Of a stretch of 64,000 nucleotides of DNA, positions 1 through 64,000 are shown piece by piece. The stretch's first letter is position 1, and every line of letters starts with the position of its first letter. The translations under genes and the position numbers were made by a program. The stretch is from positions 124,001 to 188,000 of the forward strand of contig DUTT01000052.1 in the NCBI GenBank assembly GCA_012841925.1, written 5' to 3'. The notes below the pieces were generated by a model, which was not told where the DNA came from, made no database searches, and was given only the letters and a program-made list of their open reading frames with translations. Origin of the DNA: Clostridiales bacterium. Lineage in GTDB: Bacteria > Bacillota > Clostridia > Peptostreptococcales > Anaerovoracaceae.

Positions 1-1241
1 TCTTCCAGATGGAAGTCCAGCTTTGGCCCATAGAACGCGCCGTCTCCTTCGTTGATCTTATACGGGAAGCCCAGCTCGTCCATCGCTTCTTTGAGCGACT
101 GCTCGGCGCGCGCCCATTCTTCCTCCGTGCCCATCGAGTTTTCGGGGCGCGTGGAGAGTTCGATGTGATATTGGAAGCCGAACACGCTGTATATGTAGTC
201 GATGAACTGAACGACGCCTTTCAGCTCGTCTTTTGTCTGCTCGGGCAGCATGTAGATGTGCGCATCGTCCTGCGTAAACGTCCGCACCCGCATCAGCCCG
301 TGCAGTGCGCCGGACAGCTCGTGCCTGTGCACCTGACCGAGTTCGGCCACGCGCATGGGGAAATCCCGGTAGCTGTACATTTTGTGCTTGTAGGCCAGCA
401 GAGACCCCGGGCAGTTCATGGGTTTGATCGCATAGTTCATGTCGTCGATCGTCGTAAAGTACATGTTTTCTTTATAGTGATCCCAGTGACCCGACGTGTG
501 CCAGAGCTCCTCGTTCAATATGAGCGGCGTTTTGATCTCGTCGTAGCCGTGTTCCGTGTGCGCTTTCCGCCAAAAGGCTTCGAGTTCGTTGCGGATGATC
601 ATGCCTCGCGGCAGAAAGAACGGGAAGCCGGGTCCTTCGTCGAGGATGGCGAACAAATCCATCTCGCGGCCGATTTTCCTGTGATCGCGACGCTTTGCTT
701 CTTCTAATTTCTGCAGATAGTCGTCGAGCATCGATTTTTTAGGAAAGGTTACACCGTAAATCCGTTGCAGCATCTTGTTCTTCTCGCTGCCCCTCCAGTA
801 CGCACCCGCAACGGACAGCAGCTTAATCGCTTTGATGCCGCCTGTAGAGGGGAGATGCGGACCGGCGCAGAGGTCAGTAAATCCCTCCTGCTCGTAAAAC
901 GTAATCACCTCATCTTCGGGCAGATCGTCGATCAGCTCGACCTTGTACACTTCGCCCTTCTTTTCCATATAGGAGCGGGCTGCTTTGCGATCCATCGCCT
1001 GGCATACCAGCGGAAGATCCTGCTTTACGATGGCAGCCATTTCTTTTTCGATTGACAGAAGATCTTCTTCCGTAAACTTGTGCTCCAGATCGATATCGTA
1101 ATAAAAACCGGTATCGATCGCCGGGCCGATGCCGAACTTCGCATCGGGAAACAGCCTCGATACCGCATGGGCCATGATGTGGGCCGATGTGTGCCATAGT
1201 GCGTGCTTTTCGTCTTCTGTTTCGAAACGTACCTGTGCCAT
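1..1241 (-). CDS. thrS: Threonyl-tRNA synthetase, short form (3' end outside window)
   Basis: Charges tRNA-Thr with threonine in the cytoplasm. 413 codons are visible; the rest of the catalytic core and the anticodon-binding domain lie beyond the left edge. The ATG at 1241 has an AGGAGGT site 6 nt upstream. The protein starts straight in the editing (SAD) domain: H17-x3-H21 and C125-x3-H129 form the usual editing/zinc site. Class II catalytic motifs follow, including NCPG and an RHE...GLMRVRTFTQDD stretch. The N-terminal TGS domain (about 60 residues) found in most bacterial ThrRS is missing and no in-frame coding for it lies upstream, because the promoter sits only about 75 bp before the start. 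The gene has its own promoter and a terminator-like hairpin in its leader. Identity is certain; the short form is seen directly. Confidence 0.97.
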   Translation of the reverse strand, partial: MAQVRFETEDEKHALWHTSAHIMAHAVSRLFPDAKFGIGPAIDTGFYYDIDLEHKFTEEDLLSIEKEMAAIVKQDLPLVCQAMDRKAARSYMEKKGEVYKVELIDDLPEDEVITFYEQEGFTDLCAGPHLPSTGGIKAIKLLSVAGAYWRGSEKNKMLQRIYGVTFPKKSMLDDYLQKLEEAKRRDHRKIGREMDLFAILDEGPGFPFFLPRGMIIRNELEAFWRKAHTEHGYDEIKTPLILNEELWHTSGHWDHYKENMYFTTIDDMNYAIKPMNCPGSLLAYKHKMYSYRDFPMRVAELGQVHRHELSGALHGLMRVRTFTQDDAHIYMLPEQTKDELKGVVQFIDYIYSVFGFQYHIELSTRPENSMGTEEEWARAEQSLKEAMDELGFPYKINEGDGAFYGPKLDFHLE

Positions 1242-1258
1242 AAGCGGACCTCCTGTAT

Positions 1259-1288
1259 AAAAATGCCCAATCACCTTCGGTGCTTGGG
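1259..1288 (-). terminator. Terminator-like hairpin in the thrS leader
   Basis: On the minus strand CCCAA-g-CACC, loop GAA, GGTG-a-TTGGG is followed by CATTTTT. It lies between the thrS promoter and the thrS ribosome site, so it could attenuate thrS, end readthrough from the upstream pilus operon, or both. The leader is too short for a T-box and no clear antiterminator is visible. Confidence 0.6.
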
Positions 1289-1316
1289 ACATCGATTGCG
1301 ACACTTCTCAACGCAC

Positions 1317-1344
1317 ATTATATCTTTTCACAGCCTCTTGTCAA
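1317..1344 (-). promoter_or_regulatory. thrS promoter
   Basis: Perfect TTGACA (1339-1344) and TATAAT (1317-1322) separated by 16 bp on the minus strand. The -35 box overlaps the stop codon of the preceding pilus-operon gene, so thrS is transcribed independently of that operon. Confidence 0.85.
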
Positions 1345-1793
1345 GCCGGCTCCCATTGATATACAGCGGTTCGCTGCATACAGGTGACGCTGATAAAAGG
1401 GAGCCTGAACATCTCTCGTCCGCTGTAGGTCAGTTCGACGGACACCGCCGGACAGCCCGGCAACAGCCCGCGCTCGCCCGCCTCTTCGTAGCCGCTCTCG
1501 TCATCGAAAATTTCAATGCGTGCGGAAAGTACGCCCGGCGCTTCGAACGGCGGAGCGACTGATGCCCGTTGCAGCAGATCGCACGCCAGGTGGTCCGCTG
1601 CCCATTTATCGATGCACAGCAGACCACCGGAATACGAATCCTCATCCAGGAGAAGCGCTGCCCCGCAGGCGATCTCCTCGGCCAACTCCTTGAGCGCACG
1701 CTGTGCACGCGCGTATCGGTCCATATCGCTCCACTGGCACATAAAGCTCATGTAGAGCAGCAACATAGCCAGAAACACCAGAAAAACCTTCAT
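1341..1793 (-). CDS. Small membrane-anchored protein of a Tad-like pilus operon
   Basis: 150 residues with one hydrophobic N-terminal segment (about residues 2-18, opening MKVFLVFLAM) and a soluble remainder with cysteines, fitting a TadE/minor-pilin-like exported subunit. It is the last of four consecutive small genes whose products start with MK followed at once by a membrane segment. The ATG follows AAGGAG by 5 nt, and 9 nt separate it from the preceding gene. The stop codon overlaps the -35 box of thrS. No prepilin-peptidase motif of the G/xxxxE type is obvious. The structural role is inferred from position; the protein itself is not recognised by motif. Confidence 0.7.
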   Translation of the reverse strand: MKVFLVFLAMLLLYMSFMCQWSDMDRYARAQRALKELAEEIACGAALLLDEDSYSGGLLCIDKWAADHLACDLLQRASVAPPFEAPGVLSARIEIFDDESGYEEAGERGLLPGCPAVSVELTYSGREMFRLPFISVTCMQRTAVYQWEPA

Positions 1794-1802
1794 GCCTTCT
1801 CC

Positions 1803-2237
1803 TTATTGAGAAAGCCGCTCGCTTACGGTCGCACTATCGACGGTGAACACGAGCAGATTCTCCTTCTCTTTGATGCCGAACAGTCTGGCCCCCGCCATCA
1901 CCGGGCCCACCGGTACCGAGATTTTATAGTAGATCAACCCGCGCAGCGGATCGTATGCCGTTTCCCCATGCGTCCCTAAACGCCTGTAAACGGGCTCATC
2001 CGTCGCCTCGATGGAAACGGCAGCCGGATCGATATCGAGCACACCTGCAATGCGACTGCGCAGAGATTCGCAAATCTCATCGGTAAAACAGCCGGCTTGT
2101 CGCGCCTGCTCCTTGGCTACATACACGCAATCCGACAGCAGTCCGATTCGCGCATGGTTGATCTGGTCCAGCGAAAACTGTAAAAGAAATACCAGAAGCA
2201 GCGGCAGAACGGCCAGGAGAACAAGGAATTGTTTCAT
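1803..2237 (-). CDS. Small membrane-anchored pilin-like protein
   Basis: 144 residues. The start chosen is the ATG at 2237 (MKQFLVLLAV), which overlaps the upstream stop as ATGA and is preceded by a weak GGAAGG. One N-terminal membrane helix is followed by a soluble domain with two cysteines and a mixed alpha/beta composition, as expected for a TadE/F-like or minor-pilin subunit. It lies inside the pilus operon between another small anchored protein and the last operon gene. It could also be a periplasmic-side assembly factor; no catalytic motif is visible. Confidence 0.68.
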   Translation of the reverse strand: MKQFLVLLAVLPLLLVFLLQFSLDQINHARIGLLSDCVYVAKEQARQAGCFTDEICESLRSRIAGVLDIDPAAVSIEATDEPVYRRLGTHGETAYDPLRGLIYYKISVPVGPVMAGARLFGIKEKENLLVFTVDSATVSERLSQ

Positions 2238-2398
2238 GCCGGCCCTTCCGGACTGTCTTCCATGCGTCGCATTTCCGCCTCTCGAATCCACACCCGCTGC
2301 AGGGTGGACGACACGCTCTTTTCATCGCCCCCTGCAATCATCGAAAATAGGTGAATCCCTAGAATGAGCATGGCTATCAGAACGATCAACTGTTTCAT
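2234..2398 (-). CDS. 54-residue membrane-anchored peptide of the pilus operon
   Basis: A short gene starting MKQLIVLIAM at 2398 and ending in a TGA that overlaps the next ATG. Residues 2-22 form a hydrophobic segment, followed by a charged, partly helical tail of about 30 residues. Size and shape are those of Flp-type pilins or other Tad mini-proteins, but the classical Flp processing site is not evident. The N-terminus closely resembles those of its neighbours (MKQ plus a V/L/A-rich helix), which suggests duplication. Translation of the following gene is probably coupled to it. Confidence 0.65.
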   Translation of the reverse strand: MKQLIVLIAMLILGIHLFSMIAGGDEKSVSSTLQRVWIREAEMRRMEDSPEGPA

Positions 2399-2410
2399 CT
2401 CACACTCCGC

Positions 2411-2569
2411 TCAGGAACCCGATGCGCTGTCGAATTCGTCGACCAGGTTTTCAATCCGGCTACCCACGTAGTCGCCCATCGAATCCGCCTGCTCACTAAA
2501 GTTCAGGACGATTGTGCCGATTGCGATTCCCAGCAGGACCATCGCAGCAAGTACTACCATCTGTTTCAT
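2411..2569 (-). CDS. 52-residue membrane-anchored peptide, possible Flp-like pilin
   Basis: Starts MKQMVVLAAM at 2569, preceded by GGAAAG. A hydrophobic helix (about residues 3-24, with glycines) is followed by an acidic, serine-rich tail of about 28 residues. It is the first of the four small genes and follows the two TadB/C-like genes directly. In Tad systems the major pilin is a protein of about this size, so this and the 54-residue neighbour are the best candidates for the fibre subunit. Against that, no leader peptide with a Gly-x4-Glu processing site is visible. Confidence 0.62.
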   Translation of the reverse strand: MKQMVVLAAMVLLGIAIGTIVLNFSEQADSMGDYVGSRIENLVDEFDSASGS

Positions 2570-2592
2570 AACGCTTTCCTTTCCGCAGGACA

Positions 2593-3240
2593 TCAATAGA
2601 TGCCTGTCAACAACTCTCTCTGTTGGATAAAATATGCGATATATATAAAGTTGAGCAATACGATCATCGCATTGGCAACGACTGGAAAGTACACGAGATC
2701 GCTGACCCACTCGTCGCGCTTCTTTTGAGCCGTTTTGTGCTTCTCACGCAGGAGATCGCGATAGGCTTCCACCGTGCTCAAAAGCTCGGTTGGAGCGATG
2801 TGTTCCCATTCGATAAACAGCTTTGCTACGTCTCTTGCGTAATCCTCTTCAAAAGTCCGGTAAAACACTTCTTCAGCCAGCCCGGCTTCGGAAATCCGCA
2901 GACGGTGTGCCATATCCCGAAAAACACCCTGGAGGCTGTCCGACACCTCGGCGAGCTCCTCCAGCAGAAGATCCCGGCTCATGCGGCAATCTCTACCCAT
3001 CGCGATGACGTGGCGGATGTACGACAGGCATTCGGTCAGCTCGCGCTCGCACATGCGCTTTTTCTGTGCATGAACTGCGACTTCAGTAAGGCGGCGAATC
3101 CGACTCTTTAAAAACCGCTTCCGGACGTAGGAGCCAGCCTGATGACCGACGTCGGCAAGCCGCCCCGGCTTTGCCGGTATCCGAAGCCACCATCCGGTCC
3201 AAAACAGCACCCCGCCGAGTCCGAGTACGAATACACTCAA
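2593..3240 (-). CDS. TadC-like inner-membrane assembly protein
   Basis: 215 residues with a membrane segment at each end (about 3-20 and 185-205) around a helical, charged cytoplasmic region, resembling a reduced type II secretion F-domain protein. The start is TTG at 3240, with AAGGAGG 6 nt upstream. In Tad systems TadB and TadC form the membrane platform on which the ATPase acts; this gene follows the larger TadB-like gene by 38 nt. Sequence similarity to classical TadC is weak, and the assignment rests on order, topology and the F-domain-like helices. Confidence 0.65.
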   Translation of the reverse strand: MSVFVLGLGGVLFWTGWWLRIPAKPGRLADVGHQAGSYVRKRFLKSRIRRLTEVAVHAQKKRMCERELTECLSYIRHVIAMGRDCRMSRDLLLEELAEVSDSLQGVFRDMAHRLRISEAGLAEEVFYRTFEEDYARDVAKLFIEWEHIAPTELLSTVEAYRDLLREKHKTAQKKRDEWVSDLVYFPVVANAMIVLLNFIYIAYFIQQRELLTGIY

Positions 3241-3278
3241 TGCATTCCTCCTTGAATATCTCCAACGACTTCCGCTTG

Positions 3279-4226
3279 TCAGTAGTCGATTTTCTGATTG
3301 CGGAGAAGTTCCAGCGCCGCCAGGTTACCGATAAAGAGCATCAGTCCCAGGGTTAGAAACAGCAACCCTTCCGGTGTGGCGATCTGGTTTCGCACAAGCG
3401 TTGAAGTGCTCAGGCCGAGATAGCGTACCGCCATCCACAGCGTAGCCGCGTATAGAAACGGGATGAGCAGTACCGTCATCCGGACCGCTTCGCTGTTCAG
3501 CCGGTCGCGTTCGTGAACCCGCTTATGCGCCTCGGTTAACTGGTCTGAAATATCTCGAAGTCCGGCCGAAACGTCGACGCCTTTTTCTGCAGCCGTTCGG
3601 ATGCAGACGCCGAGCATTTTCCCCCACATGGTGCCGGCCGAAAACGAGAACCGCCGAACGGCTTCCCTGATTTCTGTCGCACTGCCGGCGCTTCGAAGCT
3701 GAAGAAGAAGCGTCGTAAGCAGCTTGCGGAATACCGGATACTCTCCGCTTCCCGCCAGTACACCTTCGATCGCCTCGTAGATATTTTTATGATTCGACCA
3801 GTAGTGCCTGTATAGTTCCGACAGAAGAGGCAGCCCTTCCCGGCTTCCCTTTTTCCTTTGAAGCTCCAGTTTCAGAATGAGAAAGAGAACGGGCATAACA
3901 GCGATGATCGCAGACAGCGCCACGGATACCAGGAGCGTGTAGTTCCTATGCATTACGAGCAAGACGAGCGCAAACGTACTACCGATCGCAGCAAAGACGA
4001 TTCGCTCATCCGGAGCACGCCTAAAACTCGCGCCTAAAAGATCGCGGACATAGCGGACCGGCCTGGAAAGCGTTTTAAGCTCTCTTCTGGACGTGCGCAG
4101 TCTGTGGCGCATGCGCCACCTCAGGAGCAGCAGCCGAAGATCGCTAAAGAACAGGAGGACCCATCCGACTGCGTAAAGGATCGCGAGAGCGACTTCTATG
4201 CACGCGTCCAGTCCACTGGTTTTCAT
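3279..4226 (-). CDS. TadB-like inner-membrane platform protein
   Basis: 315 residues. Hydrophobic segments at about 10-30, 75-95, 98-115, 255-275 and 285-305 surround a cytoplasmic helical region with the pattern expected of a T2SS F domain (leucine-rich helices, then AGTMWGKMLG and GVDVSAGLRD). The ATG overlaps the stop of the ATPase gene (ATGA) and has AAGGAG 7 nt upstream, indicating coupled translation. It probably anchors the ATPase and helps extract and polymerise pilins at the membrane. Confidence 0.75.
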   Translation of the reverse strand: MKTSGLDACIEVALAILYAVGWVLLFFSDLRLLLLRWRMRHRLRTSRRELKTLSRPVRYVRDLLGASFRRAPDERIVFAAIGSTFALVLLVMHRNYTLLVSVALSAIIAVMPVLFLILKLELQRKKGSREGLPLLSELYRHYWSNHKNIYEAIEGVLAGSGEYPVFRKLLTTLLLQLRSAGSATEIREAVRRFSFSAGTMWGKMLGVCIRTAAEKGVDVSAGLRDISDQLTEAHKRVHERDRLNSEAVRMTVLLIPFLYAATLWMAVRYLGLSTSTLVRNQIATPEGLLFLTLGLMLFIGNLAALELLRNQKIDY

Positions 4227-5635
4227 CCCGTTTCTCCTTCTGCGAAAACGCCGATTTTACTCGCAATCGGGGATGCCCCGGCAAGCGCATGGAGCGCTTT
4301 CTGCATGCTGCAGAACGCCTCCGGGTCGGTTTCCTCTGCATATTTCTGATGAGCAGCATCCATGTCAGGGAAAAACGTCCACGCGTCCTGCGACACATCG
4401 TAATCGCACATCACCCGCACAGAGACGTGTCCCCCGCCATCAACGCCCATCTCACAGATGCTCTTGAGACGCTTTTGCCTTTTATCCGGAAGCTGAATAA
4501 AATGAAACAGGTAGTCAAATGCAGCACCGACTCTCCGCATCGTCCGCTCTGTATCGCCTCCGGTCGCATGCACAATCTCGTCGGCCGCCTCCAGCGGAAA
4601 CTGTGCAGGATCTCCGGTATGGAACGTCAGCTTCATGCGCTTGGTTCCTTTGCCTGCAATTTTGACAGCCGTGCTCAAAGCGATGCCATCTCTTGCTTCC
4701 GCCAGGATGAAGTAGTCCGCATCGCTTCGAAGCAGGCTTTTAGATATGCGCAACAGCTCCTCGCCATCAGCCAGAAGCTGAAGAACAGGCGCACCTCGGT
4801 TGATATCGTGCAGCGGAATCTCCGGATCGGTCTCGACCATAACTCCCTCCAGAGCAGGATCTTCGTAACTCTGCCACGTCGCTAGAAACGTAGTCTTCGC
4901 CGTCCGGACCGCTCCGAGAAACACGACGTTGAATCCAATCCGCACCATGGAGCGGAAAAGAGGAATTGCCTCGACCGGTATCGTTCCCCGCTTCGCTTGT
5001 TCCTCAAAGCTCAATATCGGTATGATGTATCTGCGGAACACGATGGCACCCTGCCCTTTTTTGGCCATCGGCTCCTCGTAAATCGTAACGCGCGTCCCGT
5101 CGAGCAGATAGATCTCGTGATACATCCGATCCGAACGCTGCTCGGGATTGACCAGCAAAAACGCGCGTATCAACTGCTGCTTTCGTTCCTTTGTAATTCG
5201 CTGTTCTTTGAGTGCCATACGCCCGCCTTCCAAAAAGTAGATGCGCTCACCGATAATCTTGGCCGAGCTGCTTTGGGTGTAATCTGTCCCGAACCACTCG
5301 CTGATGCCGGCAAGACCCCAGTTTTCATGATACACAGCGTCGGTTAAGCTCGAATACCAGGCCGGATACTCGACGGTACCGGCGCCCAGCTCGTGGATCA
5401 GCGATTCAATCCGATCTTTAAAGTAAGACACTTCACGCTCATAGCCGATGATGGCTTTTTTCTGGATGTCGAGCAGCGACTTCGTATTTTCTTCTTTTTC
5501 CCATTCAGCAAAGAACGCCTGCTTGACCTGTTCGCAAAGGTGAACAAACGACTGGCCGGCACTCTGCGCATGGACAGAAGAATCCGGCATCACGGACCGG
5601 CTTTTGATATATTCCTGAATCTCGCGAGGTTCCAT
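4223..5635 (-). CDS. Divergent CpaF/TadA-type secretion ATPase
   Basis: 470 residues. The C-terminal half is a T2SS/T4P ATPase: a P-loop-like stretch at 241-249 (GAVRTAKTT), a Walker-B-like segment (DYFILAEARD) and a His box (TFHTGDP). It would power pilus assembly from the cytoplasmic face. The Walker A glycine before the lysine is alanine, departing from GxxxxGK[ST]; Lys247 and Thr248 are kept. The N-terminal 200 residues are a divergent CpaF-type domain. The first ATG (5635) overlaps the upstream gene by 46 nt; the ATG at 5590, overlapping the upstream stop as TGATG, is a serious alternative. Neither has a strong ribosome site. Confidence 0.85.
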   Translation of the reverse strand: MEPREIQEYIKSRSVMPDSSVHAQSAGQSFVHLCEQVKQAFFAEWEKEENTKSLLDIQKKAIIGYEREVSYFKDRIESLIHELGAGTVEYPAWYSSLTDAVYHENWGLAGISEWFGTDYTQSSSAKIIGERIYFLEGGRMALKEQRITKERKQQLIRAFLLVNPEQRSDRMYHEIYLLDGTRVTIYEEPMAKKGQGAIVFRRYIIPILSFEEQAKRGTIPVEAIPLFRSMVRIGFNVVFLGAVRTAKTTFLATWQSYEDPALEGVMVETDPEIPLHDINRGAPVLQLLADGEELLRISKSLLRSDADYFILAEARDGIALSTAVKIAGKGTKRMKLTFHTGDPAQFPLEAADEIVHATGGDTERTMRRVGAAFDYLFHFIQLPDKRQKRLKSICEMGVDGGGHVSVRVMCDYDVSQDAWTFFPDMDAAHQKYAEETDPEAFCSMQKALHALAGASPIASKIGVFAEGETG

Positions 5636-6393
5636 GGATCTTTGACCCTTTCTGCAATCGGTTCTGCGTTCATGTCGTTCAAGATGAGATTTGCGGCGCA
5701 GCGTATATCGGACTCAAAAGACCGGTCGCGATAGTGGATGAGGCACCGGCCTTCCGTTTCGGCCAGTAGCCCCTGTGGCGATTCTCTCACCGTATAAAAC
5801 GGCTGTTCGAAACCATCGAGCCTTTCCCTGATGTAGGAAAGGGAAAACGGATTGTGTTCCCGATAGCGGTTGACGAGGCAGCCAATCGTGGAAACATTCA
5901 ACTTCCGGTACAGCGGGATGAGCCGCTCGAATCGCCGCACGCTGCTCTCGGCCTGAAGCATCACGAGAAATATGCCGTGCGCAGCGAACAGAGACCCCAG
6001 AGCCAGGCCGTGACCGATATGACTCCCGCTGTCGCAGAGTATGAGATCAAAACACTCCCTCAGATGCTTCAGCAGATGATCTGAATGGTTTGGGTGATAC
6101 TTTCCGTCTCCGTTCAGCGGATCAGCCCCGGATATAAAATGCAGGTTTCCTCTGCATCTGGACCGCGCTGCAACATCGTGCACATCGAGCAGACCTTCGG
6201 CCAGTTCCGGGCGGAGGCGGTCGAAGGATTCCTGCGACCCGGTGGTGTAATACGTTCCCGAGTCTTCTTCCGTATGGATGACGAGTACTTTCCAGTCCGG
6301 TCTAGCCCTGGCAATCAGCTCTCCCGCTGACTGGCACAGCATACTCGTGCCGCACTTGTGATCCACGCCGAAAAATGCATAAATACCTCTCAT
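5590..6393 (-). CDS. CpaE/TadZ-like ParA-family localisation protein
   Basis: 267 residues with the fold pattern of a MinD/ParA-type protein: an N-terminal strand and loop (FFGVDHKCGTSM), a central LILCDSGSHIGHG segment and CLVNRY near residue 175. In Tad systems the TadZ/CpaE protein positions the apparatus. The deviant Walker motif here lacks GKGGVGKT, so it may not hydrolyse ATP. The ATG overlaps the stop of the CpaB-like gene as ATGA and has GGAGGGG upstream. Confidence 0.75.
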   Translation of the reverse strand: MRGIYAFFGVDHKCGTSMLCQSAGELIARARPDWKVLVIHTEEDSGTYYTTGSQESFDRLRPELAEGLLDVHDVAARSRCRGNLHFISGADPLNGDGKYHPNHSDHLLKHLRECFDLILCDSGSHIGHGLALGSLFAAHGIFLVMLQAESSVRRFERLIPLYRKLNVSTIGCLVNRYREHNPFSLSYIRERLDGFEQPFYTVRESPQGLLAETEGRCLIHYRDRSFESDIRCAANLILNDMNAEPIAERVKDPWNLARFRNISKAGP

Positions 6394-7028
6394 GATTGCC
6401 CCTCCGCATAAACGATTAGATTCCTGCCGCCCGCTTCAGTTACTGTTCGGTAAAGCTCGAGATATTCTGAAGGCGTGCAGATGATTTCGAGCCCAATCGC
6501 TTCGTTCGCATCGGGCATGCGCTCGAGCATGGCCTCAGCCGCTTGCCCGTCGGCTGAGATCGTTCTCCCGCTTTTATCCTTTATATAGGCCACGCGATGG
6601 GTGCCCAGCACGTCTTCGTCCTGCACCGACACAAGCGTGACAATGTCGCCCGGACGAATCGCCGAACTCATCGATGCAATCCAGGACTCAGGGATTACAA
6701 ACACCGACTCCTCCGGGTTCACATCTCTGCTTTCCTCTGTGAAGAACCGATCGCTCACCTGTTGGTTGGCGACAATCGGTACCGTTGTTACAAGTCCGAT
6801 GATCGATTCCGCCTCTCCCGTCCGCAGTGCGCCTTCGATTTCGTTCTCCGGCAGAACGCGTATTGTTTTCAGATGCGAAGGTAAAATGACCTCTCCGGAA
6901 CGGATGTCTTCTGCAGCGGCCAGAAGCGGTGTAAACAGAACTGCCTCCCGCCCCCGGGTTTCCCAGAGTACAAGAAGACTGAAACTTGCAATCATCATTG
7001 CCAACCCGAGAATCATCCTCCGCCTCAT
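6390..7028 (-). CDS. CpaB-like protein with SAF domain
   Basis: 212 residues from the ATG at 7028 (MRRRMILGLA). An N-terminal membrane helix (about 5-22) is followed by a SAF-type domain (AAAEDIRSGEVIL, then SDRFFTEES) and a GDIVTLVSVQ segment typical of RcpC/CpaB proteins of Tad systems. It acts outside the membrane, in other species near the secretin; no secretin gene is visible here, as in Gram-positive Tad loci. It is the first operon gene, with a promoter about 50 bp upstream. An in-frame ATG at 7076 would place the start inside the promoter region and is less likely. Confidence 0.8.
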   Translation of the reverse strand: MRRRMILGLAMMIASFSLLVLWETRGREAVLFTPLLAAAEDIRSGEVILPSHLKTIRVLPENEIEGALRTGEAESIIGLVTTVPIVANQQVSDRFFTEESRDVNPEESVFVIPESWIASMSSAIRPGDIVTLVSVQDEDVLGTHRVAYIKDKSGRTISADGQAAEAMLERMPDANEAIGLEIICTPSEYLELYRTVTEAGGRNLIVYAEGQS

Positions 7029-7080
7029 GCTATGCCAACCTGCACTTTCCAATTTTCCGATAATACCATATTTTGACATT

Positions 7081-7109
7081 ATCCTACACGAAGCCCTGCT
7101 TTTTGTCAA
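7081..7109 (-). promoter_or_regulatory. Promoter of the Tad-like operon
   Basis: TTGACA at 7104-7109 and TAGGAT at 7081-7086 with a 17-bp spacer, minus strand, about 50 bp before the CpaB-like ATG. Confidence 0.65.
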
Positions 7110-7173
7110 GATATATTTTCCATAATTGTAAATTTATTCTATTTGAATTGGGGTTTTATTCCCTGCCTTCCTA

Positions 7174-7182
7174 TGGTATTAT
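7174..7182 (+). promoter_or_regulatory. Possible extended -10 promoter of nfnAB
   Basis: TGG-TATTAT at 7174-7182, about 70 bp upstream of nfnA. No good -35 box at 17 bp; the TGn extension supports it. Confidence 0.4.
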
Positions 7183-7254
7183 ATGTTCGTTGATTTTCAC
7201 GATTGCCGCAACAAATCCGGCGATTGCGGAATACATCCAAAGGAGGATCGAAGC

Positions 7255-8097
7255 GTGTATAAAATCTTAGAGAAAGAATGTCTCAACCCCACCGTCACGC
7301 GCATGGTAATCGACGCACCTGCGATTGCTGCGAAGGCGGAACCGGGCCAGTTTGTCATCCTGCGCGTCGACGAGAACGGCGAGCGCATCCCGCTTACCGT
7401 TGCGGACTTCGACAGAAAAAAAGGAACGGTCACTATCATATTCCAGATTGTCGGTGCGACGACGGAATTGTTAAACGCAAAGAACGAAGGCGATTCGCTG
7501 CAGGACTTTGTCGGGCCGCTGGGAATTCCATCTGTAACGGAAGGCCTTAAGAAAGTGGCTGTCGTCGGCGGGGGCGTCGGTTGCGCCATTGCATTTCCGG
7601 TAGCGAAAAAACTCCACGAACAGGGAACGGTAGTTCACTCTGTCATAGGATTCAAATCGGAAGATCTCGTCATTTTGGAAGATGAGTTCCGGGCGGTCAG
7701 CGACCATGTCGCGATGATGACCGACGATGGGAGCTACGGCGAAAAAGGTCTGGTCACCGATGCGCTTCGAGCCCTGCTGGATGCCGGAGAACAGTACGAC
7801 GAAGTCATCGCCATCGGCCCGCTGATCATGATGAAGTTTGTCAGCCTGCTTACGAAGGAATACGATATAAAAACCGTTGTCAGCATGAACTCGATTATGA
7901 TCGACGGTACGGGTATGTGCGGCTGCTGCCGGCTGACCGTTGGAGGCGAAACGAAATTTGCCTGCGTCGACGGTCCCGAATTCGACGGTCATCTCGTCGA
8001 CTACGACGAAGCGATTCAGCGCAGTCTCATGTACCGGGAGTTTGAAGAGGAGGCGCACGAACACGTCTGTAACCTCTTTAAGATGGAGGTGAAATAA
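7255..8097 (+). CDS. nfnA: Ferredoxin:NADP+ oxidoreductase, NfnA-type subunit
   Basis: 280 residues of the dihydroorotate-dehydrogenase-electron-transfer-subunit family. An FAD-binding barrel comes first (GQFVILRVDENG, then RIPLTV), then an NAD-binding Rossmann segment (VAVVGGGVGCAIA), then a C-terminal cysteine cluster for a [2Fe-2S] centre (MCGCC...C near residue 235). With the next gene it should form NfnAB, which couples NADH and reduced ferredoxin to reduction of NADP+ by electron bifurcation. The GTG at 7255 has AGGAGG 8 nt upstream. One nucleotide separates the two genes. A sulfide-dehydrogenase (SudBA) role is possible because these families overlap. Confidence 0.9.
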   Translation: MYKILEKECLNPTVTRMVIDAPAIAAKAEPGQFVILRVDENGERIPLTVADFDRKKGTVTIIFQIVGATTELLNAKNEGDSLQDFVGPLGIPSVTEGLKKVAVVGGGVGCAIAFPVAKKLHEQGTVVHSVIGFKSEDLVILEDEFRAVSDHVAMMTDDGSYGEKGLVTDALRALLDAGEQYDEVIAIGPLIMMKFVSLLTKEYDIKTVVSMNSIMIDGTGMCGCCRLTVGGETKFACVDGPEFDGHLVDYDEAIQRSLMYREFEEEAHEHVCNLFKMEVK

Positions 8098-8098
8098 C

Positions 8099-9523
8099 AT
8101 GGCGAATATGTCACTTAAAAAGAACGAAATGCCGTCGCAGGATCCCATGGTCCGGAACCGCAACTTCCAGGAAGTGGCGCTCGGATATACCGAAGAACAG
8201 GCCATCGACGAAGCGACCCGCTGCCTCAACTGCAAACACCATCCCTGCGTTGCAGGCTGCCCCGTCGAAATCGACATACCGGACTTTATCATGAAGACCG
8301 CCGAAGGCAAATTCGAAGAAGCCTATCAGATCATCTGTCAGGACAGCTCGCTTCCGGCCGTGTGCGGCAGAGTATGTCCGCAGGAATCGCAGTGCGAAGC
8401 GGTATGCGTCCGCGGCATCAAGGGAGAACCGGTCGGCATCGGGCGTCTCGAGCGCTTCGTCGCTGACTGGCACATCGCCAACGCACAGGACGAACCCGTC
8501 CGCTGTCCGGAAAACGGCCGAAAAGTTGCGATTATCGGATCCGGCCCGGCCGGCCTCACCTGCGCGGGAAGTCTGGCGCGCATGGGTTACGCGGTCACCG
8601 TGTTCGAAGCCCTCCATACAGCCGGCGGCGTGCTCGTATACGGCATTCCCGAATTCCGTCTTCCTAAGGATATCGTGCAGAAAGAAATCGATGCGCTCAT
8701 CGAGCTCGGAGTCGAAGTGAGAACGAACATGGTCATCGGTCGGTCCATCACCGTCGACGAACTCCTCAACGAGCACGGCTATGAAGCGGTGTTCATCGGA
8801 TCGGGCGCAGGACTGCCGATGTTTATGAAAATTCCGGGTGAAAACCTCAAGGGTGTCTACTCCGCCAACGAGTATCTGACGCGGGTCAATCTGATGAAGG
8901 CCTACCTGCCCGAATCGGCAACGCCGATCAAAAAAAGCAAAAAAGTGGCCGTCGTCGGCGGCGGAAATGTCGCCATGGACGCAGCGCGCTGCGCCAAGCG
9001 GCTCGGAGCCGAAGAGGTGTACATCATCTACCGTCGCTCGGAAGAAGAGCTTCCTGCGAGGGAGGAGGAAGTCCACCACGCCATGGAGGAAGGCATCATC
9101 TTCAAACTGCTCAACAATCCTGTGCGCATCCTGGGAGACGACAAGCTGAACGTTACGGGTATCGAGTGTCTCGAGATGGCGCTCGGCGAGCCGGACGAAT
9201 CCGGCCGCAGAAGGCCTGTTCCCGTCGAAGGTTCGGAATGGACGCTCGATCTGGATACGGTCATCATGGCCATCGGCACATCCCCCAACCCTCTCATCAA
9301 GGCGACGACAGAGGGACTCGACACCGAGAAATGGGGCGGCATCATAGCAGAGGATCCCTCCGGTCAGACGAGCCGTGCACACGTGTATGCCGGCGGAGAC
9401 GCCGTAACCGGTGCAGCCACCGTCATCCTGGCCATGGGTGCGGGCAAATGCGCGGCCAGAGCGATCGACGAGGAGCTGAGCGGCATGAAGAGCTGCGCAG
9501 AAAAAAATAACATTAACATCTAA
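8099..9523 (+). CDS. nfnB: NfnB-type NADPH oxidoreductase (glutamate-synthase small-chain family)
   Basis: 474 residues. The N-terminal region has two cysteine clusters for [4Fe-4S] centres (CLNCKHHPCVAGCP and CGRVCPQESQCEAVC). An FAD Rossmann motif (IIGSGPAGLTCAG) near residue 143 and an NADPH motif (VVGGGNVAMDAARCAK) near 285 follow, ending with the AGGDAVTGAATV flavin segment. It is the large subunit of the NfnAB bifurcating complex. The gene lies directly after nfnA with no room for a glutamate synthase large chain, which argues for Nfn over GltD. Confidence 0.9.
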   Translation: MANMSLKKNEMPSQDPMVRNRNFQEVALGYTEEQAIDEATRCLNCKHHPCVAGCPVEIDIPDFIMKTAEGKFEEAYQIICQDSSLPAVCGRVCPQESQCEAVCVRGIKGEPVGIGRLERFVADWHIANAQDEPVRCPENGRKVAIIGSGPAGLTCAGSLARMGYAVTVFEALHTAGGVLVYGIPEFRLPKDIVQKEIDALIELGVEVRTNMVIGRSITVDELLNEHGYEAVFIGSGAGLPMFMKIPGENLKGVYSANEYLTRVNLMKAYLPESATPIKKSKKVAVVGGGNVAMDAARCAKRLGAEEVYIIYRRSEEELPAREEEVHHAMEEGIIFKLLNNPVRILGDDKLNVTGIECLEMALGEPDESGRRRPVPVEGSEWTLDLDTVIMAIGTSPNPLIKATTEGLDTEKWGGIIAEDPSGQTSRAHVYAGGDAVTGAATVILAMGAGKCAARAIDEELSGMKSCAEKNNINI

Positions 9524-9545
9524 TCATACCCAAACAAATGAATAC

Positions 9546-9592
9546 GACCCCCGTGCGCTTGGTTTTTACAAATGCACGGGGGTCAGTTTATT
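9546..9592 (+). terminator. Terminator after nfnAB
   Basis: GACCCCCGTGC (9546-9556) pairs perfectly with GCACGGGGGTC (9574-9584) around a 17-nt loop, followed by AGTTTATTT. It separates the convergent nfn and decarboxylase operons and could serve both. The stretch 9593-9658 holds nothing further that I can assign. Confidence 0.65.
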
Positions 9593-9658
9593 TCTCAAGA
9601 AAACGGTTCTGCCAGCCGTTGCTCTGGCAAGGCAAACGCACCGGGAGTTCAATCCGGG

Positions 9659-11071
9659 TTATACGGGATACGTTCCGTTTTTTGTATCAGCGGCATTCAG
9701 GTCAATCCCGTCCTGCTGCGCTTTTCGATACTTAAAGAAGTCGATCGCCACCTGGGGGAACAGTGCGTACGACAGCACGTCTTCATCCTGCTGTTTCCAT
9801 TCTGCAATTTCCTTTTCCAGGCGCTCGAGCTCGGGTTCCATATCGTCGGCCGGGCGGTGCGTTTTGGGGACAGCATCGCCGATGACCAGTTTCTGGATTT
9901 CCGGATCAAACGGTTTGACCGTCTGCCCGTATTCGCCCATGAGCACAGCTTTTGTCTCCTTTGTGACCATCTTATAGCGCTCGCCGGTCAGCACGTTGAA
10001 CAGCGCCTGCGTGCCGACGATCTGGGATGAAGGCGTAACGAGAGGCGGTTCACCCAGCTCCCTGCGCACTTTGGGAATCTCTGCAAGCACGTCGTAATAC
10101 CGGTCGGACGCATTCTGCTCTGCAAGCTGAGATACGAGGTTGGACAGCATGCCGCCCGGCACCTGATACAAAAGCGTTTTGATATCTACACCCATCACCT
10201 TTGGGTTTAAGAGACCCGTGTCCAGAGCGTGCTCGCGCAACGGGCGGAAGTAATCCGCGATTTCGGCAAGCAGCATCTGATCCAGGCCTGTGTCGTACGG
10301 AGTGCCTTTGAGTGACTCCACCATGATTTCCGTCGCAGGTTGACTCGTACCCATCGAAAACGGCGAAATGGCCGTGTCGATGATGTCGCAGCCCGCTTCG
10401 ATTGCCTTGAGGTAGCTCATCGGAGCAACACCGCTCGTGCAGTGGCTGTGAACATCGATGGGAATCGTTACCGTCTTTTTAAGCTCCCGCACCATCTCTT
10501 CCGCCGTATAGGGAAGCAGCAGGCCAGCCATGTCCTTGATGCAGATGGAATCGGCACCCATGTCGCTGATGCGGCGAACGAGATCCTTCCAGTAGTCGAG
10601 CGTATACGCATCGCCGAGCGTGTACGACACGGCAATCTGCGCATGTGCGCCTTCTTTGATCGTAGCAGAGACCGCTGTTTCCAAATTCCTCAAGTCGTTA
10701 AACGCATCGAAAACGCGGATGATGTCGATGCCGTTTGCGACCGATTTCTGCACGAAATAGGCCACGACATCGTCGGCATAGTGCCTGTAGCCCAGGATGT
10801 TTTGTCCGCGCAAAAGCATCTGAAGCTTTGTGTTTCGGAATCCTTTGCGAAGGATGCGGAGGCGTTCCCACGGATCCTCCTTCAGGAAACGCAGCGATGC
10901 GTCGAACGTAGCGCCGCCCCACACTTCCACAGAATAATAGCCGACCTGGTCCATCTTCTCCATAATCGGTATCATATCCTGCGTGCTCATGCGCGTTGCA
11001 ATCAGCGACTGGTGCGCATCTCTCAGTATCGTCTCTGTTATTTTTACCGGTTTCTTCTCGATATTGTCCAT
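9659..11071 (-). CDS. oadA: Oxaloacetate decarboxylase/pyruvate carboxylase-type carboxyltransferase (alpha, 5S-like)
   Basis: 470 residues. A DRE-TIM-like barrel carries the carboxyltransferase motifs: RDAHQS near residue 18, the carbamylated-lysine motif IKDMAG near 185, and the metal-binding DVHSHCTSG. It transfers carboxyl groups between oxaloacetate and a biotin carrier. The usual C-terminal biotinyl domain is absent; the carrier is a separate gene in this operon, so this matches the PycB or transcarboxylase-5S arrangement. The ATG has an AGGAG site 6 nt upstream. It is the last gene of the operon and ends near a bidirectional hairpin. Confidence 0.9.
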   Translation of the reverse strand: MDNIEKKPVKITETILRDAHQSLIATRMSTQDMIPIMEKMDQVGYYSVEVWGGATFDASLRFLKEDPWERLRILRKGFRNTKLQMLLRGQNILGYRHYADDVVAYFVQKSVANGIDIIRVFDAFNDLRNLETAVSATIKEGAHAQIAVSYTLGDAYTLDYWKDLVRRISDMGADSICIKDMAGLLLPYTAEEMVRELKKTVTIPIDVHSHCTSGVAPMSYLKAIEAGCDIIDTAISPFSMGTSQPATEIMVESLKGTPYDTGLDQMLLAEIADYFRPLREHALDTGLLNPKVMGVDIKTLLYQVPGGMLSNLVSQLAEQNASDRYYDVLAEIPKVRRELGEPPLVTPSSQIVGTQALFNVLTGERYKMVTKETKAVLMGEYGQTVKPFDPEIQKLVIGDAVPKTHRPADDMEPELERLEKEIAEWKQQDEDVLSYALFPQVAIDFFKYRKAQQDGIDLNAADTKNGTYPV

Positions 11072-11103
11072 TGTTTTCTCCTACTATGTGTAAAATCTGT
11101 CGA

Positions 11104-12231
11104 TTAGTGTACGCCGAATATCGCCATAAAAGTGCCAGCAGCGATCGCCGTGCCGATGACACCGGCCACGTTCGGACCCATAGCGTGCATCAGCAGGAAA
11201 TTTGTCGGATCCGCCTCCGCACCGACTTTCTGCGAGACGCGGGCCGACATGGGTACGGCAGACACACCTGCGGAGCCGATGAGCGGATTTACTTTTCCAC
11301 CGGTCGCTTTGCACATGATCTTTCCAAATACGATACCGGCCGCCGTACCGAATGAAAAGGCGACGAGGCCCAGCACGACGATTTTAATCGTGGATATGTT
11401 TAGAAACGCTTCAGCAGAAGTGGTCGCACCGACCGATACCCCGAGCAGGATAACGACGATGTACATCATCGCGTTTGAAGCTGTTTCCGTAAGCTGGCGC
11501 ACCACACCGCTTTCGCGGAACAGATTACCCAGCATCAGCATGCCGACAAGCGGTGTCGTGGACGGCAGGATAGAGCATATGACGACCGTGACGACGATCG
11601 GAAATAAAATTCGCTCAACCTTGCTCACCGGCCGGAGCTGTTCCATTTTAATTTTTCGCTCTTCTTCGGTCGTAAGGGCTTTCATAATCGGCGGCTGGAT
11701 GATTGGCACAAGCGCCATGTACGAGTACGCCGCCACGGCAATCGGTCCCATGAGAGCCGTCTGACCGAGCTTGCTCGCAAGGAAAATCGACGTCGGCCCG
11801 TCGGCGCCTCCGATGATCGAAATCGCAGCAGCGGCCATTTCGTCAAACCCCAGAAGCATCGCTCCGATGTAGGCCATGTAGATGCCGAACTGAGCCGCAG
11901 CCCCCAGCAAAAAACTCTTGGGGTTCGCGATGAGCGGCCCGAAGTCTGTCAACGCTCCGACACCCATAAAGATCAGCGACGGAAAGATGGCCCATTCGTC
12001 CATCAGGTAAAAATAGTGCAGCAATCCGCCCGGTTCCATAATCTGGGGATAGAGATTGACGAGCAGCATGCCAAACGAAATGGGCAAGAGAAGCAGCGGC
12101 TCGTAGCCCTTTGCAATCGAGAGATATAAAAACCCGCATGCGACAAGCACCATAATCAGGTTGCCGACGCTCAGATTCACAAACGCTGTCTGCAGCAGCA
12201 GGTGATGCAGTGTTTCGCCGATATAACTCAC
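11104..12231 (-). CDS. Na+-translocating decarboxylase beta subunit
   Basis: 375 residues, very hydrophobic with about 9-11 membrane segments, and the family hallmarks GGADGPTS, NPLIGSAGVSAVPMSAR and GPNVAGVIGTAIAAG. It decarboxylates carboxybiotin and uses the energy to export Na+ (OadB/MmdB/GcdB family). The GTG start at 12231 has GGAGG 6 nt upstream. The family cannot be assigned to one substrate from this subunit, because the beta subunit is shared by oxaloacetate, methylmalonyl-CoA and glutaconyl-CoA decarboxylases. Confidence 0.92.
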   Translation of the reverse strand: MSYIGETLHHLLLQTAFVNLSVGNLIMVLVACGFLYLSIAKGYEPLLLLPISFGMLLVNLYPQIMEPGGLLHYFYLMDEWAIFPSLIFMGVGALTDFGPLIANPKSFLLGAAAQFGIYMAYIGAMLLGFDEMAAAAISIIGGADGPTSIFLASKLGQTALMGPIAVAAYSYMALVPIIQPPIMKALTTEEERKIKMEQLRPVSKVERILFPIVVTVVICSILPSTTPLVGMLMLGNLFRESGVVRQLTETASNAMMYIVVILLGVSVGATTSAEAFLNISTIKIVVLGLVAFSFGTAAGIVFGKIMCKATGGKVNPLIGSAGVSAVPMSARVSQKVGAEADPTNFLLMHAMGPNVAGVIGTAIAAGTFMAIFGVH

Positions 12232-12273
12232 AATCTTCCTCCGTATTCGCAGTACCCGACTCTGCAGGCAGCT

Positions 12274-12663
12274 TTAGCGGATCGTGGCCAGCACGTCGCC
12301 GGCCTCAACAGGGCTTCCCTCTGCTGTAACGATCTGTCCGATGACGCCGTCTTTTGGCGACACAACTGGAATTTCCATTTTCATCGCTTCCAGGATGACG
12401 ACGGTATCGCCTGCTTTTACCACCGCGCCTTCGGCGACGACGATTTTCCATACCTTCCCTGCCGCACCGGCCGTAATCGCTTCGCCGGTCAGTTCCGCAG
12501 CTGCAACCGGAGGAGCTTTAGGTGCACTCACTGGTGACGGTGGCGGAGCGGCAACAGGAGTCTGCGCCTGCGGGGTTACTTGAGGCGCTGCAGTGCTGCT
12601 GACTTTTTTCTCGACCTGTACTTCGTACGTGATGCCGTTGACTGTTACGGAATATGTTTCCAT
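12274..12663 (-). CDS. Biotin carrier protein of the decarboxylase
   Basis: 129 residues. A short N-terminal beta segment (METYSVTVNG), an Ala/Pro-rich flexible linker (about residues 25-55) and a C-terminal biotinyl domain with the EAMKME motif (biotinylated lysine). It shuttles the carboxyl group from the carboxyltransferases to the membrane beta subunit. AAGGAG sits 6 nt before the ATG. It corresponds to the MmdC/GcdC gamma subunit or the transcarboxylase 1.3S subunit. Confidence 0.92.
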   Translation of the reverse strand: METYSVTVNGITYEVQVEKKVSSTAAPQVTPQAQTPVAAPPPSPVSAPKAPPVAAAELTGEAITAGAAGKVWKIVVAEGAVVKAGDTVVILEAMKMEIPVVSPKDGVIGQIVTAEGSPVEAGDVLATIR

Positions 12664-12694
12664 TGTTTTCTCCTTCTACATACGATAGTGTTCG

Positions 12695-13021
12695 TTAGAC
12701 ACGCCGGATAGACCGGACCCGATAGGCGTCGCCGGAGCCGGCATCCTGTGTGGAACACGCAAGGACTGACGCTGTGATTACGGCGATCAGCTGCAGATCT
12801 TCGCTGAGATCAGAAGCCGGCAGCAACTCTCCGGCTGCAAGAGTGGCATCGCCCGCACTGTAAGCGCCTTCACGATCGGCTTTCGGTTCCTTATCGAGAA
12901 GTCCGGGTAAATACTTAAACAACGATATGATGGATATGATGAAGACTAAGACTGCAAAGACGACACCCATTCCAAGCATCGTATGCAGGATGGCCTTCGA
13001 AAAAATATCTGCCAGAGTCAT
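12695..13021 (-). CDS. Decarboxylase delta/gamma-type small membrane subunit (OadG/MmdD-like)
   Basis: 108 residues: one N-terminal membrane helix (about 12-35, GMGVVFAVLVFII), a charged, alanine-rich linker, and a short C-terminal segment. This is the topology of OadG/MmdD subunits, which bridge the soluble carboxyltransferase and the membrane beta subunit. The ATG at 13021 follows AAAGGAG by 7 nt; an in-frame GTG two codons earlier is too close to that site. The gene sits between the carboxyltransferase and the biotin carrier, as in mmd operons. Confidence 0.82.
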   Translation of the reverse strand: MTLADIFSKAILHTMLGMGVVFAVLVFIISIISLFKYLPGLLDKEPKADREGAYSAGDATLAAGELLPASDLSEDLQLIAVITASVLACSTQDAGSGDAYRVRSIRRV

Positions 13022-13033
13022 GGGCACGCTCCT

Positions 13034-14407
13034 TTACATCCCTCTCTTATCGGACAGCATCTCAAGCGCGCCGATTACGTATTTTCGCGTATCAACCGGA
13101 GCGATGACCTTGTCGATGTAGCCGCGGGCAAGAAAGGCCTCCGTACCGGCTTTCCGTTCGTATTCAGCCGCCTTTTCGGCTAAGAATGTCGGTTTGTCCT
13201 CTGCATGTGCAAGTTCGTCGCTGTTCAGAATGCGCACCGCATCCTGTGCGGGCATCACTTGTACGCGAGCATCGTCCCAGGCAAAGACAAAGTCCGCACC
13301 CAGCCCGCGGCTGTTCATGGCGCAGTACGCGCTGCCGGTTGCCTGCCCGGTGATGACATTGACTTTCGGAACATCGCTTTGAGCAAACGCACTCAGCAGA
13401 TAGGCCACCGCCTGCGGGAGTCTGACCTCCTGACAGGCTTCCGTGGAAAATCCTTCTGCATCTGTCAAAGTCAACACAGGAAGGCCGAACAAGCTGCAAA
13501 AGTCGACAAAGCCAGCCATCGATTCGCACGCCTCTGCGCTCAGCCGCCTACCGGATGACTGCCCGAGGACACCCGTCACACGTCCGTTAAACCGTGCAAA
13601 GCAGATCGATACATCTTCGCCGGCCGGGCTCTGAACGGGCAACACCGAGCCGAAATCCGCAATTTCTTCGATGATGACCGAGATATCCTGATTTCCGGCT
13701 GCCGGACTTGTGCAAGACCGGTTCGGATCGTCGGTGGAGTCTGTATCCGGGGCCGGATCATCCGACGTCAGAGGCACATAGCCGATCAGGCGACGAATTG
13801 CGTCGCACACCTGCTCTTCCGTGCCGCTGCCGTGGCGCAGCTGTTCCCCTGCAGGATATGCCGGAGACTTTCCCTTTGTAAGACACTGTCCGTTCTCTTC
13901 CCGGCGTGCATCTTTGGGATGGACGAAAATCGCCGCATCGTCAGCCGTATACAAAAAATCGCACAGTGCTGCGATAAAAGCACACCCTCCGCCGCACGGC
14001 CCGAATGCACCGGCAATCTGCGGTATGATTCCTTTCGCCTGTGCCATGGTTCGATACAGTCTGCCGTATGCATCAAGCGCGCCGGCGCCTTCGCTGATGC
14101 GCAACCCAGCGCTATCCAGAAGCGCGATGACCGGCGCTCCGCTTCGAAGCGCCATTTCGTACAACCGCAGTATCTTTTCGACGTGCATTTCCGCAATGGA
14201 CCCTCCGAGTACAGCAGGGTCCTGACTGTACACATAAACAGGGCGGCCGTCTACCGTACCGTATCCGGTGATGACGCCGTCCGATTTTTGAGCATCTCTG
14301 CTGTCAACTGTCGTATCGCATGCGAGCACCTGCCCGCCCATCTCCATAAAACTACCGGCATCCAGAATCCCTTCGATTCTCCGGACTGCCGCTTCGGATC
14401 TTGCCAT
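13034..14407 (-). CDS. Acyl-CoA carboxyltransferase subunit (MmdA/12S-like), divergent
   Basis: 457 residues, shorter than the usual 510-520. Two crotonase-like halves are visible: the first with GGSIAEMHVEKI and the oxyanion-hole segment GAFGPCGGGCAF, the second with GLPVLTLTDAEGF, then DVPKVNVITGQATGSAYCAM and LGADFVFAW. The family moves carboxyl groups between methylmalonyl-, malonyl- or glutaconyl-CoA and biotin. A linker rich in Asp/Pro/Thr joins the halves, and the second half departs from the canonical DVPGF and YGGAY motifs, so the acyl-CoA substrate cannot be named. The ATG at 14407 follows AAGGAG by 5 nt. First gene of the operon. Confidence 0.85.
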   Translation of the reverse strand: MARSEAAVRRIEGILDAGSFMEMGGQVLACDTTVDSRDAQKSDGVITGYGTVDGRPVYVYSQDPAVLGGSIAEMHVEKILRLYEMALRSGAPVIALLDSAGLRISEGAGALDAYGRLYRTMAQAKGIIPQIAGAFGPCGGGCAFIAALCDFLYTADDAAIFVHPKDARREENGQCLTKGKSPAYPAGEQLRHGSGTEEQVCDAIRRLIGYVPLTSDDPAPDTDSTDDPNRSCTSPAAGNQDISVIIEEIADFGSVLPVQSPAGEDVSICFARFNGRVTGVLGQSSGRRLSAEACESMAGFVDFCSLFGLPVLTLTDAEGFSTEACQEVRLPQAVAYLLSAFAQSDVPKVNVITGQATGSAYCAMNSRGLGADFVFAWDDARVQVMPAQDAVRILNSDELAHAEDKPTFLAEKAAEYERKAGTEAFLARGYIDKVIAPVDTRKYVIGALEMLSDKRGM

Positions 14408-14476
14408 ATCGTCTCCTTCCATCGTACAGACAGCCTGCTCCCGCAGGCCTTGCGTCCGTTTTTACACTCGGGTACG

Positions 14477-14505
14477 ATTATACTTGAAATCTTTGCGCGG
14501 TTCAA
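14477..14505 (-). promoter_or_regulatory. Promoter of the decarboxylase operon
   Basis: TTGAAC (14500-14505), 17-bp spacer, TATAAT (14477-14482) on the minus strand, 70 bp before the MmdA-like start. Confidence 0.8.
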
Positions 14506-14537
14506 ATGCTTTTTGCGCAACTTTTCGTTATTATATG

Positions 14538-14543
14538 TATAAT
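14538..14543 (+). promoter_or_regulatory. -10 box of the M20 peptidase gene
   Basis: TATAAT at 14538-14543, about 38 bp upstream of the start; the nearest -35-like TTGCGC (14513-14518) is 19 bp away. Confidence 0.5.
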
Positions 14544-14581
14544 AGAGTTGTTTCTTACCGTACATGGACCAGGAGGGCATC

Positions 14582-15754
14582 ATGCTCCATCAACAAATCG
14601 ATTCATATGTAGAGGCACACAGAGACGAAATGCTGACGAAATTCGAACAGCTCGTCCGTCTCGAAAGCCATTTCGAAGAGAGGGACAACGTATTGCGTGC
14701 CATGGCCTGGGTGCAGAAAGAATACGAGGCCGAGGGATTCGTCTGCCGGATTGAAGGTACGACGGATGACCGGGCCGGCCTGCTCATCGGCGAACTTGGA
14801 ACAAGTCGCAGTGCGAGTCCTGTTATTTTGTCTGGGCACGTGGACACAGTGCACCGCGAAGGCAGCTTTGGCGAAGGACTGTGGCGCGTCGAAGGCGACA
14901 TTGTGTACGGTGCCGGCGTCAACGACATGAAAGGCGGCATCATCGAAGCGCTGTACGTCGTCAAAGCGCTGAACGCAATCGGATACAACCTCACGCCTCT
15001 CAAGATACTGTTTGCAGGCGATGAAGAAGGCGATCATATCGGCACGGATACTAATCTCTTGTACACACGCGAAAGCAGAGGTGCGCTTGCAGCGTTCAAC
15101 ATGGAGACCGGGGTCGAAGGCGTACTGACGGTCGCCCGCAAATCGTGCCATATCTTCAATTTGATTATCGAAGGCAGCGGTGGACACGCTGGAAATGACT
15201 ATGTAACTGCTGCAAACGCTGTCGAAGAAGGGATGAAGAAAGCGCAGGCAATTGCCGCGCTCACAGATATCGACAAGGGCACAACTGTGGCGGTTACTGT
15301 GATCCGGGGCGGGGATCACCCGAGTGCTATCCCTCCAACCTGTAGCATAACAATCGATGCGCGCGTCTCGTCTGCTGAAGAAAAAGAACGCATCTACAGC
15401 AGCGTTGCGGACATCTGTGCAAATGCGTTTATCCCGGGTACGAAAACAACCTACGACGTCTACGCAGCTAAATACGAGGGCTATCTGGAAAACGAAAAAA
15501 TCAGCCGTCTGCACACATTCGTCAATGAAATCGCAAAAGAAATCGGCCAGCCGGCGTACGGTAAGTGTTTCCGAGGCGGTGCGGCCGACTCCGGCAATAT
15601 CGCTGTTGCCGACATCCCCGTCCTCTGCTCCTGCGGCATCGTCGGCGAGCATTCACACGACCTCCGGGAGATGGCGCTGCTGCACACGATGTATGACCGC
15701 ACAAAGCTATTCGCAACGGTTATCGCAGAGATCGGACGCTTTCAGGGAGCGTAA
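14582..15754 (+). CDS. M20-family metallopeptidase/deacylase
   Basis: 390 residues with the M20 signature: SGHVDTVHREG (metal His/Asp), GAGVNDMKGG, FAGDEEGDH (catalytic and metal acids), a dimerisation insert (GSGGHAGND) and a C-terminal metal His (EHSHDLRE). It should cleave an amide or peptide bond in a small cytoplasmic substrate (glutamate carboxypeptidase, ArgE/DapE-type); specificity cannot be read. The ATG at 14582 follows AGGAGGG by 5 nt; an in-frame ATG at 14564 precedes that site and is rejected. It converges on the isomerase gene with 10 bp between stop codons. Confidence 0.85.
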   Translation: MLHQQIDSYVEAHRDEMLTKFEQLVRLESHFEERDNVLRAMAWVQKEYEAEGFVCRIEGTTDDRAGLLIGELGTSRSASPVILSGHVDTVHREGSFGEGLWRVEGDIVYGAGVNDMKGGIIEALYVVKALNAIGYNLTPLKILFAGDEEGDHIGTDTNLLYTRESRGALAAFNMETGVEGVLTVARKSCHIFNLIIEGSGGHAGNDYVTAANAVEEGMKKAQAIAALTDIDKGTTVAVTVIRGGDHPSAIPPTCSITIDARVSSAEEKERIYSSVADICANAFIPGTKTTYDVYAAKYEGYLENEKISRLHTFVNEIAKEIGQPAYGKCFRGGAADSGNIAVADIPVLCSCGIVGEHSHDLREMALLHTMYDRTKLFATVIAEIGRFQGA

Positions 15755-15764
15755 AAGCCGGTTT

Positions 15765-16799
15765 TTACACGACCAGTTCGCCCGTCCCCTCTCCGCCGAG
15801 CTCAACATATCGGTGCAAATCCCAGGGAGATAAAATGCCTGCATCCGTCACAACTCCATCCACCAGGTGCGGAGGAGTGATGTCGAAGCTCGGATAGTAG
15901 CCCTTGACCCCATCCGTTGTTGTCGGTACGCCCATCGCCTGCAGTACGAACGACGGGTCGCGCATCTCGATGTGCACGGTGTCGACCGTCGCATGACCGA
16001 TGTCCGGCGCACCTGTTACGAAGTATGGAATGCCGTGATGATGGGCCGCGATGGCGATCTGGTAGGTACCGACTTTGTTGACGATGTGACCGTCCAGACA
16101 GATGGCATCAGCCGCAGACGTAAATACATCGACTTTTTCTTGCTTCATCACATACGCAGGCATGTTGTCCGTGATGACCGTCACGTCGAATCCCATCTCG
16201 TGCACGACGGTCGCTGTGAGCCTCGCTCCCTGGAAATACGGGCGAGTCTCCGGGCAAAACACCCGGAATGTCTTTCCGCGCGCCTTGCTTTCACGAAGCA
16301 TCATGCCCACAATCGTCTCGCCGAAGCACTGGGTCATGACCGTGCCGCGATCGGGCAGAAGATCGACGAGATAATCTGCGATGCGGGCCACCCTCCGATA
16401 GCGCCGGTCGTTAAATGCGATCACTTCCTGACGAATCGCTTCATCCGCAGGTTCTCCGCGTCGCATCGCAGTCCGGCCTGCGGCGACGCACAAACCGACA
16501 ATCTGCTCCATGCGGAGTCTGGTCGTAGGCCTGGCGGCAATCATGCGTGCAGCCGCCTGATCGATACAGCGTTCCTGCGCCTGCTGATTCTCGTTTCTGC
16601 ATTCCCAGGCCGCGAGCGCCATGCCCATGCCGGCGGCCGTAAACGGCCCGGCGCTCTGCGTCACCATATCTGTGATAGCGCGTGCGACCTCTTCGTGACT
16701 GTGGCACACCACAAATTCCACTTTGCGGGGATAGATGCGCCGATCCAGAATGGATACGGCTCCCTGATCGTACCAGGCGATGTTTTCGTAGCGGAGCAT
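15765..16799 (-). CDS. MtnA-like S-methyl-5-thioribose-1-phosphate isomerase (eIF2B-like fold)
   Basis: 344 residues from the ATG at 16799. The family is clear from PETRPYFQGARLTA, ADAICLDGHIVNKVGTYQIA and HHHGIPYFV. The usual active-site segment C-N-A-G is here T-Q-C-F-G-E: the cysteine is kept but the next residues differ. It would convert methylthioribose-1-phosphate to methylthioribulose-1-phosphate. It follows a methylthioadenosine deaminase and a nucleoside phosphorylase, which fits that role; a related sugar-1-phosphate isomerase is the alternative. The ATG has no clear ribosome site, and upstream in-frame starts overlap the previous gene, so the start is uncertain. Confidence 0.75.
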   Translation of the reverse strand: MLRYENIAWYDQGAVSILDRRIYPRKVEFVVCHSHEEVARAITDMVTQSAGPFTAAGMGMALAAWECRNENQQAQERCIDQAAARMIAARPTTRLRMEQIVGLCVAAGRTAMRRGEPADEAIRQEVIAFNDRRYRRVARIADYLVDLLPDRGTVMTQCFGETIVGMMLRESKARGKTFRVFCPETRPYFQGARLTATVVHEMGFDVTVITDNMPAYVMKQEKVDVFTSAADAICLDGHIVNKVGTYQIAIAAHHHGIPYFVTGAPDIGHATVDTVHIEMRDPSFVLQAMGVPTTTDGVKGYYPSFDITPPHLVDGVVTDAGILSPWDLHRYVELGGEGTGELVV

Positions 16800-16833
16800 A
16801 AAAGCCAGATCGCGATCCGGACGGTCCGCTCCG

Positions 16834-18132
16834 TCAGCCGAGCAGCCGCTGCGTCGAATGCAGGACATCAGCGATCACCTTCTCTCGGTCCAGGGTCAGA
16901 TACTGCCCGTTTTCGTATAACACATTACCGTCAACCATCGTCATGACGACATCGGTTGCCTGCGCGGCGTACGTGAGCATCGGAAGAATCTCGGGCGCCG
17001 GCACCATGTGCGGGCGATCGAACGAAATCGCGATGATATCCGCTTGTTTACCCACCGCCAGCTCTCCTGTGTCTGCTCTTCCCTGAGCGAGCGCACCGGC
17101 CGCCGTCGCCATGTGCACGACTTCGGAGGGCGTAATCGTCGTGGCGTCGCGGTGATACCCCTTGTGAATAATCGATGTAAGGTGCATCTCTTCCAGCATG
17201 TTCAAATTATTGTTGCTCGCAGCTCCGTCCGTTCCGAGCACGACGCGTACGCCCCGCTCGAGCGCTGCGCCGATCGGTGCAAAGCCGCTTCCCAGCTTCA
17301 TGTTGCTCGTCGGGTTGTGTATGATGCTCACGCCCTTCTCGGCCATGAGGTCCAGATCTCCCTCCTCGCAATACACGCAATGGGCAGCGATTGCCGGCGA
17401 GTCGAACGTGCCCAGGTCGCAAAACCACTGCGCAGGTGTCTTGCCGTATCTCTGTTTGCACTCTTCGTGCTCGCGCTCCGTTTCGGACAGGTGCAGATGC
17501 GCCCGTCCGCCTTCCTGTTTGCAAAGCGCAGATAAGTATTCCACCGTGGCCGGCGTCGTCAGATACTCGGAATGGATGCCGAAGTCGACGAGGATGCGTC
17601 CGTCGGCATGTCCGTCATACTCCCTGTAAAACTCCATCGCCTCGCGGATCAGCTGGCAGTCTTCCCCCCGCATGTCCGGGTCGAAGCACGTCAGGAAGAC
17701 GCAGAGGTTCGCCTTCATGCCAATCTCGGCAATTGCCTGTGCCGTGAAGGCCGGCATAAAGTACATGTCCGTAAAGGATGTGATGCCGCAGGCGAGCATC
17801 TCCATCGCCGCAAGCTGCGTGCCCGCAACGATGTCCGCTTCCGTCAGGTGTTTCTCGATCGGCATGATATTGTCGAACAGCCACTCCTGCAGGGGCAGGT
17901 CGCTTCCGACGCCCCGCAGCAGCACCATGGGGGCGTGACAGTGACAGTTGACAAATCCGGGAGCAAGCAGGCACCCGTTCAGGTCTTTTACAACATCGTA
18001 GGCAGCATCCGGAGCGCACGGACCGATGTAGTCGATCGCAGACCCGGAAATGCCGAGATACCCTCCGCGTATCACCTGGCCGCTTGCGGGCGGCCCGACG
18101 AGTATATCGCAATTTGTAAGCAGTGTACTCAC
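16834..18132 (-). CDS. mtaD: 5-methylthioadenosine/S-adenosylhomocysteine deaminase family amidohydrolase
   Basis: 432 residues with the amidohydrolase metal site: NCHCHAPM (H-x-H), HLHLSET, AHCVY and GTDGAASNN. The C-terminal beta sandwich holds GKQADIIAI. It likely deaminates methylthioadenosine (or SAH) to the inosine form, which the next enzyme, a purine nucleoside phosphorylase, can split. The ATG overlaps the phosphorylase stop by 4 nt. Other members of this family act on guanine or chlorohydrolase substrates; operon context favours MTA. Confidence 0.82.
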   Translation of the reverse strand: MSTLLTNCDILVGPPASGQVIRGGYLGISGSAIDYIGPCAPDAAYDVVKDLNGCLLAPGFVNCHCHAPMVLLRGVGSDLPLQEWLFDNIMPIEKHLTEADIVAGTQLAAMEMLACGITSFTDMYFMPAFTAQAIAEIGMKANLCVFLTCFDPDMRGEDCQLIREAMEFYREYDGHADGRILVDFGIHSEYLTTPATVEYLSALCKQEGGRAHLHLSETEREHEECKQRYGKTPAQWFCDLGTFDSPAIAAHCVYCEEGDLDLMAEKGVSIIHNPTSNMKLGSGFAPIGAALERGVRVVLGTDGAASNNNLNMLEEMHLTSIIHKGYHRDATTITPSEVVHMATAAGALAQGRADTGELAVGKQADIIAISFDRPHMVPAPEILPMLTYAAQATDVVMTMVDGNVLYENGQYLTLDREKVIADVLHSTQRLLG

Positions 18133-18956
18133 AGTAACCTCCTGAGAATCTCCGTAAAGTAGCGTTCAAATTCGCCCGCAACCCGCAGCGACGTCTCCGT
18201 GACCTCTTCGGCAGTCAGAGGTTGATCCAGGACACCTGCAGCCATGTTAGTCATCACAGACAAGCCGAGGACCGGAATGCCGCAGTGGGCGGCTGTAAGC
18301 GCTTCTGTGACCGTCGACATGCCGGCCGCATCTCCGCCCAGAATCCGCGCTGCACGGATTTCGGCAGGTGTTTCGTACTGAGGACCCGTAAAGAAGAAGT
18401 ACACGCCTTCCCGGATGGTCAGACTTGTCGCATCTGCGCAGTTCAGTGCCAGAGTCCGCAGCTCTTTATCGTACATGTTCCCGATATCGAAGAAGCGCTG
18501 GCCGAACTCCGGAATGTTGGGGCCTGCGAGCGGAGATGCACCGGTCAGTTTGATGTGGTCTTTGATGACCATGATGTCGCCCACGCTGTAGGATGTGTTG
18601 ATCGCCCCGGCTGCATTGGTCAGGATGAGTCGTTGAATGCCCAGGACTTTCATCACCCTCACGGGCAGCGCCAGCTGCTCGAACGAGTAACCTTCATAGG
18701 AATGAAAACGCCCGGACATGCAGCAGACTTTGTGCCCTTCGATGGTGCCCAGAATCAGCTTGCCGGCGTGGTCGGGTGCGGTGGAAACCAGAAAGTTAGG
18801 GATATCTCCATAGGGAATCTCAATGCGGTTTTCGATATTGCGATCGTATTCCCCGAGGCCCGTGCCCAGCACGATGCCCAACTCCGGTTGAAACCCGCCG
18901 CTTACGCTTCGGATGTAGTCCGCGCTTTTTTTATAATAATCGTATGTGTATTCCAC
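18129..18956 (-). CDS. Purine nucleoside phosphorylase (trimeric class)
   Basis: 275 residues from a GTG at 18956, with AAGGAG 6 nt upstream. Trimeric-class motifs are clear: GTGLGEY (phosphate), GRFHSYEGYS, TNAAGAIN, FTGPQYETPAE and GMSTVTEA. It phosphorolyses purine nucleosides; between an MTA deaminase and an MtnA-like isomerase it may act on methylthioinosine or inosine, yielding the sugar 1-phosphate. It lies 43 nt after the amidinohydrolase gene in the same operon. Confidence 0.9.
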   Translation of the reverse strand: MEYTYDYYKKSADYIRSVSGGFQPELGIVLGTGLGEYDRNIENRIEIPYGDIPNFLVSTAPDHAGKLILGTIEGHKVCCMSGRFHSYEGYSFEQLALPVRVMKVLGIQRLILTNAAGAINTSYSVGDIMVIKDHIKLTGASPLAGPNIPEFGQRFFDIGNMYDKELRTLALNCADATSLTIREGVYFFFTGPQYETPAEIRAARILGGDAAGMSTVTEALTAAHCGIPVLGLSVMTNMAAGVLDQPLTAEEVTETSLRVAGEFERYFTEILRRLL

Positions 18957-18999
18957 TGTGTGCTCCTTCCTGGTGCGAATGCGCACGCACTGCGTCGGG

Positions 19000-19944
19000 C
19001 TAACCCCGCTTGAGATAAGCCGTAATGCAGTGCAGCGAACCGCGGCCTTTGATGATTTCCGACACGTTGATATTCGTGACTTTGACGCCGTTCTTCTCCA
19101 ACAGTTCCTGCGTTCTGGGCGTCCCTTCAGCCATCAGGATATGGCCGGGCTCCAGGGCGACGAAGTTGATGCCAAGCGCCCTCACCTCCGTCTGTGACGG
19201 AGCTTCCAGCATCTTGTATCCCTTTTTTTTGAGCGCATCCACCACGTCGTAGGGGATCTGCGATACGTGGCCGAGGATGAGTTCGTTGCTCGCAGCATTC
19301 ATGATGCCGTCGATATGGATGTTGCTGTAGGGAAGCTGCATGGGAATGATATCCGTTACTCCCTGGCGCCTCAATTCTTCAGCGACCTGATCGTAGCCGC
19401 TTCGGTTGCAGCGAATCCCGGTCGACAGCACGCACGTGCGACGGTCAACCCACATGGCATTCGCCCCTTCAAAAAAGCCGTCCCCGTTGATCGTTCGTAT
19501 AATGGGCACGCCGATTTTAGCCAACGCCTGAGCGATGTAGCGTTCTTCGCCCCGCCGTGTGGCCATGCCGGGGCGCGTCAGAATCGCCCCCTCGGGCGTC
19601 ATAAACATCAGGTCGCGGCAATAGACCGCGTTCGGCCGGTCCTCCCGCTGCTCTTCGACGTAATACACTTTGACGCCGTGGCTGCGGTACACATCCGTCA
19701 CTTCGTCGTGCTGACGTCTCATCAGATCGACATCCAGAGGTTCATCCGTAAAGCGCACCGCTTCGGGGTCAAAGTTCTCCACTTCCTTCCCCGGCCGGCG
19801 CATCAGGACCGCTTTGAGCTTCTCCACTTCGGAAGAAACACCCCAATCGCCCCAGTACAGCGGCAGATCATCTTCAAACTGCGTTTCTTTCGGAAACCAC
19901 CTCTCTCCGGGAATCGCATCGACATCCATTGGTTTTTGCATCAT
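19000..19944 (-). CDS. Arginine deiminase/dimethylarginine hydrolase family protein (guanidino-modifying)
   Basis: 314 residues from the ATG at 19944, 6 nt after GGAGGTG. The guanidino-modifying enzyme fold is seen in YCRDLMFMTP, GDGFFEGANAMW, the catalytic-His segment NIHIDGIMN and the nucleophile segment GRGSLHCIT (Cys near the C-terminus). Such enzymes hydrolyse or transfer amidino groups of arginine, methylarginines or agmatine. As first gene of an operon that appears to recycle methylthioadenosine, it may feed polyamine synthesis, which is an inference. The exact substrate cannot be read. Confidence 0.78.
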   Translation of the reverse strand: MMQKPMDVDAIPGERWFPKETQFEDDLPLYWGDWGVSSEVEKLKAVLMRRPGKEVENFDPEAVRFTDEPLDVDLMRRQHDEVTDVYRSHGVKVYYVEEQREDRPNAVYCRDLMFMTPEGAILTRPGMATRRGEERYIAQALAKIGVPIIRTINGDGFFEGANAMWVDRRTCVLSTGIRCNRSGYDQVAEELRRQGVTDIIPMQLPYSNIHIDGIMNAASNELILGHVSQIPYDVVDALKKKGYKMLEAPSQTEVRALGINFVALEPGHILMAEGTPRTQELLEKNGVKVTNINVSEIIKGRGSLHCITAYLKRG

Positions 19945-19977
19945 CACATTCACCTCCAAGCGTGCATGATATGTATA

Positions 19978-20008
19978 AATTATAGCATATCGCCGCGCGC
20001 AAAGACAA
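19978..20008 (-). promoter_or_regulatory. Promoter of the amidinohydrolase-PNP-mtaD-mtnA operon
   Basis: TGC-TATAAT (extended -10; TATAAT at 19978-19983) with a TTGTCT (20003-20008) 19 bp upstream, minus strand. Confidence 0.6.
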
Positions 20009-20087
20009 ACGGAACGACCTGACAGATAGCGGCATCCCCATCCGTTAGAAGCGATCCTTGAATCTTTGCAATATTTCGTTTCCCATA

Positions 20088-20116
20088 TTGACAGAAACTC
20101 GACCGGATGGTACTAT
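20088..20116 (+). promoter_or_regulatory. Promoter of the tRNA cluster
   Basis: TTGACA (20088-20093), 17-bp spacer, TACTAT (20111-20116), 33 bp before tRNA-Met. Confidence 0.8.
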
Positions 20117-20148
20117 TTCATTTGCGTAGTTTGCGTAAATACGTATGT

Positions 20149-20225
20149 GGCGGTGTAGCTTAGCTGGCTAGAGCGTCCGGTTCATACCCGGAAGGTCGGT
20201 GGTTCGAGTCCACTCGCCGCTACCA
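20149..20225 (+). tRNA. tRNA-Met (CAT)
   Basis: Complete cloverleaf of 77 nt with encoded CCA: acceptor GGCGGTG/CGCCGCT, anticodon stem TCCGG/CCGGA with loop TTCATAC, T-arm loop TTCGAGT. The G1-T72 pair and anticodon stem without three G-C pairs argue for the elongator type. A lysidine-modified Ile tRNA also reads CAT but is less likely from the body. Confidence 0.92.
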
Positions 20226-20230
20226 CATGC

Positions 20231-20307
20231 GGCCCGGTAGTTCAGTTGGTTAGAATGCCAGCCTGTCACGCTGGAGGTCGACGGTTCGAGCCCGTTCCGG
20301 GTCGCCA
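20231..20307 (+). tRNA. tRNA-Asp (GTC)
   Basis: 77 nt including CCA. Acceptor GGCCCGG pairs with CCGGGTC, discriminator G, anticodon loop CTGTCAC, T-loop TTCGAGC. Starts 5 bp after tRNA-Met. Confidence 0.95.
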
Positions 20308-20326
20308 TTTTCAAACTATGCGGTGC

Positions 20327-20403
20327 GGTGGGTATCGTCAAGTGGTCAAGACACAGGGTTGTGGCTCCTGTATGCGTGGGTTCGAATCCCACTACCCACC
20401 CCA
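20327..20403 (+). tRNA. tRNA-His (GTG)
   Basis: 77 nt including the extra G at -1 (20327) opposite discriminator C and an encoded CCA. Acceptor GTGGGTA/TACCCAC, anticodon loop TTGTGGC. Confidence 0.95.
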
Positions 20404-20422
20404 AAAAATATATATTTTCCTA

Positions 20423-20450
20423 TTGGAATTTCACGGCAGTGTGATATAAT
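20423..20450 (+). promoter_or_regulatory. Second promoter inside the tRNA cluster
   Basis: TTGGAA (20423-20428), 16-bp spacer, TATAAT (20445-20450), 22 bp before tRNA-Gln. It allows Gln and Cys tRNAs to be made separately from the first three. Confidence 0.72.
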
Positions 20451-20471
20451 AATAAACGCGGAAATAAATAT

Positions 20472-20546
20472 TGGGGCATAGCCAAGCGGTAAGGCAACGG
20501 ATTCTGATTCCGTTATGCGAAGGTTCGAATCCTTCTGCCCTAGCCA
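20472..20546 (+). tRNA. tRNA-Gln (CTG)
   Basis: 75 nt with CCA; acceptor TGGGGCA/TGCCCTA, anticodon stem ACGGA/TCCGT with loop TTCTGAT, T-stem GAAGG/CCTTC. Confidence 0.93.
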
Positions 20547-20553
20547 AATTCAC

Positions 20554-20576
20554 AATGCCGGCCTTGCGCCGGCATT
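20554..20576 (+). other. Hairpin between tRNA-Gln and tRNA-Cys
   Basis: Perfect 9-bp stem AATGCCGGC/GCCGGCATT with a 5-nt loop and no T-run. Probably an RNA-processing or spacing element rather than a terminator. Confidence 0.5.
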
Positions 20577-20580
20577 CTGC

Positions 20581-20655
20581 GGCGACATAGCCAAGTGGTA
20601 AGGCACAGGTCTGCAAAACCTTGATTCCCCGGTTCAAATCCGGGTGTCGCCTCCA
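20581..20655 (+). tRNA. tRNA-Cys (GCA)
   Basis: 75 nt with CCA; acceptor GGCGACA/TGTCGCC, discriminator T, anticodon loop CTGCAAA, T-stem CCCGG/CCGGG. Confidence 0.95.
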
Positions 20656-20660
20656 AAGAA

Positions 20661-20695
20661 AAACCTGCAACATCTGCGTTGCAGGTTTCTTTAAT
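20661..20695 (+). terminator. Terminator of the tRNA cluster
   Basis: AAACCTGCAAC (20661-20671), 6-nt loop, GTTGCAGGTTT (20678-20688), then CTTTAATT. The perfect 11-bp stem can work in both directions and also serves the convergent minus-strand operon. Confidence 0.88.
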
Positions 20696-20709
20696 TATTT
20701 ACGCGCACG

Positions 20710-21798
20710 TCAGTTGACGATCATCTCCGCGACGCGCCAGACACCGTCATCCTCTTTTGCCAGATAGTACGTCAGATCCGTCGGATACGTCGTAACCTTG
20801 CCCTGACCCACGACGATAAAGTCGTACGTCATCCGAAGCGAAAGCAGACGGTCGGTGTGCAGAACCCAGTCCTGCATCCTCATATTTTCGAACCGCGTGC
20901 TGTCGTGGAGCGTATACCAGTAGACTTCCAGGGTTCGCAACCGGTCGTACACCGGAGCCGTGTTGACGATATAGGATCGGAATCCTCCCCAGACGAGGTT
21001 GTCGCTCATATAGTAGGAATACTTCTTTGTAATTGTCGTCGCACGCTCCTCCATGTCCGCGAGGAGCTCTTCGGATATCGGCAGACTGACGATGACCTGG
21101 TCCCCGTTGATAAACACACCTTCCGACTCCTGCCCCGAAGCACTTCTTCCGCGAATCTCCGGGGTCCGGAACAGGCCGTCCAGCACATATGTTTCGTAGC
21201 TCGGTACATCGATGCGGTTTTGGGGAAATTCAGAAAGAGCGCGAAGGTCTTTGGGTATGCGTACTTCGTCCGATTTCTGTTCATCGGTCAGTTCCTGTCC
21301 GCTGACGTAAACCTGCACGCCGGGTACCGCCAGTACGGTGATGTGGCGCGTGCCGGACAATCGGTGGATCTCATAAATCTCCAAACCGAAGATGCCTTGC
21401 TTCTTTGCTGTTAATTCAACGTTTGCGACTTTCTCTCCATCTGCCAGAATCTGATACTGCACCGCACCGGAAGCAGTAGATTCCGTCGCTTTGCGGTGCG
21501 TAATTTTTTTACTGCCGAGCGCTTCGCTCAACAGCGCACCGTCGAGAGTCGCATCGAAACCCGGGTGCGTTGAGCCGTACTTGTCGAGAAGGTCGGCACA
21601 GCTTTCCCCGCGTTCGGCTGATTGCTCCAGCGAGGCGACAAGGTCATTCATGATGTTGGCGGGAATTCCTTTTTCGTAGGCCGATAATCCGCTCCAGAGG
21701 TACGCCCAGCAGGCAGCCGTTAAGCACAGCAAAACGAGCACAAAGACAATATACGGACGCACCAGACGTCGCCTTCGCGAACTTCTTCTATTGCTCAT
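20710..21798 (-). CDS. Single-pass membrane protein of unknown function in a glycan operon
   Basis: 362 residues from the ATG at 21798. An Arg-rich N-terminus (RRSSRRRRLVR) is followed by one membrane helix (about 15-35) and a long extracytoplasmic part with no recognised motif. Its last 100 residues, rich in Tyr/Trp and ending in a GVWRVAEM segment, look like a small beta-rich domain, possibly NTF2-like. It overlaps the preceding phosphodiester-glycosidase gene by 11 bp, so the two are probably cotranslated. I do not recognise the family; the setting suggests a role in cell-surface polymer assembly. Confidence 0.72.
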   Translation of the reverse strand: MSNRRSSRRRRLVRPYIVFVLVLLCLTAACWAYLWSGLSAYEKGIPANIMNDLVASLEQSAERGESCADLLDKYGSTHPGFDATLDGALLSEALGSKKITHRKATESTASGAVQYQILADGEKVANVELTAKKQGIFGLEIYEIHRLSGTRHITVLAVPGVQVYVSGQELTDEQKSDEVRIPKDLRALSEFPQNRIDVPSYETYVLDGLFRTPEIRGRSASGQESEGVFINGDQVIVSLPISEELLADMEERATTITKKYSYYMSDNLVWGGFRSYIVNTAPVYDRLRTLEVYWYTLHDSTRFENMRMQDWVLHTDRLLSLRMTYDFIVVGQGKVTTYPTDLTYYLAKEDDGVWRVAEMIVN

Positions 21799-22816
21799 GT
21801 TCAACCCTCTTTACAACAAAACACGTCGGCAGCGGACGCTCGCCGTACAGCGAACTCACCTTGTTGATAATCTGACCGTCGTACACCATGCTCGTGCTGG
21901 TGCCGCCGTCCAGGTTCGCTGCATTGACCGCCCCGAATTCCAGCATCACGTCGATGAGGTCGGCATAGCTCCCGCCGAGGCTGTTTGTCTGCCTTCCGTC
22001 GATGACCAGCAACAGCACCGCCCCGTCTGCTCTCTGCCCGATGGCCGTCCTCGGATTTAAGCCGCCGCCCGAATCGCCGACATCCATGGCCTGCCCGTTA
22101 ACGATGAGCACAGGCCCCCACGCGACGGCATCCCGCACGCCGGCTGCAATCGCTTCGTTGCCTGTCATCGAGCCGATGAGGAGCCGGTCCTGGTCGTCGA
22201 AGCCGATTACCTGATGGGTGCCGGTCTTGCTTCCGTTGCGCCACACGCCCTGGGACACGACGATCCCCATCGCTTTTGCACCCTTGCCAAGACCTGCGAT
22301 GTCTTCGAATCCGCCTCCGTTGATGCCCGCAATGGCATTTTCCCGTTCGACGAGCTTGGCAACCTGCATCCCTCTGGGAACCGTAAAGTCAGGAATGGCT
22401 GCCACATAGACGCGGGACGGATCGTTGACGACCATCATTTTTCCCTTGTAGGTCGATCCGCTCACATCGTGGATCGTAAGCGCGCTCAAATCGTAATTTT
22501 CATCATCTCCGCCGATTGTAATGAGGCTGCCGTCCGACACCTCGCCGGTATCTTTGACCGTGTTCTCCTCCAGGATTCGATTCACTTCGTGGTCGGGCAG
22601 AAACATGCGCGCGGTAAATTTTGCCGCCGATGTCTGCACGACGCTGACCACGAAGATATCCCTGGCCGACTCCGACGGGCCCTGTGCAAAGATGTAGATG
22701 ACTCCGACGAGACAGATGACAACGGCCAGCAGCAGGGTCCCGGCGTAAGCGAGGATTTTCCGAAGCCAGCGCAGCGATCCGCCTTTGCGTATTTTTCTTG
22801 TTGATTCCGCTCTCAT
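21788..22816 (-). CDS. Phosphodiester glycosidase (NAGPA-like) domain protein, membrane-anchored
   Basis: 342 residues from the ATG at 22816 (ATGA overlap with the upstream stop; GGAGAG 5 nt before). A basic N-terminus and one membrane helix (about 20-45) precede a NAGPA-type domain with NGGGFEDIAG, DAVAWGPVLIVNG, NPRTAIGQRADG, LLLVIDGRQ and NLDGGTSTSMVY. The family removes sugars from sugar-1-phosphate diesters and occurs in exopolysaccharide loci. Here it would act outside the membrane on a wall or capsular polymer, in an operon with a glycosyltransferase and a deacetylase. Confidence 0.85.
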   Translation of the reverse strand: MRAESTRKIRKGGSLRWLRKILAYAGTLLLAVVICLVGVIYIFAQGPSESARDIFVVSVVQTSAAKFTARMFLPDHEVNRILEENTVKDTGEVSDGSLITIGGDDENYDLSALTIHDVSGSTYKGKMMVVNDPSRVYVAAIPDFTVPRGMQVAKLVERENAIAGINGGGFEDIAGLGKGAKAMGIVVSQGVWRNGSKTGTHQVIGFDDQDRLLIGSMTGNEAIAAGVRDAVAWGPVLIVNGQAMDVGDSGGGLNPRTAIGQRADGAVLLLVIDGRQTNSLGGSYADLIDVMLEFGAVNAANLDGGTSTSMVYDGQIINKVSSLYGERPLPTCFVVKRVEHEQ

Positions 22817-23967
22817 TTTTGCTCTCCGTTTTCGATATAGCGATCTGTTTTCTTCTTCTGAAAAACCCATTCCCTCTGGATCTGAAACGTCAGTACGAAC
22901 AAGACACTGTCCACGAGCAGCTTTGCTGCCGTCTTGCCAAATCCGGCGAATCCGCCGGCACCGACCAGCAGCGCGACACCTTTATAAGAAAGCAGCATCT
23001 GCACGAGGCAGAGCGCATAATACCGAAACAGTGTAACTCGCTTCGGCTCATCGCTGGCGAAGACAGCTTTTCGGTTAAATGTGTAGTTGAACAGCGAGGA
23101 AATCAGCCTTGCAACCGCTGTGGCGATCAGGATTTCCCGATCCAGACCGTACGTACCGTCCAGCAACCGGACCATCAGCGCAAACAGCGTCACATCGATG
23201 GCCGCTGCAGCCAGCGACCCTCCGGCGAACCGGACAATCGGCCGGTAGATCTTCGCCGAGTCGGTCAGCGGATTGAAGTGGGAAGTGGCATTGTTCTCTA
23301 TATAGACGGTCTCGATCGGTACTTCCTGAAAGGGGATGCCCGTCTCCTTCATGTACAAGAGCATGTTCGTCTCGTATTCGAAGCGCTCTCCCTCCAGCTC
23401 GGAAAAGCGGTCGAAATACGCAGCCGAAATGGCTCGCAGACCCGTCTGCGTGTCCGAGAGCGCAATGCCGCACAGCATCCGGAACACAGCGCTCGTCAGC
23501 GTGTTGCCCATCCGGCTTTTAAAAGGAACGTGACGCTGCGAAAAATCGCGCACGCCCAGGATAACAGCATCCGGCTGTTCCGCAAGGGCGCACGCAAGTC
23601 TCATTGCGTCTCTGGCTTTGTGCTGATTGTCCCCGTCTACCGTTACGACGCCTGCAATGTCGCTCCTGTTCCCTGCGACATAGCGAAAGGCTGTCTTAAG
23701 CGCCGCTCCTTTGCCCAAGTTCGATTCATGATGCAAAACCGTGCACGCCGCGCGCTTCTCCGCATCCTTAAACGGTTGCTTATGTGCATCGTCGCTTCCG
23801 TCGTCGACGATCAGGATATGAGAAAATCCCTCCTCGATCATGGAATCGACAACCTGCATCAGCTTTTCGTCCGGATTGAGCGACGGCACGACGATCATCA
23901 GCGTATCCGGCCGGATCGCTGCCGTAAATGTATTACACTGACCGGTATATTTTGACTCCGTATGCAT
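22813..23967 (-). CDS. Glycosyltransferase family 2 fused to a GtrA-like flippase domain
   Basis: 384 residues from the ATG at 23967 (TAATG overlap with the upstream stop). Residues up to about 240 are a GT2 domain of the DPM1/bactoprenol-glucosyltransferase type (VVPSLNPDEKL, IVDDGSDD, VTVDGDNQH, DTQTGLRA). The last 140 residues hold four membrane helices of the GtrA family (FAGGSLAAAAID, SSLFNYTFNRKAVF). The fusion combines charging of a lipid carrier with a sugar and a likely flipping module. With a PIG-L deacetylase and a NAGPA-like enzyme it points to modification of a surface glycan. Confidence 0.87.
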   Translation of the reverse strand: MHTESKYTGQCNTFTAAIRPDTLMIVVPSLNPDEKLMQVVDSMIEEGFSHILIVDDGSDDAHKQPFKDAEKRAACTVLHHESNLGKGAALKTAFRYVAGNRSDIAGVVTVDGDNQHKARDAMRLACALAEQPDAVILGVRDFSQRHVPFKSRMGNTLTSAVFRMLCGIALSDTQTGLRAISAAYFDRFSELEGERFEYETNMLLYMKETGIPFQEVPIETVYIENNATSHFNPLTDSAKIYRPIVRFAGGSLAAAAIDVTLFALMVRLLDGTYGLDREILIATAVARLISSLFNYTFNRKAVFASDEPKRVTLFRYYALCLVQMLLSYKGVALLVGAGGFAGFGKTAAKLLVDSVLFVLTFQIQREWVFQKKKTDRYIENGEQK

Positions 23968-25358
23968 TATGAACGTTCCCTGCTCCTTGCCCACACAGCC
24001 AGAAGCACAAACAACGCAGCCAGCACCCCGCTCACTATCAGAGCTCCGTTCAAGCCGAGCGCAAAGGGCTGTCCGGTTTCTTCAGCTTCGGTTTCCGGAT
24101 CATCGACATCTCCATTTTCGATGTCCTCATCGGAGCTCTCCTGCACCGGATCGTCGGAAAATTCGAAGACATTATAGAAGAAGTCAGGATCGCCCTCCGT
24201 CGGGTCGTCGCCGACCGCTGTATAATACAGGCCAAACGCCCGGCAGTCGTGTACGCCTGCAGTCCGGACGGAAAACCATTTTTGCTGAGACACGTGCTGC
24301 GCGAAGCCTTCCTTCGCCATGTCCAGCGCTGTCCTCCCGTCGAAACGCTCCAGTGGATTATTCCAGTTCATAATGACGGCACGCTCCGGATACAGGTGCA
24401 GATAAACCTTGCTCACCTGAAACACGTCATCGCGGCTCGTCGTATACGAAGCGTCCGCCGCCAGGTCGATCGCCTGCTGCAGCGCCCACGTATTGAGCAT
24501 GTGCACGCCGTGCCCGTACTCGCCGTCGATGTCGTGACCGATGATGACTTCGGGCCGGAAGCGACGGATCATTTCAACCTGATGCTCGATGACCCGGTCC
24601 CGATCGTACAATCCCTTTGCATGCTCCAGGTTATCCGAATAATAATCTATAAATTCGCCGATGACGGGATACGCACGGATGCCCACCGTCCAAAGGCCAT
24701 TGAGCAGTTCATGCGGCCGGTACGGCTCCGCCCAGTGGTTCGTCAGATATGCAACCTGCACTTTGTAACCGCGCTCGCCGGCATAGGTCGGCATCGTTCC
24801 TCCGAAGAACAGATGCTCATCGTCCGCGTGGGTCGGCAGCAGGAGCATGTCCGCATCTTCGTAAGGGGGTTGCCACACCTGCACGTGGTCCGGCAGAGTT
24901 CCATCGCCGAACACCGCTACCTCGCACAATATGGCCTCCCGGTCTAAAAGTCCGATTACCACTTCCGTCGAAGGTGCGGGCAGCATAACATATTCGTGGA
25001 TCCAGTCCTCCCGCCCCTGAAGATACATGGATGTCCGCTCCTGTTCCAGCGTGCGCAGCGCCCAAAGACCCGGCGGTCTGTCCCAGATCAGGTACACGCC
25101 GTGGATTGGCAGGTCGGAACGAATCGTAACTTCGGAACCTGCAGGCAACGAGAGCTTCGTCGTGTACCGCCCGTCCAGCAGCTGCATATGGGGATAGGTT
25201 TTACCGGTGGGATCCGTAACGGCGACAGTTGCATCCCGACTCAGGTCGACTGCAGTCGCTTCCGCAAAGACCGGACTTGCAGCGAAGCATGCGAGGAACG
25301 TAAATAAACATGCCCTGATGACATGCCGTCTGACTTGTCTCGATGTATTGACTCTCAC
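23967..25358 (-). CDS. Exported PIG-L family deacetylase with C-terminal membrane anchor
   Basis: 463 residues from the GTG at 25358 (AAAGGAG 5 nt upstream). A signal peptide (about 12-33, ending AFA), a beta-rich N-terminal region of about 130 residues, then the PIG-L/LmbE deacetylase domain with PTHADDEHLFFGG (zinc motif), GHDIDGEYGHGVH and NTWALQQA. An acidic linker (Asp/Glu/Ser-rich) leads to a C-terminal membrane helix and a basic tail, a surface-anchor arrangement. It should deacetylate N-acetyl sugars outside the membrane. It precedes the GT2-GtrA gene. Confidence 0.87.
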   Translation of the reverse strand: MRVNTSRQVRRHVIRACLFTFLACFAASPVFAEATAVDLSRDATVAVTDPTGKTYPHMQLLDGRYTTKLSLPAGSEVTIRSDLPIHGVYLIWDRPPGLWALRTLEQERTSMYLQGREDWIHEYVMLPAPSTEVVIGLLDREAILCEVAVFGDGTLPDHVQVWQPPYEDADMLLLPTHADDEHLFFGGTMPTYAGERGYKVQVAYLTNHWAEPYRPHELLNGLWTVGIRAYPVIGEFIDYYSDNLEHAKGLYDRDRVIEHQVEMIRRFRPEVIIGHDIDGEYGHGVHMLNTWALQQAIDLAADASYTTSRDDVFQVSKVYLHLYPERAVIMNWNNPLERFDGRTALDMAKEGFAQHVSQQKWFSVRTAGVHDCRAFGLYYTAVGDDPTEGDPDFFYNVFEFSDDPVQESSDEDIENGDVDDPETEAEETGQPFALGLNGALIVSGVLAALFVLLAVWARSRERS

Positions 25359-25373
25359 ACGCACTCCTTTCGC

Positions 25374-25901
25374 TTACCTGCGCATATAGGCGTTGGAGAC
25401 GCTCTTCGTCTCCTGAATCAGAACAAATGCATCCGGGTCGTACTGTTCCACGAGCTGCTGGAAGTCCTTTAACACCGCTTTGTCCACATCAGCGAGAAGC
25501 ATATACTTTTCGTCTGAAAATTCAGATTTATTGACGTTCATGACCGATATGCCATAGCCGGCCTCCCGGAGTACCGCGATGAGCGCGTCGTTTCTCCCGG
25601 TCGTAACAACCGATACGACGACATGGCCGGGGATAAATCTGCGCGCCACCTTCCCACCGATGAAGGTGCCTGTCGCAAACCCGCCTGCATACGCGATGGC
25701 TGTCGGCAGAAACGGCCCTCCTGCCGTGAGCGCCTCGCGCACAATCGAATACCAGATAAAGACCTCGACAAAACCCACCATGGAGGATGCCAGCGCTTTT
25801 TCCTTGACCGTCAACACCGTTCGGACAGTGCTGAGCGTGACGTCTATGATGCGAAATGAAAAGATCTTAAGACATGTTAACAATACGGCGGTTTCGAGCA
25901 T
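25374..25901 (-). CDS. UPF0316 (DUF2179/DUF5698) membrane protein
   Basis: 175 residues: three N-terminal membrane segments (about 3-22, 35-55 and 60-80, with RIIDVTLSTVRT and AGGFATGTFIGGK) and a C-terminal DUF2179-like domain (VSVVTTGRNDALIAVLREAGYG). The family is widespread in Firmicutes and its function is not established. First gene of the glycan-like operon, 15 nt before the deacetylase start, behind a good promoter. Confidence 0.88.
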   Translation of the reverse strand: MLETAVLLTCLKIFSFRIIDVTLSTVRTVLTVKEKALASSMVGFVEVFIWYSIVREALTAGGPFLPTAIAYAGGFATGTFIGGKVARRFIPGHVVVSVVTTGRNDALIAVLREAGYGISVMNVNKSEFSDEKYMLLADVDKAVLKDFQQLVEQYDPDAFVLIQETKSVSNAYMRR

Positions 25902-25937
25902 TTGTTTCTCCCTTTCTGCACATGGAAATGCGCTTGA

Positions 25938-25966
25938 ATTGTATCATACCCGCCCCGCATTTCCAA
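25938..25966 (-). promoter_or_regulatory. Promoter of the UPF0316-glycan operon
   Basis: TTGGAA (25961-25966), 17-bp spacer, TACAAT (25938-25943), minus strand. Confidence 0.7.
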
Positions 25967-25989
25967 GTGCAAACGCAGGTGATGTGGTG

Positions 25990-25995
25990 TATAAT
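25990..25995 (+). promoter_or_regulatory. -10 box of the DUF445 gene
   Basis: TATAAT at 25990-25995, 29 bp before the start; no convincing -35 box, so activator dependence is possible. Confidence 0.45.
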
Positions 25996-26023
25996 GAAAC
26001 ATATTGTTTTGGAGGTAATCGGT

Positions 26024-26917
26024 ATGCAACAGTTCAGCTTCTTATTGCCGCCATTGCTCGGCCTGTTTGTCGGATACGTGACAAACTCGCTGGCGGTGCG
26101 GATGTTGTTTCGGCCCTATAGGGCTTTATACTTGTGGAAGCTACGCATCCCTTTTACGCCCGGCGTCATTCCCAAAAGACAAAAAGATCTCGGGGTGGCA
26201 ATGGGCAACATGATTCAAAACCATCTGCTCACGGCTACGTCAATCAGGAAAAGGCTGCTCTCGCCGGATGTGCGCAGCGCCATCGTCGAACAGGCCACTT
26301 CTCTTCTTCGCTATGAAATTTTTGACCGAAGCACCGGAGAAGTGCTCGAGCGCATCGCCGGCACTGCCGATGCAGTTCGAATCAAGGACCAGGCGACCGA
26401 ATGGATTGCGTCCCGAATCCTCAATCACCTGCAGCGCATCGATCTCTATGCGCTGCTTCACGAAGAAGTCAACAGTTTCCTCAGTGAGCATCTCGACAGC
26501 CTGACAGCCCTGTTATTCGGAAGCGACGCCATTGACGCGCTCGTGCGCTCCGCCGAACAAAAAATGCGAAATCGCCTAGAAAGCGATGGTGAAGCCTATG
26601 TACGCGCGCTGATTGTCGCAGAAGTCGATGCGTTGCTTGGTGTTAGAACGGATGAAATCCTTGTGAAGGCCGAACTCACGGAGGCACGGATCAGCGAGAG
26701 TATCGGAGAAGCCTACGACCGCATCATCGAAAGCAGCTTGCTCAATCTGATTTCCGCCATCGACGTGGCGGCGATTGTCGAAAACGAAATTATACAGATG
26801 GATGTGCGCGAACTCGAAACGCTGATCATCTCAATTATGAAGCGCGAGCTGCGAGAGATCATCAATCTCGGAGGCCTCATCGGACTGATTTTGGGCCTTT
26901 TGTCTCTGGCGGCGTAA
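26024..26917 (+). CDS. DUF445 family membrane protein
   Basis: 297 residues from the ATG at 26024 (GGAGGT 7 nt upstream). An N-terminal membrane segment with GLFVGYVTNSLAVRMLF and FTPGVIPKRQKDLG, both typical of the DUF445/YheB family, then a long helical, probably amphipathic middle, and a C-terminal membrane helix (LGGLIGLILGLLSL). The function of the family is unknown. It is followed 63 nt later by a second membrane protein gene. Confidence 0.88.
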   Translation: MQQFSFLLPPLLGLFVGYVTNSLAVRMLFRPYRALYLWKLRIPFTPGVIPKRQKDLGVAMGNMIQNHLLTATSIRKRLLSPDVRSAIVEQATSLLRYEIFDRSTGEVLERIAGTADAVRIKDQATEWIASRILNHLQRIDLYALLHEEVNSFLSEHLDSLTALLFGSDAIDALVRSAEQKMRNRLESDGEAYVRALIVAEVDALLGVRTDEILVKAELTEARISESIGEAYDRIIESSLLNLISAIDVAAIVENEIIQMDVRELETLIISIMKRELREIINLGGLIGLILGLLSLAA

Positions 26918-26980
26918 ACCGGGCATCGCGATAAATCATGGCAGCCTTAAGAGGCTGCGTACCACAGAAAGGAACATTGC

Positions 26981-28204
26981 ATGGAACCGACATCCGTTGT
27001 CCTCGTAGGAAAGCTGGCAATCGTATTTGCTGCCTTGCTCTTATCGCTTCGCGCAGGTCTCAAATTAACAAAATCGATGCTGATTACCATTGTCGCGACC
27101 ATTGTGCTGTATGCCATCCCGCTGAAGGATACTATAAAAATATGGTATAAGGCTTCAACTTCTTTTAACACCATCTCCCTGGTTCTGATTCTATATCTCA
27201 TTACGCTTCTGCAACGGATTCTGCAAAACCGCAAACAGCTGAGTCAGGTCCACACCAATCTGGATTCATTGTTTAACAGCCGGAGAATCACGGCGACCGT
27301 CGCCCCTATTTTCATCGGCCTGCTTCCGTCTGCGGCGGCCATGCTGATCTGCGGTGAGATTGTCCGGGACACTGTCGGCGACGCGCTCGATCAGGAGGAA
27401 CAGGCATTCATCACCAGCTACTTCCGCCACATTCCCGAGAGCTTTCTGCCGACATATGCGGCTGTCATTCTGATGAGCGAGCTGTCCGGGGTCTCCATCG
27501 GCACGTTCGTACTGGGCATGCTACCTCTGGAAGTGCTGCTGTATATTCTGGGTTATTGGGCTTATATCCGGAGAATTCCAAAGGATACCGGGCTGCCTCC
27601 TTCGGAAAACAGAGGGCACGTGGCCGTCGAGCTGCTTAAAAATCTATGGTCGATCATCGCTATCATCGTCCTGGTCATCGGTTTCAAGTGGAGCGTGCTC
27701 TCTGCGACGCTGGCCGTCATCATCGTATGTCTGCCTGTGTACAGATATAAACCTCGAGAGATACTTCCGCTGTTGAAGGATGCCGTCGAAGCACCGATGC
27801 TCGTAAACACTTATCTGATTATGGTATTTAAAGACTTTATCATGCACAGCGGGGCCATGGATGCGCTGCCCGACTTCTTTTCGCATCTCCCGGTGCCCAC
27901 CTACCTCGTGTTTGCGCTCATATTCTTTTTCGGAACCGTCGTCGCGGGAGCGCAGGCCATCATCGCCATCTGCGCCGTCATGGCCTTTGCCGCCATACCC
28001 GGAGGAGGCATGCCCCTGATGGTGCTGCTGATGAGCTTTGCCTATGCAGCCATGCAGATTTCGCCAACGCATATCTGCCTGTTCATCGCAGCAGACGACT
28101 TCGACGTGCCGATGATGGCCCTCGTCCGAAAGACTATGCCGATCATCATCGTTTTCTGCTTGTTAACCGTTCCGTATTACTGGCTGCTCACCGCGTTTTT
28201 CTAG
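26981..28204 (+). CDS. DUF401-like multi-pass membrane protein
   Basis: 407 residues with about 10 membrane segments. It resembles the DUF401/citrate-transporter-like fold: an IGLLPSAAAMLICGEIV segment, a central basic loop (YRYKPRE), and a FGTVVAGAQAIIAICAVMAF...MQISPTHICLFIAADDF region. Probably an anion or organic-acid transporter, though no substrate can be named. GAAAGGA lies 8 nt before the ATG. It seems to form an operon with the DUF445 gene. Confidence 0.75.
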   Translation: MEPTSVVLVGKLAIVFAALLLSLRAGLKLTKSMLITIVATIVLYAIPLKDTIKIWYKASTSFNTISLVLILYLITLLQRILQNRKQLSQVHTNLDSLFNSRRITATVAPIFIGLLPSAAAMLICGEIVRDTVGDALDQEEQAFITSYFRHIPESFLPTYAAVILMSELSGVSIGTFVLGMLPLEVLLYILGYWAYIRRIPKDTGLPPSENRGHVAVELLKNLWSIIAIIVLVIGFKWSVLSATLAVIIVCLPVYRYKPREILPLLKDAVEAPMLVNTYLIMVFKDFIMHSGAMDALPDFFSHLPVPTYLVFALIFFFGTVVAGAQAIIAICAVMAFAAIPGGGMPLMVLLMSFAYAAMQISPTHICLFIAADDFDVPMMALVRKTMPIIIVFCLLTVPYYWLLTAFF

Positions 28205-28345
28205 ACAGAATATCCATCAGGGCAGTATCGACAGCATACATTTTTTGTGGTACGCTATCCCCAATATATAGCTTTTCTACTTTCCCGTGCGTATGCGCAA
28301 GGCGTATGCGTACGGCCCATAGAGACCTGACGGAGGAAAACGGAA

Positions 28346-28894
28346 ATGGAAATTAGGTTTGCGACCCCTTCTGACCTGGACAGCCTGCTGGATCTGCTCC
28401 GGGCAAACCATGCGGACAATGTGCCCGACGAAGAGAAAAAATTCGGTTTCGTCACGACGCAGATTACGAAAGAACAGCTCATCGACTTGATCGAACAGGA
28501 AAACGGTGTCACCGTAGCGGTCGACGGCGGGCGTGTCGTATCGTTTGCCCTGGCCGGCGCCTGGGAATACTGGAAGCCCTGGCCTCTGTTTTCGTACATG
28601 ATCGAAATCCTGGAGACCTTCCAGCACGACGGAGTGACCATGACGACGGAAAACTGTTATCAGTACGGACCGATTTGCATCGACAAGGACTATCGCTCGA
28701 CCGGACTGTTCGAAAAAGTGTTCGACTTCTCTCTCGCCAGCATGGCCGACCGCTTTCCCTACATGGTTACGTTTATCAATCAGATCAACCCGCGCTCGTA
28801 TGCGGCCCACGTCCGCAAGGGCGGCATGGTCGAAGCCGGCAAGTTCGACTGGAACAACAACCACTACTGGATGATGTCGATCCGAACAAAATAA
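28346..28894 (+). CDS. GNAT-family N-acetyltransferase
   Basis: 182 residues of the GNAT fold: an N-terminal MEIRFATPSDLDSLLDLL, a central beta region and acceptor loop (YQYGPICIDKDYRSTGLFEKVF, with a poor acetyl-CoA P-loop) and NQINPRSYAAHVRKGG, where an asparagine and tyrosine sit as in many GNATs. It acetylates an unknown amine. GGAGG lies 7 nt before the ATG. The 140-bp upstream gap holds a direct repeat GCGTATGCG near 28290-28312 and no strong promoter. Confidence 0.82.
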   Translation: MEIRFATPSDLDSLLDLLRANHADNVPDEEKKFGFVTTQITKEQLIDLIEQENGVTVAVDGGRVVSFALAGAWEYWKPWPLFSYMIEILETFQHDGVTMTTENCYQYGPICIDKDYRSTGLFEKVFDFSLASMADRFPYMVTFINQINPRSYAAHVRKGGMVEAGKFDWNNNHYWMMSIRTK

Positions 28895-28940
28895 AGATGC
28901 CGGGAGAATCTCCCGACATCCGATTGCAATCCCGCTACAT

Positions 28941-28980
28941 AAACAGGCGCCGAGACTCAGTCTCCGCGCCTGTTTTGCTT
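28941..28980. terminator. Bidirectional terminator between GNAT and MFS genes
   Basis: AAACAGGCGC (28941-28950) pairs with GCGCCTGTTT (28966-28975); the loop holds a second hairpin GAGACT/AGTCTC. A-rich and T-rich flanks suit both strands. Confidence 0.78.
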
Positions 28981-28983
28981 ATG

Positions 28984-30213
28984 CTATGCTGCTTCCTCCG
29001 GAAGGTTGCAGGGTCTTGAAAAATGCCATCCGGCAGCCAGCTGGAATAACGCCGATGCCGACGCCATCCAGAAGACCCAATGCGGGCCCCACACAGCCCA
29101 CACGATGCCGAAAAGCGGCGAGATGGCCATGGCCATCACGTGGTCCACCGCCTGCCCAACGGACAGGCTCGGCGTAATATCCTCCGGGCGTTCCGCGATG
29201 CACCGCATCGTATAAGCGTGGAACATCTCGAAGAAACGCGTGGCGTCCGACCCGATAAAAATCAGTATCGATATTCCAAGCAACAGCGTCGACGGAGGTC
29301 CGTCCGCCAGTGCGAGCATCCGCGACAGCACCCCGAACGCTCCGAACATAAACATGATATATGCGCCTTCGAAAAGCAGTGCATTCCTCAGGCCGAGCCG
29401 GTCGAGAAGCTTCCCGAACTGTGCCGATAGCACCATGCCGACCGCTGCCGAAGCGATGAGCAGAAGGGCCGTAAAGTCGGCCTTGTATCCGAGCAGCTTA
29501 ACAAATACCCACAGGCCGAACACGAGCCGGATCCGCTTCTGACAGCCGTACGCAAAGGTGATCATATAATACGGCACGTACTTGCGCTTGACGAGCAGTT
29601 TGCTCTTCTCCCGTTTCGGGGCATCCGCGAGCGCCTTGCGAAGGCTCATCAGCAGCACTGCTGCGACAGCGCTCGACAGCGCCGCCAGCACCAGCGGCAT
29701 CTTGACCTTCGTCGTAAAATCGAAGAAGCCGGAGCGGAACCCGAAAAAGACGGCGATCGCGGACACAAAGTAACCGAACGTCGAGCAGGACTTGAGTTTC
29801 CCGAGCGTTTCTCCGACCTTCCCCTCTTCCGACAGGCTCATCCCGATGGACGATTCGAGCGGAAAATACAGATGCGTTCCCGTCGAGTAGATGACCATAA
29901 ACACGATCATCGCCGGGAAGCTCGGCCCCATCATACCCATGACCAGCAATCCTCCGACGCACAGCAGCTGCGACAACACCGCCAGAGTCACATCCGAGTA
30001 CATCGCAAGCGCCGAGAGCACAAACATGATGAAAATTCCCGGCAGTTCTCTGGGAGTCTCGACGAGACCCCGCACGCGGTCGGATACGTTGTATGCGTCG
30101 ACGAGGTAGTTCGAAAAAATATTGATGCTGAACCCCTCCATCACCGCATAGCAGAATACGACCGCTGCGAAGATCTTAATTGCGCTGGTTGCGTTGCGTT
30201 CCTTCGCACCCAA
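28984..30213 (-). CDS. Major facilitator superfamily transporter
   Basis: 409 residues with about 12 membrane helices and the MFS layout: a basic central loop (LRKALADAPKREKSKLLVKRK) between two six-helix halves, and a FGKLLDRLGLRN loop in the second half resembling the MFS loop motif. It starts with TTG at 30213, directly after the stop of the amidohydrolase gene, so the two are translationally coupled. It may import the substrate or export the product of that amidohydrolase. Confidence 0.82.
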   Translation of the reverse strand: MGAKERNATSAIKIFAAVVFCYAVMEGFSINIFSNYLVDAYNVSDRVRGLVETPRELPGIFIMFVLSALAMYSDVTLAVLSQLLCVGGLLVMGMMGPSFPAMIVFMVIYSTGTHLYFPLESSIGMSLSEEGKVGETLGKLKSCSTFGYFVSAIAVFFGFRSGFFDFTTKVKMPLVLAALSSAVAAVLLMSLRKALADAPKREKSKLLVKRKYVPYYMITFAYGCQKRIRLVFGLWVFVKLLGYKADFTALLLIASAAVGMVLSAQFGKLLDRLGLRNALLFEGAYIMFMFGAFGVLSRMLALADGPPSTLLLGISILIFIGSDATRFFEMFHAYTMRCIAERPEDITPSLSVGQAVDHVMAMAISPLFGIVWAVWGPHWVFWMASASALFQLAAGWHFSRPCNLPEEAA

Positions 30214-31632
30214 TTAAAGCTTACCTTCTCTCATAAACTGTGCATTCGTCCCGTCGATGGCATAAAACTCTTCTTCTGCCCGTTTTCCGATGGCATCGGG
30301 GCGGTCTTTGACCGCTTCGAGGTAACCCTCTTCTTCGATGTTGACGAGCTTGCGGTCGCGCATGATCACCTGACCTGCGACCACGGAGTGCGATACCTCT
30401 TCGCCTCTTGCGCTGTATACCAGATTGGGCACGATGTTTCTCATCGGATGGGTAAACACAGGCAGCATGGAGGGGAAATTCAGATCCACGGCGATAAAGT
30501 CCGCCTGCTTGCCTGCTTCGAGCGAACCGACCAGATCGCCGATGCCGACCGCTTTCGCACCCTCGATCGTCGCCATGCGCAGCGCTTTCCACGCCGGCAT
30601 CACTTCTGGATTCGCGTATTTAATCTTGTTGAACAGACAGACGTTCTTCATTTCGTGGATGATATTGTGACAGTTGTTTCCGGGTGCCTGGTCCGAACCA
30701 AGCGCGACGTAGCCGCCGGCTTCCTGGAATACGACGCTCGGGCACACGATGCCGTCGATGATGCCGATCGATGCCGGGTTGACGACCATGGATGCACCGG
30801 AGCGGGCTACGACCCTGGCCTCTTCGTCTTCGCAGTCCGTCAGGTGGATGGCGATCAGGTTTTCGTCGAGCAGGCCGATCTCTTCGAGAAATGCGACGGG
30901 CCGTTTTCCATAACGCTGAACGATCTGATATGTTTCACGGTCGCCCTGCTGCGTGTGCAGGTGGAGCTTCGTCTTTCGCTCTTTGACTACTTTTTGCGTC
31001 TGAAGCAGCATTTCAGGGCTGATGAAGTCCGGTCCCTGCGGCCCGAACAGAATCTTTATGTTGTCTTTATCGTGCCACTTATCGTACATGCGGATATTCT
31101 CGCGCAGTCCTTCTTCGCCCATGGCATCGTCAAACTCGTAGAGCTCGCCCGGATTGTAGACGCGTCTCTTCGCAGCGCGAAACATCAGCGTCAGATTCCC
31201 GCGGGCGCCGACTTTTTGGACGAATTCAGCCACGCTGTCAATTTCGTAGTTCTGATCGCCCAGTGTCGTCGTTCCCGCTTTGATTGCTTCGATAATCGCT
31301 ACGCGGCTTCCCTGTATCGAATCGTCCAGCGTTGCAGCGTTCGAAAACGGCTGAAGCCCGTACATCATCCAGTTGTTCGTGTCCTGCGCAAGACCCCGCA
31401 GGATGTTGTCCAGCGAATGCATGTGACCGTCGATAAAGCCGGGGAACACTGCGTGATGTTCGAGATTTAGGACTTCGTCTGCTTTGTATTCGCCGTCCAC
31501 TTTATCTGCATCGCAAAACTCAACGATTTTTCCGCCGTCCACCACGAGGGCTACGCCGGTTTTATAACCGACTCCCTCGCCGTCCATCGCGTAGAAGTGC
31601 GGTGCCTTTACGATCATATCTACTTTCTTCAT
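30214..31632 (-). CDS. Metal-dependent amidohydrolase (TrzA/SsnA-like)
   Basis: 472 residues from the ATG at 31632 (GGAGG 5 nt upstream). Metal ligands of the cytosine-deaminase-like amidohydrolases are seen in FIDGHMHS, HLHTQQGD and IHLTDCED, with the late Asp in GSDQAPGNN. The C-terminal beta sandwich holds GKQADFIAVDL. It likely deaminates or dechlorinates an N-heterocycle or hydrolyses a cyclic amide. The substrate cannot be read. An MFS transporter follows immediately. Confidence 0.85.
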   Translation of the reverse strand: MKKVDMIVKAPHFYAMDGEGVGYKTGVALVVDGGKIVEFCDADKVDGEYKADEVLNLEHHAVFPGFIDGHMHSLDNILRGLAQDTNNWMMYGLQPFSNAATLDDSIQGSRVAIIEAIKAGTTTLGDQNYEIDSVAEFVQKVGARGNLTLMFRAAKRRVYNPGELYEFDDAMGEEGLRENIRMYDKWHDKDNIKILFGPQGPDFISPEMLLQTQKVVKERKTKLHLHTQQGDRETYQIVQRYGKRPVAFLEEIGLLDENLIAIHLTDCEDEEARVVARSGASMVVNPASIGIIDGIVCPSVVFQEAGGYVALGSDQAPGNNCHNIIHEMKNVCLFNKIKYANPEVMPAWKALRMATIEGAKAVGIGDLVGSLEAGKQADFIAVDLNFPSMLPVFTHPMRNIVPNLVYSARGEEVSHSVVAGQVIMRDRKLVNIEEEGYLEAVKDRPDAIGKRAEEEFYAIDGTNAQFMREGKL

Positions 31633-31677
31633 TTTGTCCTCCATACATCAGCAATGCTGTATCAAACCGATACGAAC

Positions 31678-31706
31678 ATACTAACAAATCAGGCGGGCAA
31701 TAGCAA
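31678..31706 (-). promoter_or_regulatory. Promoter of the amidohydrolase-MFS operon
   Basis: TTGCTA (31701-31706), 17-bp spacer, TAGTAT (31678-31683), minus strand. Confidence 0.55.
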
Positions 31707-31749
31707 ATAAAACCAGGGAAGAATTCTCCCTCCCCTCCTTGCTTTATCC

Positions 31750-31778
31750 TTGCTTTTTTCTGCGTCGACAGGTATAAT
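31750..31778 (+). promoter_or_regulatory. Promoter of the small membrane protein and tRNA-Val
   Basis: TTGCTT (31750-31755), 17-bp spacer, TATAAT (31773-31778). Confidence 0.75.
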
Positions 31779-31852
31779 ACGTTGCGGAACGAAGAGAACA
31801 CGACTTCACAAAAGCATGGCAGACAACGAAAATGAAGACTGGAGTTCAGCGG

Positions 31853-32323
31853 ATGCGCAAACCTGTCTACAAAAAAAACACGCACTCGGAACCCCAGGGA
31901 AAGATGACCGTCAACATCTTTGCCATTTTCATTTCACTCTTCGTGTTCCTCTTTGTACAACAGGGAGGCATCCTGCTGCTGAACGTCATGTTCGGCCTCA
32001 ACTACCCCAACGATGTTTCGAGGATTACGAACTTCTTTGGAACCACTATTTTCAACGTCGTTTTGATCTTCGTATTCGGGGTGGGTCTTCAAATGGGATA
32101 CGGTATCATCCGGCGTGTAAAGGCGGACACAAAAATATTTATCGCCTACAATATGGTTACACTGCTCATCCTGGTGATCCAGGGACTGGGTGTAGCCCTC
32201 GCCATCTCTCCGCTGTACACCGTCCCGAACATCGTGCTCGGCATCGCAACCGTCTACAGCACGTACACCACGATTAAGGGTGTTCCCGACCGCGTGGTCG
32301 GACGCATCCGCAAACTTAAGTAG
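31853..32323 (+). CDS. Small membrane protein of unknown function
   Basis: 156 residues with a basic N-terminus (MRKPVYKKN) and four predicted membrane helices (about 22-42, 60-80, 92-112 and 116-134), ending in a basic tail (RVVGRIRKLK). The ATG at 31853 has GGAG 9 nt upstream; an ATG at 31832 lacks a ribosome site. Only 6 bp separate it from tRNA-Val, and no terminator lies between, so mRNA and tRNA are likely processed from one transcript. The family is not recognised. Confidence 0.75.
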   Translation: MRKPVYKKNTHSEPQGKMTVNIFAIFISLFVFLFVQQGGILLLNVMFGLNYPNDVSRITNFFGTTIFNVVLIFVFGVGLQMGYGIIRRVKADTKIFIAYNMVTLLILVIQGLGVALAISPLYTVPNIVLGIATVYSTYTTIKGVPDRVVGRIRKLK

Positions 32324-32329
32324 CAATTC

Positions 32330-32406
32330 GGGCTGTTAGCTCAGCTGGTTAGAGCGCCTGCGTCACAAGCAGGAAGTCGTTGGTTCGAATCCAGTACGGC
32401 CCACCA
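32330..32406 (+). tRNA. tRNA-Val (CAC)
   Basis: 77 nt with CCA; acceptor GGGCTGT/ACGGCCC, anticodon stem CCTGC/GCAGG with loop GTCACAA, T-loop TTCGAAT. It shares the promoter of the upstream membrane-protein gene. Confidence 0.95.
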
Positions 32407-32412
32407 AGCAAA

Positions 32413-32461
32413 AGAACCGCCAAACCGTTGGAATATCAACGATTTGGCGGTTCTATTTTTT
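32413..32461 (+). terminator. Terminator after tRNA-Val
   Basis: Perfect 12-bp stem AGAACCGCCAAA/TTTGGCGGTTCT (32413-32424, 32443-32454) with an inner GTTG/CAAC helix, then ATTTTTTG. Confidence 0.92.
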
Positions 32462-32532
32462 GTTAATATTTTGCATCGCTGCAAACGTATTGCTCTACAA
32501 TCGTCTACTATGCGTGCCACCTAGTGTGCCGC

Positions 32533-33690
32533 CTATTTTTCGTATACGTACAGGCCGCGCTCTCCGAGGTGGGCGACCATCTCGTCGAACTTCTCTCCGA
32601 TAAAGTAGCTTTCCGGATCGATGACGCCGTACAGACCGCTGTTGTCCTTTGCAGCCATCATGGCGCCGATGGCGATCGGATACGCCGTTGCAAGCTCCAT
32701 CGACGTCAGTTTGTTTTCGTCGTCGGAGTAAGTTTTGAGTTCGTATTTTTTCTCGACGTATTTACCGTTCAGCAGGCCTTTTCCAACCACCAGCAGGTAG
32801 GTCATGTCGCGAACGCCCCAGACTTTCTTCCAGAGCTTCCGGAAAATGACTTCCGATACGTCGATTGGGCGCAGCTTTACGCCGTTTACTTCGATTTCTT
32901 CGGTGCTGAAGAAGCCGATCTCTTCGAGTTCTCTCATCTTAGCGAGGTGACCCGGCCAGCGCAGCGTTGTCTCAGCCAGTTTCTTGATGCCCTTGCCGGC
33001 CATCGTCTTGGTGAGCGAGCACAGTCCGTCGGTGTAGAATACTTCGGCCAGGCCGTGTCCCGGAATCTGAATCATGTCGAATACTTCCAGATTGGGTTTT
33101 ACGACAGGCTCACCGTCTTCGAACACGGTCGAAGGAGTGATGTACATATCGAGCATCGCTTCCAGGCTGAAGGCTTCCATGTAGTCCAGCGGGCATGTGC
33201 CCTTCTCTGCCGGGATTCCACCGACGTAGATGATGCCTTCTTCGAGCTGATCGAATTCGTGCTCGAGCTGACCGATGCAGATGTTTGCAAACCCGGGAGC
33301 AATTCCAAGCCCCGGAATCGCCAGAACTTTAGCATCCACAAGCGCCTGATGATGCTCGTGGTGTTTGTCCCACTGCCAGAAATCGGAAAATACTGCGTGC
33401 GTGTTTCCTGCTTTGGCAAGTCCTTCGTACACAGCGTTCGTATACTCCAGCCCGTGAGGCAGACAGATGATGCTCACGTCGTTGTCTCTCATCAGAGCGG
33501 CTGTTTTATCCACATCCAATACGTCGAACTCCACAAACGACGCTCTGGGATCCGGAACGAGTTCCTTCGCAAGCTCCAGATTTTCATGATCGACGTCCGC
33601 ATACACGACTTTTGCATCCTTATCGAAGTTCAGGATGTCGTACCCGACGACGCGGCCCTGCAGGCCTGCGCCTAATACCAAATACTTCAT
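32533..33690 (-). CDS. Saccharopine dehydrogenase-like oxidoreductase, copy 1
   Basis: 385 residues of the saccharopine/lysine-6-dehydrogenase family. The N-terminal Rossmann motif is GAGLQGRVVG; the catalytic domain holds GIAPGFANICIGQLE, GGIPAEKGTCPLDY and RWPGHL. It should oxidise or reduce an amino acid at a secondary or primary amine with NAD(P). A second gene of identical length and very high similarity lies 200 bp upstream (33890-35047); the copies differ mainly in scattered conservative positions. AGGAGG precedes the ATG, and it has its own promoter. Substrate unknown: lysine, saccharopine or related. Confidence 0.85.
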   Translation of the reverse strand: MKYLVLGAGLQGRVVGYDILNFDKDAKVVYADVDHENLELAKELVPDPRASFVEFDVLDVDKTAALMRDNDVSIICLPHGLEYTNAVYEGLAKAGNTHAVFSDFWQWDKHHEHHQALVDAKVLAIPGLGIAPGFANICIGQLEHEFDQLEEGIIYVGGIPAEKGTCPLDYMEAFSLEAMLDMYITPSTVFEDGEPVVKPNLEVFDMIQIPGHGLAEVFYTDGLCSLTKTMAGKGIKKLAETTLRWPGHLAKMRELEEIGFFSTEEIEVNGVKLRPIDVSEVIFRKLWKKVWGVRDMTYLLVVGKGLLNGKYVEKKYELKTYSDDENKLTSMELATAYPIAIGAMMAAKDNSGLYGVIDPESYFIGEKFDEMVAHLGERGLYVYEK

Positions 33691-33780
33691 GCAATCCTCC
33701 TTGTTTCAAACAGCGATAACCGTATTTGTCAACACCCGCGTCACAAAAAATGGCGGCATCGACAAAAATCTCACAATGTC

Positions 33781-33810
33781 ATCATAGCACACATACCGTC
33801 AGTCAGTCAA
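33781..33810 (-). promoter_or_regulatory. Promoter of saccharopine dehydrogenase-like copy 1
   Basis: TTGACT (33805-33810), 18-bp spacer, TATGAT (33781-33786). The same hexamers occur before copy 2. Confidence 0.72.
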
Positions 33811-33822
33811 ACAAAGAACGAT

Positions 33823-33853
33823 GGAAAACCCCGCTAAATTGCGGGGTTTTTCC
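33823..33853 (-). terminator. Terminator of saccharopine dehydrogenase-like copy 2
   Basis: GGAAAACCCCGC (33823-33834), 6-nt loop, GCGGGGTTTTTCC (33841-33853). T-runs on both sides make it bidirectional; it lies 37 bp after the stop of copy 2. Confidence 0.88.
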
Positions 33854-33889
33854 GTGATTATTCGCGTAAATGGCGTCGCCTGAACGGTC

Positions 33890-35047
33890 TTATTTTTCGT
33901 ACACATTGATGCCCCTGCGTCCGAGCTGAGCGACCATCTCGTGGAACTTGTCGCCTACAAAATAGATCTCGGGGTCGACGATACCCTTCAGTCCGCTGTT
34001 GTCCTCTGCGATCATCTGCGCAGCGATGGAAATGGGATAGGCTGTTGCAAGCTCCATGGAAGTCAGCTTGGCTTCGTCGTCCGAATACGTCTTCAGCTCG
34101 TAGGATTTTTCGATATACTTACCATCCTTGAGCCCTTTGCCGACCACCAGCAAATAGGTCAGGTCCCGAACACCCCATACCTTTTTCCAAAGGTTCTTAA
34201 AGATGACTTCCGATACGTCTTTTGGGGTGACCTTTACACCGTTGACTTCGATCTCTTCCGTACTGAAGAATCCCAGATCGTTGAGCTGCCTCATCTTTTC
34301 GATGTGACCCGGCCAGCGCAGCGTGGTCTCGGCCAGTTTTTTGATGCCCTTGCCCTGCATGTTCTTTGTGAGCGTGCACAGACCATCGGTATAAAACACC
34401 TCCGCCAGTCCGTGACCCGGAATCTGAATCATGTCGAACACGGTCAGCGGGGGTTTTTCGACGAGTTCGCCGTCCTCAAACACGATGGAGGGCGTGATGT
34501 ACATGTCGAGCATGGCCGACAGACAGAACGCTTCCATATAGTCGAGCGGGCACGTTCCCTTTTCAGCGGGTATTCCGCCTACGTAGATGATTCCCTCTTC
34601 CATCTGATCGAACTCGTGTTCGAGCTGCCCGATGCAGATATTCGCAAAGCCCGGGGCGATACCCATGCCAGGAACCGCCAGCACGTTGGCGTCGACCAGC
34701 GCTTGCTGATGCTGTTGATGACGCTCCCATACCCAGTAATCCGAAAATACCGCCTTTACATTTCCTGCTGCTGCCAGTCCCCTATATACCGAATGCGTAA
34801 TTTCCTCCCCGTGAGGAAGGCACACGACGATGCTGTCGCTCTGCCTCATCAGGGCAGCCGTCTCCTCCGTGTCGAGCACGTTGAACTCCACAAACGACGC
34901 TCTGGGATCCTTGATGAACTCCTTTGTGATTGCCAGATTTTCCGGATCGATGTCCGCATAGATCACTTCGGCGTCTTCTACGTATTTCAGGATATCGTAT
35001 CCGACGACGCGCCCCTGCAGGCCCGAGCCAATGATCAATGTCTTCAT
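33890..35047 (-). CDS. Saccharopine dehydrogenase-like oxidoreductase, copy 2
   Basis: 385 residues with the same domain order and motifs as copy 1 (GSGLQGRVVG, GMGIAPGFANICIGQLE, GGIPAEKGTCPLDY). Differences lie mostly in the first 130 residues and in short charged stretches, so cofactor or substrate preference could have shifted. It has its own promoter, AGGAGG site and terminator, so the two copies can be expressed separately. The arrangement points to a recent tandem duplication that included the promoter. Confidence 0.85.
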   Translation of the reverse strand: MKTLIIGSGLQGRVVGYDILKYVEDAEVIYADIDPENLAITKEFIKDPRASFVEFNVLDTEETAALMRQSDSIVVCLPHGEEITHSVYRGLAAAGNVKAVFSDYWVWERHQQHQQALVDANVLAVPGMGIAPGFANICIGQLEHEFDQMEEGIIYVGGIPAEKGTCPLDYMEAFCLSAMLDMYITPSIVFEDGELVEKPPLTVFDMIQIPGHGLAEVFYTDGLCTLTKNMQGKGIKKLAETTLRWPGHIEKMRQLNDLGFFSTEEIEVNGVKVTPKDVSEVIFKNLWKKVWGVRDLTYLLVVGKGLKDGKYIEKSYELKTYSDDEAKLTSMELATAYPISIAAQMIAEDNSGLKGIVDPEIYFVGDKFHEMVAQLGRRGINVYEK

Positions 35048-35131
35048 GCCAACCTCCTTGGTGCAACAACGGTTCTTCCCGTACAGACTCTGTTGAATTT
35101 GCGGGAAATTGCGGATGAATATTATGCATTA

Positions 35132-35160
35132 ATCATAGCATGGCAACGCATATGAGTCAA
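35132..35160 (-). promoter_or_regulatory. Promoter of saccharopine dehydrogenase-like copy 2
   Basis: TTGACT (35155-35160), 17-bp spacer, TATGAT (35132-35137), minus strand. Confidence 0.75.
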
Positions 35161-35182
35161 ACCGTAGAAGCGCAAATATCCT

Positions 35183-35211
35183 TTGCCTTCCGGGCTTTGC
35201 CGTGCTATAAT
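35183..35211 (+). promoter_or_regulatory. Promoter of the TlpA-like redox operon
   Basis: TTGCCT (35183-35188), 17-bp spacer, TATAAT (35206-35211). Confidence 0.78.
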
Positions 35212-35237
35212 TTGGGCCACTATCCAAGGAGGTTTCT

Positions 35238-35768
35238 ATGAAAAATCTACGCATTATCACCTTAATTCTGGCAATTCTTTTCCTGTTTTCTGCCTGCGGC
35301 AATACGAATGGCGGCAGCGAAGAACCGACCACATCTCTTGCCAATATACAGACGACCGATATCGAAGGCCATTCTGTCGATGCAGCCATATTTAGCGACT
35401 TCGACCTTACGATGGTCAACTTCTGGTCCATCACCTGTCCGCCGTGCATCCGGGAAATGCCCGATCTGGCAGAGCTGCACACCGCACACGAAGGTTTCCA
35501 GGTCGTGGGCGTCGTTTTGAACATTGCAGAAACGAATATGGATCAGCTTCCGGCCGTACTGCAGATCGTCGAACAGACCGGTGCCGCTTATCCGCACCTG
35601 GCTGTATCGGAGAGTCTGCACGAAGCAAAAACCAAGGACATCACGTACGTGCCCGAGACGATTTTCGTGAACGCCGACGGCCATCAGGTCGGTGAATCGT
35701 ATGTCGGCGCCAAGTCGTACGAGGACTGGAACGCCATCATCGAAGCGCTTCTGGAGGACGTCCGATGA
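35238..35768 (+). CDS. TlpA/ResA-like thioredoxin-fold lipoprotein
   Basis: 176 residues. A lipoprotein signal (LFLFSAC, lipidated Cys at about residue 20), a low-complexity linker, then a TlpA/ResA-type thioredoxin fold with active site C-P-P-C in SITCPPCIREMP and a cis-Pro segment TYVPETIFVN. It would reduce or exchange disulfides outside the membrane. The ATG follows AGGAGG by 6 nt. Its stop overlaps the next gene (ATGA); the three-gene set with a CXXC mini-protein and a polyferredoxin suggests an electron path across the membrane to this thioredoxin. Confidence 0.9.
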   Translation: MKNLRIITLILAILFLFSACGNTNGGSEEPTTSLANIQTTDIEGHSVDAAIFSDFDLTMVNFWSITCPPCIREMPDLAELHTAHEGFQVVGVVLNIAETNMDQLPAVLQIVEQTGAAYPHLAVSESLHEAKTKDITYVPETIFVNADGHQVGESYVGAKSYEDWNAIIEALLEDVR

Positions 35769-35914
35769 AAGCAGCTCTTTCCTTTAACAAAAAAGCAGCG
35801 GCTCTATTGGTTGCCGGAATACTTTTTATGTTAATTGGAGCATATCGCGGAGAAATCGCTGTCGTTTTTCAAAAAGCGATCATCATCTGTCTGGAGTGTA
35901 TCGGCATTGGCTAA
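35765..35914 (+). CDS. CD1871A-type CXXC motif mini-protein
   Basis: 49 residues: one membrane helix (about 10-29) and a C-terminal segment ending ICLECIGIG, with the C-x2-C near the C-terminus. This is the pattern of the CD1871A family of CXXC mini-proteins in Clostridia, which typically sit beside TlpA-like thioredoxins and 4Fe-4S proteins, as here. It overlaps the lipoprotein stop and the start of the polyferredoxin gene. It may pass electrons between the membrane polyferredoxin and the thioredoxin; that role is inferred. Confidence 0.85.
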   Translation: MKAALSFNKKAAALLVAGILFMLIGAYRGEIAVVFQKAIIICLECIGIG

Positions 35915-36827
35915 AGTGTCTTTAAAGAAGAACAAAATCCGCCGCGCGTGGGTGCAATCGGGCTTTACAGTCCTCACAAACAGCCACGCAAGCGGATTTT
36001 TGCAGGGTAAAATCTACACAGGCCCCGCGAAAGCCGTGTGTGTTCCGGGACTGAACTGCTATTCGTGCCCCGGTGCACTCGGTTCGTGTCCCGTTGGATC
36101 GCTGCAGGCTGTACTGGGAAGCCGCGAGTTTTCTATGTCGTTTTACGTGCTCGGCTTTCTTGCGGCTGCCGGTGCGCTGGTCGGGCGCCTGGTCTGCGGG
36201 TGGCTTTGCCCGTTCGGCCTTGTGCAGGACATCCTGCACAAAATTCCTTTTGTCCGAAAATATACAAAGATGCGCGCAGATCGCGTGCTGCGCTGGCTCA
36301 AATATGCGATACTCGCGGTGTTCGTCATCGCGCTTCCCGTCTGGATTTCGGATGTAACCGGCATGGGTGACCCCTGGTATTGCAAGTATATCTGCCCGTC
36401 GGGCACGCTGATGGCCGGCTGGCCGCTGCTTGCAGCCAACGCTTCGCTGAGGCGGGCGGCCGGTGCGCTGTTTGCATGGAAGTCCGCGATCCTCATCGCC
36501 GTGCTGCTTCTTTCCATTTCGATCTATCGGCCGTTCTGCCGCTGGGCCTGCCCCCTCGGGGCAATCTATGGCCTGATGAACCGCGCGTCGTTTTATCGAC
36601 TCGAACTCGATCGCGACACCTGCATCGACTGTGGACGCTGCGAAGCAGCCTGCAAGCTGGGTATACCGGTTCTTACCGATCAGAACAGCGCAGACTGCAT
36701 CCGCTGCGGCGACTGCACAAACGCCTGTCCGACCGGTGCCCTGCACAGCTCGCTGGATGCGCTTCTCGCACAAAAAAGGCCGGACACCTCGCACGGCCAG
36801 ACGCATAAGTCGCAAAGCTCTGATTGA
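35907..36827 (+). CDS. Membrane polyferredoxin (4Fe-4S, NapH/YccM-like)
   Basis: 306 residues from a TTG at 35907, which has GGAG 10 nt upstream and overlaps the mini-protein stop; a GTG at 35916 is the alternative. Membrane helices alternate with cysteine clusters: CVPGLNCYSCPGALGSCP, CGWLCPFG, CKYICPSG, CRWACPLG. Two classical [4Fe-4S] motifs close the protein (CIDCGRCEAACK and CIRCGDCTNACP). It resembles quinol- or ferredoxin-linked membrane electron-transfer proteins. In this operon it likely supplies electrons to the outer-face thioredoxin. Confidence 0.87.
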   Translation: MAKVSLKKNKIRRAWVQSGFTVLTNSHASGFLQGKIYTGPAKAVCVPGLNCYSCPGALGSCPVGSLQAVLGSREFSMSFYVLGFLAAAGALVGRLVCGWLCPFGLVQDILHKIPFVRKYTKMRADRVLRWLKYAILAVFVIALPVWISDVTGMGDPWYCKYICPSGTLMAGWPLLAANASLRRAAGALFAWKSAILIAVLLLSISIYRPFCRWACPLGAIYGLMNRASFYRLELDRDTCIDCGRCEAACKLGIPVLTDQNSADCIRCGDCTNACPTGALHSSLDALLAQKRPDTSHGQTHKSQSSD

Positions 36828-36851
36828 TTTACAACGATAATCGCATGCTAT

Positions 36852-36889
36852 AAAATCACGGGCACAGGTGCACCTGTGCCCGTGATTTT
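36852..36889. terminator. Perfect 38-bp palindrome acting as a bidirectional terminator
   Basis: 19-nt arms (AAAATCACGGGCACAGGTG and its exact complement) meet without a spacer. T-runs on either strand and the position between convergent genes fit a shared terminator; the right arm abuts the stop codon of the molybdoenzyme gene. Confidence 0.85.
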
Positions 36890-39685
36890 TTATACCTTTC
36901 TCGCCTGCACGAGATTTGTATGCTGCGGATTACCCCTGGCAAGCGGCGTCGGACGCGACGACGTCAGCACGTTGATGCATCCCCGCTCATCCGCACCGTC
37001 CGCTGCCGGTCGAAACCATCCTCCCTCCGAAAGCGCAACGACACCCTTCATAATGCGGTCTGTCACAAGCGCCGGTATGCGTACACAGCCCCGGTCGTTG
37101 AACACTTCCATCAGTTCGCCGTTTTTGATCCCCCGCTCGCAGGCATCTGCCGGATGGATCCAGAAAGCCGGCGGTTCGAGCTCTTCCATGAGAGGATTGT
37201 TCTCGTGGATCGAGTGGCATCGTCTCTTCGTGTGGTAGCCGATGAGCTGCAGCGGATACTTTTCTTTAAGCGGATCGTGCGGTCCCTCCGGGCTTGGCAC
37301 GTAGCGCGGCAGCCCCGGGATTTCGTCCGGGCGCCCCATATCGTACAGCGTCTTGGAAAAAATCTCAATCTTCCCTGACGGCGTATTAAAACATCCGTTC
37401 TCTTCGATGAGCTTCTGAAAAGCGATGTACGGTTCCCCAGCCTCGTAGACAAAGCCGCCGGCTTCTTTTAACCCAGCAAGCGGTGGCAGTTCCGGCTCTG
37501 CATCGCGCGCCTGATCGTACAGGTGCACCATCCAGTCTTCGAGCGACGGTTTGCCGTCCGTAAACAAATCCTCCAGCCCGAGGCGGGTCGAAACATCCCG
37601 GATCCACTCGTACTCAAAGCGGCATCCGAACAGAGGCTCCATGCAGCGTTGATTATATAGCAGGTAATTATCCGTAACCCAGGGGGGGACGATGTTGTCG
37701 ACTTCGAAAAACGACGGTGCGGGCAGCACGAGATCGGCAAACTTCGCACCGGAGGTCAGAAATACATCGGAAACGACGATCATTCTGATTTTGCTTTCGT
37801 CGGCCAGCAGTGCAGCCGTACGGTTGACATCCGAATGCTGCGTAAGCAGCAGCGAGTTTGCCAGATTGAACACGAGCTCGATGGACGAATCCAGTTTTTC
37901 AACACCGGTCACTCCGTGTTCTTCCGGCGTCAGGCGAGTCGCATCTTCAACGGCATCCGTCCAGAGAAACGAAGGAATCGCCCCGGGAAACGGGTTGTGC
38001 ACCGCCGTAAACTCCGGATGCGTCCTCGTGGGAATCCACGGCGTACCGCCGCTGCTGCCCCCGCTCTTGCCTACGTTCCCTGTGATGCACGCCAGCGCCG
38101 CCATGCTGCGATAGAACTGCTCCCCGTTGCCGGTCCGCTGGGGCCCCAGGCCGGGAAGAATGCAGGCCGGTTTCGTTTTGGCGTACTGCTCGGCCAGTCG
38201 CCGAATGTTCTCAGCCGGTATGCCGGTGATGCTCTGCGCCCACTCGGCCGTCTTTTCGATTCCGTCCTTCTCTCCGGACAGATAGGCCGCATAACTTTCG
38301 CCGTCCGGCACGCCTTCCGGCATGTGCGCTTCGTCGAAGCCCACACAAAAGGCATCCATAAATGCCTGATCCTGCAGCTTATTCTGCAGGATGTGCCAGC
38401 ACATGGCGTCGGCAAGCGCCGAGTCCGTCGAAGGTTTGATTGCAATCCACCAGTCCGCATACGTCAGCACGGTTTCGCTCTTCCTGGGGTCGATGACAAC
38501 GATGGGGATGCCCTGCTCTTTCGCCTGTGTAAGCGTGCGGTTAAAAAACGGGCCGAAGTGATTGGCAGAAGGGTTGTGCCCCCACAGGATGATCATGCCG
38601 GCATGGAGGATGTCGCTTTCCGTGTGACCGCATTCGAGTGTGCCGTACACGTACGGCGTCACGTAATTGGCGCACGCCGCGCTGTAGTAGTTGTAGTACT
38701 CCAGATAGCCGCCCGAAAGACCCAGCAGACGCTTCATAAAGCGGTCGCCGCGCAGCAGCGCTGATACGCCGGACGCCGGCGTTACAAAGCGCGAAGACGG
38801 ACCAGCCTCTATCCCGGTGCGTTCGATTTCGCGCGCAATTTTTTCCGCCGCCTCCTCCCAGCTGATCCTGCGGAACCGCCCTTCCCCACGCTTCCCGATG
38901 CGCTCCATCGGATAGCGAAGCCGGTCGGCTGTCAAAAACGTCTGGCGGTATGCCCTGCCGCGCGCGCATCCTGTAAACGGCAGCACATCAGTATTCGGCG
39001 TAATCTCGAGTACGCAACCTTCCTGCACACGGGCATTCATCAGGCATTTAGCGCCGCAGTCGTTGAAGCTGGCAATCGCCACACATCGCTCCGGTTCGAG
39101 CGGTATCGGCTCGCCGGCCGTCCAGGCGTCAGCGCTCTTTACAGTCGAAGCAGTCGGGAATTCGTCCGTATCGAAGAGGTGGATGTCTTTTCCTTTTACG
39201 GCCCGACTCATGTGGGAACAAAGAGCCCGGAGCTCCGGATGATCGCTGTAGAAAAGAAGCGCTTCCCGTACCGCGCGCACCGTATCGACGACAAATGCGC
39301 CGATAAAATCCTCTGCCTTACCGGCCAGGTGCCGATCACCGGACGATTCGCAGGTCGACAGGTACTCCAGGAATCGAAACTGCTCACCGATGTAATCCGC
39401 CGGATTGCCGTCCATAAGGACCGGCTCGTAGCCGCATTCCTTATAGAAGCGTATCACATCCAGCGTCACTTCGTTGCACAGTTCGCGCGTTCCCGTCTTC
39501 GCGCACGATGCCCAGAGCGGTACAAACACATCCGCCTGCGTCCCCTTGAGCAGGTAATCGTATTCGATTTGGGAAATCGAAGAATCGATGCCCATATGGC
39601 GAGATACGAGGCGCCAGCGATTCAGATCTTCAAAAAATAAACGGAAGCAGTGCCAAAGGATTGTCCGGTCGTTCTGTTTAGTCAT
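36890..39685 (-). CDS. TorD-like chaperone domain fused to a DMSO-reductase-family molybdoenzyme
   Basis: 931 residues from the ATG at 39685 (GGAGG 7 nt upstream; an adjacent ATG at 39688 is only 4 nt away). Residues 1 to about 170 look like a TorD/DmsD chaperone (all-helical, with EPVLMDGNPADYIGEQFRFL). Residues from about 195 on are a molybdopterin-bis(MGD) oxidoreductase of the DmsA type: GRAYRQTF, RLRYPMER, the likely Mo-ligand Ser335 in NYYSAAC, ILWGHNPSANHF, GNVGKSGGSS and a C-terminal ARGNPQHTN. The N-terminal [4Fe-4S] site has C210-x3-C214 and C240, but Ser206 where the first Cys is expected; C201 might substitute. No Tat signal, so cytoplasmic. No B or C subunit gene lies nearby. Confidence 0.88.
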   Translation of the reverse strand: MTKQNDRTILWHCFRLFFEDLNRWRLVSRHMGIDSSISQIEYDYLLKGTQADVFVPLWASCAKTGTRELCNEVTLDVIRFYKECGYEPVLMDGNPADYIGEQFRFLEYLSTCESSGDRHLAGKAEDFIGAFVVDTVRAVREALLFYSDHPELRALCSHMSRAVKGKDIHLFDTDEFPTASTVKSADAWTAGEPIPLEPERCVAIASFNDCGAKCLMNARVQEGCVLEITPNTDVLPFTGCARGRAYRQTFLTADRLRYPMERIGKRGEGRFRRISWEEAAEKIAREIERTGIEAGPSSRFVTPASGVSALLRGDRFMKRLLGLSGGYLEYYNYYSAACANYVTPYVYGTLECGHTESDILHAGMIILWGHNPSANHFGPFFNRTLTQAKEQGIPIVVIDPRKSETVLTYADWWIAIKPSTDSALADAMCWHILQNKLQDQAFMDAFCVGFDEAHMPEGVPDGESYAAYLSGEKDGIEKTAEWAQSITGIPAENIRRLAEQYAKTKPACILPGLGPQRTGNGEQFYRSMAALACITGNVGKSGGSSGGTPWIPTRTHPEFTAVHNPFPGAIPSFLWTDAVEDATRLTPEEHGVTGVEKLDSSIELVFNLANSLLLTQHSDVNRTAALLADESKIRMIVVSDVFLTSGAKFADLVLPAPSFFEVDNIVPPWVTDNYLLYNQRCMEPLFGCRFEYEWIRDVSTRLGLEDLFTDGKPSLEDWMVHLYDQARDAEPELPPLAGLKEAGGFVYEAGEPYIAFQKLIEENGCFNTPSGKIEIFSKTLYDMGRPDEIPGLPRYVPSPEGPHDPLKEKYPLQLIGYHTKRRCHSIHENNPLMEELEPPAFWIHPADACERGIKNGELMEVFNDRGCVRIPALVTDRIMKGVVALSEGGWFRPAADGADERGCINVLTSSRPTPLARGNPQHTNLVQARKV

Positions 39686-39744
39686 CATCGTTCCTCCAAC
39701 TGCTTCCGTTCGTACTACAATATCCTGCTGAGCTGTGCGGAGCT

Positions 39745-40734
39745 CTACTTGCCGCTCAGATTCGCTTTAACGCGCGCTTCCGCCAGGCTGATCGCGTTGT
39801 GGAACGCCTGCTCTTTCAGCTCTTCGTATTCTTTCAGATCGTCGGCGAGCACAGCCGACCACTCTTCCGCAAACGCGCCGCTTGTAATCGCGTCGTACTG
39901 CTCTTCCAGGAACTTCCGGATCGGCGCCGTATTCACTTTGCCAAACCGGGAAAGCTGTCCGTACTGGCTCGTGCGGGAATGCATCGGAAGCTGCTTAAAC
40001 AATCCGACATCCGCCATTTTTTCGAGCATCACGGCCGGCTCCTTGGACAGGTACAGCTCGGTGAGAATCGCTTCTTCGGAAAATCCTTTTTCCGTAAACA
40101 GCTTAAATGCTTCGTTCATCACGTTCATGATCAACGGCCATACCGCCTGTTCGCTCATCAGGTCCAGATACGTCTCTTCGTTGAATGTCACTTCGATGGC
40201 ACCGGCTCTTGTCGAACCCATGGCCTTGGCGAGTCCCAGCGCAATGTCTTTTGCCTGACCGGTCGCATCCTGCTGCACGACGACAAACGTCGGGAATCCC
40301 GTGCCGTTTTCGTACGTCTCGCGCACGCCCTGCCCGATCATGCGGGGGGCGACCATGATCACATCCAGATCCGCTCTCGGCTTGATGTAGCCGTAGGTGA
40401 TGTTGTAGCCCGACGAGAAATTCAGCACGCTGCCCGCCTTCAGGTTCGGCTCGATTTCCTGTTCGTAAATAGCGGGAGCCACCTCATCCGGTATCAGAAT
40501 GAATACGATGTCTGCACGCTTTGAGGCATCCGCTATGGACAGCACCGGAAAACCGTCTTCGTTCGCCTGCGTCCACGATTCGTCGCGCACGCTGCCGATC
40601 ACGATGTCTTTTACACCCGAATCGCGCATGTTCAGCGCCTGGGACCGTCCCTGGTTTCCGTAACCGATGATCGCAATCGTCTTGCCTGTGACAAAGGAAA
40701 TATCTCCGTCCTTGTCGTAGTAAATTTTGCTCAT
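39745..40734 (-). CDS. ilvC: Ketol-acid reductoisomerase (class I)
   Basis: 329 residues. An NADP-binding Rossmann domain (AIIGYGNQGRSQALNMRDSG, loop GSVRDESW) precedes the helical KARI domain with metal ligands (EVTFNEETYLDLMSEQAVW) and an HSRTSQYG segment. It isomerises and reduces 2-acetolactate in branched-chain amino-acid synthesis. No other ilv gene is near; it sits between a glycyl-radical activase and a molybdoenzyme, so a catabolic role on a related 2-hydroxy-3-keto acid is possible. AAAGGAG precedes the ATG by 6 nt. Confidence 0.85.
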   Translation of the reverse strand: MSKIYYDKDGDISFVTGKTIAIIGYGNQGRSQALNMRDSGVKDIVIGSVRDESWTQANEDGFPVLSIADASKRADIVFILIPDEVAPAIYEQEIEPNLKAGSVLNFSSGYNITYGYIKPRADLDVIMVAPRMIGQGVRETYENGTGFPTFVVVQQDATGQAKDIALGLAKAMGSTRAGAIEVTFNEETYLDLMSEQAVWPLIMNVMNEAFKLFTEKGFSEEAILTELYLSKEPAVMLEKMADVGLFKQLPMHSRTSQYGQLSRFGKVNTAPIRKFLEEQYDAITSGAFAEEWSAVLADDLKEYEELKEQAFHNAISLAEARVKANLSGK

Positions 40735-40805
40735 TGTTTGCTCCTTTCGATGTGCGGTCTTCGCTCTGCCGCCTTCACGATATAACTTCCCAATACCTGT
40801 ATTTT

Positions 40806-41732
40806 CTACAGCCCCAAGATATCTACTTCGATGCCAGCCTGTTCCAGCACAGTCCGTATGGAATCCAGGGTGCTTTGAGAAGGTGGTTCAAACACTCGGG
40901 CCCGCTCACCGATTCTTTCGGATTTCGAAACCCCGAGCGTATGGTACGGCAGCAGCGTAGCGCGTTGCAATTCATTTTGAATCAGAAATGCGGCCGTTTC
41001 CTCGATCAAAGGTTCGGTATCGTTGTAGCCTTTGATCAGAGGCATGCGGATAGTGATTTTCTGCCGGATCGCTTCATCGGCGGCAAGCCGCCTCAGGTTA
41101 TCCAGTATCAGGCGGTTGTCGACGCCCGTCCCTTCGGCATGTACTTCCGGATTCATGCATTTGATATCGTAGAGGATATCCGTCACGCCCGGATGCGAAG
41201 CGATCCGAAACAGCGCATCGCCGTCCCCGTGCCCCGATGTATCCAGGCATACGCCGATACCCCGCTCGTATGCAAGCCGGACCATCTCCTCCACAAACGC
41301 CGGCCTCGAAAGCATCTCCCCTCCGGAGAGCGTAATCCCGCCGCCGGTGTGCCCGTAAAACCCGCTGTCCTTTGCCGCTTCGTTCATCAGCTCTTCGGCT
41401 GTCTTCTCCTCAGCGACGGATGCGAGTGCACCGGCGTAGCAGGCATCGACGCACAGCAGGCACGTGTCGCAGGCGCTGCGATCTACTTCGATTTTTCCAT
41501 CGACCAGCGCAAGCGCACCGTTTGGGCAGGCCTCGATGCAGTACCCGCATCCGATGCACCTGTTTGTAAGGAGAATCAGCTGCGGACCGAAGTCGATCAT
41601 CTCGGGATTGTGGCACCATGCGCATCGAAGCGGACATCCTTTAAAGAAAATCGTCGTGCGGATGCCCGGTCCGTCCTCCACAGAAAATTTTTGAATGCTG
41701 CCGACCGGCGCCGTCATGGGTATTTGCGTCAC
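40806..41732 (-). CDS. Glycyl-radical-enzyme activating protein (radical SAM)
   Basis: 308 residues from a GTG at 41732 (7 nt after AGGGGGG). The radical SAM motif C-x3-C-x2-C is in GCPLRCAWCHNPE, followed by a two-cluster ferredoxin insert (CIGCGYCIEACP and CDTCLLCVDACY), then GGITLSGGE and DTSGHGDGD. It uses S-adenosylmethionine to abstract hydrogen from the conserved glycine of the partner enzyme encoded 13 nt upstream. The ferredoxin insert is typical of activases for dehydratase/lyase-type glycyl-radical enzymes rather than pyruvate formate-lyase. Confidence 0.93.
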   Translation of the reverse strand: MTQIPMTAPVGSIQKFSVEDGPGIRTTIFFKGCPLRCAWCHNPEMIDFGPQLILLTNRCIGCGYCIEACPNGALALVDGKIEVDRSACDTCLLCVDACYAGALASVAEEKTAEELMNEAAKDSGFYGHTGGGITLSGGEMLSRPAFVEEMVRLAYERGIGVCLDTSGHGDGDALFRIASHPGVTDILYDIKCMNPEVHAEGTGVDNRLILDNLRRLAADEAIRQKITIRMPLIKGYNDTEPLIEETAAFLIQNELQRATLLPYHTLGVSKSERIGERARVFEPPSQSTLDSIRTVLEQAGIEVDILGL

Positions 41733-41745
41733 TGGTATACCCCCC

Positions 41746-44118
41746 TTATGCCAGATGCGCCGTGCGGTCGATGATCGTATCCTGTGCGGCTTTATCGAGC
41801 TCGGTAAAGTATGCCATATAGCCTGCGACGCGGACCATCAGTCCCCGGTGTTTTTCCGGATTCTTCTGGGCGTCAATCAGCGTCTCGTTGTCGACGACGT
41901 TGATCTGGATATGCTCACCGCCGTTGTCGAAGTACGTCTTGATGACGCCTTCCACAATTTCCAGTCCTTTTTCTCCCTGAATTCCCCTGGGATCGAAGCG
42001 CAGGTTGAACAGCGCACCGTCGTGGAACGCCGTCTGGTTGATAGCTCCGACCGATTTGACGGTCGCCGTCGGCCCGCTGATATCGCGGCCCATCACCGGT
42101 GAAGAGTTGTCGCTGAACGGCTCGTAGGCTTTGCGCCCGTCCGGTGTCGCGCCGGTCATCTCACCGTGCGAGATGTTGACGGTCTGCGACAGGTTGCAGA
42201 ACGAATACTTGCCGCCCCGGGAGTCATCGTACTCCTGGACCGTTTCGGCAATGTATGTCAGATAGTCGCGCACGAGTCCGTCCACTTTCGGAATATCGTT
42301 GCCAAACTTGGCCGGTTTGTTGATCAAAAGCTGCCGGATCCGCTCTTCGCCTTCGAAGTTCTTATCGAGGATCGCCACAAGCTCTTCCAGCGTCAGCGTT
42401 CCATCTTTAAAGACGACCTGATCGATCGCTTCCAGCGAGTCGCCCAGATTCGCCGGCCCGGTTACAAACATACCTGCCGTGGAGTACTTGGCTCCGCCCT
42501 GCTGTACCGACTTACCTGATTCAATGCATCCGTCGATGGCCATGGACGCCATCATGACCGGCAGCCTCTCCGCGTGGATCGGAACGATGAGGTTATAGCC
42601 GTCGCGAATCATCTCGTAGAAGTGAACTGACTGCTTTTTGACCGCATCCATGATGTCCTCGACGCTCGTAAACTCCGAGAGTTCGCCCGTTTGCAGACCG
42701 ACGAGTTCGCCTGTAAGCGGATCGATACCGTTGTGCAGCGCCAACTCGAGCATCTTCGGTGCGTTGACGTAGCCCGCATCCGGACTGCCGTCCGTCGTAC
42801 CGCCGCCCGGAGCAGGCTGTATGCATCCGACGATGCACCAGTCTCTGGCTTCTTCGATGGTACAGCCTTTACCCTGTACCATGCGCATCGCCGCTTTGTC
42901 GCTGAAGAAGCCGGGGTTGGCCATACCCTTTTGCACCATCTCCGCACCTTTGCGGAGCAGCTCCGGAGGCGTACCGTCGTGAACGCGAAGCGCCAGGACC
43001 GGCTGTGTCGTCTGAAGTGCGGCCCCGGCATCCAAACACAGATAAGACAGCGGATTTGTCGCATCCCCACCATGGCGGTCCACTCCGCCTACCATCAGAA
43101 TTTCCCACATGGGATAGCCGGCAAACGATTTCGAATACCATTTATCGCGGACTTCGTATACTTCGCAGCACTTCAGATAAAAGCATTCGAGGAGCTCCAG
43201 CACATCTGCGTCATCGGTGAGAAGACCCCGCTCCCGATCCAGCTGCAGATACGGATACATGTACTGGTCAAATCGCCCGAAGCCGCAGGCCGTCGTCGGT
43301 GCCTCGATGTGAAACGACACCTGAATCAGCCATACAAACTGCAGTGCCTCATGAAAGCTACGCGGTGGATTGGCAGGCACGTGGCGGCAGTTTTCAGCGA
43401 TGACGAGCAGTTCGGCTTTCCTTGACGCATCCGACTCGGCCGCCGCCATTTCTTCGGCCTTTTCCGCGCAGCGTTCCGCATAGCGGATGATGCCTTCGGC
43501 CATGATGATGCAACCGGTCCAAAAATCGATCTTCGGCTGTCTGGATACATGGCCGCCTTTTGCGCGTTCTTCCTCGATCAGCTCCCGGCAGCGGGCGATG
43601 TGACCCGAAAGTCCCAGCGACAGCAACCGGCTGTAGTTGGGCGTCGTCTCTCCTGATACGCCGTTTCTGCACCCGACCGAGATGAGGTCTTTCTGCCTTG
43701 CGTCTTCGATCTCGGGAGGCAGGATACTCGGCGCGAGATCTTCCACAGCTTTACCTTCCCAGTATTCGAACAGCTTCAGAATTTTCTCTTTGTCTTCGGG
43801 CGTGATGTCGTACGGGTCGGTCGTGCGCGTTGGAAACTCATCGAGCTCGTCGCGCAGCCAGCCGGTGGATGTGTATTCCATAAACAGGTTCGCCCCTTTG
43901 TACGTATTCGTGGGCGACCCGACGATGAGTTCGTCCGGGAATATGCACACCGTCATGTGCTCCATGATGTACGACATGACCTTCGCGCGGAATATGGGAG
44001 CCGCTTCCCCTGCATATAGCTGATAGGCTTCGGTCGCAAGCTCCAGATGCTCCGCCGTGATATTCGGCCGCGTATCGAAGTAACGAGTTTTCATCCTGTG
44101 TAAGCGTTCGTTTAGCAT
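41746..44118 (-). CDS. Glycyl-radical enzyme of unassigned substrate
   Basis: 790 residues from the ATG at 44118 (AGAAAGGA 7 nt upstream). The C-terminal glycyl-radical motif RVAGYMAYF (Gly766) and the active-site cysteine Cys432 (in IVGCIQPAPGGG) are present, with SHGEMTGATPDGRKA and FDPRGI near the end. Dehydratase- and lyase-type members usually have G-C-V-E-P at the active site, with Glu two residues after Cys acting as base; here that residue is Gln434. The enzyme therefore falls outside the well-known choline lyase, glycerol/propanediol dehydratase and hydroxyproline dehydratase signatures as I know them. Neighbours are an activase, an alcohol dehydrogenase and an ATC-hydrolase-family protein. 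Confidence 0.9.
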   Translation of the reverse strand: MLNERLHRMKTRYFDTRPNITAEHLELATEAYQLYAGEAAPIFRAKVMSYIMEHMTVCIFPDELIVGSPTNTYKGANLFMEYTSTGWLRDELDEFPTRTTDPYDITPEDKEKILKLFEYWEGKAVEDLAPSILPPEIEDARQKDLISVGCRNGVSGETTPNYSRLLSLGLSGHIARCRELIEEERAKGGHVSRQPKIDFWTGCIIMAEGIIRYAERCAEKAEEMAAAESDASRKAELLVIAENCRHVPANPPRSFHEALQFVWLIQVSFHIEAPTTACGFGRFDQYMYPYLQLDRERGLLTDDADVLELLECFYLKCCEVYEVRDKWYSKSFAGYPMWEILMVGGVDRHGGDATNPLSYLCLDAGAALQTTQPVLALRVHDGTPPELLRKGAEMVQKGMANPGFFSDKAAMRMVQGKGCTIEEARDWCIVGCIQPAPGGGTTDGSPDAGYVNAPKMLELALHNGIDPLTGELVGLQTGELSEFTSVEDIMDAVKKQSVHFYEMIRDGYNLIVPIHAERLPVMMASMAIDGCIESGKSVQQGGAKYSTAGMFVTGPANLGDSLEAIDQVVFKDGTLTLEELVAILDKNFEGEERIRQLLINKPAKFGNDIPKVDGLVRDYLTYIAETVQEYDDSRGGKYSFCNLSQTVNISHGEMTGATPDGRKAYEPFSDNSSPVMGRDISGPTATVKSVGAINQTAFHDGALFNLRFDPRGIQGEKGLEIVEGVIKTYFDNGGEHIQINVVDNETLIDAQKNPEKHRGLMVRVAGYMAYFTELDKAAQDTIIDRTAHLA

Positions 44119-44226
44119 GTATGAGTCCTTTCTTCTCCTAAATGTTTTTATCAGATGTTCATCAAACTGCCGGCAGCGCACCCCCCGGCAGATATTACAA
44201 TTTCTGCTGAATGCATCCGGGTAATC

Positions 44227-44919
44227 TCAAATCACCTGAAAATCAGTATCCATATACCCGCACAGCGTTTTGGCCATATCCGGTCCGTACTCAGCCCGGA
44301 AGTCTTCGAGCACTTTGTCCGCTACCGCTCGTCCTTCCGAACCGAAAATCGATTCGCTGATGAGCCGGAATGTCTTGTACACGTGCCCGGTGTGGTAGTC
44401 AAAGCCTCTGACGTTCGCAGAGTCCTTTTCGAATGTCTGCTCTTCCGAAAAGTGGGCGCCCCGCATAATCTGGATACAGTAGTCGTGGTCGTTGATGCTC
44501 TGCGGCACTTCGAACACGAGATCCGGATTGAAACCCGAAGCGATCCCGCGATCCAGGTGCGTGCAGTACAGCACACCGCACTCGCTGGCACCCATTTCTT
44601 TAAACTGCCATGCCCAGGGGCAGGCTTCGATGTATTCCTCGTGGTCGGGCGCAATCGAAACGGTCCGTCCAGCGAAGCCTCCGGTTACACGCTCTGCAGC
44701 TTCCGTCTTCTGCCACTCTCCATATATGCGGTACGATGTAAAGTCAAGCGGCTTGCCGTCCCGTATCGCTCTCTGTGCCATGCGGGATCCGCGTTGACGC
44801 GCGTATACGGTCGTCATGTGGGCAAACGCTTCGGTGCCTCTGTTTCCGAACGCGCTCTTCAGCTCTTCATAAAACCGCGCCACGACGAACGCATGGCTCA
44901 ACTCGGAAAAAACCTGCAT
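44227..44919 (-). CDS. L-2-amino-thiazoline-4-carboxylate hydrolase-family protein
   Basis: 230 residues with the PF14196-type pattern: CPWAWQFKEMGASECGVLYCTHLDRGIASGFNPDL is the recognisable core (Cys/Trp and HxD-like residues). The family name comes from a thiazoline ring hydrolase in cysteine production, but most members are uncharacterised and occur in anaerobe catabolic operons. GGAGGAG lies 4 nt before the ATG. It sits 12 nt after the alcohol dehydrogenase gene and 108 nt before the glycyl-radical enzyme gene; that gap holds a CTGCCGG/CCGGCAG hairpin (about 44165-44195) which could attenuate the downstream part. Confidence 0.75.
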   Translation of the reverse strand: MQVFSELSHAFVVARFYEELKSAFGNRGTEAFAHMTTVYARQRGSRMAQRAIRDGKPLDFTSYRIYGEWQKTEAAERVTGGFAGRTVSIAPDHEEYIEACPWAWQFKEMGASECGVLYCTHLDRGIASGFNPDLVFEVPQSINDHDYCIQIMRGAHFSEEQTFEKDSANVRGFDYHTGHVYKTFRLISESIFGSEGRAVADKVLEDFRAEYGPDMAKTLCGYMDTDFQVI

Positions 44920-44931
44920 GTCTCTCCTCCT

Positions 44932-46110
44932 CTAGCGCGCCATTCGGTAGATGCCGGCGACATCCGCCACCTTCAGTTTTTTGACGCAGCCCACCGTAAT
45001 CTCATCTCCGAGGCAGCACTTGTCCGCCATGTCCAGAATCTGCTCTTCCGTGGGTTCGATCCCCAGTTCGTAAAGAGAAACCGGCATGCCGATGGAGCGC
45101 AGAAAGTCTTCCATCGCTACGATTCCTGCGAGAGCCGCTTCTTTCGCGTCCAGGTCGGCGCTTACCCCCATCACGTTGCGCGCAAACGTCGCAAACCGCT
45201 CCGGTGCAGCGTCGCATACATAACGCGCCCAGCTGCCCCATACCGCAGCGAGACCCGCTCCGTGTGCCACGTCGAACAGGCCGCCCAATTCGTGTTCGAG
45301 TCGGTGCGATGCCCAGTCGCCGCCGTCGTTTCCGCACTCGGTCAGGCCGTTGTGCGACAAGCTGCCCGCCCACATCACCTCGGCGCGCGCCCGGTAATTC
45401 TCCGGTTCTTCCCTTAAGATACGCGCGTACTTCATCACGGTTTTCAAAAGCGTTTCGCTGATTCCGTCCGTGATATCCATGCTGCCGCTCATGTTAAAAT
45501 AGCGCTCAATCGTGTGCATCATGATGTCTGTGCATCCGCTCTGCGTCTGATAATCGGGCAGCGTATAGGTCAACTCCGGATTCATGATCGCAAAGCACGG
45601 CCTGGACAAATCGCTTCCGTAGCCGCGCTTGTACCAGCCGTCTTCGTTTGTTATGACCGAAGAATTGCTCATTTCGCTCCCGGCCGCAGCGATGGTCAAA
45701 ATGGCACCGATGGGCAGACAGGCTTTCGCCTCTCTTTTGTAATCGTACAGCTCCCACACATCGCCTTCTTCAGCCGCACCGTACCCGATGGCCTTCGCCG
45801 AATCGATGACGCTGCCGCCACCGACCGCCAGTATAAAATCGACGCCCTCCGACCGGCACAGCCTGATGCCCTCATACACTTTGGACAGCCTCGGATTCGG
45901 CACGACACCACCGAGTTCGACGTAGGCGATTTCCGCTTCGTCGAGCGCACCTGTCACCCGATTGAGCAGCCCCGAGCGCTTTGCGCTCTGTCCGCCGTAG
46001 TGAATCAGCACTTTCCGGCAACCCTGCTGCTTAACGAGCTCGCCGACCTCCAGATCCGTATCTTTTCCGAATACGACTTTCGTCGGCGTATAATATTGAA
46101 AATTCAACAT
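44932..46110 (-). CDS. Iron-containing alcohol dehydrogenase (BdhA/YqhD-like)
   Basis: 392 residues. The NAD(P)-binding motif GGGSVIDSAKAI near residue 97, a segment AAGSEMSNSSVITN, and metal-binding histidines in EHELGGLFDVAHGAGLA and further downstream assign it to group III Fe-dependent alcohol dehydrogenases of the butanol dehydrogenase/YqhD kind. It would reduce an aldehyde or ketone, plausibly the product of the glycyl-radical enzyme in this operon. GGAGG lies 5 nt before the ATG and 18 nt separate it from gap. Confidence 0.9.
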   Translation of the reverse strand: MLNFQYYTPTKVVFGKDTDLEVGELVKQQGCRKVLIHYGGQSAKRSGLLNRVTGALDEAEIAYVELGGVVPNPRLSKVYEGIRLCRSEGVDFILAVGGGSVIDSAKAIGYGAAEEGDVWELYDYKREAKACLPIGAILTIAAAGSEMSNSSVITNEDGWYKRGYGSDLSRPCFAIMNPELTYTLPDYQTQSGCTDIMMHTIERYFNMSGSMDITDGISETLLKTVMKYARILREEPENYRARAEVMWAGSLSHNGLTECGNDGGDWASHRLEHELGGLFDVAHGAGLAAVWGSWARYVCDAAPERFATFARNVMGVSADLDAKEAALAGIVAMEDFLRSIGMPVSLYELGIEPTEEQILDMADKCCLGDEITVGCVKKLKVADVAGIYRMAR

Positions 46111-46128
46111 ATCGTCCTCCCGGTCCGC

Positions 46129-47151
46129 CTATGCCTCCAGCAGACTCCCCATGTAGTTGAGCGTGCGGATCAGTTGGTGCGTGTAGCCCATTTCGTTGTC
46201 GTACCAGGCGACGACGCGCACTTCGTAGATCTGTGTGCCGCAGCGCTGTGCAAGCGTCTGCGTCGCATCGAACAGCGATCCGTAGGAAGATCCGATGATG
46301 TCGCTGGATACGATCAGCTCTTCCGAATAGCCGAACGATTCGTTCTCGCACTCCTTCATTTTAGCGTTGATGCCCTCCACGGAGACCGTCTCCGTTTCGT
46401 CCTTGAGCGTGGCATCCATAATCGTAATCGACCCGGCAGGTACCGGCACGCGCTGTGCCGATCCGATCAGCTTGCCGTCGAGTTCGGGTATCACAAGGCC
46501 GATCGCCTTGGCAGCTCCGGTTGAGTTCGGCACGATGTTCGCAGCGCCGGCCCGGGCACGCCTAAAGTCGTTTTTGCGGTGCGGACCGTCGAGTATCATC
46601 TGGTCGCCCGTGTAGGCGTGGATCGTCGTCATAAATCCCGTGCGGAGCTCGCGATATTCGTTCAACGCCTTGGCCATCGGAGCCAGACAGTTTGTCGTAC
46701 ACGAGGCACCAGAGACAATGAGATCGTCTTTTTTGATCGTGTGGTGATTGACATTGTACACGATCGTCGGCAGGTCGTTCCCCGCAGGCGCCGAAATCAG
46801 CACGCGCTTGGCACCCGCCTCGATATGAGCCATGGATTTATCCTTCGAAGCGAAGAAACCCGTACACTCCAGCACGATGTCTACATCCAGGTCCTTCCAC
46901 GGGAGATTTTTGGGATCCGGCTCCTTGTAGATGCGGATTCTTATACCGTCTACACACAGGTGGTCCTCGTCGCTCTTTATCTCGTGCCCTTTGTACTGCC
47001 CCTGCACGGTATCGTACTTGAGCAGGTACGCAAGCATATCCGCACCGACCAGGTCGTTGATCGCTACGATTTCGAAGCGGTCATCCTCAAATATCTTACG
47101 GAAAGACAGCCTTCCGATTCGTCCAAATCCGTTGATTGCAATTTTTATCAT
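46129..47151 (-). CDS. gap: Glyceraldehyde-3-phosphate dehydrogenase
   Basis: 340 residues from the ATG at 47151 (AAGGAG 7 nt upstream). All hallmarks are present: [22 protein letters not shown] (catalytic Cys), TIHAYTGDQ (catalytic His), [12 protein letters not shown] and [12 protein letters not shown]. It oxidises glyceraldehyde-3-phosphate with NAD and phosphate in glycolysis. It has its own promoter and is the first gene of a long head-to-tail block whose other members are not glycolytic, so it may be a second, catabolism-linked copy. Confidence 0.95.
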
Positions 47152-47204
47152 GTGCATCTCCTTTCGGTGCACGCCGACGGCACCCTACATAACTATACCG
47201 TGCA

Positions 47205-47233
47205 ATTTTACCTTATTTTACGGGGGTTGACAA
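47205..47233 (-). promoter_or_regulatory. Promoter of gap and probably of the radical-enzyme block
   Basis: TTGTCA (47228-47233), 17-bp spacer, TAAAAT (47205-47210), minus strand. No other strong promoter or terminator is visible down to 36890. Confidence 0.72.
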
Positions 47234-47266
47234 GCTGAACGGCCGCCTTCGGCCTGCCGCTTTGGC

Positions 47267-47300
47267 GCAAATAAAGATCCCGGAGAAGCTCTCCGGGATC
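47267..47300 (-). terminator. Terminator of the selenoprotein peroxiredoxin gene
   Basis: GATCCCGGAGA (47276-47286), 3-nt loop, TCTCCGGGATC (47290-47300); on the minus strand it is followed by TTTATTTG. Confidence 0.85.
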
Positions 47301-47324
47301 CAGATGCATACATGCTGAGATTTC

Positions 47325-48053
47325 TTAGTCTTCTCTTGCGAGGTCGACCGTCCACTCTTTCCACACGTTCCCGACGAGATGCGGGCCCGGCTTAAGCGTC
47401 TTGCGTCCCGGTTTCCAGCCGGCAGGCGTCACTTCGCCGCCTTTCGTCTCGCGGACGAGCTGGAACGCCTGGATCTGACGGAGTGTTTCGTTTACGTTGC
47501 GCCCAACCGGCGGAGTGAGCACTTCGAAACCCTGGACGATGCCGTCCGGGTCGATGATGAAACGGCCGCGCGTTTCGACACCGGCATCTTCGTCGTAGAT
47601 ACCGTAGAGTCTTCCTACGCTGCCGTCCTGGTCTGAAAGCATCGGGAATGGGACATCTTTTCCAATCATTTTGGACAGCTCTGTGTCGTTCCACACTTTG
47701 TGCACGAACACGCTGTCTACGCTGACGGACAGTACCTGTACGCCAAGGGCTTTAAAATCGTCGTTTCTGTCGGCAACTGTCGACACTTCAGTTGCTCAGA
47801 CGAACGTAAAGTCGCCCGGATAAAAGCACAGCGATACCCACTGGCCTTTGTAATCCGAAAGGCTGACTTTACCGAATTTACCGTCGACATACGCCGGAAG
47901 GGAAAATTCCGGAGCCGGTTTACCTACTTTAATCATACTGCTTCTACTCTCCTTTACTGCTTCCTGAATGCCGGCATCATCGGTGCCGGGCACTTCTGCT
48001 TGTGAATCGTGAACAGCAGGCCTTTGACAGCCCACCTGGATCTCTTCCGCCAT
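47325..48053 (-). CDS. prxU: Selenocysteine-containing peroxiredoxin (typical 2-Cys type)
   Basis: 242 residues read through one in-frame TGA (codon 86, 47796-47798). The TGA falls exactly at the peroxidatic cysteine: FYPGDFTFV-[TGA]-ATE, where peroxiredoxins have F-V-C-P-T-E. Coding continues in the same frame with [12 protein letters not shown], a C-terminal [11 protein letters not shown] and no other stop. A 7-bp hairpin starts directly after the TGA. It reduces peroxides with selenocysteine in place of cysteine, as known for some amino-acid-fermenting Clostridia. The ATG at 48053 follows AAAGGAG by 6 nt; the N-terminal 40 residues are an extension before [10 protein letters not shown]. 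The usual resolving Cys (V-C-P near the C-terminus) is V-T-P here. Confidence 0.9.
47773..47795 (-). promoter_or_regulatory. SECIS-like hairpin after the selenocysteine TGA
   Basis: GCAACTG, 9-nt loop with GTGT, CAGTTGC: a perfect 7-bp stem beginning at the nucleotide after the TGA, inside the coding sequence, where bacterial SECIS elements lie. Confidence 0.72.
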
Positions 48054-48108
48054 AGAAGTCTCCTTTCTGCATGCATGTGCAACAAACCGATATAGCTCGA
48101 TTGTATAC

Positions 48109-48137
48109 ATTATACACTCAAACGTCTGTTCGTTCAA
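48109..48137 (-). promoter_or_regulatory. prxU promoter
   Basis: TTGAAC (48132-48137), 17-bp spacer, TATAAT (48109-48114), minus strand. Confidence 0.82.
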
Positions 48138-48205
48138 CGGTCATTCCGCAATCGCAACCGGGCGTCACCGGATCCCCGCTCAATCCGCCCGATGGACAGT
48201 CTTGC

Positions 48206-48515
48206 ACAAAAATGAGTGAGGACAAACGCGACTTCGTTTAGAAGCGGTTTGCCCTCACTCCGAGGTGTACCACAATAGTACGCCCTCCTTTCCTAACTTC
48301 CCCTAGCCCTGTTGATGATAAGCTGAGCAATCATGCCCGCTTTCACCCGGACGCTTCGACTTTTCTCCTCCCTGTCCTCCGGCATCACTGCCGATGAACC
48401 TGATCGAAGATTTGCGTTCCTGCCGGACAACAGACACAGTTAGGGAAGTCTGCGCCGACATTCACTGTCGCTCTTCGGGGTTGCTCCTGTACTCAAGCTT
48501 CCTCTTTTCTGGAGC
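48206..48515 (-). ncRNA. Candidate structured non-coding RNA of about 310 nt
   Basis: The 637-bp gap between prxU and the next gene holds no open reading frame with a ribosome site, but a complete RNA transcription unit on the minus strand: a consensus promoter (48522-48550), about 310 nt rich in self-complementary segments, and a strong terminator (48207-48260). Visible stems include GCTCC/GGAGC near the 5' end, CGACA/TGTCG, CAGAC/GTCTG, CCGGCA/TGCCGG and GTAC/GTAC before the terminator. Signatures of RNase P, tmRNA and SRP RNA were looked for and not found. prxU has its own promoter, so this is unlikely to be its leader. Identity unknown; a raiA-type or other large clostridial RNA is possible. 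Confidence 0.6.
48207..48260 (-). terminator. Terminator of the candidate RNA
   Basis: GAGTGAGG and the following CAAAC pair with GTTTG and CCTCACTC across 48214-48260 (about 15 bp with one or two mismatches), then ATTTTTG on the minus strand. Confidence 0.82.
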
Positions 48516-48521
48516 ATCTCT

Positions 48522-48550
48522 ACATTAGCACGAACAATTATGCTTGTCAA
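48522..48550 (-). promoter_or_regulatory. Promoter of the candidate RNA
   Basis: Perfect TTGACA (48545-48550), 17-bp spacer, TAATGT (48522-48527) with an extended TGC just before it. Confidence 0.75.
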
Positions 48551-48643
48551 GCGAATTTTTGCAAAATTCCAAATAAATTATTTCACATTTTATTTTTGCC
48601 GAATTTATTCAAATGGACGCTCGCCAAATCCTCTGCTTGCCGC

Positions 48644-48672
48644 TTGACCGTGATGCTCACCTGGTTTAGGAT
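48644..48672 (+). promoter_or_regulatory. Promoter of the FUSC-family gene
   Basis: TTGACC (48644-48649), 17-bp spacer, TAGGAT (48667-48672), 19 bp before the start codon, so the 5' leader is very short. Confidence 0.62.
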
Positions 48673-48690
48673 AAAGGCGGAGGAAAAACT

Positions 48691-49296
48691 ATGAACCCGC
48701 AAGCAGAATCAAACGACGGCCATCCTGTGCCCGCACAACCCGGACAGGAGCCGACAACAGTCGAAAGTCCGCAGCCTGCACCGCATCGCCTGCGGCCGGG
48801 CATGCGCATCATCAAGACAGCCATCGCGGTCTTTCTCTGTCTGGTCGTCGATCTTTTCCGCTCATCCCCTTTCCCGATCCAGTCTTCGGTTACAGCAGTC
48901 ATCTGTCTCCAGCCGGACATCCGCAGCAGCAAGAAAATCGCCGGCAACCGAACGGTGGGAACGCTGGCTGCCGGCTTGTACAGTTATGTATTTCTCCTGC
49001 TCTTCGTGGAGTGGATGCACATTGACCCAAAGAGCTTTCTCTTTACGATTCTCGTATCCGCAGGAATCATCCCGCTGATCTTACTCATACTGCTGATGAA
49101 CCGCCCCGGTTCCGTCGTCATCGCCCTGGTCGTATTTCTGGCTACCTGCCTCACGAAAGGCGACGCTCAGATTCTGCACTATACCGTCGGCCGGGTGATC
49201 GATACGCTGCTCGGTATCGGCTTTGCATTGCTCGTCAACTGGTTTCCCCTGCTGAACCATCACACCGGTGACTCGACCGAACACAATCTCGAATAG
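48691..49296 (+). CDS. FUSC/aromatic acid exporter family membrane protein
   Basis: 201 residues. A Pro/Gln/Glu-rich cytoplasmic N-terminus (about 1-35), then a membrane domain with the FUSC pattern: GMRIIKTAIAVFLC, SSVTAVICLQPDIRSSKKIAGNRTVGTLAAGL, further helices and VGRVIDTLLGIGFALLVNW. Related proteins export aromatic or hydroxybenzoic acids or are of unknown function. GGAGG lies 7 nt before the ATG. It is monocistronic and convergent with homoserine dehydrogenase, with 6 bp between stop codons. Confidence 0.83.
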   Translation: MNPQAESNDGHPVPAQPGQEPTTVESPQPAPHRLRPGMRIIKTAIAVFLCLVVDLFRSSPFPIQSSVTAVICLQPDIRSSKKIAGNRTVGTLAAGLYSYVFLLLFVEWMHIDPKSFLFTILVSAGIIPLILLILLMNRPGSVVIALVVFLATCLTKGDAQILHYTVGRVIDTLLGIGFALLVNWFPLLNHHTGDSTEHNLE

Positions 49297-49302
49297 CGGT
49301 CG

Positions 49303-50337
49303 CTATCTTGACGTCTCCCGGAGTACGCGCATCAAGTCGATGAACACACCGTAACCGGTCTGCGTCGTTTCCAGGCCGTACTGTACGATCGACAGCCTGT
49401 CCATGAGATCGGTCGTCAATTCGACGACCGCTACGACATCCTCTCCGGAAAATGCATGCGAAGCCGGAATCTCCTCCGGATGAACGCGCCCCCATACTTT
49501 ACCATCTTTAATTCCTCCGCGGCACAAAAGCTTCAGTTTGTTCCCCCGCGCAACCGCACCCATTACCTGCTCCGTCGTTACATCGCCGATGCCGGTCCTG
49601 TCGATGTCATCCGGTGTAATGCCTGCGTCCATGAGCACATTTAAAAGCGCCGTCAGCTTGGCAGCAGCGTCGAACCCGTCGACGTCCATCGACAGATCCG
49701 CTTCCATAAATCCGCCCTTCCTTCCATTTTCGTAAATCGTCTCCTGCGGAAGCCCCAGCTCCATCTGCCTGAGAATGTAGTTCGTCGTTGCATTCAATAT
49801 CCCTTTAACTTCGGATACTTTCGCATATTCGAGGCAGTAATCGGCCATATTGAAAATCGGCATACCCGCCATGACGGTCGTTTCAAAATAAAAGCACACG
49901 CCCTTTTCTTTGGCCAAATCCCGGAGTTCCCTGTATGCCCACGCAATGGGCCCTTTGTTTGCGCTGATGGCGTGACGCCCGCGGCTCATGGCACCCTTCA
50001 GATGGTCGATCGCCGGCTGTCCGGTCTCGATGTTGAGAGGCGTCAGCTCGAGCAGCACATCGTAGTCTGCCTGGTCGACCACATCCATGGCGCTCCATTC
50101 GCAATAGCCCGAATCGTTCCGGTCGAAGTGCCCGTCCTCCTCCACCGCCCGGACCGCTTCCGCTAAATCGATGCCTTCCGGTTTGTTGAGCGTACCCCGC
50201 GTCGCGGTCGAGATCGTTACGATCTGAACGTCGTATCCCGTCTTTTCGGCGATATCGCTGTGATTGTCCAAAAGAATTCTGGAAAAAGCCCTTCCTGCTA
50301 TGCCAAAGCCGAGCATAGCCACTTTACAAGTCTTCAT
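49303..50337 (-). CDS. hom: Homoserine dehydrogenase (no ACT domain)
   Basis: 344 residues. An NAD(P)-binding motif GFGIAGRAF, a LLELTPLNIETG segment, the catalytic region (ANKGPIAWAY, then ATTNYILRQMELG, with Asp/Glu and Lys in GFMEADLSMDVDGFDAAAKL). It reduces aspartate semialdehyde to homoserine for threonine and methionine synthesis. The C-terminal ACT regulatory domain of long forms is absent, so feedback inhibition through ACT is not expected. AAAGGAG lies 6 nt before the ATG. The promoter overlaps that of the divergent aminotransferase gene. Confidence 0.9.
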   Translation of the reverse strand: MKTCKVAMLGFGIAGRAFSRILLDNHSDIAEKTGYDVQIVTISTATRGTLNKPEGIDLAEAVRAVEEDGHFDRNDSGYCEWSAMDVVDQADYDVLLELTPLNIETGQPAIDHLKGAMSRGRHAISANKGPIAWAYRELRDLAKEKGVCFYFETTVMAGMPIFNMADYCLEYAKVSEVKGILNATTNYILRQMELGLPQETIYENGRKGGFMEADLSMDVDGFDAAAKLTALLNVLMDAGITPDDIDRTGIGDVTTEQVMGAVARGNKLKLLCRGGIKDGKVWGRVHPEEIPASHAFSGEDVVAVVELTTDLMDRLSIVQYGLETTQTGYGVFIDLMRVLRETSR

Positions 50338-50368
50338 ATTAGCTCCTTTCTCCTGTAACTATGATCAT

Positions 50369-50396
50369 ATTATAACAAATCAACTTGTTCCGCCAA
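50369..50396 (-). promoter_or_regulatory. hom promoter
   Basis: TTGGCG (50391-50396), 16-bp spacer, TATAAT (50369-50374), minus strand; its -35 overlaps that of the aminotransferase promoter. Confidence 0.55.
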
Positions 50397-50413
50397 CAAT
50401 AATGTTCTATACT
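50385..50413 (+). promoter_or_regulatory. Aminotransferase promoter
   Basis: TTGTTC (50385-50390), 17-bp spacer, TATACT (50408-50413). The segment TCAACTTGTT (50380-50389) recurs at the promoter near 53830. Confidence 0.6.
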
Positions 50414-50457
50414 CTCGTTGTACTCAATAATTATTTCTGTTGACACAGGAGGAAATA

Positions 50458-51609
50458 ATGGAACTCAAATCTTTTCTGATCGAGCACTGGCTCAACCCGA
50501 TGGACTCTCTGGCCAAATACAACTTCGGGTCAAGCTGCACCAAGGCGATGACCATGGACGAACTGTTCCGCGTAACAGGACAGGATCAGGATGCGTTCAT
50601 GAAAGAGCTCAGCACGATGAGCCTGCACTATCACCTGGGCGACTCGACCGGATCGCCGCGCGTTAAAGCGGCGGTTGTCGGCACGTATCCCAAGAGCAAC
50701 ATCACGCCCGAGGATGTCATGATGATGATCGGCGGGACCGGTGGAAACGACATCGTCATCTGCGGACTGCTCGAGCACGGCGACAATATCGTCGTCTTCA
50801 AGCCGACCTATCAACAGCATTACGACATCCCGAAATCGCTCGAATTTGAGACGCGTGAACTGGTTCTGAGGGAAGAAGATGACTACAGGCCCGACATGGA
50901 TAAGCTGCGGGCGATGGTGGACAAAAACACGAAGCTGATCGCGTTTTCCAATCCGAACAACCCGACCGGTCAGACGATGTACGACGACGAGCTGCGGGAG
51001 ATCGTAGAGATTGCGAAATCCGTAGACGCCTACATCCTCAGCGACGAAGTGTACCGGGGCATGGACGAAGAATACATGCCGACCATCCTGGACTACGGCT
51101 ACGACAAAGCGATTGCACTCAGTAGCATGTCGAAGATGTATTCCATGGCCGGCACGCGCATCGGCTGGATCATAACGAAAGATAAGTACGCCTACAAGAA
51201 CTTCGAAAATAGAAGATCCTTTAACACCATCTGCTGCGGTATCGTAGATGAAGTCATCGCTTCGGTTGCGCTCGAAAATTACGAAAAGGTCTGGGCGCGC
51301 GCGCGCAAACTGTTGACCCGCAATAAAAAAATCGTATACGACTGGATCAACGCTCACCCCCACCTCCACGTACGCGGCGACGCCAAAGGCACGACCTGCA
51401 TGGTGCGCTACGATTACGACATCAGTTCCACGGATCTCGTCGAAGATGCCATGGAAACGGCAAAAATTCTGCTCGTCCACGGCGAGTGCTTCGAAATGCC
51501 GGGCTACCTGAGAATCGGATACGGCGCATTCGCCGATGAAGAGAAGCTCCACGAAGGACTGGCCGCGCTCGGCGAATACCTGAAGAAATACGACGCACAG
51601 ATGAAATAG
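50458..51609 (+). CDS. Class I/II PLP-dependent aminotransferase
   Basis: 383 residues from the ATG at 50458 (AGGAGGAA 4 nt upstream). Fold type I features: GGTGGNDIVICGLL (phosphate region), SNPNNPTGQ, LSDEVYRG and the PLP-lysine in SSMSKMYSMAGTRIGW, with the C-terminal Arg in MPGYLRIGYG. It transfers amino groups of an amino acid to a 2-oxo acid. It sits divergent to homoserine dehydrogenase, so an aspartate-family or methionine-linked role is plausible, but specificity cannot be read. Confidence 0.88.
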   Translation: MELKSFLIEHWLNPMDSLAKYNFGSSCTKAMTMDELFRVTGQDQDAFMKELSTMSLHYHLGDSTGSPRVKAAVVGTYPKSNITPEDVMMMIGGTGGNDIVICGLLEHGDNIVVFKPTYQQHYDIPKSLEFETRELVLREEDDYRPDMDKLRAMVDKNTKLIAFSNPNNPTGQTMYDDELREIVEIAKSVDAYILSDEVYRGMDEEYMPTILDYGYDKAIALSSMSKMYSMAGTRIGWIITKDKYAYKNFENRRSFNTICCGIVDEVIASVALENYEKVWARARKLLTRNKKIVYDWINAHPHLHVRGDAKGTTCMVRYDYDISSTDLVEDAMETAKILLVHGECFEMPGYLRIGYGAFADEEKLHEGLAALGEYLKKYDAQMK

Positions 51610-51678
51610 AGCTCCGATGCGATCGACCGCACCCGACCGGTGCTGCGGTCACATGGGAACCGGCTGTTCTGTAGTGTC

Positions 51679-51708
51679 AAAAGCCCTGCAAAATTTGCAG
51701 GGCTTTTT
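51679..51708 (+). terminator. Terminator of the aminotransferase gene
   Basis: AAAAGCCCTGCAAA and TTTGCAGGGCTTTT around a short centre, then TTC. A strong palindrome with T-runs, 70 bp after the stop codon. Confidence 0.9.
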
Positions 51709-51742
51709 CGTCGGGTGGATTATGTACAGCGCTCAGGACCGT

Positions 51743-52336
51743 CTAGGGTGATTCCGCTTCGGTCATCACTTCGTCGAGCCTTATATCCCGGCCGGGGATG
51801 ACGACGACCGAATCCACGCGCTGCACTTCAAAGGCGACACCGATCAGATGTGCCTTTGGACAGCGGGGTAGATAGCGGTCGTAGTGACCGCCACCCCAGC
51901 CCATGCGCCATCCGCCGGCATCGAATGCGACGCAGGGCACGATGACGACATCGATGGTTCCGGGTTCGATAAAGAGCGACCGTTCGACCTCGGGGCTCCG
52001 TATGCCGGCCGCGTCGACGCTCCACGCATCGTCCGCCAGAGGCTGATACGCTTCCATGTGGCCTTTGCCAAATGTGACCGGAAACGCGAGCGTTTTCCCT
52101 TCTTTTGCGATAGCCGAATGAAAATCGGCCAAGTCGAGCTCCGCTCCGAAGGCCATATAGGACAGAATCACGGAAGCCTGCAGGACCGCCGGGTGCTGCA
52201 GCAGCTTCTGCGACACGATATCGCTGCGTGCGCTGCGCGTTTCAGCAGACAGCGCATTGCGCGCACCGAGCGCCTGCGCTCTCTGCAGCTTCTTGCTCCT
52301 CTGCACTTCGTGCTCATTCAAATAGCGCCCGGTCAT
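51743..52336 (-). CDS. 5-formyltetrahydrofolate cyclo-ligase
   Basis: 197 residues from the ATG at 52336, which overlaps the upstream stop (ATGA). The family signature GWGGGHYDRYL is at about residue 140, after ILSYMAFGAELDL and LAFPVTFGKGHMEAY. It converts 5-formyl-THF to 5,10-methenyl-THF with ATP, rescuing a storage form of the C1 carrier. Translational coupling to an M20 amidohydrolase hints that the two share a folate-related role. Confidence 0.88.
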   Translation of the reverse strand: MTGRYLNEHEVQRSKKLQRAQALGARNALSAETRSARSDIVSQKLLQHPAVLQASVILSYMAFGAELDLADFHSAIAKEGKTLAFPVTFGKGHMEAYQPLADDAWSVDAAGIRSPEVERSLFIEPGTIDVVIVPCVAFDAGGWRMGWGGGHYDRYLPRCPKAHLIGVAFEVQRVDSVVVIPGRDIRLDEVMTEAESP

Positions 52337-53712
52337 CGCGGATCCAAACTTTCTACGAGGCATTCCATTTCTTCGTCCTCATACTCCTCCACAGGAAGGC
52401 TGCGCGTGCGGAACAGGCGGTCCGCCGTTTCGAAATACGCCTGTCTGGAGTCGAACAGAGGTGTAAATTTCGACAGCACGTCCATAGCCTTTTCCGCGCC
52501 ATTGCTCATGAGTTCTGCCGCCATGCAGGCAAGATATTTCGCAGCGAGCACGTAGGCCACGTCCGGGTCGGCAATCGCATAGTCCGCTCCGTGCCCCGTG
52601 CCGCTGATACCTCCGATATAGGTTTCCAGTACGGGCATGAGCGACGAAAGGTCACCCCAGTCCGTCGATCCTGTATCGTGCCCGTCTACGGAGACATCGG
52701 AGTCGCCCGCGAGTGTTCGCCCCACATCCATCGCAATGTCCCGCAGATTCGAATCATACGAAGCGGGCAGATAACCGGGAAGATCCTCGATGATGACGCG
52801 GGCTCCAACCGCCATCGCCGCTCCCGACAGTGCGCGGTCGACACGGATGGAGGCAGCGAGCATGTCTTTGAGCGTCTTGCCGCGCACAAACGTCTCGATG
52901 CGCACATCGGCGGGTATCACGTTGACGATGTCGCCTCCTTTTGTGATGATGGGGTGCACGCGGATGTATTCTTCCTCTCTGAACGTTTCCCGGATGGCAT
53001 TAATCGCTGATAGGCCCAGGTTCGCAGCATAAAGCGCATTGATACCCAGATGAGGCGTCGAACCTGCGTGCGACGGCTTGCCAACATACTTGATATTTTT
53101 GACGACGCACCCGTTGAGCGTGGAGCCAGGTGCAATTTTCCGATTCGGGTTTGACGAAGAGTGGATGGAAATGCACAGATCCACGTCGTCGAAGAATCCG
53201 CGCCGTAGCAGCTCCGGCTTGCCGCCGAGGTAGCGGATGACGCCTTTTTCGCGCAGTTCCATGCGATAGGCAATCTCGATGTATTCCTCGGCAGGAACTG
53301 CGATGAAGTGCAGCTTACCGGAGAGGTGTTCAAAAGCGCCCGCATCGAGCAAACCTTTGAGCGCTCCCATCATCGCTGCGATCTGTGCGTTGTGACCGCA
53401 GGCGTGCACCGCCCCGGTCTCTTTGTCGCTGTCCGGGTGCTCGCGGCAGATGATCGCATCCAGTTCCCCTACAACGGCCAGTCCCGGTCCGTCGCGCCCA
53501 GTGTCGACCGTCACCTTGATTCCCGGGTACTCTTCGATGCTCGCGTAAGGAATGCCCCATGCATCCAGCTTCTCCATAACGAACGCCGCCGTCTTAAACT
53601 CCTTAAAGCCGGTTTCGGGCGTGCGATAAATCGTTTCCCCGATGTCGATTATTTCGTCTTTGTTCGCCTCGATGCATCCGGACAGATTCTCTCTCAATGT
53701 GCCGATATCCAT
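52333..53712 (-). CDS. M20 amidohydrolase (AbgB-like)
   Basis: 459 residues from the ATG at 53712 (AAAGGAG 8 nt upstream). M20D-type features: VVGELDAIICREH, GAVHACGHNAQIAAMMG (metal Cys/His), VPAEEYIE (catalytic and metal Glu), SIHSSSN, KPSHAGSTPHLG, and a C-terminal HDTGSTDWGDLS. Close relatives include p-aminobenzoyl-glutamate hydrolase subunit B and indole-acetyl-amino-acid hydrolases. Coupling to formyl-THF cyclo-ligase makes folate-breakdown products a reasonable substrate guess. Confidence 0.85.
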   Translation of the reverse strand: MDIGTLRENLSGCIEANKDEIIDIGETIYRTPETGFKEFKTAAFVMEKLDAWGIPYASIEEYPGIKVTVDTGRDGPGLAVVGELDAIICREHPDSDKETGAVHACGHNAQIAAMMGALKGLLDAGAFEHLSGKLHFIAVPAEEYIEIAYRMELREKGVIRYLGGKPELLRRGFFDDVDLCISIHSSSNPNRKIAPGSTLNGCVVKNIKYVGKPSHAGSTPHLGINALYAANLGLSAINAIRETFREEEYIRVHPIITKGGDIVNVIPADVRIETFVRGKTLKDMLAASIRVDRALSGAAMAVGARVIIEDLPGYLPASYDSNLRDIAMDVGRTLAGDSDVSVDGHDTGSTDWGDLSSLMPVLETYIGGISGTGHGADYAIADPDVAYVLAAKYLACMAAELMSNGAEKAMDVLSKFTPLFDSRQAYFETADRLFRTRSLPVEEYEDEEMECLVESLDPR

Positions 53713-53802
53713 CACCCCGTCTCCTTTCCCTGACTCCTGCAAAAACATACAGAAACTCATCCCCTATTCCGGCATCGCGCATATGAGCTCCGCCGCTGTG
53801 AA

Positions 53803-53847
53803 ATCCTACCACGGAAACTGCAACAGGTCAACTTGTTATAACAGGTT
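53803..53847 (-). promoter_or_regulatory. Promoter with overlapping inverted repeat before the M20-cyclo-ligase operon
   Basis: TTGACC (53826-53831), 17-bp spacer, TAGGAT (53803-53808), minus strand. AACtTGTTATAACAgGTT at 53830-53847 is an 18-bp near-perfect palindrome covering the edge of the -35 box and is a candidate repressor site. Confidence 0.6.
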
Positions 53848-53865
53848 GCCGGACAAATACTGCCG

Positions 53866-53908
53866 CTTAAAACGAAGGCAGCGCGCCGGATGGGCGCGCT
53901 GCTCGTTT
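53866..53908 (-). terminator. Terminator of the NhaC gene
   Basis: GCAGCGCGCC pairs with GGCGCGCTGC around a 4-nt loop, extended by AACGA/TCGTT, then TTTT on the minus strand; 34 bp after the NhaC stop. Confidence 0.83.
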
Positions 53909-53941
53909 ATAACCAAATCCGGTTCATCCGGATGCCATCCG

Positions 53942-55561
53942 CTATGCGGACTTCGCTCCCCACAGCTTTCTAAGCATGGCGAGGACGACTACCGTGAGTA
54001 CCGCTCCAAATGCAAGCGGTATAAATACATTCTGCGTGGCTCCGGCCACGATGTAGGTGATAAACGACACACCGGCGACGGTTGCCGCATAGGGAATCTG
54101 CGTCGTTACGTGGTTAATGTGATCGCACTGCGCACCGGTCGAAGACATGATCGTCGTATCCGAAATCGGAGAGCAGTGGTCGCCGAACACAGCGCCCGCC
54201 AGGCAGGCCGAAATCGATATGATGAGCATCGTCTCGGTGAGGCTTGCAGAGAGGTTGACGACGATGGGGATCAGGATACCGAATGTTCCCCACGACGTCC
54301 CCGTCGAAAATGCCAGGCCGCAGGCGACAAGGAAGATAATCGCCGGCAGGAACATCTGGAAGCCGGCTGCACTTCCTTCGACGAGGCCTGCAACGTATTC
54401 GGCTCCGCCCATCAGGCCCGTCATGGAGGACAGCGCCCAGGCAAACGACAGAATCAGGATGGCGGGAACCATGGCGATGAACCCGGCGGGGATGCAGGAC
54501 ATGAATTCCTTGAAGTTGATGATCCTTCTCGGCAGATATAGAATGAAGATAAAGAACAGCGTTACGAGCGAGCCGAGCGGCAGACCGTAGGAGGCGTCGC
54601 TGTTGGCAAACGAATCGATGAACGACTCGCCCTCAAAGAAGCCGCCCGTGTAGATCATGCTGATGACGCAGCTTACGATCAGGAACAGAACCGGCAGTAA
54701 CAAATCTAAAACTTTCCCCTTCGTAGAAATATTCTCGACAGTGGCGTTGGCATACGGACGCGCATCCGTCGTGTACAGATCGCCTTTTTCCACGGCGTTT
54801 CTTTCGTGAACCGCCATGGGGCCATAGTCGAAGTCCATCATCGTAATGACGACGATCATCAGAAGTGTCAGGAGGGAATAATAATTATAAGGAATAGCTT
54901 TGATAAATAGCTCGATGCCATTGTAGCCCTCGACAATTCCCGACACCGCCGCCGCCCAGGACGAAATGGGGGCAATCATGCAGACAGGCGCCGCTGTCGC
55001 ATCCACGATATAGGCAAGTTTTGCCCGGGAGACTTTGTGTCCATCCGTAACGGGAAGCATGACGCTGCCCACGGTCAGACAGTTAAAATAGTCGTCGATA
55101 AAAATGATGCACCCAAGCGCAAATGTAGCGAGAAGCGACCCTTTGCGCGTATGGATTCTCTCTTTGGCCCACTCGCCGTAGGCCGCCGATCCGCCGGCCT
55201 TGTTGACCAGCGCTACGATCATACCCAGCATAACTAAGAATAATAAGATTCCGACATCCCAGTCGTCCGCAAGCGTGGCCAGAAAGCCATCCGATATAAT
55301 CGCGTTTAATGCACCGACCGGACTTCCATTCGAGACGAGCAGCGCGCCCGCCACGATACCGATAAATAGCGAACTGTAGACTTCTTTTGTGATCAGGGCA
55401 AGCCCGATTGCGATTATGGGCGGTACGAGTGCCCAGAATGTCGCATACATTGCAGGCCCGTCGCTCCCGCCGTCTGCAAACGCAAACACCGAAAACAACG
55501 AGCAGATCACGAGCGCAAGCATCGCAACTGTGATCCATCGCCTATTCGTAGATTTCATCAT
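53942..55561 (-). CDS. NhaC-family Na+/H+ antiporter-like transporter
   Basis: 539 residues with 11-13 membrane helices. NhaC family motifs are visible: LVPPIIAIGLALITKEVYSSLFIG, FIDDYFNCLTVGSVM, IDATAAPVCMIAPISSWAA and FGDHCSPISDTTIMSSTGA with TQIPYA. It exchanges Na+ (or organic cations/amino acids, in some members) for H+. A Na+-pumping decarboxylase elsewhere in the window implies a sodium cycle it could use. GAGGAGG lies 8 nt before the ATG; the adjacent second ATG is an alternative. Confidence 0.9.
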   Translation of the reverse strand: MMKSTNRRWITVAMLALVICSLFSVFAFADGGSDGPAMYATFWALVPPIIAIGLALITKEVYSSLFIGIVAGALLVSNGSPVGALNAIISDGFLATLADDWDVGILLFLVMLGMIVALVNKAGGSAAYGEWAKERIHTRKGSLLATFALGCIIFIDDYFNCLTVGSVMLPVTDGHKVSRAKLAYIVDATAAPVCMIAPISSWAAAVSGIVEGYNGIELFIKAIPYNYYSLLTLLMIVVITMMDFDYGPMAVHERNAVEKGDLYTTDARPYANATVENISTKGKVLDLLLPVLFLIVSCVISMIYTGGFFEGESFIDSFANSDASYGLPLGSLVTLFFIFILYLPRRIINFKEFMSCIPAGFIAMVPAILILSFAWALSSMTGLMGGAEYVAGLVEGSAAGFQMFLPAIIFLVACGLAFSTGTSWGTFGILIPIVVNLSASLTETMLIISISACLAGAVFGDHCSPISDTTIMSSTGAQCDHINHVTTQIPYAATVAGVSFITYIVAGATQNVFIPLAFGAVLTVVVLAMLRKLWGAKSA

Positions 55562-55610
55562 TCTCTCATCCTCCTCATGTGATAAAAGAACAGAAATAAG
55601 TCACAGCACA

Positions 55611-55616
55611 ATTATA
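55611..55616 (-). promoter_or_regulatory. -10 box of the NhaC gene
   Basis: TATAAT on the minus strand, 50 bp upstream of the start; no good -35. Confidence 0.45.
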
Positions 55617-55679
55617 TCAAATAATAGAACACATGTGGCGATTTTTGAAAATAAATAATAGCGGCTCCGCCAATACTCC

Positions 55680-56195
55680 TTACTGCGGTATATCTGCTTT
55701 AGACATGAACATGTCCACCAGCATCTGTTTTCCGCTCGCTGTCACAAAAATTTTGTCGTAGGCGCTCTGTGCGGATTCAAACTCCGAGGCGTGCTCGTGA
55801 AGATTCACGAGAAAGTCGGCTTCGACCAGGATCTGATAGTCGAGCCCATCGATGTCAGTATATGTGTGGTGATGGCCCACGAGATATTTAACCCGTTCAA
55901 TCTGCTCTTCTGTATATCCCCCGATGCCGCGCATCAGAGTTTCTGCTTCGGGAGGGCCTTCCAGCTCTTGGTATTTGCCGGCGCTGGAACCGTGCTTCCT
56001 GAGGCTTGGGTGAATGCCGATATCGTGTACGATGGCAGCAGCCTCCAGTACGTGCAGCGTATCAGCATCCAGCCCTTCGAGCAATCCGATGGCCCGGGCA
56101 AATCCGTGGACCTTCACCAGGTGCTGGATGCGGGGTGCATCTCCCCGGTCGTAGTGGATCATCGCCGAAAGCAGCTCTGCGTTTTGTGTATTCAT
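55680..56195 (-). CDS. HD-domain phosphohydrolase
   Basis: 171 residues from the ATG at 56195 (AAGGAGGA 5 nt upstream). The HD metal site is in HLVKVHGFARA, AAAIVHDIGIHPSLRKHG and YLVGHHHTYTDIDG, with an additional Asp in LVEADFLVNLHEH. Small HD proteins of this kind hydrolyse nucleotides or other phosphomonoesters, or act in signalling. No partner domain is present. It lies 118 nt before NhaC on the same strand but has its own promoter. Confidence 0.87.
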   Translation of the reverse strand: MNTQNAELLSAMIHYDRGDAPRIQHLVKVHGFARAIGLLEGLDADTLHVLEAAAIVHDIGIHPSLRKHGSSAGKYQELEGPPEAETLMRGIGGYTEEQIERVKYLVGHHHTYTDIDGLDYQILVEADFLVNLHEHASEFESAQSAYDKIFVTASGKQMLVDMFMSKADIPQ

Positions 56196-56246
56196 ATGTT
56201 CCTCCTTGTTCGTGTAACCCGCAGCAATCCGTTCGCAGATGCCTCT

Positions 56247-56275
56247 ATCATATTGCATTGCCAAACGCGCCGCAA
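56247..56275 (-). promoter_or_regulatory. Promoter of the HD-domain gene
   Basis: TTGCGG (56270-56275), 17-bp spacer, TATGAT (56247-56252), minus strand. Confidence 0.55.
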
Positions 56276-56338
56276 GCGGCAACCGCGCAGTAGGTTCGCA
56301 TAAACGCTGAAAACTATGTCACTTAATCACCAAAGCGA

Positions 56339-56367
56339 TTGACAATTCAAGGGTTATCTGACAGAAT
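56339..56367 (+). promoter_or_regulatory. Promoter of the NADH dehydrogenase-quinone operon
   Basis: TTGACA (56339-56344), 17-bp spacer, CAGAAT (56362-56367), 36 bp before the start. Confidence 0.62.
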
Positions 56368-56403
56368 AGAAAATATTTTAGGGTTAAAACCTAGGAGGAC
56401 GGT

Positions 56404-58383
56404 ATGCATACAAAAATTGTCATTGTTGGTGCGGGATATGCAGGCATTCTGACCGCAAAGAAGCTGGAAAAGAAATTTCGCAAAAACGAAAGCGTTTCCA
56501 TCACGGTCATCGATAAAAATCCCTTCCATGCGCTGCTGACGGAACTGCACGAAGTCGCCGCCAATCGGGTCGACGAAGACAGTATCCGCGTCAGCCTAAA
56601 GAAAGTGTTCGCCGGTCGGAAAGTCGATGTACGGCTCGACACGATTACGTCGTTCGATTTTGACAACAAGAGAGTTATAGGAAAAGCCCAGGAGTACGAA
56701 TACGACTATCTCGTGCTCAGCGCCGGCTCCAAACCGACGTTTTTCGGCGTTCCGGGCGCAGAGGAACACTCGTTTAAGCTGTGGTCCTACGACGACGCCA
56801 TTCAGATTCGTCACCACTTGATCGATCTGTTCCGCAAAGCCTGTCGCATTGCAGACCGCGACGAACGGCGCGCGATGCTCTCCATCTTCATCGTCGGTGC
56901 CGGCTTTACCGGTGTGGAAATGGCGGGCGAGCTGGCCGAATATCTTCCGATCATATGTGACAAGTTCGAAATCGATCGCGAAGACGTCAACGTATCCATC
57001 GTCGACATCCTCGACCGTACGATTCCCAACCTGCCGGCCGAGCTGTCGGTCAAAGTTGAAAAACGTCTGCGCAAAATGGGCGTCAATATCATCCTGGGCG
57101 CGAACGTTACAGAAATCGGCGAAGACTTTATCGAAACGCGAGATGCCAAGTCCGGCGAAGTTACAAGGCGTGTGGCTTCCACCGTCATCTGGGGTGCCGG
57201 CATCGAAAGCGCCGACATCACCGGCGAAGCAGCGAAGGTTCTCGAATCGGCCAACCGCGGCCGGATCAAAATCGATTCGAACCTGCGCTCCGTCGACAAT
57301 CCCGATGTGTTCGTCATCGGCGACAACATGCTCTACACACCTGAGGGCCAGGAGCGTCCGGTTCCCCAGGTCGTCGAAAACTGCGAGCACAGCGCAAAGA
57401 CGGCTGCGAACAACATCGAAGTTCTCATTACAGGTAAAGGTAAGCTGGAAGATTACGATCCGAAGTTCCACGGGTTTATGGTGTGCATCGGCGGACGTTA
57501 CGGCGTAGCGCGCGTGGGATTTCCCGATCGCATGATCAACCTGCCGTCGTTTTTCGCTATGCTCGTTAAGCACCTCGTCAACATGCTGTATTTTGCCCAG
57601 GTTCTCGGCTGGAACAAGCTGTGGAGCTACAGCAAACATGAGTTCTTTACGATTAGGCATCGCAGAAGCTATGTGGGCGGTCACTTTTCAAATCGCACAC
57701 CGAGTTTCCTCCTCGTGCCGCTGCGCGTGTGGCTCGGTGCGACATGGGTGTTCGAAAGCCTAAAGAAAATCGGCGAAGGCTGGATGACCGAACCGAAGCT
57801 CGAAGCGTTCTTCGGAGGCGCACAGGCGTGGTTCGAAAGCATTACAGGCAGCGCCGGCGCTGCAGTCGGAGCAGCTGCGGATGCCGTTACCCAGGCGACC
57901 GCCAACGGCGGTGGAGAAGCGGCCGAAACGGTCGGGACGACCATCTTCAACTGGAACTTTTTCGGCCTCGTCCGCGCGATGTTCGTAAGCGGCAACGAGC
58001 TTGCGGCTTCGTCGATCGGCGACTTTGCGTTTAAGCTCGACATCCCGCTGATGAACTCGTTTCTCAACACATTCGTGCTCGCAAGCAGCGGTACTCAGGT
58101 GGCCATGCAGGGTTTCATCGTAATCGCAGAACTCGTGCTCGGACTCCTGCTCATCGCTGGACTCTTTACGACGCCGGCCGCCGCCGCATCCCTCGTATTG
58201 CAACTGATGTTCGTGTGCACGACGGGCTTGTATCTGGGCACATTCTGGATGATCTTTGCAGGCGTTGCCGTGCTGATCGCCGGAGGACGCTCGTTCGGAC
58301 TGGACTACTATGTGCTGCCTGCGATGCAGAAGCGCTGGAAGAAGATCCCGGTCGTAGAGAGACTGTATCTGTACAATGATTGA
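56404..58383 (+). CDS. ndh2: Type II NADH dehydrogenase with C-terminal DoxX-like membrane domain
   Basis: 659 residues. Residues 1-400 are a type II NADH:quinone oxidoreductase with FAD motif GAGYAG (9-14), NAD motif GAGFTG (165-170), IWGAGIESAD and VFVIGDNM. An extra C-terminal part of about 230 residues contains a hydrophilic Ala/Gly-rich linker and DoxX-like helices (MQGFIVIAELVLGLLLIAGLFTT). It oxidises NADH and passes electrons to a membrane quinone without pumping protons. The membrane-tailed form heading quinone-synthesis genes and flavin lipoprotein genes matches Ndh2 of the flavin-based extracellular electron transfer system of Listeria. AGGAGG lies 6 nt before the ATG. Confidence 0.9.
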   Translation: MHTKIVIVGAGYAGILTAKKLEKKFRKNESVSITVIDKNPFHALLTELHEVAANRVDEDSIRVSLKKVFAGRKVDVRLDTITSFDFDNKRVIGKAQEYEYDYLVLSAGSKPTFFGVPGAEEHSFKLWSYDDAIQIRHHLIDLFRKACRIADRDERRAMLSIFIVGAGFTGVEMAGELAEYLPIICDKFEIDREDVNVSIVDILDRTIPNLPAELSVKVEKRLRKMGVNIILGANVTEIGEDFIETRDAKSGEVTRRVASTVIWGAGIESADITGEAAKVLESANRGRIKIDSNLRSVDNPDVFVIGDNMLYTPEGQERPVPQVVENCEHSAKTAANNIEVLITGKGKLEDYDPKFHGFMVCIGGRYGVARVGFPDRMINLPSFFAMLVKHLVNMLYFAQVLGWNKLWSYSKHEFFTIRHRRSYVGGHFSNRTPSFLLVPLRVWLGATWVFESLKKIGEGWMTEPKLEAFFGGAQAWFESITGSAGAAVGAAADAVTQATANGGGEAAETVGTTIFNWNFFGLVRAMFVSGNELAASSIGDFAFKLDIPLMNSFLNTFVLASSGTQVAMQGFIVIAELVLGLLLIAGLFTTPAAAASLVLQLMFVCTTGLYLGTFWMIFAGVAVLIAGGRSFGLDYYVLPAMQKRWKKIPVVERLYLYND

Positions 58384-59356
58384 TTCAGCGAACGCACAGC
58401 GTCAAACAGCCGAATACGCGACGTATGACGAAGCATTCAGGCGCGTCGCAGCGCTCGTCGACCGTACGCTGACAGCTTCTCCGATCGTGATACGCGAATA
58501 CACATCGCATCTCGCGCGCTCGAACGGGAAGTACCTGCGCACCGCTTCGCTTCTCGCGTGCGCCATGAATACAGATGATCTGGTGCACCGCGATGCCGTA
58601 CTCATCGCTTCCGCCATCGAAATCATCCATCTGGCCACGCTCGTGCACGACGATATCATCGACAACGCCGATCTGCGGCGGGGCGAGCCTTCGCTGCAGA
58701 AGAAATTCGGTAAACGCACGGCCGTCATCTGCGGGGATTACCTCCTGTGCGCAGCGCTGCGAATCGCTTCCGGCGCGGAAGACCGCAGCAGCTACGTCAG
58801 TCGCGGTATCCCCGACTACATGAGCAAGGTGTGCCTCGGCGAACTGAATCAGCACATACACAGCGGCGACAACCGCCTGTCTGTGTACCGTTATCTTAAA
58901 ATCATCGCCGGTAAGACGGCCGCTCTGTTCGAAGCGGCATTCCACGGAGGAGCTCTTCTGGCCGGCGACGATGACCATGCGATTAAAAGGTATGCGAAGC
59001 TCGGAAAATACGTCGGCATGATTTTTCAGCTGACCGACGACTGCATGGATTACGAGGCTACGGAAGAGACGGCCAAAAAACCGGTCCGCTCCGACTACGA
59101 CCAGAACGTTGTCACGCTCCCGCTGATCCACGCATTTCGCAGAGTCGACGGACTGCGCGAAAAGTCGAATGCAGGGCCCATTACGTTCGAAGAGATCGGC
59201 GAAGCGGTCCGCGCCTCGGGCGGCCTCATCTATACGAGGATGGTCGCAAAGAAGTATCGAGATAAGGCGCTCGCGACTCTAGACAGCCTGGAGCTGACAG
59301 ACGCAAAGAGAGAGCGGCTCCTGGACATCCTGAACAAGGCCTACCGTGTCTTTTAA
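58376..59356 (+). CDS. dmkB: Polyprenyl diphosphate synthase (DmkB-like)
   Basis: 326 residues. The two aspartate-rich motifs of trans-prenyltransferases are present: LVHDDIIDNADLRRG and FQLTDDCMDYE, with the GKYLRTASLL and CGDYLLCAALRIAS segments. It makes the isoprenoid side chain for a (demethyl)menaquinone. It overlaps the ndh2 stop by 8 nt, so translation is coupled; the ribosome site is weak. Order and neighbours correspond to dmkB of the extracellular electron transfer locus. Confidence 0.88.
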   Translation: MIDSANAQRQTAEYATYDEAFRRVAALVDRTLTASPIVIREYTSHLARSNGKYLRTASLLACAMNTDDLVHRDAVLIASAIEIIHLATLVHDDIIDNADLRRGEPSLQKKFGKRTAVICGDYLLCAALRIASGAEDRSSYVSRGIPDYMSKVCLGELNQHIHSGDNRLSVYRYLKIIAGKTAALFEAAFHGGALLAGDDDHAIKRYAKLGKYVGMIFQLTDDCMDYEATEETAKKPVRSDYDQNVVTLPLIHAFRRVDGLREKSNAGPITFEEIGEAVRASGGLIYTRMVAKKYRDKALATLDSLELTDAKRERLLDILNKAYRVF

Positions 59357-59413
59357 CCGCGTACCGGGATATGCGCATCCGCAACAGCGGATGGATGGAA
59401 GGAATGAGAGCGT

Positions 59414-60334
59414 TTGACGATCTCCGGCTTTCTAAAATATGTAGAGATCAAGACGAAGATTACGAGTGTCTTCTCGTTTGCGATGATCACCGGCTACCTG
59501 TTTTCCATCGGTCAGCCCGTCGATGTGCAGAAGACGGCTGTGTTCTTCGCAGGTATGTTCCTCTTCGATCTGGCCACGACGTCGATCAACAACTATATCG
59601 ACACGAAGAGCAACGGCCTGCCGCTTCCGGCTTCGCGAAAGTCAGCTGCCGTCATCACGGCATTCCTCCTCGTCGCAAGTGTGGGACTTGGAATAGGACT
59701 CGTGCTGATGACAGACACAATCGTTCTCCTGATCGGTGCCCTGTGCTTTGCGACCGGTGTGCTGTACACCTACGGGCCCCTGCCGATCTCGAGACAACCG
59801 TGGGGCGAGCTGGTATCCGGCCTGTTCTACGGGCTGGTGATTCCGTTTCTGATCCTTTACATAAACATGCCGCAGGGATATTATATGACGGTGTCGCTGA
59901 GCGCAGAAACGCTGAGCGTCGAGCTTCAGATTCTCCCTATCCTCACCGTGCTGCTGCTTGCAGTCAGTCCGGTCTGCTGCACCGCCAACATCATGCTGGC
60001 GAACAACATCTGCGATCTGGAGAAAGATGTCCGGGTCAAACGGCACACGCTGCCGTACTACATCGGAGTGCCGAACGCACTGAAGCTGTTTGCCTTTATT
60101 TACTACATAACATATGCAAACACTGTGCTTCTGGTCATCACGAGAATTCTGCATCCGGTGGCGCTTCTGGCGCTGATCACCATCGTACCCGTGCAGAAGA
60201 ACATAAACATATTTATGTCAATGCAAGATAAGGAAGAAACTTTTCCGGTATCGATTGTAAATTTCATCGCAATCATGAGCGCTCTTGTGCTCGTCATCTG
60301 GATCGGCGGCTTCCTGACCCGCATGGCGGTCTAA
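59414..60334 (+). CDS. dmkA: UbiA-family prenyltransferase (DmkA/MenA-like)
   Basis: 306 residues from a TTG at 59414 (AAGGA 10 nt upstream). Nine or so membrane helices, with the first Asp-rich loop NNYIDTKSN (last Asp replaced by Asn) and the second NNICDLEKDVRVKRHTLPYYIG, typical of DHNA prenyltransferases. It attaches the polyprenyl chain to a naphthoate ring to give demethylmenaquinone. No other men genes lie in the window, so the ring precursor must come from elsewhere. Confidence 0.85.
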   Translation: MTISGFLKYVEIKTKITSVFSFAMITGYLFSIGQPVDVQKTAVFFAGMFLFDLATTSINNYIDTKSNGLPLPASRKSAAVITAFLLVASVGLGIGLVLMTDTIVLLIGALCFATGVLYTYGPLPISRQPWGELVSGLFYGLVIPFLILYINMPQGYYMTVSLSAETLSVELQILPILTVLLLAVSPVCCTANIMLANNICDLEKDVRVKRHTLPYYIGVPNALKLFAFIYYITYANTVLLVITRILHPVALLALITIVPVQKNINIFMSMQDKEETFPVSIVNFIAIMSALVLVIWIGGFLTRMAV

Positions 60335-60375
60335 AAAGACACTCCGCCCCGGGCGTTGGAAACTGATTCGTTATT

Positions 60376-60404
60376 TTACCGGCTCACACAGAATCGGTTA
60401 AAAT
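60376..60404 (+). promoter_or_regulatory. Internal promoter before the FMN lipoprotein gene
   Basis: TTACCG (60376-60381), 17-bp spacer, TAAAAT (60399-60404). It would allow extra expression of the lipoprotein and its flavin transferase. Confidence 0.55.
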
Positions 60405-60430
60405 AAAAACAAATTTTTCGGAGGAAAAAA

Positions 60431-61459
60431 ATGAAAAAGAAAATCACACTGGCACTCGTGCTGGCACTGGCCGTCTTTGCGCTGGCGGCCTGCGGAGGAA
60501 CCACACCGCCCGCAGACGACAACGGAGGCGAAGCAGCTGCACTCAAGACCGGATTGGCCATCGCCACGGGTATCGGACATTCGGTAGACGCCGGCGAAGA
60601 GGATGGGAGCGCACAGGCCGACTCGACAATCGTCGCTGTGACTGTCGATGAGGACGGCATCATTCAAAAATGTGCCATCGACGTCATCGAGACGAAAATC
60701 GCGATTTCTACAGACGGAAAAATCACGACCCCGCTGGATACCGTATTTGTTGGCAAGCAGGAAATCGGTGACGGATACGGCATGAAAAAAGCCTCTGGCA
60801 TCGGCAAAGAATGGTATGAGCAGGCGAATGCCCTCGCCGCCTATGCGGTCGGGAAAAGCGTTGCCGACCTCAAAGCAATCGCTGTAACCGAAAGCGGTGC
60901 GCCGGCAGATACCGATCTGTCCGCAACCGTTACCCTCAAGATCGGCGGCTTTATCGACGCCATCGAGCAGGCCGTCGCTTCGGCTAAGTCGCTCGGCGCA
61001 CAGGCCGGAAACCGCATCGGTATCGGTGTTTATTCGACGATCGACATGTCCACAGAAGCCGGTGACTCCAACGGAACGGCTCAGGCTTATGTGAACGCAG
61101 CCGCTGTTACATTCGATAAGGACGGCGTCGTCACAAGCTGCATCATCGATGCGGCCCAGGCGGATATCGAGTTTACGACGGCCGGCGCGATCGCTACCGA
61201 TCTCGCAGCGACATTCGACTCCAAGAACGTTCTCGGAGACGGATACGACATGAAGAAAGCCTCGTCCATCGGCAAAGAATGGTACGAGCAGGCAGCTGGA
61301 TTTGCCGCTTATGCGACCGGGAAAACAGCCGCAGAAGTCAAAGGTATCGCTCTGACCGACGACGGACTCGCCGCGGATGCCGACCTGGCTTCGACCGCGA
61401 CGATTCACATCGGACCGTTTATGACGAACGTGGAAAAAGCTTATCAGGCAGTAAAATAA
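60431..61459 (+). CDS. FMN-binding lipoprotein with two repeated domains (PplA-like)
   Basis: 342 residues. Signal peptide with lipobox LAAC (Cys21), a short linker, then two homologous domains of about 150 residues. Each holds GDGYGMKKAS or GDGYDMKKAS, IGKEWYEQA, an AAYA-GK segment and a D-L-x-x-T-x-T signature (Thr166/168 and Thr322/324) where a flavin could be attached covalently. It is the expected extracellular electron-carrying flavoprotein of the flavin-based electron transfer system. GGAGG lies 8 nt before the ATG. The ApbE flavin transferase needed to load it is the next gene. Confidence 0.88.
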   Translation: MKKKITLALVLALAVFALAACGGTTPPADDNGGEAAALKTGLAIATGIGHSVDAGEEDGSAQADSTIVAVTVDEDGIIQKCAIDVIETKIAISTDGKITTPLDTVFVGKQEIGDGYGMKKASGIGKEWYEQANALAAYAVGKSVADLKAIAVTESGAPADTDLSATVTLKIGGFIDAIEQAVASAKSLGAQAGNRIGIGVYSTIDMSTEAGDSNGTAQAYVNAAAVTFDKDGVVTSCIIDAAQADIEFTTAGAIATDLAATFDSKNVLGDGYDMKKASSIGKEWYEQAAGFAAYATGKTAAEVKGIALTDDGLAADADLASTATIHIGPFMTNVEKAYQAVK

Positions 61460-61468
61460 GGAGCACGT

Positions 61469-62503
61469 GTGCGTAAAATCCTTTGCGCCCTACTCATTTC
61501 GGGGCTCGCATGTCTGCTGACTGCGTGCCACACAGCGGAAAAAATACGCTACGAAGCTGAATTCCTCCGGCTGTTCGACACCGCAACGAAAGTGATCGGC
61601 TATGCGGACAGCAAGGAGGAATTCTCCACTTTTGTTCAGGATTTGTACGATGAGCTCGAAGCGTATCACAGGCTGTACGATATTTACAACGAGTACGAAG
61701 GCGTCAACAACATCAGGACCGTCAACGAGAATGCGGGCATCCGGCCCGTCGAAGTCGACAAAAGCATCATCGATCTTATAAAGCTGGGGATCGAAGCGTA
61801 CGACTTGTCCGACGGCCAGGTCAACATCGCTATGGGTTCGGTGCTCCGGCTGTGGCACGATTATCGTGTCGCGGGCACATCGGATCCATCCCGTGCAAAG
61901 CTTCCATCGATGGAGGTGCTGCGGGAGGCTGATCGTCACACCGACATCGAAGCCGTGATTATCGATGAAGAAGCCGGAACGGTTTTTCTTACCGATCCGG
62001 CCATGAGTCTGGACGTGGGAGGCATCGCCAAGGGCTATGCCACGGAACAGGTTGTCCTGCACGCGATTGAACGGGGATTTACGGACGGTGTCGTAAGCGT
62101 CGGCGGAAACGTGCGCGCATTCGGATCGAAGGGCCGTCCCGGCACGCCGTGGGGCATCGGTATCCAGAGCCCCGTTGCAGGCGAACCCGACTTGTTTTCC
62201 GTGCACATTCAAGACCGCTCCGTCGTCTCAAGCGGCGGTCACAGCCGATACTACACCGTCGACGGCCAGCAGTACCACCACATCATCGATCCGACGACGC
62301 TGATGCCGGCCGACTATTTTGATCTCGTAACGATCGTGTGCGAGGACTCCGGCATGGCCGATATCCTGTCGACCATGGTGTTCAATATGCCGTTCGAGCA
62401 GGGCCTTGCCGCAATCGAAGCGATCGAAGATACGGAAGCCGTCTGGGTGTTGAAAGACGGCAGCATCGCATACAGCAGCGGTTTTGAAGCGCTGATCGAC
62501 TGA
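61469..62503 (+). CDS. fmnB: FAD:protein FMN transferase (ApbE/FmnB-like lipoprotein)
   Basis: 344 residues from a GTG at 61469 (GGAG 5-6 nt upstream). Lipobox LLTAC near residue 20 puts it on the outer face of the membrane. ApbE motifs: FDTATKVIGY, SLDVGGIAKGYAT, VSVGGNVRAFGSKG, SSGGHSRYY and HHIIDPTT. It transfers FMN from FAD to a threonine of target flavoproteins, here most likely the lipoprotein encoded 10 nt upstream. It closes the five-gene locus. Confidence 0.92.
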   Translation: MRKILCALLISGLACLLTACHTAEKIRYEAEFLRLFDTATKVIGYADSKEEFSTFVQDLYDELEAYHRLYDIYNEYEGVNNIRTVNENAGIRPVEVDKSIIDLIKLGIEAYDLSDGQVNIAMGSVLRLWHDYRVAGTSDPSRAKLPSMEVLREADRHTDIEAVIIDEEAGTVFLTDPAMSLDVGGIAKGYATEQVVLHAIERGFTDGVVSVGGNVRAFGSKGRPGTPWGIGIQSPVAGEPDLFSVHIQDRSVVSSGGHSRYYTVDGQQYHHIIDPTTLMPADYFDLVTIVCEDSGMADILSTMVFNMPFEQGLAAIEAIEDTEAVWVLKDGSIAYSSGFEALID

Positions 62504-62535
62504 ACGACATCGCTGCCCGAAGGCTGATTGAAACG

Positions 62536-63315
62536 CTAATCCAGGAAAATCTCCGCGATGGAAAACAGCGCCGCCTTGCCGCCGAGCACCACGCGGTCAC
62601 CCTTCGACCGGCAGTACAGCGTGCCCCCGCGCCGCGACGCCTGATAGGCGACGATTTCCTCTTTACCCAGTCTGGTCGCCCAGTACGGGATGATGTGACA
62701 GTGCGCCGATCCGCATACCGGGTCCTCGTTGACGTCGAGCTTCGGCGCGAACGACCGCGACACACAGTCGCACTCGCTGCCGGGAGCCGTGATGTTGAGG
62801 AGCAGCCCGTCCTTTAAGTTCCTGATTTTATCAAAATCCGGCGCAAAATTGCGAACGTCCTCTTCGGACTTCAGCACGCACAGAAGATCCCGATCCAGAT
62901 AGGCCTCGACGATATCGACGCCGACCGCATCGAGCATCTCCTGCGTCACCTCGACCTTGTTGAGACGATAGGCCGGAAAATCCAGCTCGTATATCTCCCC
63001 TTTTTTCGTGACAATCAAGCGCCCGCTGAGCGTTTCGAAGTGCACTTCTTCGAGCTCCGGTTCGATAAAGCGGAAGATGACGTAGCCGGTCGCCAGCGTC
63101 GCATGACCGCACAGGTCGATTTCTCCGCCGGGCGTAAACCAGCGCAGGTGGTAGTGGTCGCCTTCTTTGACAGCAAACGCAGTTTCGGACAGATTATTCT
63201 CGCGCGTAATGTCCAGCATCACATCCTCCGGCAGCCATTCATCCATAATGCAGACAGCTGCCGGATTCCCGGCAAACACCTTTTCTGTAAACGCATCTAC
63301 AATGTATTGTTTCAT
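62536..63315 (-). CDS. PhzF-family epimerase/isomerase-like protein
   Basis: 259 residues from the ATG at 63315 (GAAGGGA 5 nt upstream). PhzF/diaminopimelate-epimerase-like fold: VDAFTEKVFAGNPAAVCI at the start, ENNLSETAFAV (catalytic Glu region), RWFTPGGEIDLCGHATLATGY, and FAPKLDVNEDPVCGSAHCHIIPYW. The family's functions are mostly unknown beyond phenazine biosynthesis; no phenazine genes are nearby. A TATAAT on the minus strand lies about 90 bp upstream. Convergent with the ApbE gene. Confidence 0.88.
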   Translation of the reverse strand: MKQYIVDAFTEKVFAGNPAAVCIMDEWLPEDVMLDITRENNLSETAFAVKEGDHYHLRWFTPGGEIDLCGHATLATGYVIFRFIEPELEEVHFETLSGRLIVTKKGEIYELDFPAYRLNKVEVTQEMLDAVGVDIVEAYLDRDLLCVLKSEEDVRNFAPDFDKIRNLKDGLLLNITAPGSECDCVSRSFAPKLDVNEDPVCGSAHCHIIPYWATRLGKEEIVAYQASRRGGTLYCRSKGDRVVLGGKAALFSIAEIFLD

Positions 63316-63400
63316 TTTGTTCCCTTCCCGCATGTCGACTGTATCGATTCGAGCCCGCCCGCATCGGTCGTGACGCTGGCGGTGCTTACTCTTGCTTATC

Positions 63401-63406
63401 ATTATA
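63401..63406 (-). promoter_or_regulatory. -10 box of the PhzF-like gene
   Basis: TATAAT on the minus strand (63401-63406); the -35 region is poor. Confidence 0.45.
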
Positions 63407-63480
63407 ACACAAAGCAACCGGAACGATACCGGGCGCACGGTATCTGATATCCAGAACTCTTGATAGGTGCCATGTGCCAT

Positions 63481-63508
63481 TTTCTATGCTATACTGAAAA
63501 CATAGAAA
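63481..63508 (+). promoter_or_regulatory. Inverted repeat flanking a -10 box before the last gene
   Basis: TTTCTATG (63481-63488) and CATAGAAA (63501-63508) flank TATACT (63490-63495), a likely -10 box; no -35 box fits at 17 bp. The symmetry suggests a regulator site. Confidence 0.45.
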
Positions 63509-63558
63509 GGAAGCGACTGATAAATATAGTAAAGAAACGGCTGGTAAAGGAGGGTGAA

Positions 63559-64000
63559 ATGGCACTTTTTAGCAAGGAAAGTTGCGTACTATGCGAAAAG
63601 GAAGCGGGAGCTTTGGGCAGAACAAAGCTGACTGACAAAAGCAGCAAGCTCTACATCTGCAACGACTGCGTCAAGACGAAGCTCAGTCCGTACGTCCTGC
63701 CGGGGTACATGAGCAAAGCGGATATCGACGGCCACCTGGTTCAGCGGGAGAAGGACGCTGAAATCTATGAACAGTATTTTAAAGACTTTTCTTACCCGAA
63801 AGTAAAAGAACTCTTTACGGAAACACCCTGGGGAAGCTGGAATCTCGGGAAATACGAACTTCGTCATCACAGGGAATCCGGCTATTATTGCATCTGGGAG
63901 CCCTATCCTAAAGAAGGACAGACGTTCGATGTGTTCCATAAGGATGAAGCCCAGGGAGCCTGTATATGGGGTGAATACAAGGTAGGCAGCGATGTGAAGA
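63559..64000 (+). CDS. DUF4428-like zinc-ribbon protein (3' end outside window)
   Basis: 147 codons visible from the ATG at 63559 (AAAGGAGGG 5 nt upstream). The N-terminal 35 residues hold two C-x2-C pairs (SCVLCEKEAG and YICNDCVKTK) of a small zinc ribbon like DUF4428. A helical, charged linker follows (residues 50-80), then a Trp/Tyr-rich beta region (TPWGSWNLGKY, YYCIWEPYP). The C-terminus is cut off by the window edge. The function of such proteins is unknown; they often precede a membrane or PH-like domain. Confidence 0.78.
   Translation, partial: MALFSKESCVLCEKEAGALGRTKLTDKSSKLYICNDCVKTKLSPYVLPGYMSKADIDGHLVQREKDAEIYEQYFKDFSYPKVKELFTETPWGSWNLGKYELRHHRESGYYCIWEPYPKEGQTFDVFHKDEAQGACIWGEYKVGSDVK

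Follow-up and report, generated by a model that had tools for sequence, protein, structure and literature searches.

The question raised by this locus is whether a chaperone of the TorD/DmsD/NarJ type can have become the N-terminus of the very molybdoenzyme that it would serve and, if so, from where such an enzyme would obtain its electrons. The window, by which the whole analysed stretch of 64,000 nucleotides is meant, carries a gene in which the two are encoded as one chain, with the following features:

36890..39688, (-) strand: TorD-DmsA fusion gene, 932 amino acids, stop codon included (profile matches and AlphaFold2 full-length model)
39179..39688, (-) strand: TorD/DmsD/NarJ-type chaperone domain, residues 1-170 (PF02613; fold Z 15.4 to DmsD, 3cw0, over 160 residues)
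39089..39178, (-) strand: linker, residues 171-200, predicted mostly with low confidence (pLDDT about 59 at residues 171-190)
36893..39103, (-) strand: DmsA/YnfE-type bis-MGD catalytic domain, residues 196-932 (TIGR02166, PF00384, PF01568)
38681..38683, (-) strand: S336, which aligns with the serine ligating molybdenum in DmsA (invariant in 38/38 fusions; alignment with E. coli DmsA)

The reading frame begins with two adjacent ATGs (39688 and 39685), immediately preceded by a GGAGG sequence resembling a ribosome-binding site. Residues are numbered here from the first Met (39688); the first-pass annotation had counted from the second (39685), and its Ser206 is S207 in this text.

The Pfam matches follow one another in the order PF02613, molybdopterin oxidoreductase domain and dinucleotide-binding domain. 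PF02613 is matched by residues 40-119 with 27.4 bits (cut-off 22.2), and the catalytic part reaches 785.4 bits against TIGR02166 (dmsA_ynfE), for which the curated NCBIfam cut-off is 777.7. The proposal that the enzyme itself begins with a TorD-like domain is borne out by both profiles and by the predicted fold; rather than forming a separate protein, as is the rule for the PF02613 family, the chaperone domain sits within the 932-residue enzyme. Compared by sequence alone with solved structures, this domain gave weak matches (best relevant E 0.037), and the matter was settled by fold comparison, which had been set beforehand as the test. When the N-terminal 175 residues were modelled alone with AlphaFold2 (pLDDT 95), a NarJ-family fold was obtained, the closest solved structures being DmsD, TtrD, YcdY and NarJ (Z 15.4 to 10.3; DmsD 15.4, TtrD 15.0, NarJ 12.2), with the next unrelated chain at 7.1. 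PF02613 was also matched by all 35 homologous N-terminal domains sampled, and a search for relatives of the domain among viral contigs returned none. For the whole protein, an AlphaFold2 model based on 38 homologues reached a pLDDT of 91.6 and a pTM of 0.92; in structural comparison it comes closest to H. influenzae MtsZ and Rhodobacter DMSO reductase.

No twin-arginine motif was found in the first 60 residues of the fusion, nor is there a hydrophobic segment among them (hydropathy over 19 residues peaks at 0.31), so that the missing Tat signal of the first-pass annotation stands and the reading as a soluble enzyme is supported. The gene is confirmed to encode a molybdopterin reductase of the DmsA/YnfE type with an N-terminal chaperone-type domain and no Tat signal. 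It has been demonstrated that DmsA deprived of its signal peptide still yields a soluble DmsAB that is active in the cytoplasm (PMC10609526). TatC was absent from all 18 genomes of the fusion clade and its kin tested in the GTDB family, the source genome included. Such absence is not specific to the fusions, since TatC exceeded the cut-off in only 2 of 149 genomes of the family as a whole. The idea that the lack of TatC explains the fusion is weakened by this rarity and by two TatC-positive genomes that carry another fused branch; the absence supports a cytoplasmic location and leaves the fusion itself unexplained.

With regard to the electron supply, the fusion has a paralogue in the source genome (L003; 51% identity), in whose operon the fusion is preceded by an FAD/NAD(P)H oxidoreductase resembling NirB-N and NorW and this, in turn, by a DmsB-like ferredoxin containing 16 cysteines. 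A chaperone-domain scan of named genomes revealed 47 loci with relatives, an undercount given that the scan relied on one peptide pattern. According to tblastn, an NADH-type FAD oxidoreductase lies directly upstream, at -6 to 234 bp, in 31 of them, and DmsB precedes this oxidoreductase in 26 of the 47; in three of the remaining loci the contig ends too near for partner presence to be judged. The class is therefore not without electron partners, and most of the 31 loci also place DmsB before the flavoprotein. In all 29 readable homologues of the oxidoreductase, the last residue of the NAD-binding fingerprint is Glu or Asp, an acidic end that is typical of NADH-preferring enzymes. Additionally, the three components are tied together by loci in which DmsB is itself fused to the oxidoreductase or to TorD-DmsA:

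L105, 6924-8960: DmsB-FAD oxidoreductase fusion
L107, 2548-4698: DmsB-FAD oxidoreductase fusion
L109, 7086-8969: DmsB-FAD oxidoreductase fusion
L120, 2814-6326: DmsB-TorD-DmsA triple fusion, 1170 amino acids, from a Lachnospiraceae MAG

A DmsC membrane anchor was not seen among the open reading frames around either fusion copy of the source genome. This genome contains a moa/mob/moe cofactor cluster, in which the names beyond MoeA were assigned by sequence reading. A MoeA match was absent in six fusion-bearing genomes (G001, G002, G003, G006, G052 and G162), which may stem from gaps in the drafts or point to another route to the cofactor.

The reading that we favour, and which we hold to be rather probable, is that of a self-chaperoned cytoplasmic DmsA-type enzyme devoted to NADH-driven reduction of S- or N-oxides, of which the window copy would be an orphan that borrows its partners or uses another donor. 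In this mechanism, the chaperone would take the place of the Tat signal peptide as N-terminal domain and would keep the apo form of the catalytic domain open, first for insertion of the FS0 cluster and then of the molybdenum cofactor. Since insertion would occur in cis, a separate chaperone would be unnecessary, and self-chaperoning is the likeliest meaning that we infer for the fusion. In the standard form of the family, electrons would pass from NADH to the FAD oxidoreductase, through the four [4Fe-4S] clusters of the DmsB-like subunit to FS0, and finally to molybdenum. The reduction of an S- or N-oxide would thereby regenerate NAD+ in fermenting cells, without the participation of membrane or quinone. 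Such oxides are the most likely substrates because the candidate molybdenum ligand is a serine and the nearest described relatives reduce them; serine is also the molybdenum-ligand residue of DmsA, which reduces S- and N-oxides (PMC10100899).

The alternative that survives best, although we regard it as doubtful, is that the fused domain now serves the mature enzyme for good, in a structural or gating role such as closing over the cofactor funnel or providing a dock for DmsB, and has ceased to be mainly a maturation factor. Being covalently attached, the domain is never released; it is strongly conserved, with 17 invariant columns across 13 diverse chaperone domains, and the pTM of the full-length model hints at a defined position on the catalytic domain. 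Its ligand site is also altered. All 36 readable fusions have Tyr or Phe at the position of DmsD H127, whereas His is found in E. coli DmsD, in clostridial TorDs encoded as separate proteins and in the other fused branch; the equivalent of DmsD D126 is retained. We take H127 to be part of the site at which DmsD binds the Tat leader; if so, the fused domain would have dropped leader recognition while retaining the rest of the fold. However, the fusions retain the conserved chaperone core, namely WxS together with P and D from P-x-D-H, as would be expected if maturation persists, and the poorly predicted linker at residues 171-190 could let the domain swing away from the enzyme.

The self-chaperoned reading leaves the window copy itself to be placed, since neither a DmsB nor an oxidoreductase partner is found at its locus and the sole DmsB-like gene of the source genome adjoins the paralogue. 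As an orphan paralogue, the window copy belongs to a minority of its class; four named MAGs (AS06rmzACSIP_54, RGIG1565, RGIG7540 and RUG11894) likewise pair an orphan with an operonic fusion. An orphan of this kind would probably borrow the DmsB and the oxidoreductase of the operonic copy, or else draw on another donor. Its neighbours are the following:

39745..40734, (-) strand: ketol-acid reductoisomerase-like gene, 56 bp upstream of the fusion (TIGR00465 over cut-off)
40806..41732, (-) strand: glycyl-radical-enzyme activase, putative operon (TIGR02494 over cut-off)
41746..44181, (-) strand: glycyl radical enzyme, putative operon (PF02901 and PF01228; TIGR01774 just under cut-off)
35835..36827, (+) strand: NapH-like membrane 4Fe-4S protein, convergent neighbour (profiles; kept in the genus)
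35238..35768, (+) strand: TlpA/ResA-like thioredoxin lipoprotein, adjoining the NapH-like gene (profiles; genus comparison)

The first-pass annotation had seen no electron-transfer or membrane genes nearby, which holds for DmsB and reductase partners but not for the adjoining NapH-like Fe-S membrane protein, a possible electron partner of the window fusion. With no DmsB or oxidoreductase beside it and a putative glycyl-radical-enzyme operon in their place, the window copy may have a different role from its relatives, and its position after the glycyl radical enzyme, the activase and the reductoisomerase-like gene suggests a pathway-specific one. It could then be dedicated to this pathway, with a substrate other than general S- or N-oxides, as in a specific reduction or dehydroxylation. 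The four genes share a strand with gaps of only 13, 71 and 56 bp, and their order is preserved in two related genomes; the order of the reductoisomerase-like gene and the fusion is maintained in the genus. Nevertheless, in another genus the orphan paralogues lie in a very different gene context, and both the candidate molybdenum-ligand serine and the best fold matches point to S- and N-oxide reductases, so that a dedicated role seems unlikely. The glycyl radical enzyme has a GCIQP motif around its putative active-site cysteine, and no library model of its specificity scored above cut-off.

For the favoured mechanism, the iron-sulfur site through which electrons would enter the catalytic domain deserves particular attention:

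38966..39070, (-) strand: FS0 region, with S207 (first ligand lost), C211, C215, C225 (new invariant cysteine) and C241 (columns over 38 fusions aligned with E. coli DmsA, YnfE and YnfF)

The four-cysteine FS0 motif CX3CX3C...C is broken at its first member, since S207 aligns with the first FS0 cysteine of E. coli DmsA; the [4Fe-4S] type named in the first-pass annotation is putative. The serine reported there is real, but it is not a trait of the fusion: over 38 fusions the position is Gly in 22, Ser in 13, Asn in two and Cys in one, and Gly, Ser or Asn is found in the wider clostridial lineage. In fact, Gly occupies the first-ligand position in all five unfused clostridial relatives compared, one of them with a Tat signal, which rules out Ser207 as a special mark of the fusion. 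The only cysteines invariant in 38/38 fusions are C211, C215, C225 and C241. Position 207 is Cys in the three E. coli proteins DmsA, YnfE and YnfF, whose residues at 225 are E, E and T, respectively; in the unfused clostridial relatives, as in the other fused branch, 207 is Gly and 225 is not Cys. The lost first ligand is therefore an old trait of the lineage and C225 a mark of the clade, gained once at its base.

It could be supposed that C225 stands in for the lost cysteine as fourth FS0 ligand, given its invariance, its single gain and a first-ligand position that is Gly, Ser or Asn in 37 of the 38 fusions. This is nonetheless improbable. The relatives with Gly at 207, whether unfused or of the other fused branch, do without Cys 225, and one fusion (L106) carries both cysteines. 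In the model, a hairpin follows directly on C215, its first strand spanning 216-222 and its second beginning with C225, which would therefore be expected to lie about 20 Å from C215; at ten residues past C215, about one strand length off, it is probably too far for a ligand role, and it could as likely serve at an interface between subunits or domains. An FS0 site without one of its canonical ligands could be impaired in electron entry, which counts against the self-chaperoned, NADH-driven reading. Histidine is known as first FS0 ligand in subfamily II enzymes (PMC8840923), whereas no description of Ser, Gly or Asn at this site was found in the open-access literature. In the related nitrate reductase NarG, substitution of a cysteine ligand of FS0 blocks cofactor insertion (PMC10609526).

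The source genome, of 1.6 Mb and 89% complete, belongs to an uncultured Clostridia bacterium of gut type and has exactly two PF00384 and two PF02613 genes, both pairs being the fusions; consequently, it contains no separate TorD, and the domain has no other client in its own genome. Across the GTDB family, strong matches were obtained in 24 of 297 genomes and in 10 of 92 genera, a few of these (genus g80) being unfused. The search across genomes that had been suggested at the outset thus shows the fusion to recur among Clostridia of the gut and spirochaetes, with 47 named loci in Clostridia (Oscillospiraceae, Lachnospiraceae, Dysosmobacter, Candidatus Faecousia and Family XIII) and in Spirochaetes (Treponema and others); a single cultured strain, Clostridium sp. 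DSM 17811, was among them, the others being MAGs. That a draft assembly or a frameshift joined two adjacent genes, for which the draft nature of the source genome is the sole argument, is refuted by a stop-free frame in several genomes of the genus and in dozens of independent assemblies, including that of the cultured Clostridium. Although the architecture is frequent, no account of a TorD-DmsA fusion was found in the open-access literature (subscription papers and bioRxiv preprints were outside the scope), so that the many described enzymes of this kind that would have spoken against its novelty did not emerge.

In a catalytic-domain tree computed without positions 207 and 225, the 38 complete fusions form a single clade (SH-aLRT 99), and four further fusions branch outside it:

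L128, 3725-6793: outside-branch fusion
L129, 5952-8993: outside-branch fusion
L140, 6570-9575: outside-branch fusion
L141, 5669-8671: outside-branch fusion

These four have a longer chaperone part, no C225 and no NADH-type flavoprotein at the locus. By parsimony the fusion state requires two changes, and hence one origin with one loss and two origins are both possible. At the unfused locus L142, which lies in a TatC-positive genome, a separate TorD, a DmsA with Tat signal and DmsB are neighbours, and this order is plausible as the ancestral arrangement. Together with the four outside-branch fusions, the clostridial L142 is the nearest relative in the tree, and all five likewise have Gly at the first FS0 position; they differ from the fusion clade in that L142 retains the Tat signal and a separate chaperone, and the fused four lack C225 and the flavoprotein.

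Among known systems, E. coli DmsABC/YnfEFGH with DmsD shares with the fusions the catalytic fold, the TIGR02166 subfamily, the molybdenum-ligand serine, a DmsB-type partner with four clusters and a NarJ-family chaperone. In contrast, the chaperone is fused here, there is no Tat signal and no adjacent DmsC was seen, the first FS0 cysteine is lost and C225 is extra, and the operonic relatives carry an NADH-type flavoprotein instead of a quinol-oxidising membrane subunit. The maturation proteins NarJ, TorD, DmsD and TtrD (PF02613) have the same all-helical fold, Pfam profile and P-x-D core motif, but here the domain belongs to the enzyme itself and the His of DmsD H127 is replaced by Tyr or Phe. 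Soluble NAD-dependent bis-MGD enzymes, for example the formate dehydrogenase of Rhodobacter capsulatus (6tg9), resemble the proposed system in being cytoplasmic and linked to NAD(H) by way of Fe-S and flavin subunits. The formate dehydrogenase belongs, however, to another catalytic subfamily, and its flavin partner is Nuo-like, whereas the partner here has the fold of a NirB/NorW-like pyridine nucleotide-disulphide oxidoreductase.

That the fusions amount to a widespread class of NADH-driven cytoplasmic S/N-oxide reductases, with the chaperone permanently in the enzyme, a remodelled FS0 and a soluble route for anaerobes without Tat or a quinone partner, is put forward tentatively, as a possibility somewhat on the doubtful side. 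Such a family would equip treponemes and the fermentative Clostridia of the gut with a reductase for oxides that is coupled to NADH and independent of respiration, and would exemplify an FS0 site that persists despite a lost ligand, unlike that of NarG. It is established that the chaperones bind the mature enzyme at a second site as well, although this site lacks a structural definition, and recognition of the mature part of the client by NarJ, TorD and DmsD "awaits further investigation" (PMC10609526). The fusion would be useful for the question of where these chaperones dock, since a natural one-chain pair of chaperone and client fixes the stoichiometry at 1:1 and makes the interface accessible to crystallography or cryo-EM.

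Two further gene groups were observed in the window. On the (-) strand, two adjacent and similar saccharopine-dehydrogenase-like genes (33890-35047 and 32533-33690), which received no NCBIfam assignment, lie beside an amidohydrolase gene. On the (+) strand, 56404-62503 encodes consecutively an NDH-2-like flavoprotein, a polyprenyl synthase, a UbiA-type prenyltransferase, a lipoprotein without Pfam match and ApbE, a row resembling what we take to be the flavin-based extracellular electron transfer locus of Listeria.

What the first reader, a model, noticed from the sequence alone, without database searches (positions are those of the whole stretch)
41746..44118. Glycyl-radical enzyme with GCIQP at the active site instead of GCVEP
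Cys432 and Gly766 are intact, but the residue two after the catalytic cysteine, a Glu base in dehydratase- and lyase-type enzymes, is Gln434. Loss of that base implies a different reaction or a different proton relay.
Basis: partly seen in the sequence, partly recalled or inferred. Interest (0 to 1): 0.7.

Follow-up and report, generated by a model that had tools for sequence, protein, structure and literature searches.

The report
Glycyl-radical enzyme clade with moved carboxylate
This is an intact radical enzyme from anaerobic gut-type clostridia in which the acidic residue that its known relatives need beside the catalytic cysteine is always glutamine, while a new acidic residue appears at a nearby pocket site, marking an apparently uncharacterised enzyme subfamily that probably acts on a positively charged, amino-acid-like compound.

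Summary
P0001 (790 aa) has Cys432, Gln434 and Gly766. The Gln is not a local oddity. All 76 non-redundant relatives at 53% identity or more have Gln there, and 75 of 76 also carry Glu (Glu157) at the site that is His164 in glycerol dehydratase, His160 in HypD and Asp216 in CutC. In a phylum-wide sample of 87 glycyl-radical enzymes, Cys+2 was Glu in 67, Ser in 15 and Gln in none. The clade is monophyletic (support 1.0) and mostly confined to one family, probably Anaerovoracaceae. It falls below every NCBIfam equivalog cut-off. Its nearest characterised clade is HplG, which has CXE. Engineered Glu-to-Gln variants of HypD and IslA are inactive, so a natural, invariant Gln is meaningful. The base is therefore not simply lost: the carboxylate seems to have moved across the pocket. 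Neighbours (LysP-like permease; AKR, SDR or Fe-ADH reductases; AraC regulator; activase) suggest 1,2-elimination on a cationic, amino-acid-like substrate giving a carbonyl that is then reduced. The substrate is unknown and no activity was shown. I found no described family with a natural CXQ motif. New variant of a known kind.

The parts
41746..44118 (-). Glycyl-radical enzyme, 790 aa, PFL-like + Gly_radical domains
   Evidence: AlphaFold2 model pLDDT 88.8, pTM 0.90
42823..42825 (-). Cys432, predicted thiyl-radical cysteine
   Evidence: aligned with GDH Cys433
42817..42819 (-). [quoted passage not shown]
   Evidence: 76/76 in clade; 0/87 in phylum survey
43648..43650 (-). Glu157 (GAG), proposed relocated carboxylate at the GDH His164 / HypD His160 / CutC Asp216 site
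   Evidence: 75/76 in clade; alignments; site equivalence CutC-Asp216/HypD-His160/IslA-Gln193 from PMC8473560
42778..42780 (-). Asp447 (same number in GDH), second conserved pocket carboxylate
   Evidence: 76/76
43288..43293 (-). Thr276-Ala277, replacing GDH His281-Ser282 and the HplG Asp at the Ser282 position
   Evidence: 75/76 each
41821..41823 (-). Gly766, glycyl-radical site in RVAGY
40806..41732 (-). Radical-SAM activase with CxxxCxxC and ferredoxin-type clusters, 13 nt downstream
   Evidence: TIGR02494 285 bits, over cut-off 174; gaps
39745..40734 (-). KARI-like reductase paralogue, catalytic Lys replaced by Arg (APK to APR); found only in the window's genus
   Evidence: the genome also holds a stronger KARI elsewhere
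44227..44919 (-). ATC-hydrolase family protein (PF14196), upstream of the GRE; kept in a sister species (L172)
44932..46110 (-). Iron-containing alcohol dehydrogenase, BdhA-like; kept in L172
36890..39688 (-). DMSO-reductase-family molybdoenzyme with a TorD-like N-terminal domain, last gene of the tight gene row; kept in L002 and L003

Best explanation
P0001 belongs to an apparently uncharacterised subfamily of glycyl-radical 1,2-eliminases. Shown by sequence: the Cys432/Gly766 radical pair and the activase are intact, Gln434 is invariant, and Glu157 and Asp447 are (nearly) invariant. Inferred mechanism: the glycyl radical makes a thiyl radical on Cys432, which takes a hydrogen from the substrate carbon beside the leaving group. 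The acid/base work that the CXE Glu (with its His partner) does in known eliminases is done by Glu157, which enters the same pocket from the beta-1 site; Gln434 only hydrogen-bonds. A negative Glu157 with Asp447, and no His281/Ser282, suggests a cationic substrate, such as an amino acid or amine. The product would be a carbonyl compound that a partner reductase (AKR, SDR or Fe-ADH, depending on the species) reduces as an electron sink, as in the glycerol dehydratase / propanediol dehydrogenase pair. The substrate is not known; 5-hydroxylysine and beta-hydroxy amino acids are candidates only.
For: Fixed Gln434 + Glu157 + Asp447 in the clade. The pair change His/Glu to Glu/Gln lies on the stem of a monophyletic clade whose sister pair (L150, L260) keeps His/Glu (support 1.0). 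HypD His160 and Glu436 lie 2.5 A apart, and both are essential (PMC7077986). The beta-1 site is acidic in CutC (trimethylammonium substrate; alignment, PMC8473560) and in survey proteins related to the N-methyl-hydroxyproline dehydratases (8id1, 8iof). Reductases lie within 4.5 kb in 30 of 65 clade loci against 4 of 66 other GRE loci (the reference proteins came from clade loci, so this is biased). A LysP-family permease adjoins 13 of 65 loci, both near the window protein (69-71% relatives) and in a deep branch (L141). The structure model matches eliminases best (propanediol dehydratase 9rco and glycerol dehydratase 1r8w, Z 48.8, rmsd 1.6 over 777 residues; CutC Z 48.2; HplG Z 47.3; decarboxylases 42-43, succinate synthases 39-41, PFL 34).
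Against: The LysP-like permease keeps the residues that bind the amino acid backbone but has Gly, Ser, Ser and Cys where LysP uses Asn104, Trp105, Gln218 and Ser377 (against PMC12764776), so lysine itself need not be the cargo; 15-16 of 65 loci have an NhaC-type antiporter instead. The window's own genus has a different neighbour set and no LysP-like gene beside the GRE. About half of the loci show no reductase nearby. A second clade (His/Gln) lost the CXE Glu without gaining Glu at beta-1, so compensation is not a general rule.
Confidence: 0.45

Rival explanations
1. Same known chemistry, rearranged: the enzyme is an ordinary diol or amino-alcohol eliminase on a familiar substrate, and the Glu/Gln arrangement is an equivalent alternative to His/Glu.
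For: Best sequence and structure matches are diol and glycerol dehydratases (588 bits, Z 48.8); Asp447 is kept; the Fe-ADH in the window resembles butanol/propanediol dehydrogenases.
Against: Pocket residues His164, His281, Ser282, Tyr339 and Glu435 of glycerol dehydratase are all changed; no microcompartment or CoA-linked propanediol genes were recognised around the GRE; amino-acid-type permeases at some loci.
Confidence: 0.2
2. Different reaction class: decarboxylation, or radical addition as in succinate synthases, where no CXE base is needed and Gln434 binds a carboxylate or carbonyl.
For: PFL-type enzymes in the survey carry Ser at Cys+2, so non-eliminase glycyl-radical enzymes can lack this Glu; Gln suits carboxylate binding (inference).
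Against: Closest relatives by tree and fold are eliminases; decarboxylase and succinate synthase structures score lower; no extra small subunits of the kind used by HPAD or BSS were noted beside the GRE.
Confidence: 0.15
3. Several substrates: the clade holds paralogous subgroups with different partners (AKR, SDR, LysP-like, NhaC-like, M20 hydrolase, KARI/ATC), so only the proton-relay design is shared and the window enzyme has its own genus-specific substrate.
For: Genomes G071, G112 and G154 carry two or more members; neighbour sets follow tree subgroups; KARI-like, ATC and Fe-ADH genes occur only in the window's genus.
Against: Pocket signature residues are nearly invariant across the whole clade, which argues for similar substrates.
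Confidence: 0.15
4. Inactive or regulatory pseudo-enzyme.
For: Engineered E-to-Q variants of HypD and IslA are inactive (PMC7077986, PMC8473560).
Against: Cys, Gly and the adjacent activase are conserved in the clade; dN/dS about 0.04; no degenerate copies seen among 76.
Confidence: 0.03

Closest known systems
[quoted passage not shown]
   Same: Nearest characterised clade in the tree (support 1.0 for the joint group); same fold (Z 47.3, rmsd 1.7); amino-acid substrate
   Different: 36% identity; CXE (GCIEP), Asn at beta-1 and Asp at the GDH Ser282 position, against Gln, Glu and Ala here
Glycerol / 1,2-propanediol dehydratase (1r8w, 5i2a, 9rco)
   Same: Highest bit score (588) and Z (48.8); Cys, Gly and Asp447 conserved; gene paired with an Fe-ADH in the window
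   Different: His164, Glu435, His281, Ser282 and Tyr339 become Glu, Gln, Thr, Ala and Trp
CutC, choline trimethylamine-lyase
   Same: Acidic beta-1 residue in a G[D/E]T-P-Y motif: CutC GGDTCPGY against SGETTPNY
   Different: CutC has CXE; P0001 scores 526.6 against a family cut-off of 1050. 5fav is an engineered E491Q CutC, not a natural CXQ
HypD and N-methyl-cis-4-hydroxyproline dehydratases (6vxc, 8id1, 8iof)
   Same: Eliminases of amino-acid substrates; survey relatives of 8id1/8iof have Glu at beta-1
   Different: All keep CXE (HypD: PMC7077986; 8id1 and 8iof GCVET)

Membership tests
Glycyl-radical enzyme superfamily | PFL-like and Gly_radical domains, radical Gly motif, catalytic Cys in the Cys loop | tested here: met
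   PF02901 607 bits, PF01228 105 bits; C432, G766
Glycyl-radical enzyme superfamily | Adjacent radical-SAM activase with CxxxCxxC | tested here: met
   40806-41732; TIGR02494 over cut-off; FKGCPLRCAWC
GRE eliminases | CXE motif in the Cys loop (PMC7077986, PMC8473560) | tested here: not met
   C432-I433-Q434; Gln in 76/76 of the clade
GRE eliminases | Carbon-heteroatom elimination activity | not testable with these tools
   needs an enzyme assay
HplG (hydroxyproline C-N lyase) | HplG pocket: Asn at beta-1, Asp at the GDH Ser282 site, GCIEP | tested here: not met
   Glu157, Ala277, GCIQP; the tree places it in a separate clade
Glycerol/propanediol dehydratase | His164, His281, Ser282, Glu435, Asp447 (GDH numbering) | tested here: not met
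   only Asp447 kept
CutC choline TMA-lyase | TIGR04394 equivalog cut-off 1050 bits and CXE | tested here: not met
   526.6 bits; CXQ
HypD, HpfG/HpsG, indoleacetate and hydroxyphenylacetate decarboxylases | NCBIfam equivalog cut-offs (1000-1150 bits) | tested here: not met
   511, 508/480, 436 and 334 bits
Pyruvate formate-lyase | Adjacent double Cys in the Cys loop | tested here: not met
   single Cys, GCIQP; TIGR01255 126.7 against 994
LysP lysine permease (neighbour gene at other loci) | Side-chain pocket Asn104, Trp105, Gln218, Ser377 of PaLysP | tested here: not met
   Gly, Ser, Ser, Cys in L183 permease; Gly33, Glu112, Phe215, Ser216, Lys162 kept (PMC12764776)

The most novel reading that the evidence does not exclude
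A glycyl-radical eliminase subfamily that has moved its catalytic carboxylate from the Cys loop to the beta-1 site (His/Glu to Glu/Gln) and uses it on an undescribed cationic amino-acid-type substrate, giving Anaerovoracaceae a previously unknown reductive amino-acid fermentation step.
Probability: 0.3. Interest if true: 0.75.

Novelty: new variant of a known kind. Interest (0 to 1): 0.55.

Why it matters
[quoted passage not shown] Glu-to-Gln variants of two such enzymes are dead. A natural, invariant CXQ clade with a matching Glu elsewhere suggests a second way to arrange acid/base chemistry in this pocket and gives direct mutants to test it (Q434E, E157Q/H, and the double swap). The clade is common in one family of gut and rumen anaerobes (about 60 of 296 sampled genomes at 53% identity or more), so its reaction may be an undescribed and frequent step of anaerobic metabolism. 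It also warns against annotating these genes as 'formate C-acetyltransferase/glycerol dehydratase'.

Tried and rejected
Chance, sequencing error or a lone mutant: rejected (76/76; dN/dS about 0.04). Membership in a named family by NCBIfam: all equivalogs below cut-off. A strict lysine permease as evidence for lysine as substrate: weakened, because the side-chain pocket of the permease is changed. 5-Hydroxylysine: kept only as a candidate; no paper in the held library links it to a glycyl-radical enzyme reaction (one search found one unrelated review). Text search for GCIQP or GCVEP motifs: nothing, but the library holds only open-licence papers. The N-methyl-hydroxyproline dehydratases were checked as possible natural CXQ enzymes and have GCVET. 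The structure model gives no coordinates, so distances could not be measured. Whether CXQ arose once or twice (this clade and the His/Gln clade) is undecided: both need two steps on the tree, and the joining node has support 0.70.

Full report
What is there. The gene lies at 41746-44118 on the minus strand and encodes 790 aa, with Cys432 and Gln434 in GCIQP and Gly766 in RVAGY. It has full PFL-like and Gly_radical domains. A radical-SAM activase follows 13 nt downstream. The same-strand row is Fe-ADH, ATC-hydrolase-like, GRE, activase, KARI-like and molybdoenzyme, with gaps of 12, 108, 13, 71 and 56 nt. The genome assembly is 1.61 Mb in 93 contigs, 89% complete.

The Gln is a clade property. 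Relatives were collected from genome contigs and from 296 genomes of the window's own family. The family is probably Anaerovoracaceae, an inference from the names Emergencia, Anaerovorax and Allocopromorpha and the lineage. All 76 non-redundant proteins at 53% identity or more have Gln at Cys+2. Codons are 71 CAG and 4 CAA; dN/dS to an 87% orthologue is about 0.04, with dS saturated. A sample of 391 genomes of the class gave only two genomes outside the window's own family, with 43-47% relatives, so the clade is mostly confined to its family; a few loci carry Oscillibacter or Lachnospiraceae names.

How unusual is it? An evenly drawn phylum sample (149 genomes) yielded 87 glycyl-radical enzymes after alignment: Cys+2 is Glu in 67, Ser in 15 (mostly PFL-type), Gln in none. 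[quoted passage not shown] E436Q in HypD and E470Q in IslA abolish activity in those papers. A GCVQP chain in the PDB (5fav) is an engineered E491Q CutC, not a natural case.

The carboxylate has probably moved rather than vanished. Aligned with glycerol dehydratase (1r8w), the pocket reads: Cys433 to Cys432, Glu435 to Gln434, His164 to Glu157 (75/76), His281 to Thr276, Ser282 to Ala277, Tyr339 to Trp338, while Asp447 is kept (76/76). The His164 site is the one that carries His160 in HypD, Asp216 in CutC and Gln193 in IslA (PMC8473560; the CutC alignment GGDTCPGY against SGETTPNY is). In HypD that His and the CXE Glu sit 2.5 A apart and both are essential (PMC7077986). A Glu at this site would therefore put a carboxylate next to where the CXE Glu used to be. 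This is an inference from alignment; no coordinates of the model were available to measure it.

Phylogeny. The Glu/Gln clade is monophyletic (support 1.0). Its sister is a pair with the ancestral-type His/Glu combination (L150, L260; support 1.0). Next comes a second Gln clade that keeps His at beta-1 (7 sequences, support 0.998), then a His/Glu trio, and then the HplG clade. Whether Gln arose twice, or once with one reversal, cannot be decided (two steps either way). HplG (hydroxyproline C-N lyase) is the nearest characterised enzyme.

Fold. The AlphaFold2 model (pLDDT 88.8, pTM 0.90) aligns over its whole length with diol/glycerol dehydratases (Z 48.8), CutC (48.2), HypD (47.4) and HplG (47.3), and less well with decarboxylases (42-43), succinate synthases (39-41) and PFL (34). 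Differences below 1 are ties; a shared fold does not show function.

Neighbourhood. Across 65 clade loci, an AraC-type regulator is within 4.5 kb in 43, an SDR in 18, an NhaC-type antiporter in 16, a LysP-family permease in 13, an AKR in 9, and KARI/Fe-ADH/ATC only in the window's genus (identities). At least one reductase is near 30 of 65 clade GREs against 4 of 66 other GREs, but the probes came from clade loci, so that contrast is inflated. Different unrelated reductases filling the same slot suggest that the GRE product is a carbonyl. The LysP-family permease is closest to LysP (548 bits NCBIfam, below its cut-off of 735; 489 bits to 9eyd), but the residues that read lysine's side chain are replaced, while those that hold the amino-acid backbone are largely kept (PMC12764776). 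This suggests an amino acid that is not lysine itself.

Mechanism proposed. Shown: radical machinery intact, Gln434/Glu157/Asp447 fixed. Inferred: hydrogen abstraction by the Cys432 thiyl radical, acid/base catalysis by Glu157 (with Asp447), Gln434 as a hydrogen-bonding residue, 1,2-elimination of an amine or hydroxyl group, and reduction of the carbonyl by the partner enzyme. Acidic residues at the beta-1 site also occur in CutC and in relatives of N-methyl-hydroxyproline dehydratases, both of which handle ammonium-type substrates; that supports a cationic substrate but does not prove it.

Window genus. Here the neighbours differ: an Fe-ADH resembling BdhA, an ATC-hydrolase-family protein, and a KARI paralogue with its catalytic Lys changed to Arg in all genus members examined (the role of that Lys is from general knowledge of KARI), alongside a stronger KARI match elsewhere in the genome. 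The window enzyme may act on its own substrate; its nearest relatives outside the genus (69-71%) mostly have the LysP-like permease and in one case an AKR.

Verdict. A real, conserved, apparently undescribed subfamily: a new variant of a known enzyme kind. The literature check was limited to open-licence papers.

Noticed in passing
window 36890-39688 (-): DMSO-reductase-family catalytic subunit (TIGR02166, 785 bits) with an N-terminal TorD-like chaperone domain (PF02613, residues 40-119) in one polypeptide.
   Followed up: partly
window 39745-40734 (-): Ketol-acid reductoisomerase paralogue with the catalytic Lys (APK) replaced by Arg (APR) in all four genus members checked; metal-site EET..L..EQ motif kept in the window copy. 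The genome has a stronger KARI match elsewhere.
   Followed up: partly
L151, L153-L156, L159, L195: A second, separate clade of glycyl-radical enzymes with CXQ (GCVQP) but His at beta-1, an Arg at the GDH Trp445 site and no Asp447.
   Followed up: partly
L239 (phylum survey): A glycyl-radical enzyme with GCVVP (Val at Cys+2) and Glu at the beta-1 site: another loss of the CXE Glu together with a beta-1 Glu.
   Followed up: no
L141 and L143: Two members of the clade in the same short stretch of contig; one copy in L141 has Ala at the Glu157 site, suggesting divergence after duplication.
   Followed up: no
window 32533-33690 and 33890-35047 (-): Tandem saccharopine-dehydrogenase-like paralogues (PF16653) of equal length, 385 aa each, next to an amidohydrolase (30214-31644).
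   Followed up: no
L010 7863-9734 (-) and homologues at 43 of 65 loci: AraC-type regulator of about 620 aa with a cupin, a central HTH and about 350 C-terminal residues without a Pfam match, usually divergent from the GRE.
   Followed up: no

Follow-up and report, generated by a model that had tools for sequence, protein, structure and literature searches.

In Listeria monocytogenes, the locus for flavin-based extracellular electron transfer (EET) consists of ndh2, dmkA, dmkB, eetA, eetB, pplA, fmnB and fmnA. Flavinylated proteins are detected in surveys by means of ApbE, the FMN_bind domain and the [ST]GA[ST] motif. EetB exports FAD for ApbE, and a Listeria ΔeetA mutant shows wild-type EET without a phenotype (PMC9973259). 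A Clostridia cluster in which eetB and apbE are linked to Rnf has been described in 572 genomes (PMC9973259). Operationally, an EET system is recognized by an NADH dehydrogenase with a transmembrane helix encoded at most five genes from a secreted or lipidated ApbE (PMC8238504).

Here we analyse a locus from an anaerobic Clostridiales bacterium. In our judgement it is moderately probable that this is a flavinylation-based EET locus that uses a divergent lipoprotein/ApbE pair, draws FAD from an Rnf-linked EetB, and was gained horizontally with loss of EetAB.

A Listeria-type gene set without EetA and EetB

The window, which is the whole 64,000-nucleotide stretch of DNA analysed, carries five intact same-strand open reading frames at positions 56404-62503, encoding Ndh2, DmkB, DmkA, a two-repeat lipoprotein and ApbE (Table 1). 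The start of dmkB overlaps the end of ndh2 by 8 bp. Profile matches find the five consecutive genes where the preliminary description had placed them and support its view of a locus that is Listeria-type in kind. Both enzymes that form demethylmenaquinone (DMK) in the Listeria-type locus, DmkA and DmkB, are present; Ndh2 has hydrophobic tail segments at residues 570-626, and a lipobox-bearing ApbE lies four genes away, within the five-gene distance given above. The best PDB matches of Ndh2 are NDH-2 structures. Its relatives were found in 32 of the 148 sampled genomes of the order, and a scan of named genomes with Ndh2 returned only three loci.

Table 1 Features of the locus, in positions of the window
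Feature	Position	Strand	Basis or remark
Ndh2, type II NADH dehydrogenase, 659 aa, C-terminal membrane tail	56404..58383	+	Pyr_redox_2 1.1e-42
Ndh2 C-terminal DoxX/DoxD-like membrane tail	57601..58383	+	hhalign to Listeria/Enterococcus Ndh2 tail; hydropathy
DmkB, polyprenyl diphosphate synthase	58376..59356	+	PF00348 2.7e-55
DmkA, DHNA polyprenyltransferase, TTG start at 59414	59414..60334	+	UbiA 1.1e-19
dmkA-pplA gap, 96 bp	60335..60430	no strand	site of EetA and EetB in most relatives
PplA-like two-repeat lipoprotein, 342 aa, lipobox LAAC	60431..61459	+	Clostridia-wide family without [ST]GA[ST]
Repeat 1, predicted flavin-attachment site D162-LSATV-T168	60914..60934	+	Thr/Ser invariance; alignment to SGAT/TGAT Thr
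Repeat 2, predicted flavin-attachment site D318-LASTA-T324	61382..61402	+	same basis as repeat 1 site
ApbE-type FAD:protein FMN transferase, lipoprotein, divergent clade	61469..62503	+	PF02424 3.4e-61
ApbE Leu278 codon, Gly position of canonical signature HHxxDPxTGxP (FmnB G280)	62300..62302	+	ApbE group comparison

The locus shares with Listeria an Ndh2 with the same tail, DmkA/DmkB-type enzymes, an ApbE-family flavin transferase and a two-domain lipoprotein. Unlike that of Listeria, it has no EetA, EetB or FmnA and its gene order differs; its lipoprotein lacks both a match to the PplA model and SGAT, and its ApbE belongs to another clade. Acetoanaerobium noterae (Peptostreptococcales) has the same order Ndh2-DmkB-DmkA-lipoprotein-ApbE, likewise without EetAB in the locus, at 44-60% protein identity. 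Genus mates and many family members carry the same gene set plus EetAB. In the window, only the short gap separates DmkA from the lipoprotein; it holds a weak promoter-like match and no remnant of EetA or EetB was seen in it. Misassembly is an unlikely cause, since the locus is interior to a 192-kb contig and the EetAB-less arrangement recurs in four further genomes (G252, G021, G094 and G009) and in A. noterae.

A single EetB found, beside Rnf

The absence of EetAB claimed by the preliminary description is true for the locus and false for the genome (G000), which encodes one EetA/EetB-type pair beside Rnf on another contig (C43), within the Rnf-linked flavinylation cluster known from Clostridia. 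The same description treated the lack of EetAB as a property of the system, with the DoxX-like extension of Ndh2 possibly taking over the membrane electron hand-over. The locus does lack EetAB and the tail is there, with a weak DoxD match (E 0.007). Since the role of EetB is FAD export and Listeria can do without eetA, no membrane electron hand-over needs replacing. Nor is the tail peculiar to this locus: it is homologous to the Ndh2 tails of Listeria and Enterococcus (hhalign probability 99.8, E 2e-28), Listeria Ndh2 matches Pfam DoxX (PF07681) above cut-off, and the tail also occurs in relatives that contain EetAB, a finding that refutes a special, compensating role. A truly EetAB-less system relying on the tail is thus very improbable.

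Only one EetB-type ECF-S subunit was found in the genome, and otherwise only general ECF subunits; there is no dedicated FmnA gene in the locus, and as this MAG is 89% complete, a second EetB, FmnA or men genes could sit in the missing part. Each of the five sampled genomes whose locus lacks EetAB retains EetB outside it, although these genomes are related and the counts are not independent. Among them, G009, whose ApbE is nearly identical to that of A. noterae, has a stand-alone EetB rather than the Rnf-linked pair of the window genome. In six well-assembled genomes whose locus contains EetAB, that EetB copy is the only one, and one genus mate (G148) has EetB both inside and outside. In the EetB tree, locus copies and Rnf-linked or stand-alone copies form separate clades (100/99), and the sole copy of the window genome falls in the Rnf-linked type. 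This tree rules out that EetAB moved from the locus to Rnf, since it places the Rnf-linked copy in a distinct EetB clade common to the genus mates. Unlike in the known cluster, we propose that the EetB of this genome would also serve a second, EET-type ApbE.

A divergent lipoprotein and its candidate flavin site

The two homologous repeats attributed to the lipoprotein are present, while their flavin-binding nature is not recognized by the usual signatures. The protein matches no Pfam or NCBIfam family, FMN_bind (PF04205) included; the PplA model NF041941 gives no match at E 0.1, versus 436 bits for Listeria PplA; and the [ST]GA[ST] motif is absent. The PplA proteins of Listeria and E. gilvus both have a PF04205 match and the motif. 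Pfam matches among 15 lipoproteins fell in scattered, unrelated families and were taken as chance.

At the equivalent position, 104 repeats from 53 Clostridia proteins share the consensus [DE]-L-x-[SA]-x-V-T, with [DE] at -6 in all 104, V at -1 in 100, T/S at position 0 in all 104, and [ST]GA[ST] in none. The window sites, ATVT and STAT, deviate to some extent from SSVT, the consensus of the family. The family profile matches 43 of 391 sampled Clostridia genomes. A profile of the repeats matches FMN_bind-type domains Thr on Thr; both in 2kzx and in the FMN_bind-type profile, the Thr of SGAT/TGAT aligns with the predicted attachment Thr. The lipoprotein is weakly similar in profile and fold to the FMN-bind proteins CPE2226 (3o6u) and 2kzx, with the attachment Thr aligned; it differs from them in having no Pfam FMN_bind score, and 2kzx has SGAT. 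Related lipoproteins contain the intermediate motifs SGVS and DGTQVS. In a Klebsiella substrate, single G-to-A or A-to-V changes cut flavinylation to about half (PMC12052999).

The FMN-bind fold would be expected to show a three-stranded sheet followed by helices, with the attachment Thr ahead of the last helix. A model of the domain (pLDDT 75) has the order E-E-E-H-H-H-H, and its similarity to 3o6u (Z 6.6) was called tied with that to IscU-like folds (7.4). A full-length model of the lipoprotein, built with two sequences, was poor (pLDDT 55), and Foldseek returned no match at E 0.001 for either lipoprotein model.

ApbE probably diverged together with its neighbour

The window ApbE matches Listeria FmnB (7esa) at 4.2e-35. 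Beyond its PF02424 match, it keeps the catalytic residues as N214, S255, R260, H271, D298 and T302 (N216, S257, R262, H273, D301 and T305 in FmnB), as expected of an ApbE flavin transferase. It deviates from the canonical signature HHxxDPxTGxP by the change of Gly to Leu278, close to the active site; at this position Leu occurs in 45 of 46 sequences of the divergent group, and Gly in 17 of 17 of the canonical group. The clade that includes the window ApbE is separate in the tree (100/100, branch 1.53). Genes of this clade adjoin VT-type lipoprotein genes, and canonical-clade ApbEs are mostly found beside SGAT/SGVS lipoproteins.

We infer from these data that the lipoprotein carries covalent FMN, and propose that it forms with the neighbouring ApbE a divergent PplA/ApbE pair for flavin-based electron export. 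The repeats might instead act with non-covalently bound flavin or in some other way, the ApbE of the locus modifying another protein. Such a role would fit the missing FMN_bind, PplA and [ST]GA[ST] matches, as well as a relative (G257, locus L085) that has the locus and ApbE and no lipoprotein gene. Against it speak the invariant Thr/Ser and the acidic residue kept in frame at -6, the intermediate motifs, and an ApbE clade that tracks the VT-type lipoprotein; moreover, RnfG gives the only FMN_bind match in the genome, and an ApbE of its own is encoded nearby. We consider lipoprotein repeats without covalent FMN rather unlikely.

It is tempting to extend the pairing to a Clostridia-wide ApbE branch, in which a Gly-to-Leu transferase would read the site [DE]-L-x-[SA]-x-V-[T/S] of two-repeat lipoproteins. 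A single cell would then use one flavinylation code for Rnf (TGAT) and another for EET (VT-type), both supplied by one exchangeable FAD exporter, EetB. The chances for and against this generalization appear to us evenly balanced. Our literature search, confined to papers available without subscription, found no report of a non-canonical ApbE motif or of EET in Peptostreptococcales.

Quinone supply and origin of the locus

DmkB has the aspartate-rich motifs HDDIID and DDCMD, and DmkA matches DHNA polyprenyltransferase models at up to 3.9e-68 (NF004752), below the curated cut-off. The preliminary description had tied EET to a quinone pathway in the genome as well as to FMN on the lipoprotein, and the former is the half that we did not find: no MenD, MenB or MqnA/D passes the family cut-off in the 89% complete genome. 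The MenD/MenB matches, all of them below the family cut-offs, were interpreted as relatives that work in other pathways. The organism therefore probably needs external DHNA. These missing men/mqn genes do not refute EET, because EET can run on external DHNA in Lactiplantibacillus plantarum (PMC8837199). Family members with full loci also have no MenD or MenB above cut-off, and external DHNA looks like the rule of the family.

RnfD groups with its genus mates (79-80%, 100/100). Ndh2 groups with another genus (80%, 75%; 100/99), versus 54% for genus mates. This discordance suggests that the locus was acquired horizontally, probably from a lineage with EetAB in the locus; EetAB may later have been lost as redundant. 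One may ask whether what remained is a decaying, non-functional remnant, in which FAD export was lost and DHNA cannot be made. The missing EetAB, the lack of men/mqn genes above cut-off and the departures of ATVT and STAT from consensus are in keeping with decay. The five intact reading frames, the preserved ApbE active site, the similar lack of MenD/MenB in relatives with full loci, and an EetB available in trans make it improbable.

Proposed mechanism and implications

We then propose a working model for the locus as a functional, flavinylation-based EET system. Ndh2, we infer, passes electrons from NADH to demethylmenaquinone, which DmkB and DmkA would make from DHNA, itself most likely imported. 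The resulting quinol would reduce a surface lipoprotein with two covalent flavins, and from these, electrons would pass to acceptors outside the cell. The ApbE of the locus is predicted to place FMN on Thr168 and Thr324, where the degenerate site [DE]-L-x-[SA]-x-V-T would stand in for Dxx[ST]GA[ST], enzyme and target presumably having co-diverged as a pair across Clostridia. FAD would be exported by the single EetB-type ECF-S subunit found, which is encoded beside Rnf and may supply flavinylation for Rnf and EET alike.

The pattern of EetB copies thus raises a testable idea, that a single FAD exporter can be enough for two flavinylation systems and eetB need not be in the EET locus. None of these VT-type lipoproteins is recognized as a flavoprotein by the Pfam and NCBIfam models tried. 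If FMN is attached to them, the known target motif would need widening, and more anaerobes would be able to export electrons.

Gene content of the locus

The window lies at 124001-188000 of contig C29 in an assembly of 1.61 Mb (93 contigs, 89% complete), here called G000; other G-numbers denote sampled genomes, C-numbers contigs and L-numbers extracted loci. The five consecutive genes claimed in the preliminary description are all present where it placed them, on one strand.

Features of the extracellular electron transfer (EET) locus and its upstream neighbour
Feature	Position	Strand	Evidence and remarks
HD-domain-like protein	55680-56282		upstream of ndh2
Ndh2	56404-58383	+	Pfam Pyr_redox_2, 1.1e-42
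DmkB	58376-59356	+	Pfam polyprenyl_synt, 2.7e-55; 8-bp overlap with ndh2
DmkA	59414-60334	+	Pfam UbiA, 1.1e-19; TTG start
Lipoprotein	60431-61459	+	two tandem repeats; no Pfam match
ApbE	61469-62503	+	Pfam ApbE, 3.4e-61

Whereas the window has an HD-domain-like protein, genus mates encode a Crp/Fnr-like regulator on the minus strand, divergent from ndh2 (L081, 3-605; L082, 131-910). In another EET locus, L087 (G198:C34, 7597-10582), nothing matching dmkA lies in the stretch from dmkB to eetA.

The DoxX-like extension of Ndh2 had been proposed to substitute for EetA and EetB in electron hand-over, but Listeria and Enterococcus Ndh2 have the same tail. The Listeria tail matches Pfam DoxX above cut-off, and the window-type tail aligns with the Listeria/Enterococcus tail at an hhalign probability of 99.8. 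Judged by these alignments, the tail is part of the ordinary EET Ndh2.

Location and role of EetA and EetB

The claimed absence of EetA and EetB holds for the locus but not for the genome. Profile searches of G000 gave one match each to PF07009 (EetA) and PF07456 (EetB), both at the end of C43, where the pair adjoins an ApbE and rnfBAEGDC. Genus mates G148 and G150 have one pair inside an Ndh2-DmkB-DmkA-EetA-EetB-PplA locus and a second, Rnf-linked pair. Loci without EetAB also occur in G252, G021, G094, G009 and Acetoanaerobium noterae; all four G genomes encode EetB outside the locus, beside Rnf in G252 and at other places in the rest. Six genomes whose locus does contain EetAB (G209, G203, G215, G288, G292 and G317) have no other EetB, though four of these have Rnf. 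In the EetB tree, copies from within the locus stand apart (100/99) from those that are Rnf-linked or stand-alone, and the G000 copy falls among the Rnf-linked ones; some long branches meet in this tree (tool warning), making its finer joins unsure.

Listeria EetB binds FAD and is required for PplA flavinylation and EET, external FAD partially rescues eetB loss, and a ΔeetA strain behaves like wild type (PMC9973259). Therefore, the genes missing from the locus would supply FAD rather than carry electrons. eetB and Rnf are co-located in 572 Clostridia genomes (PMC9973259), and one EetB copy could serve two ApbEs in G000. No dedicated FmnA was identified in G000, where general ECF subunits (two ATPases and a CbiQ/EcfT protein) were found on C60.

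In the genome profile search, neither MenD nor MenB reached the cut-off in G000 or the tested relatives, and MqnA/D were not found in G000; two tested relatives gave a marginal PF02621 match. Since Lactiplantibacillus plantarum, with an incomplete DHNA pathway, runs EET on external DHNA (PMC8837199), the DHNA source in G000 is likely external as well.

Origin of the locus

The RnfD tree groups G000 with the other members of its genus (79-80% identity, 100/100), whereas the Ndh2 tree groups it with G226 (80%) and G268 (75%) of another genus (100/99), genus mates being 54% identical. The ApbE tree supports the latter placement (96/83). G226 and G155 have EetB together with the lipoprotein and ApbE, and loci without EetAB occupy at least three places in the Ndh2 tree. 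Differential loss of old paralogues is an alternative account of the conflicting trees; the simplest reading would be horizontal gain of the locus and subsequent loss of EetAB. G009, a genome of the same order as G000, has an ApbE that scarcely differs from the one in A. noterae (filed under Peptostreptococcales), so the window organism would belong to that order too.

A putative variant flavinylation site

Of the two flavin-binding repeats claimed, the repeats are real (a 201-nt segment recurs at 70% DNA identity), but they have no FMN_bind match. Listeria PplA carries SGAT twice, at T143 and T265, where FMN attachment is reported (PMC8906456), and scores 436 bits against NF041941; the window lipoprotein has no NF041941 match. 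Its predicted attachment residues, T168 and T324, are invariant among fifteen homologues, and one Thr is invariant at the site across 30 repeats. The family profile matches 43 of 391 Clostridia genomes. A census of 104 distinct repeats in 53 proteins finds D or E at position -6 throughout; S (73), A (23), T (6) or G (2) at -3; chiefly S (66), L (17), T (7) or G (7) at -2; V at -1 in 100 repeats; and T (95) or S (9) at 0. The motif [ST]GA[ST] never occurs. This VT-type site keeps the acid-to-hydroxyl spacing of canonical Dxx[ST]GA[ST]. At L184, one of the 30 loci from the class, the site diverges more strongly and reads SST.

Compared with an FMN_bind-type profile, the repeats reach 94.6% probability with Thr aligned on Thr, and they match 2kzx at 2.8e-4. 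A repeat model (pLDDT 75), a sheet followed by helices, gives Z 6.6 with FMN_bind 3o6u but 7.4 with IscU-like folds, a comparison that does not single out the FMN_bind fold. Related two-domain lipoproteins have SGVS or DGTQVS at the site (L099, 12070-12993; L096, 5180-6079; L098, 7904-8800; L103, 7465-8319), residues that place them midway from SGAT to the VT type. Single-repeat matches of ~170-190 aa (G544:C59, G324:C26, G643:C42, G579:C96, G366:C24 and others), most with one internal stop codon, are perhaps one-repeat versions. Searches of a literature collection without subscription journals turned up no account of this motif variant. The plasmid-collection records NZ_CP154629.1, NZ_CP030101.1 and NZ_LR134400.1 look chromosomal (2.6 and 2.9 Mb, or ribosomal protein genes).

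A matching ApbE clade

A tree of 36 ApbEs has two groups: the window enzyme belongs to a clade of 20 (100/100, branch 1.53), and Listeria FmnB and Rnf-linked ApbEs fall outside it. Wherever flanks permit, members of this divergent clade adjoin a VT-type lipoprotein, except in G257, which lacks the lipoprotein gene; its EET locus L085 (G257:C4:3000-22900, 5504-7075) encodes EetA, EetB and a divergent ApbE, but EetB is followed by ApbE with nothing PplA-like in between. At most loci of the canonical clade, a lipoprotein with SGAT, TGAT or SGVS is present, or else RnfD. RnfG and RnfD of G000 retain TGAT. Catalytic residues are common to 46 divergent and 17 canonical ApbEs, grouped by best BLAST score rather than by tree; in 45 of the 46 divergent enzymes, Leu replaces the Gly of HHxxDPxTGxP (FmnB G280). 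G106 has one ApbE of each type, the two being neighbours and accompanied by a VT-type lipoprotein (L097, G106:C86:5000-21256, 4422-7779).

The sequences establish the gene content, the place and clade of EetB, the conflict among trees, the conserved site and the ApbE clade; from these, covalent FMN, the path of the electrons, a shared EetB and reliance on external DHNA are inferred. Functionally the system is of an ordinary kind, its flavin-tagging parts being what makes it a new variant, and G106 offers a natural case for probing how ApbE chooses its target.
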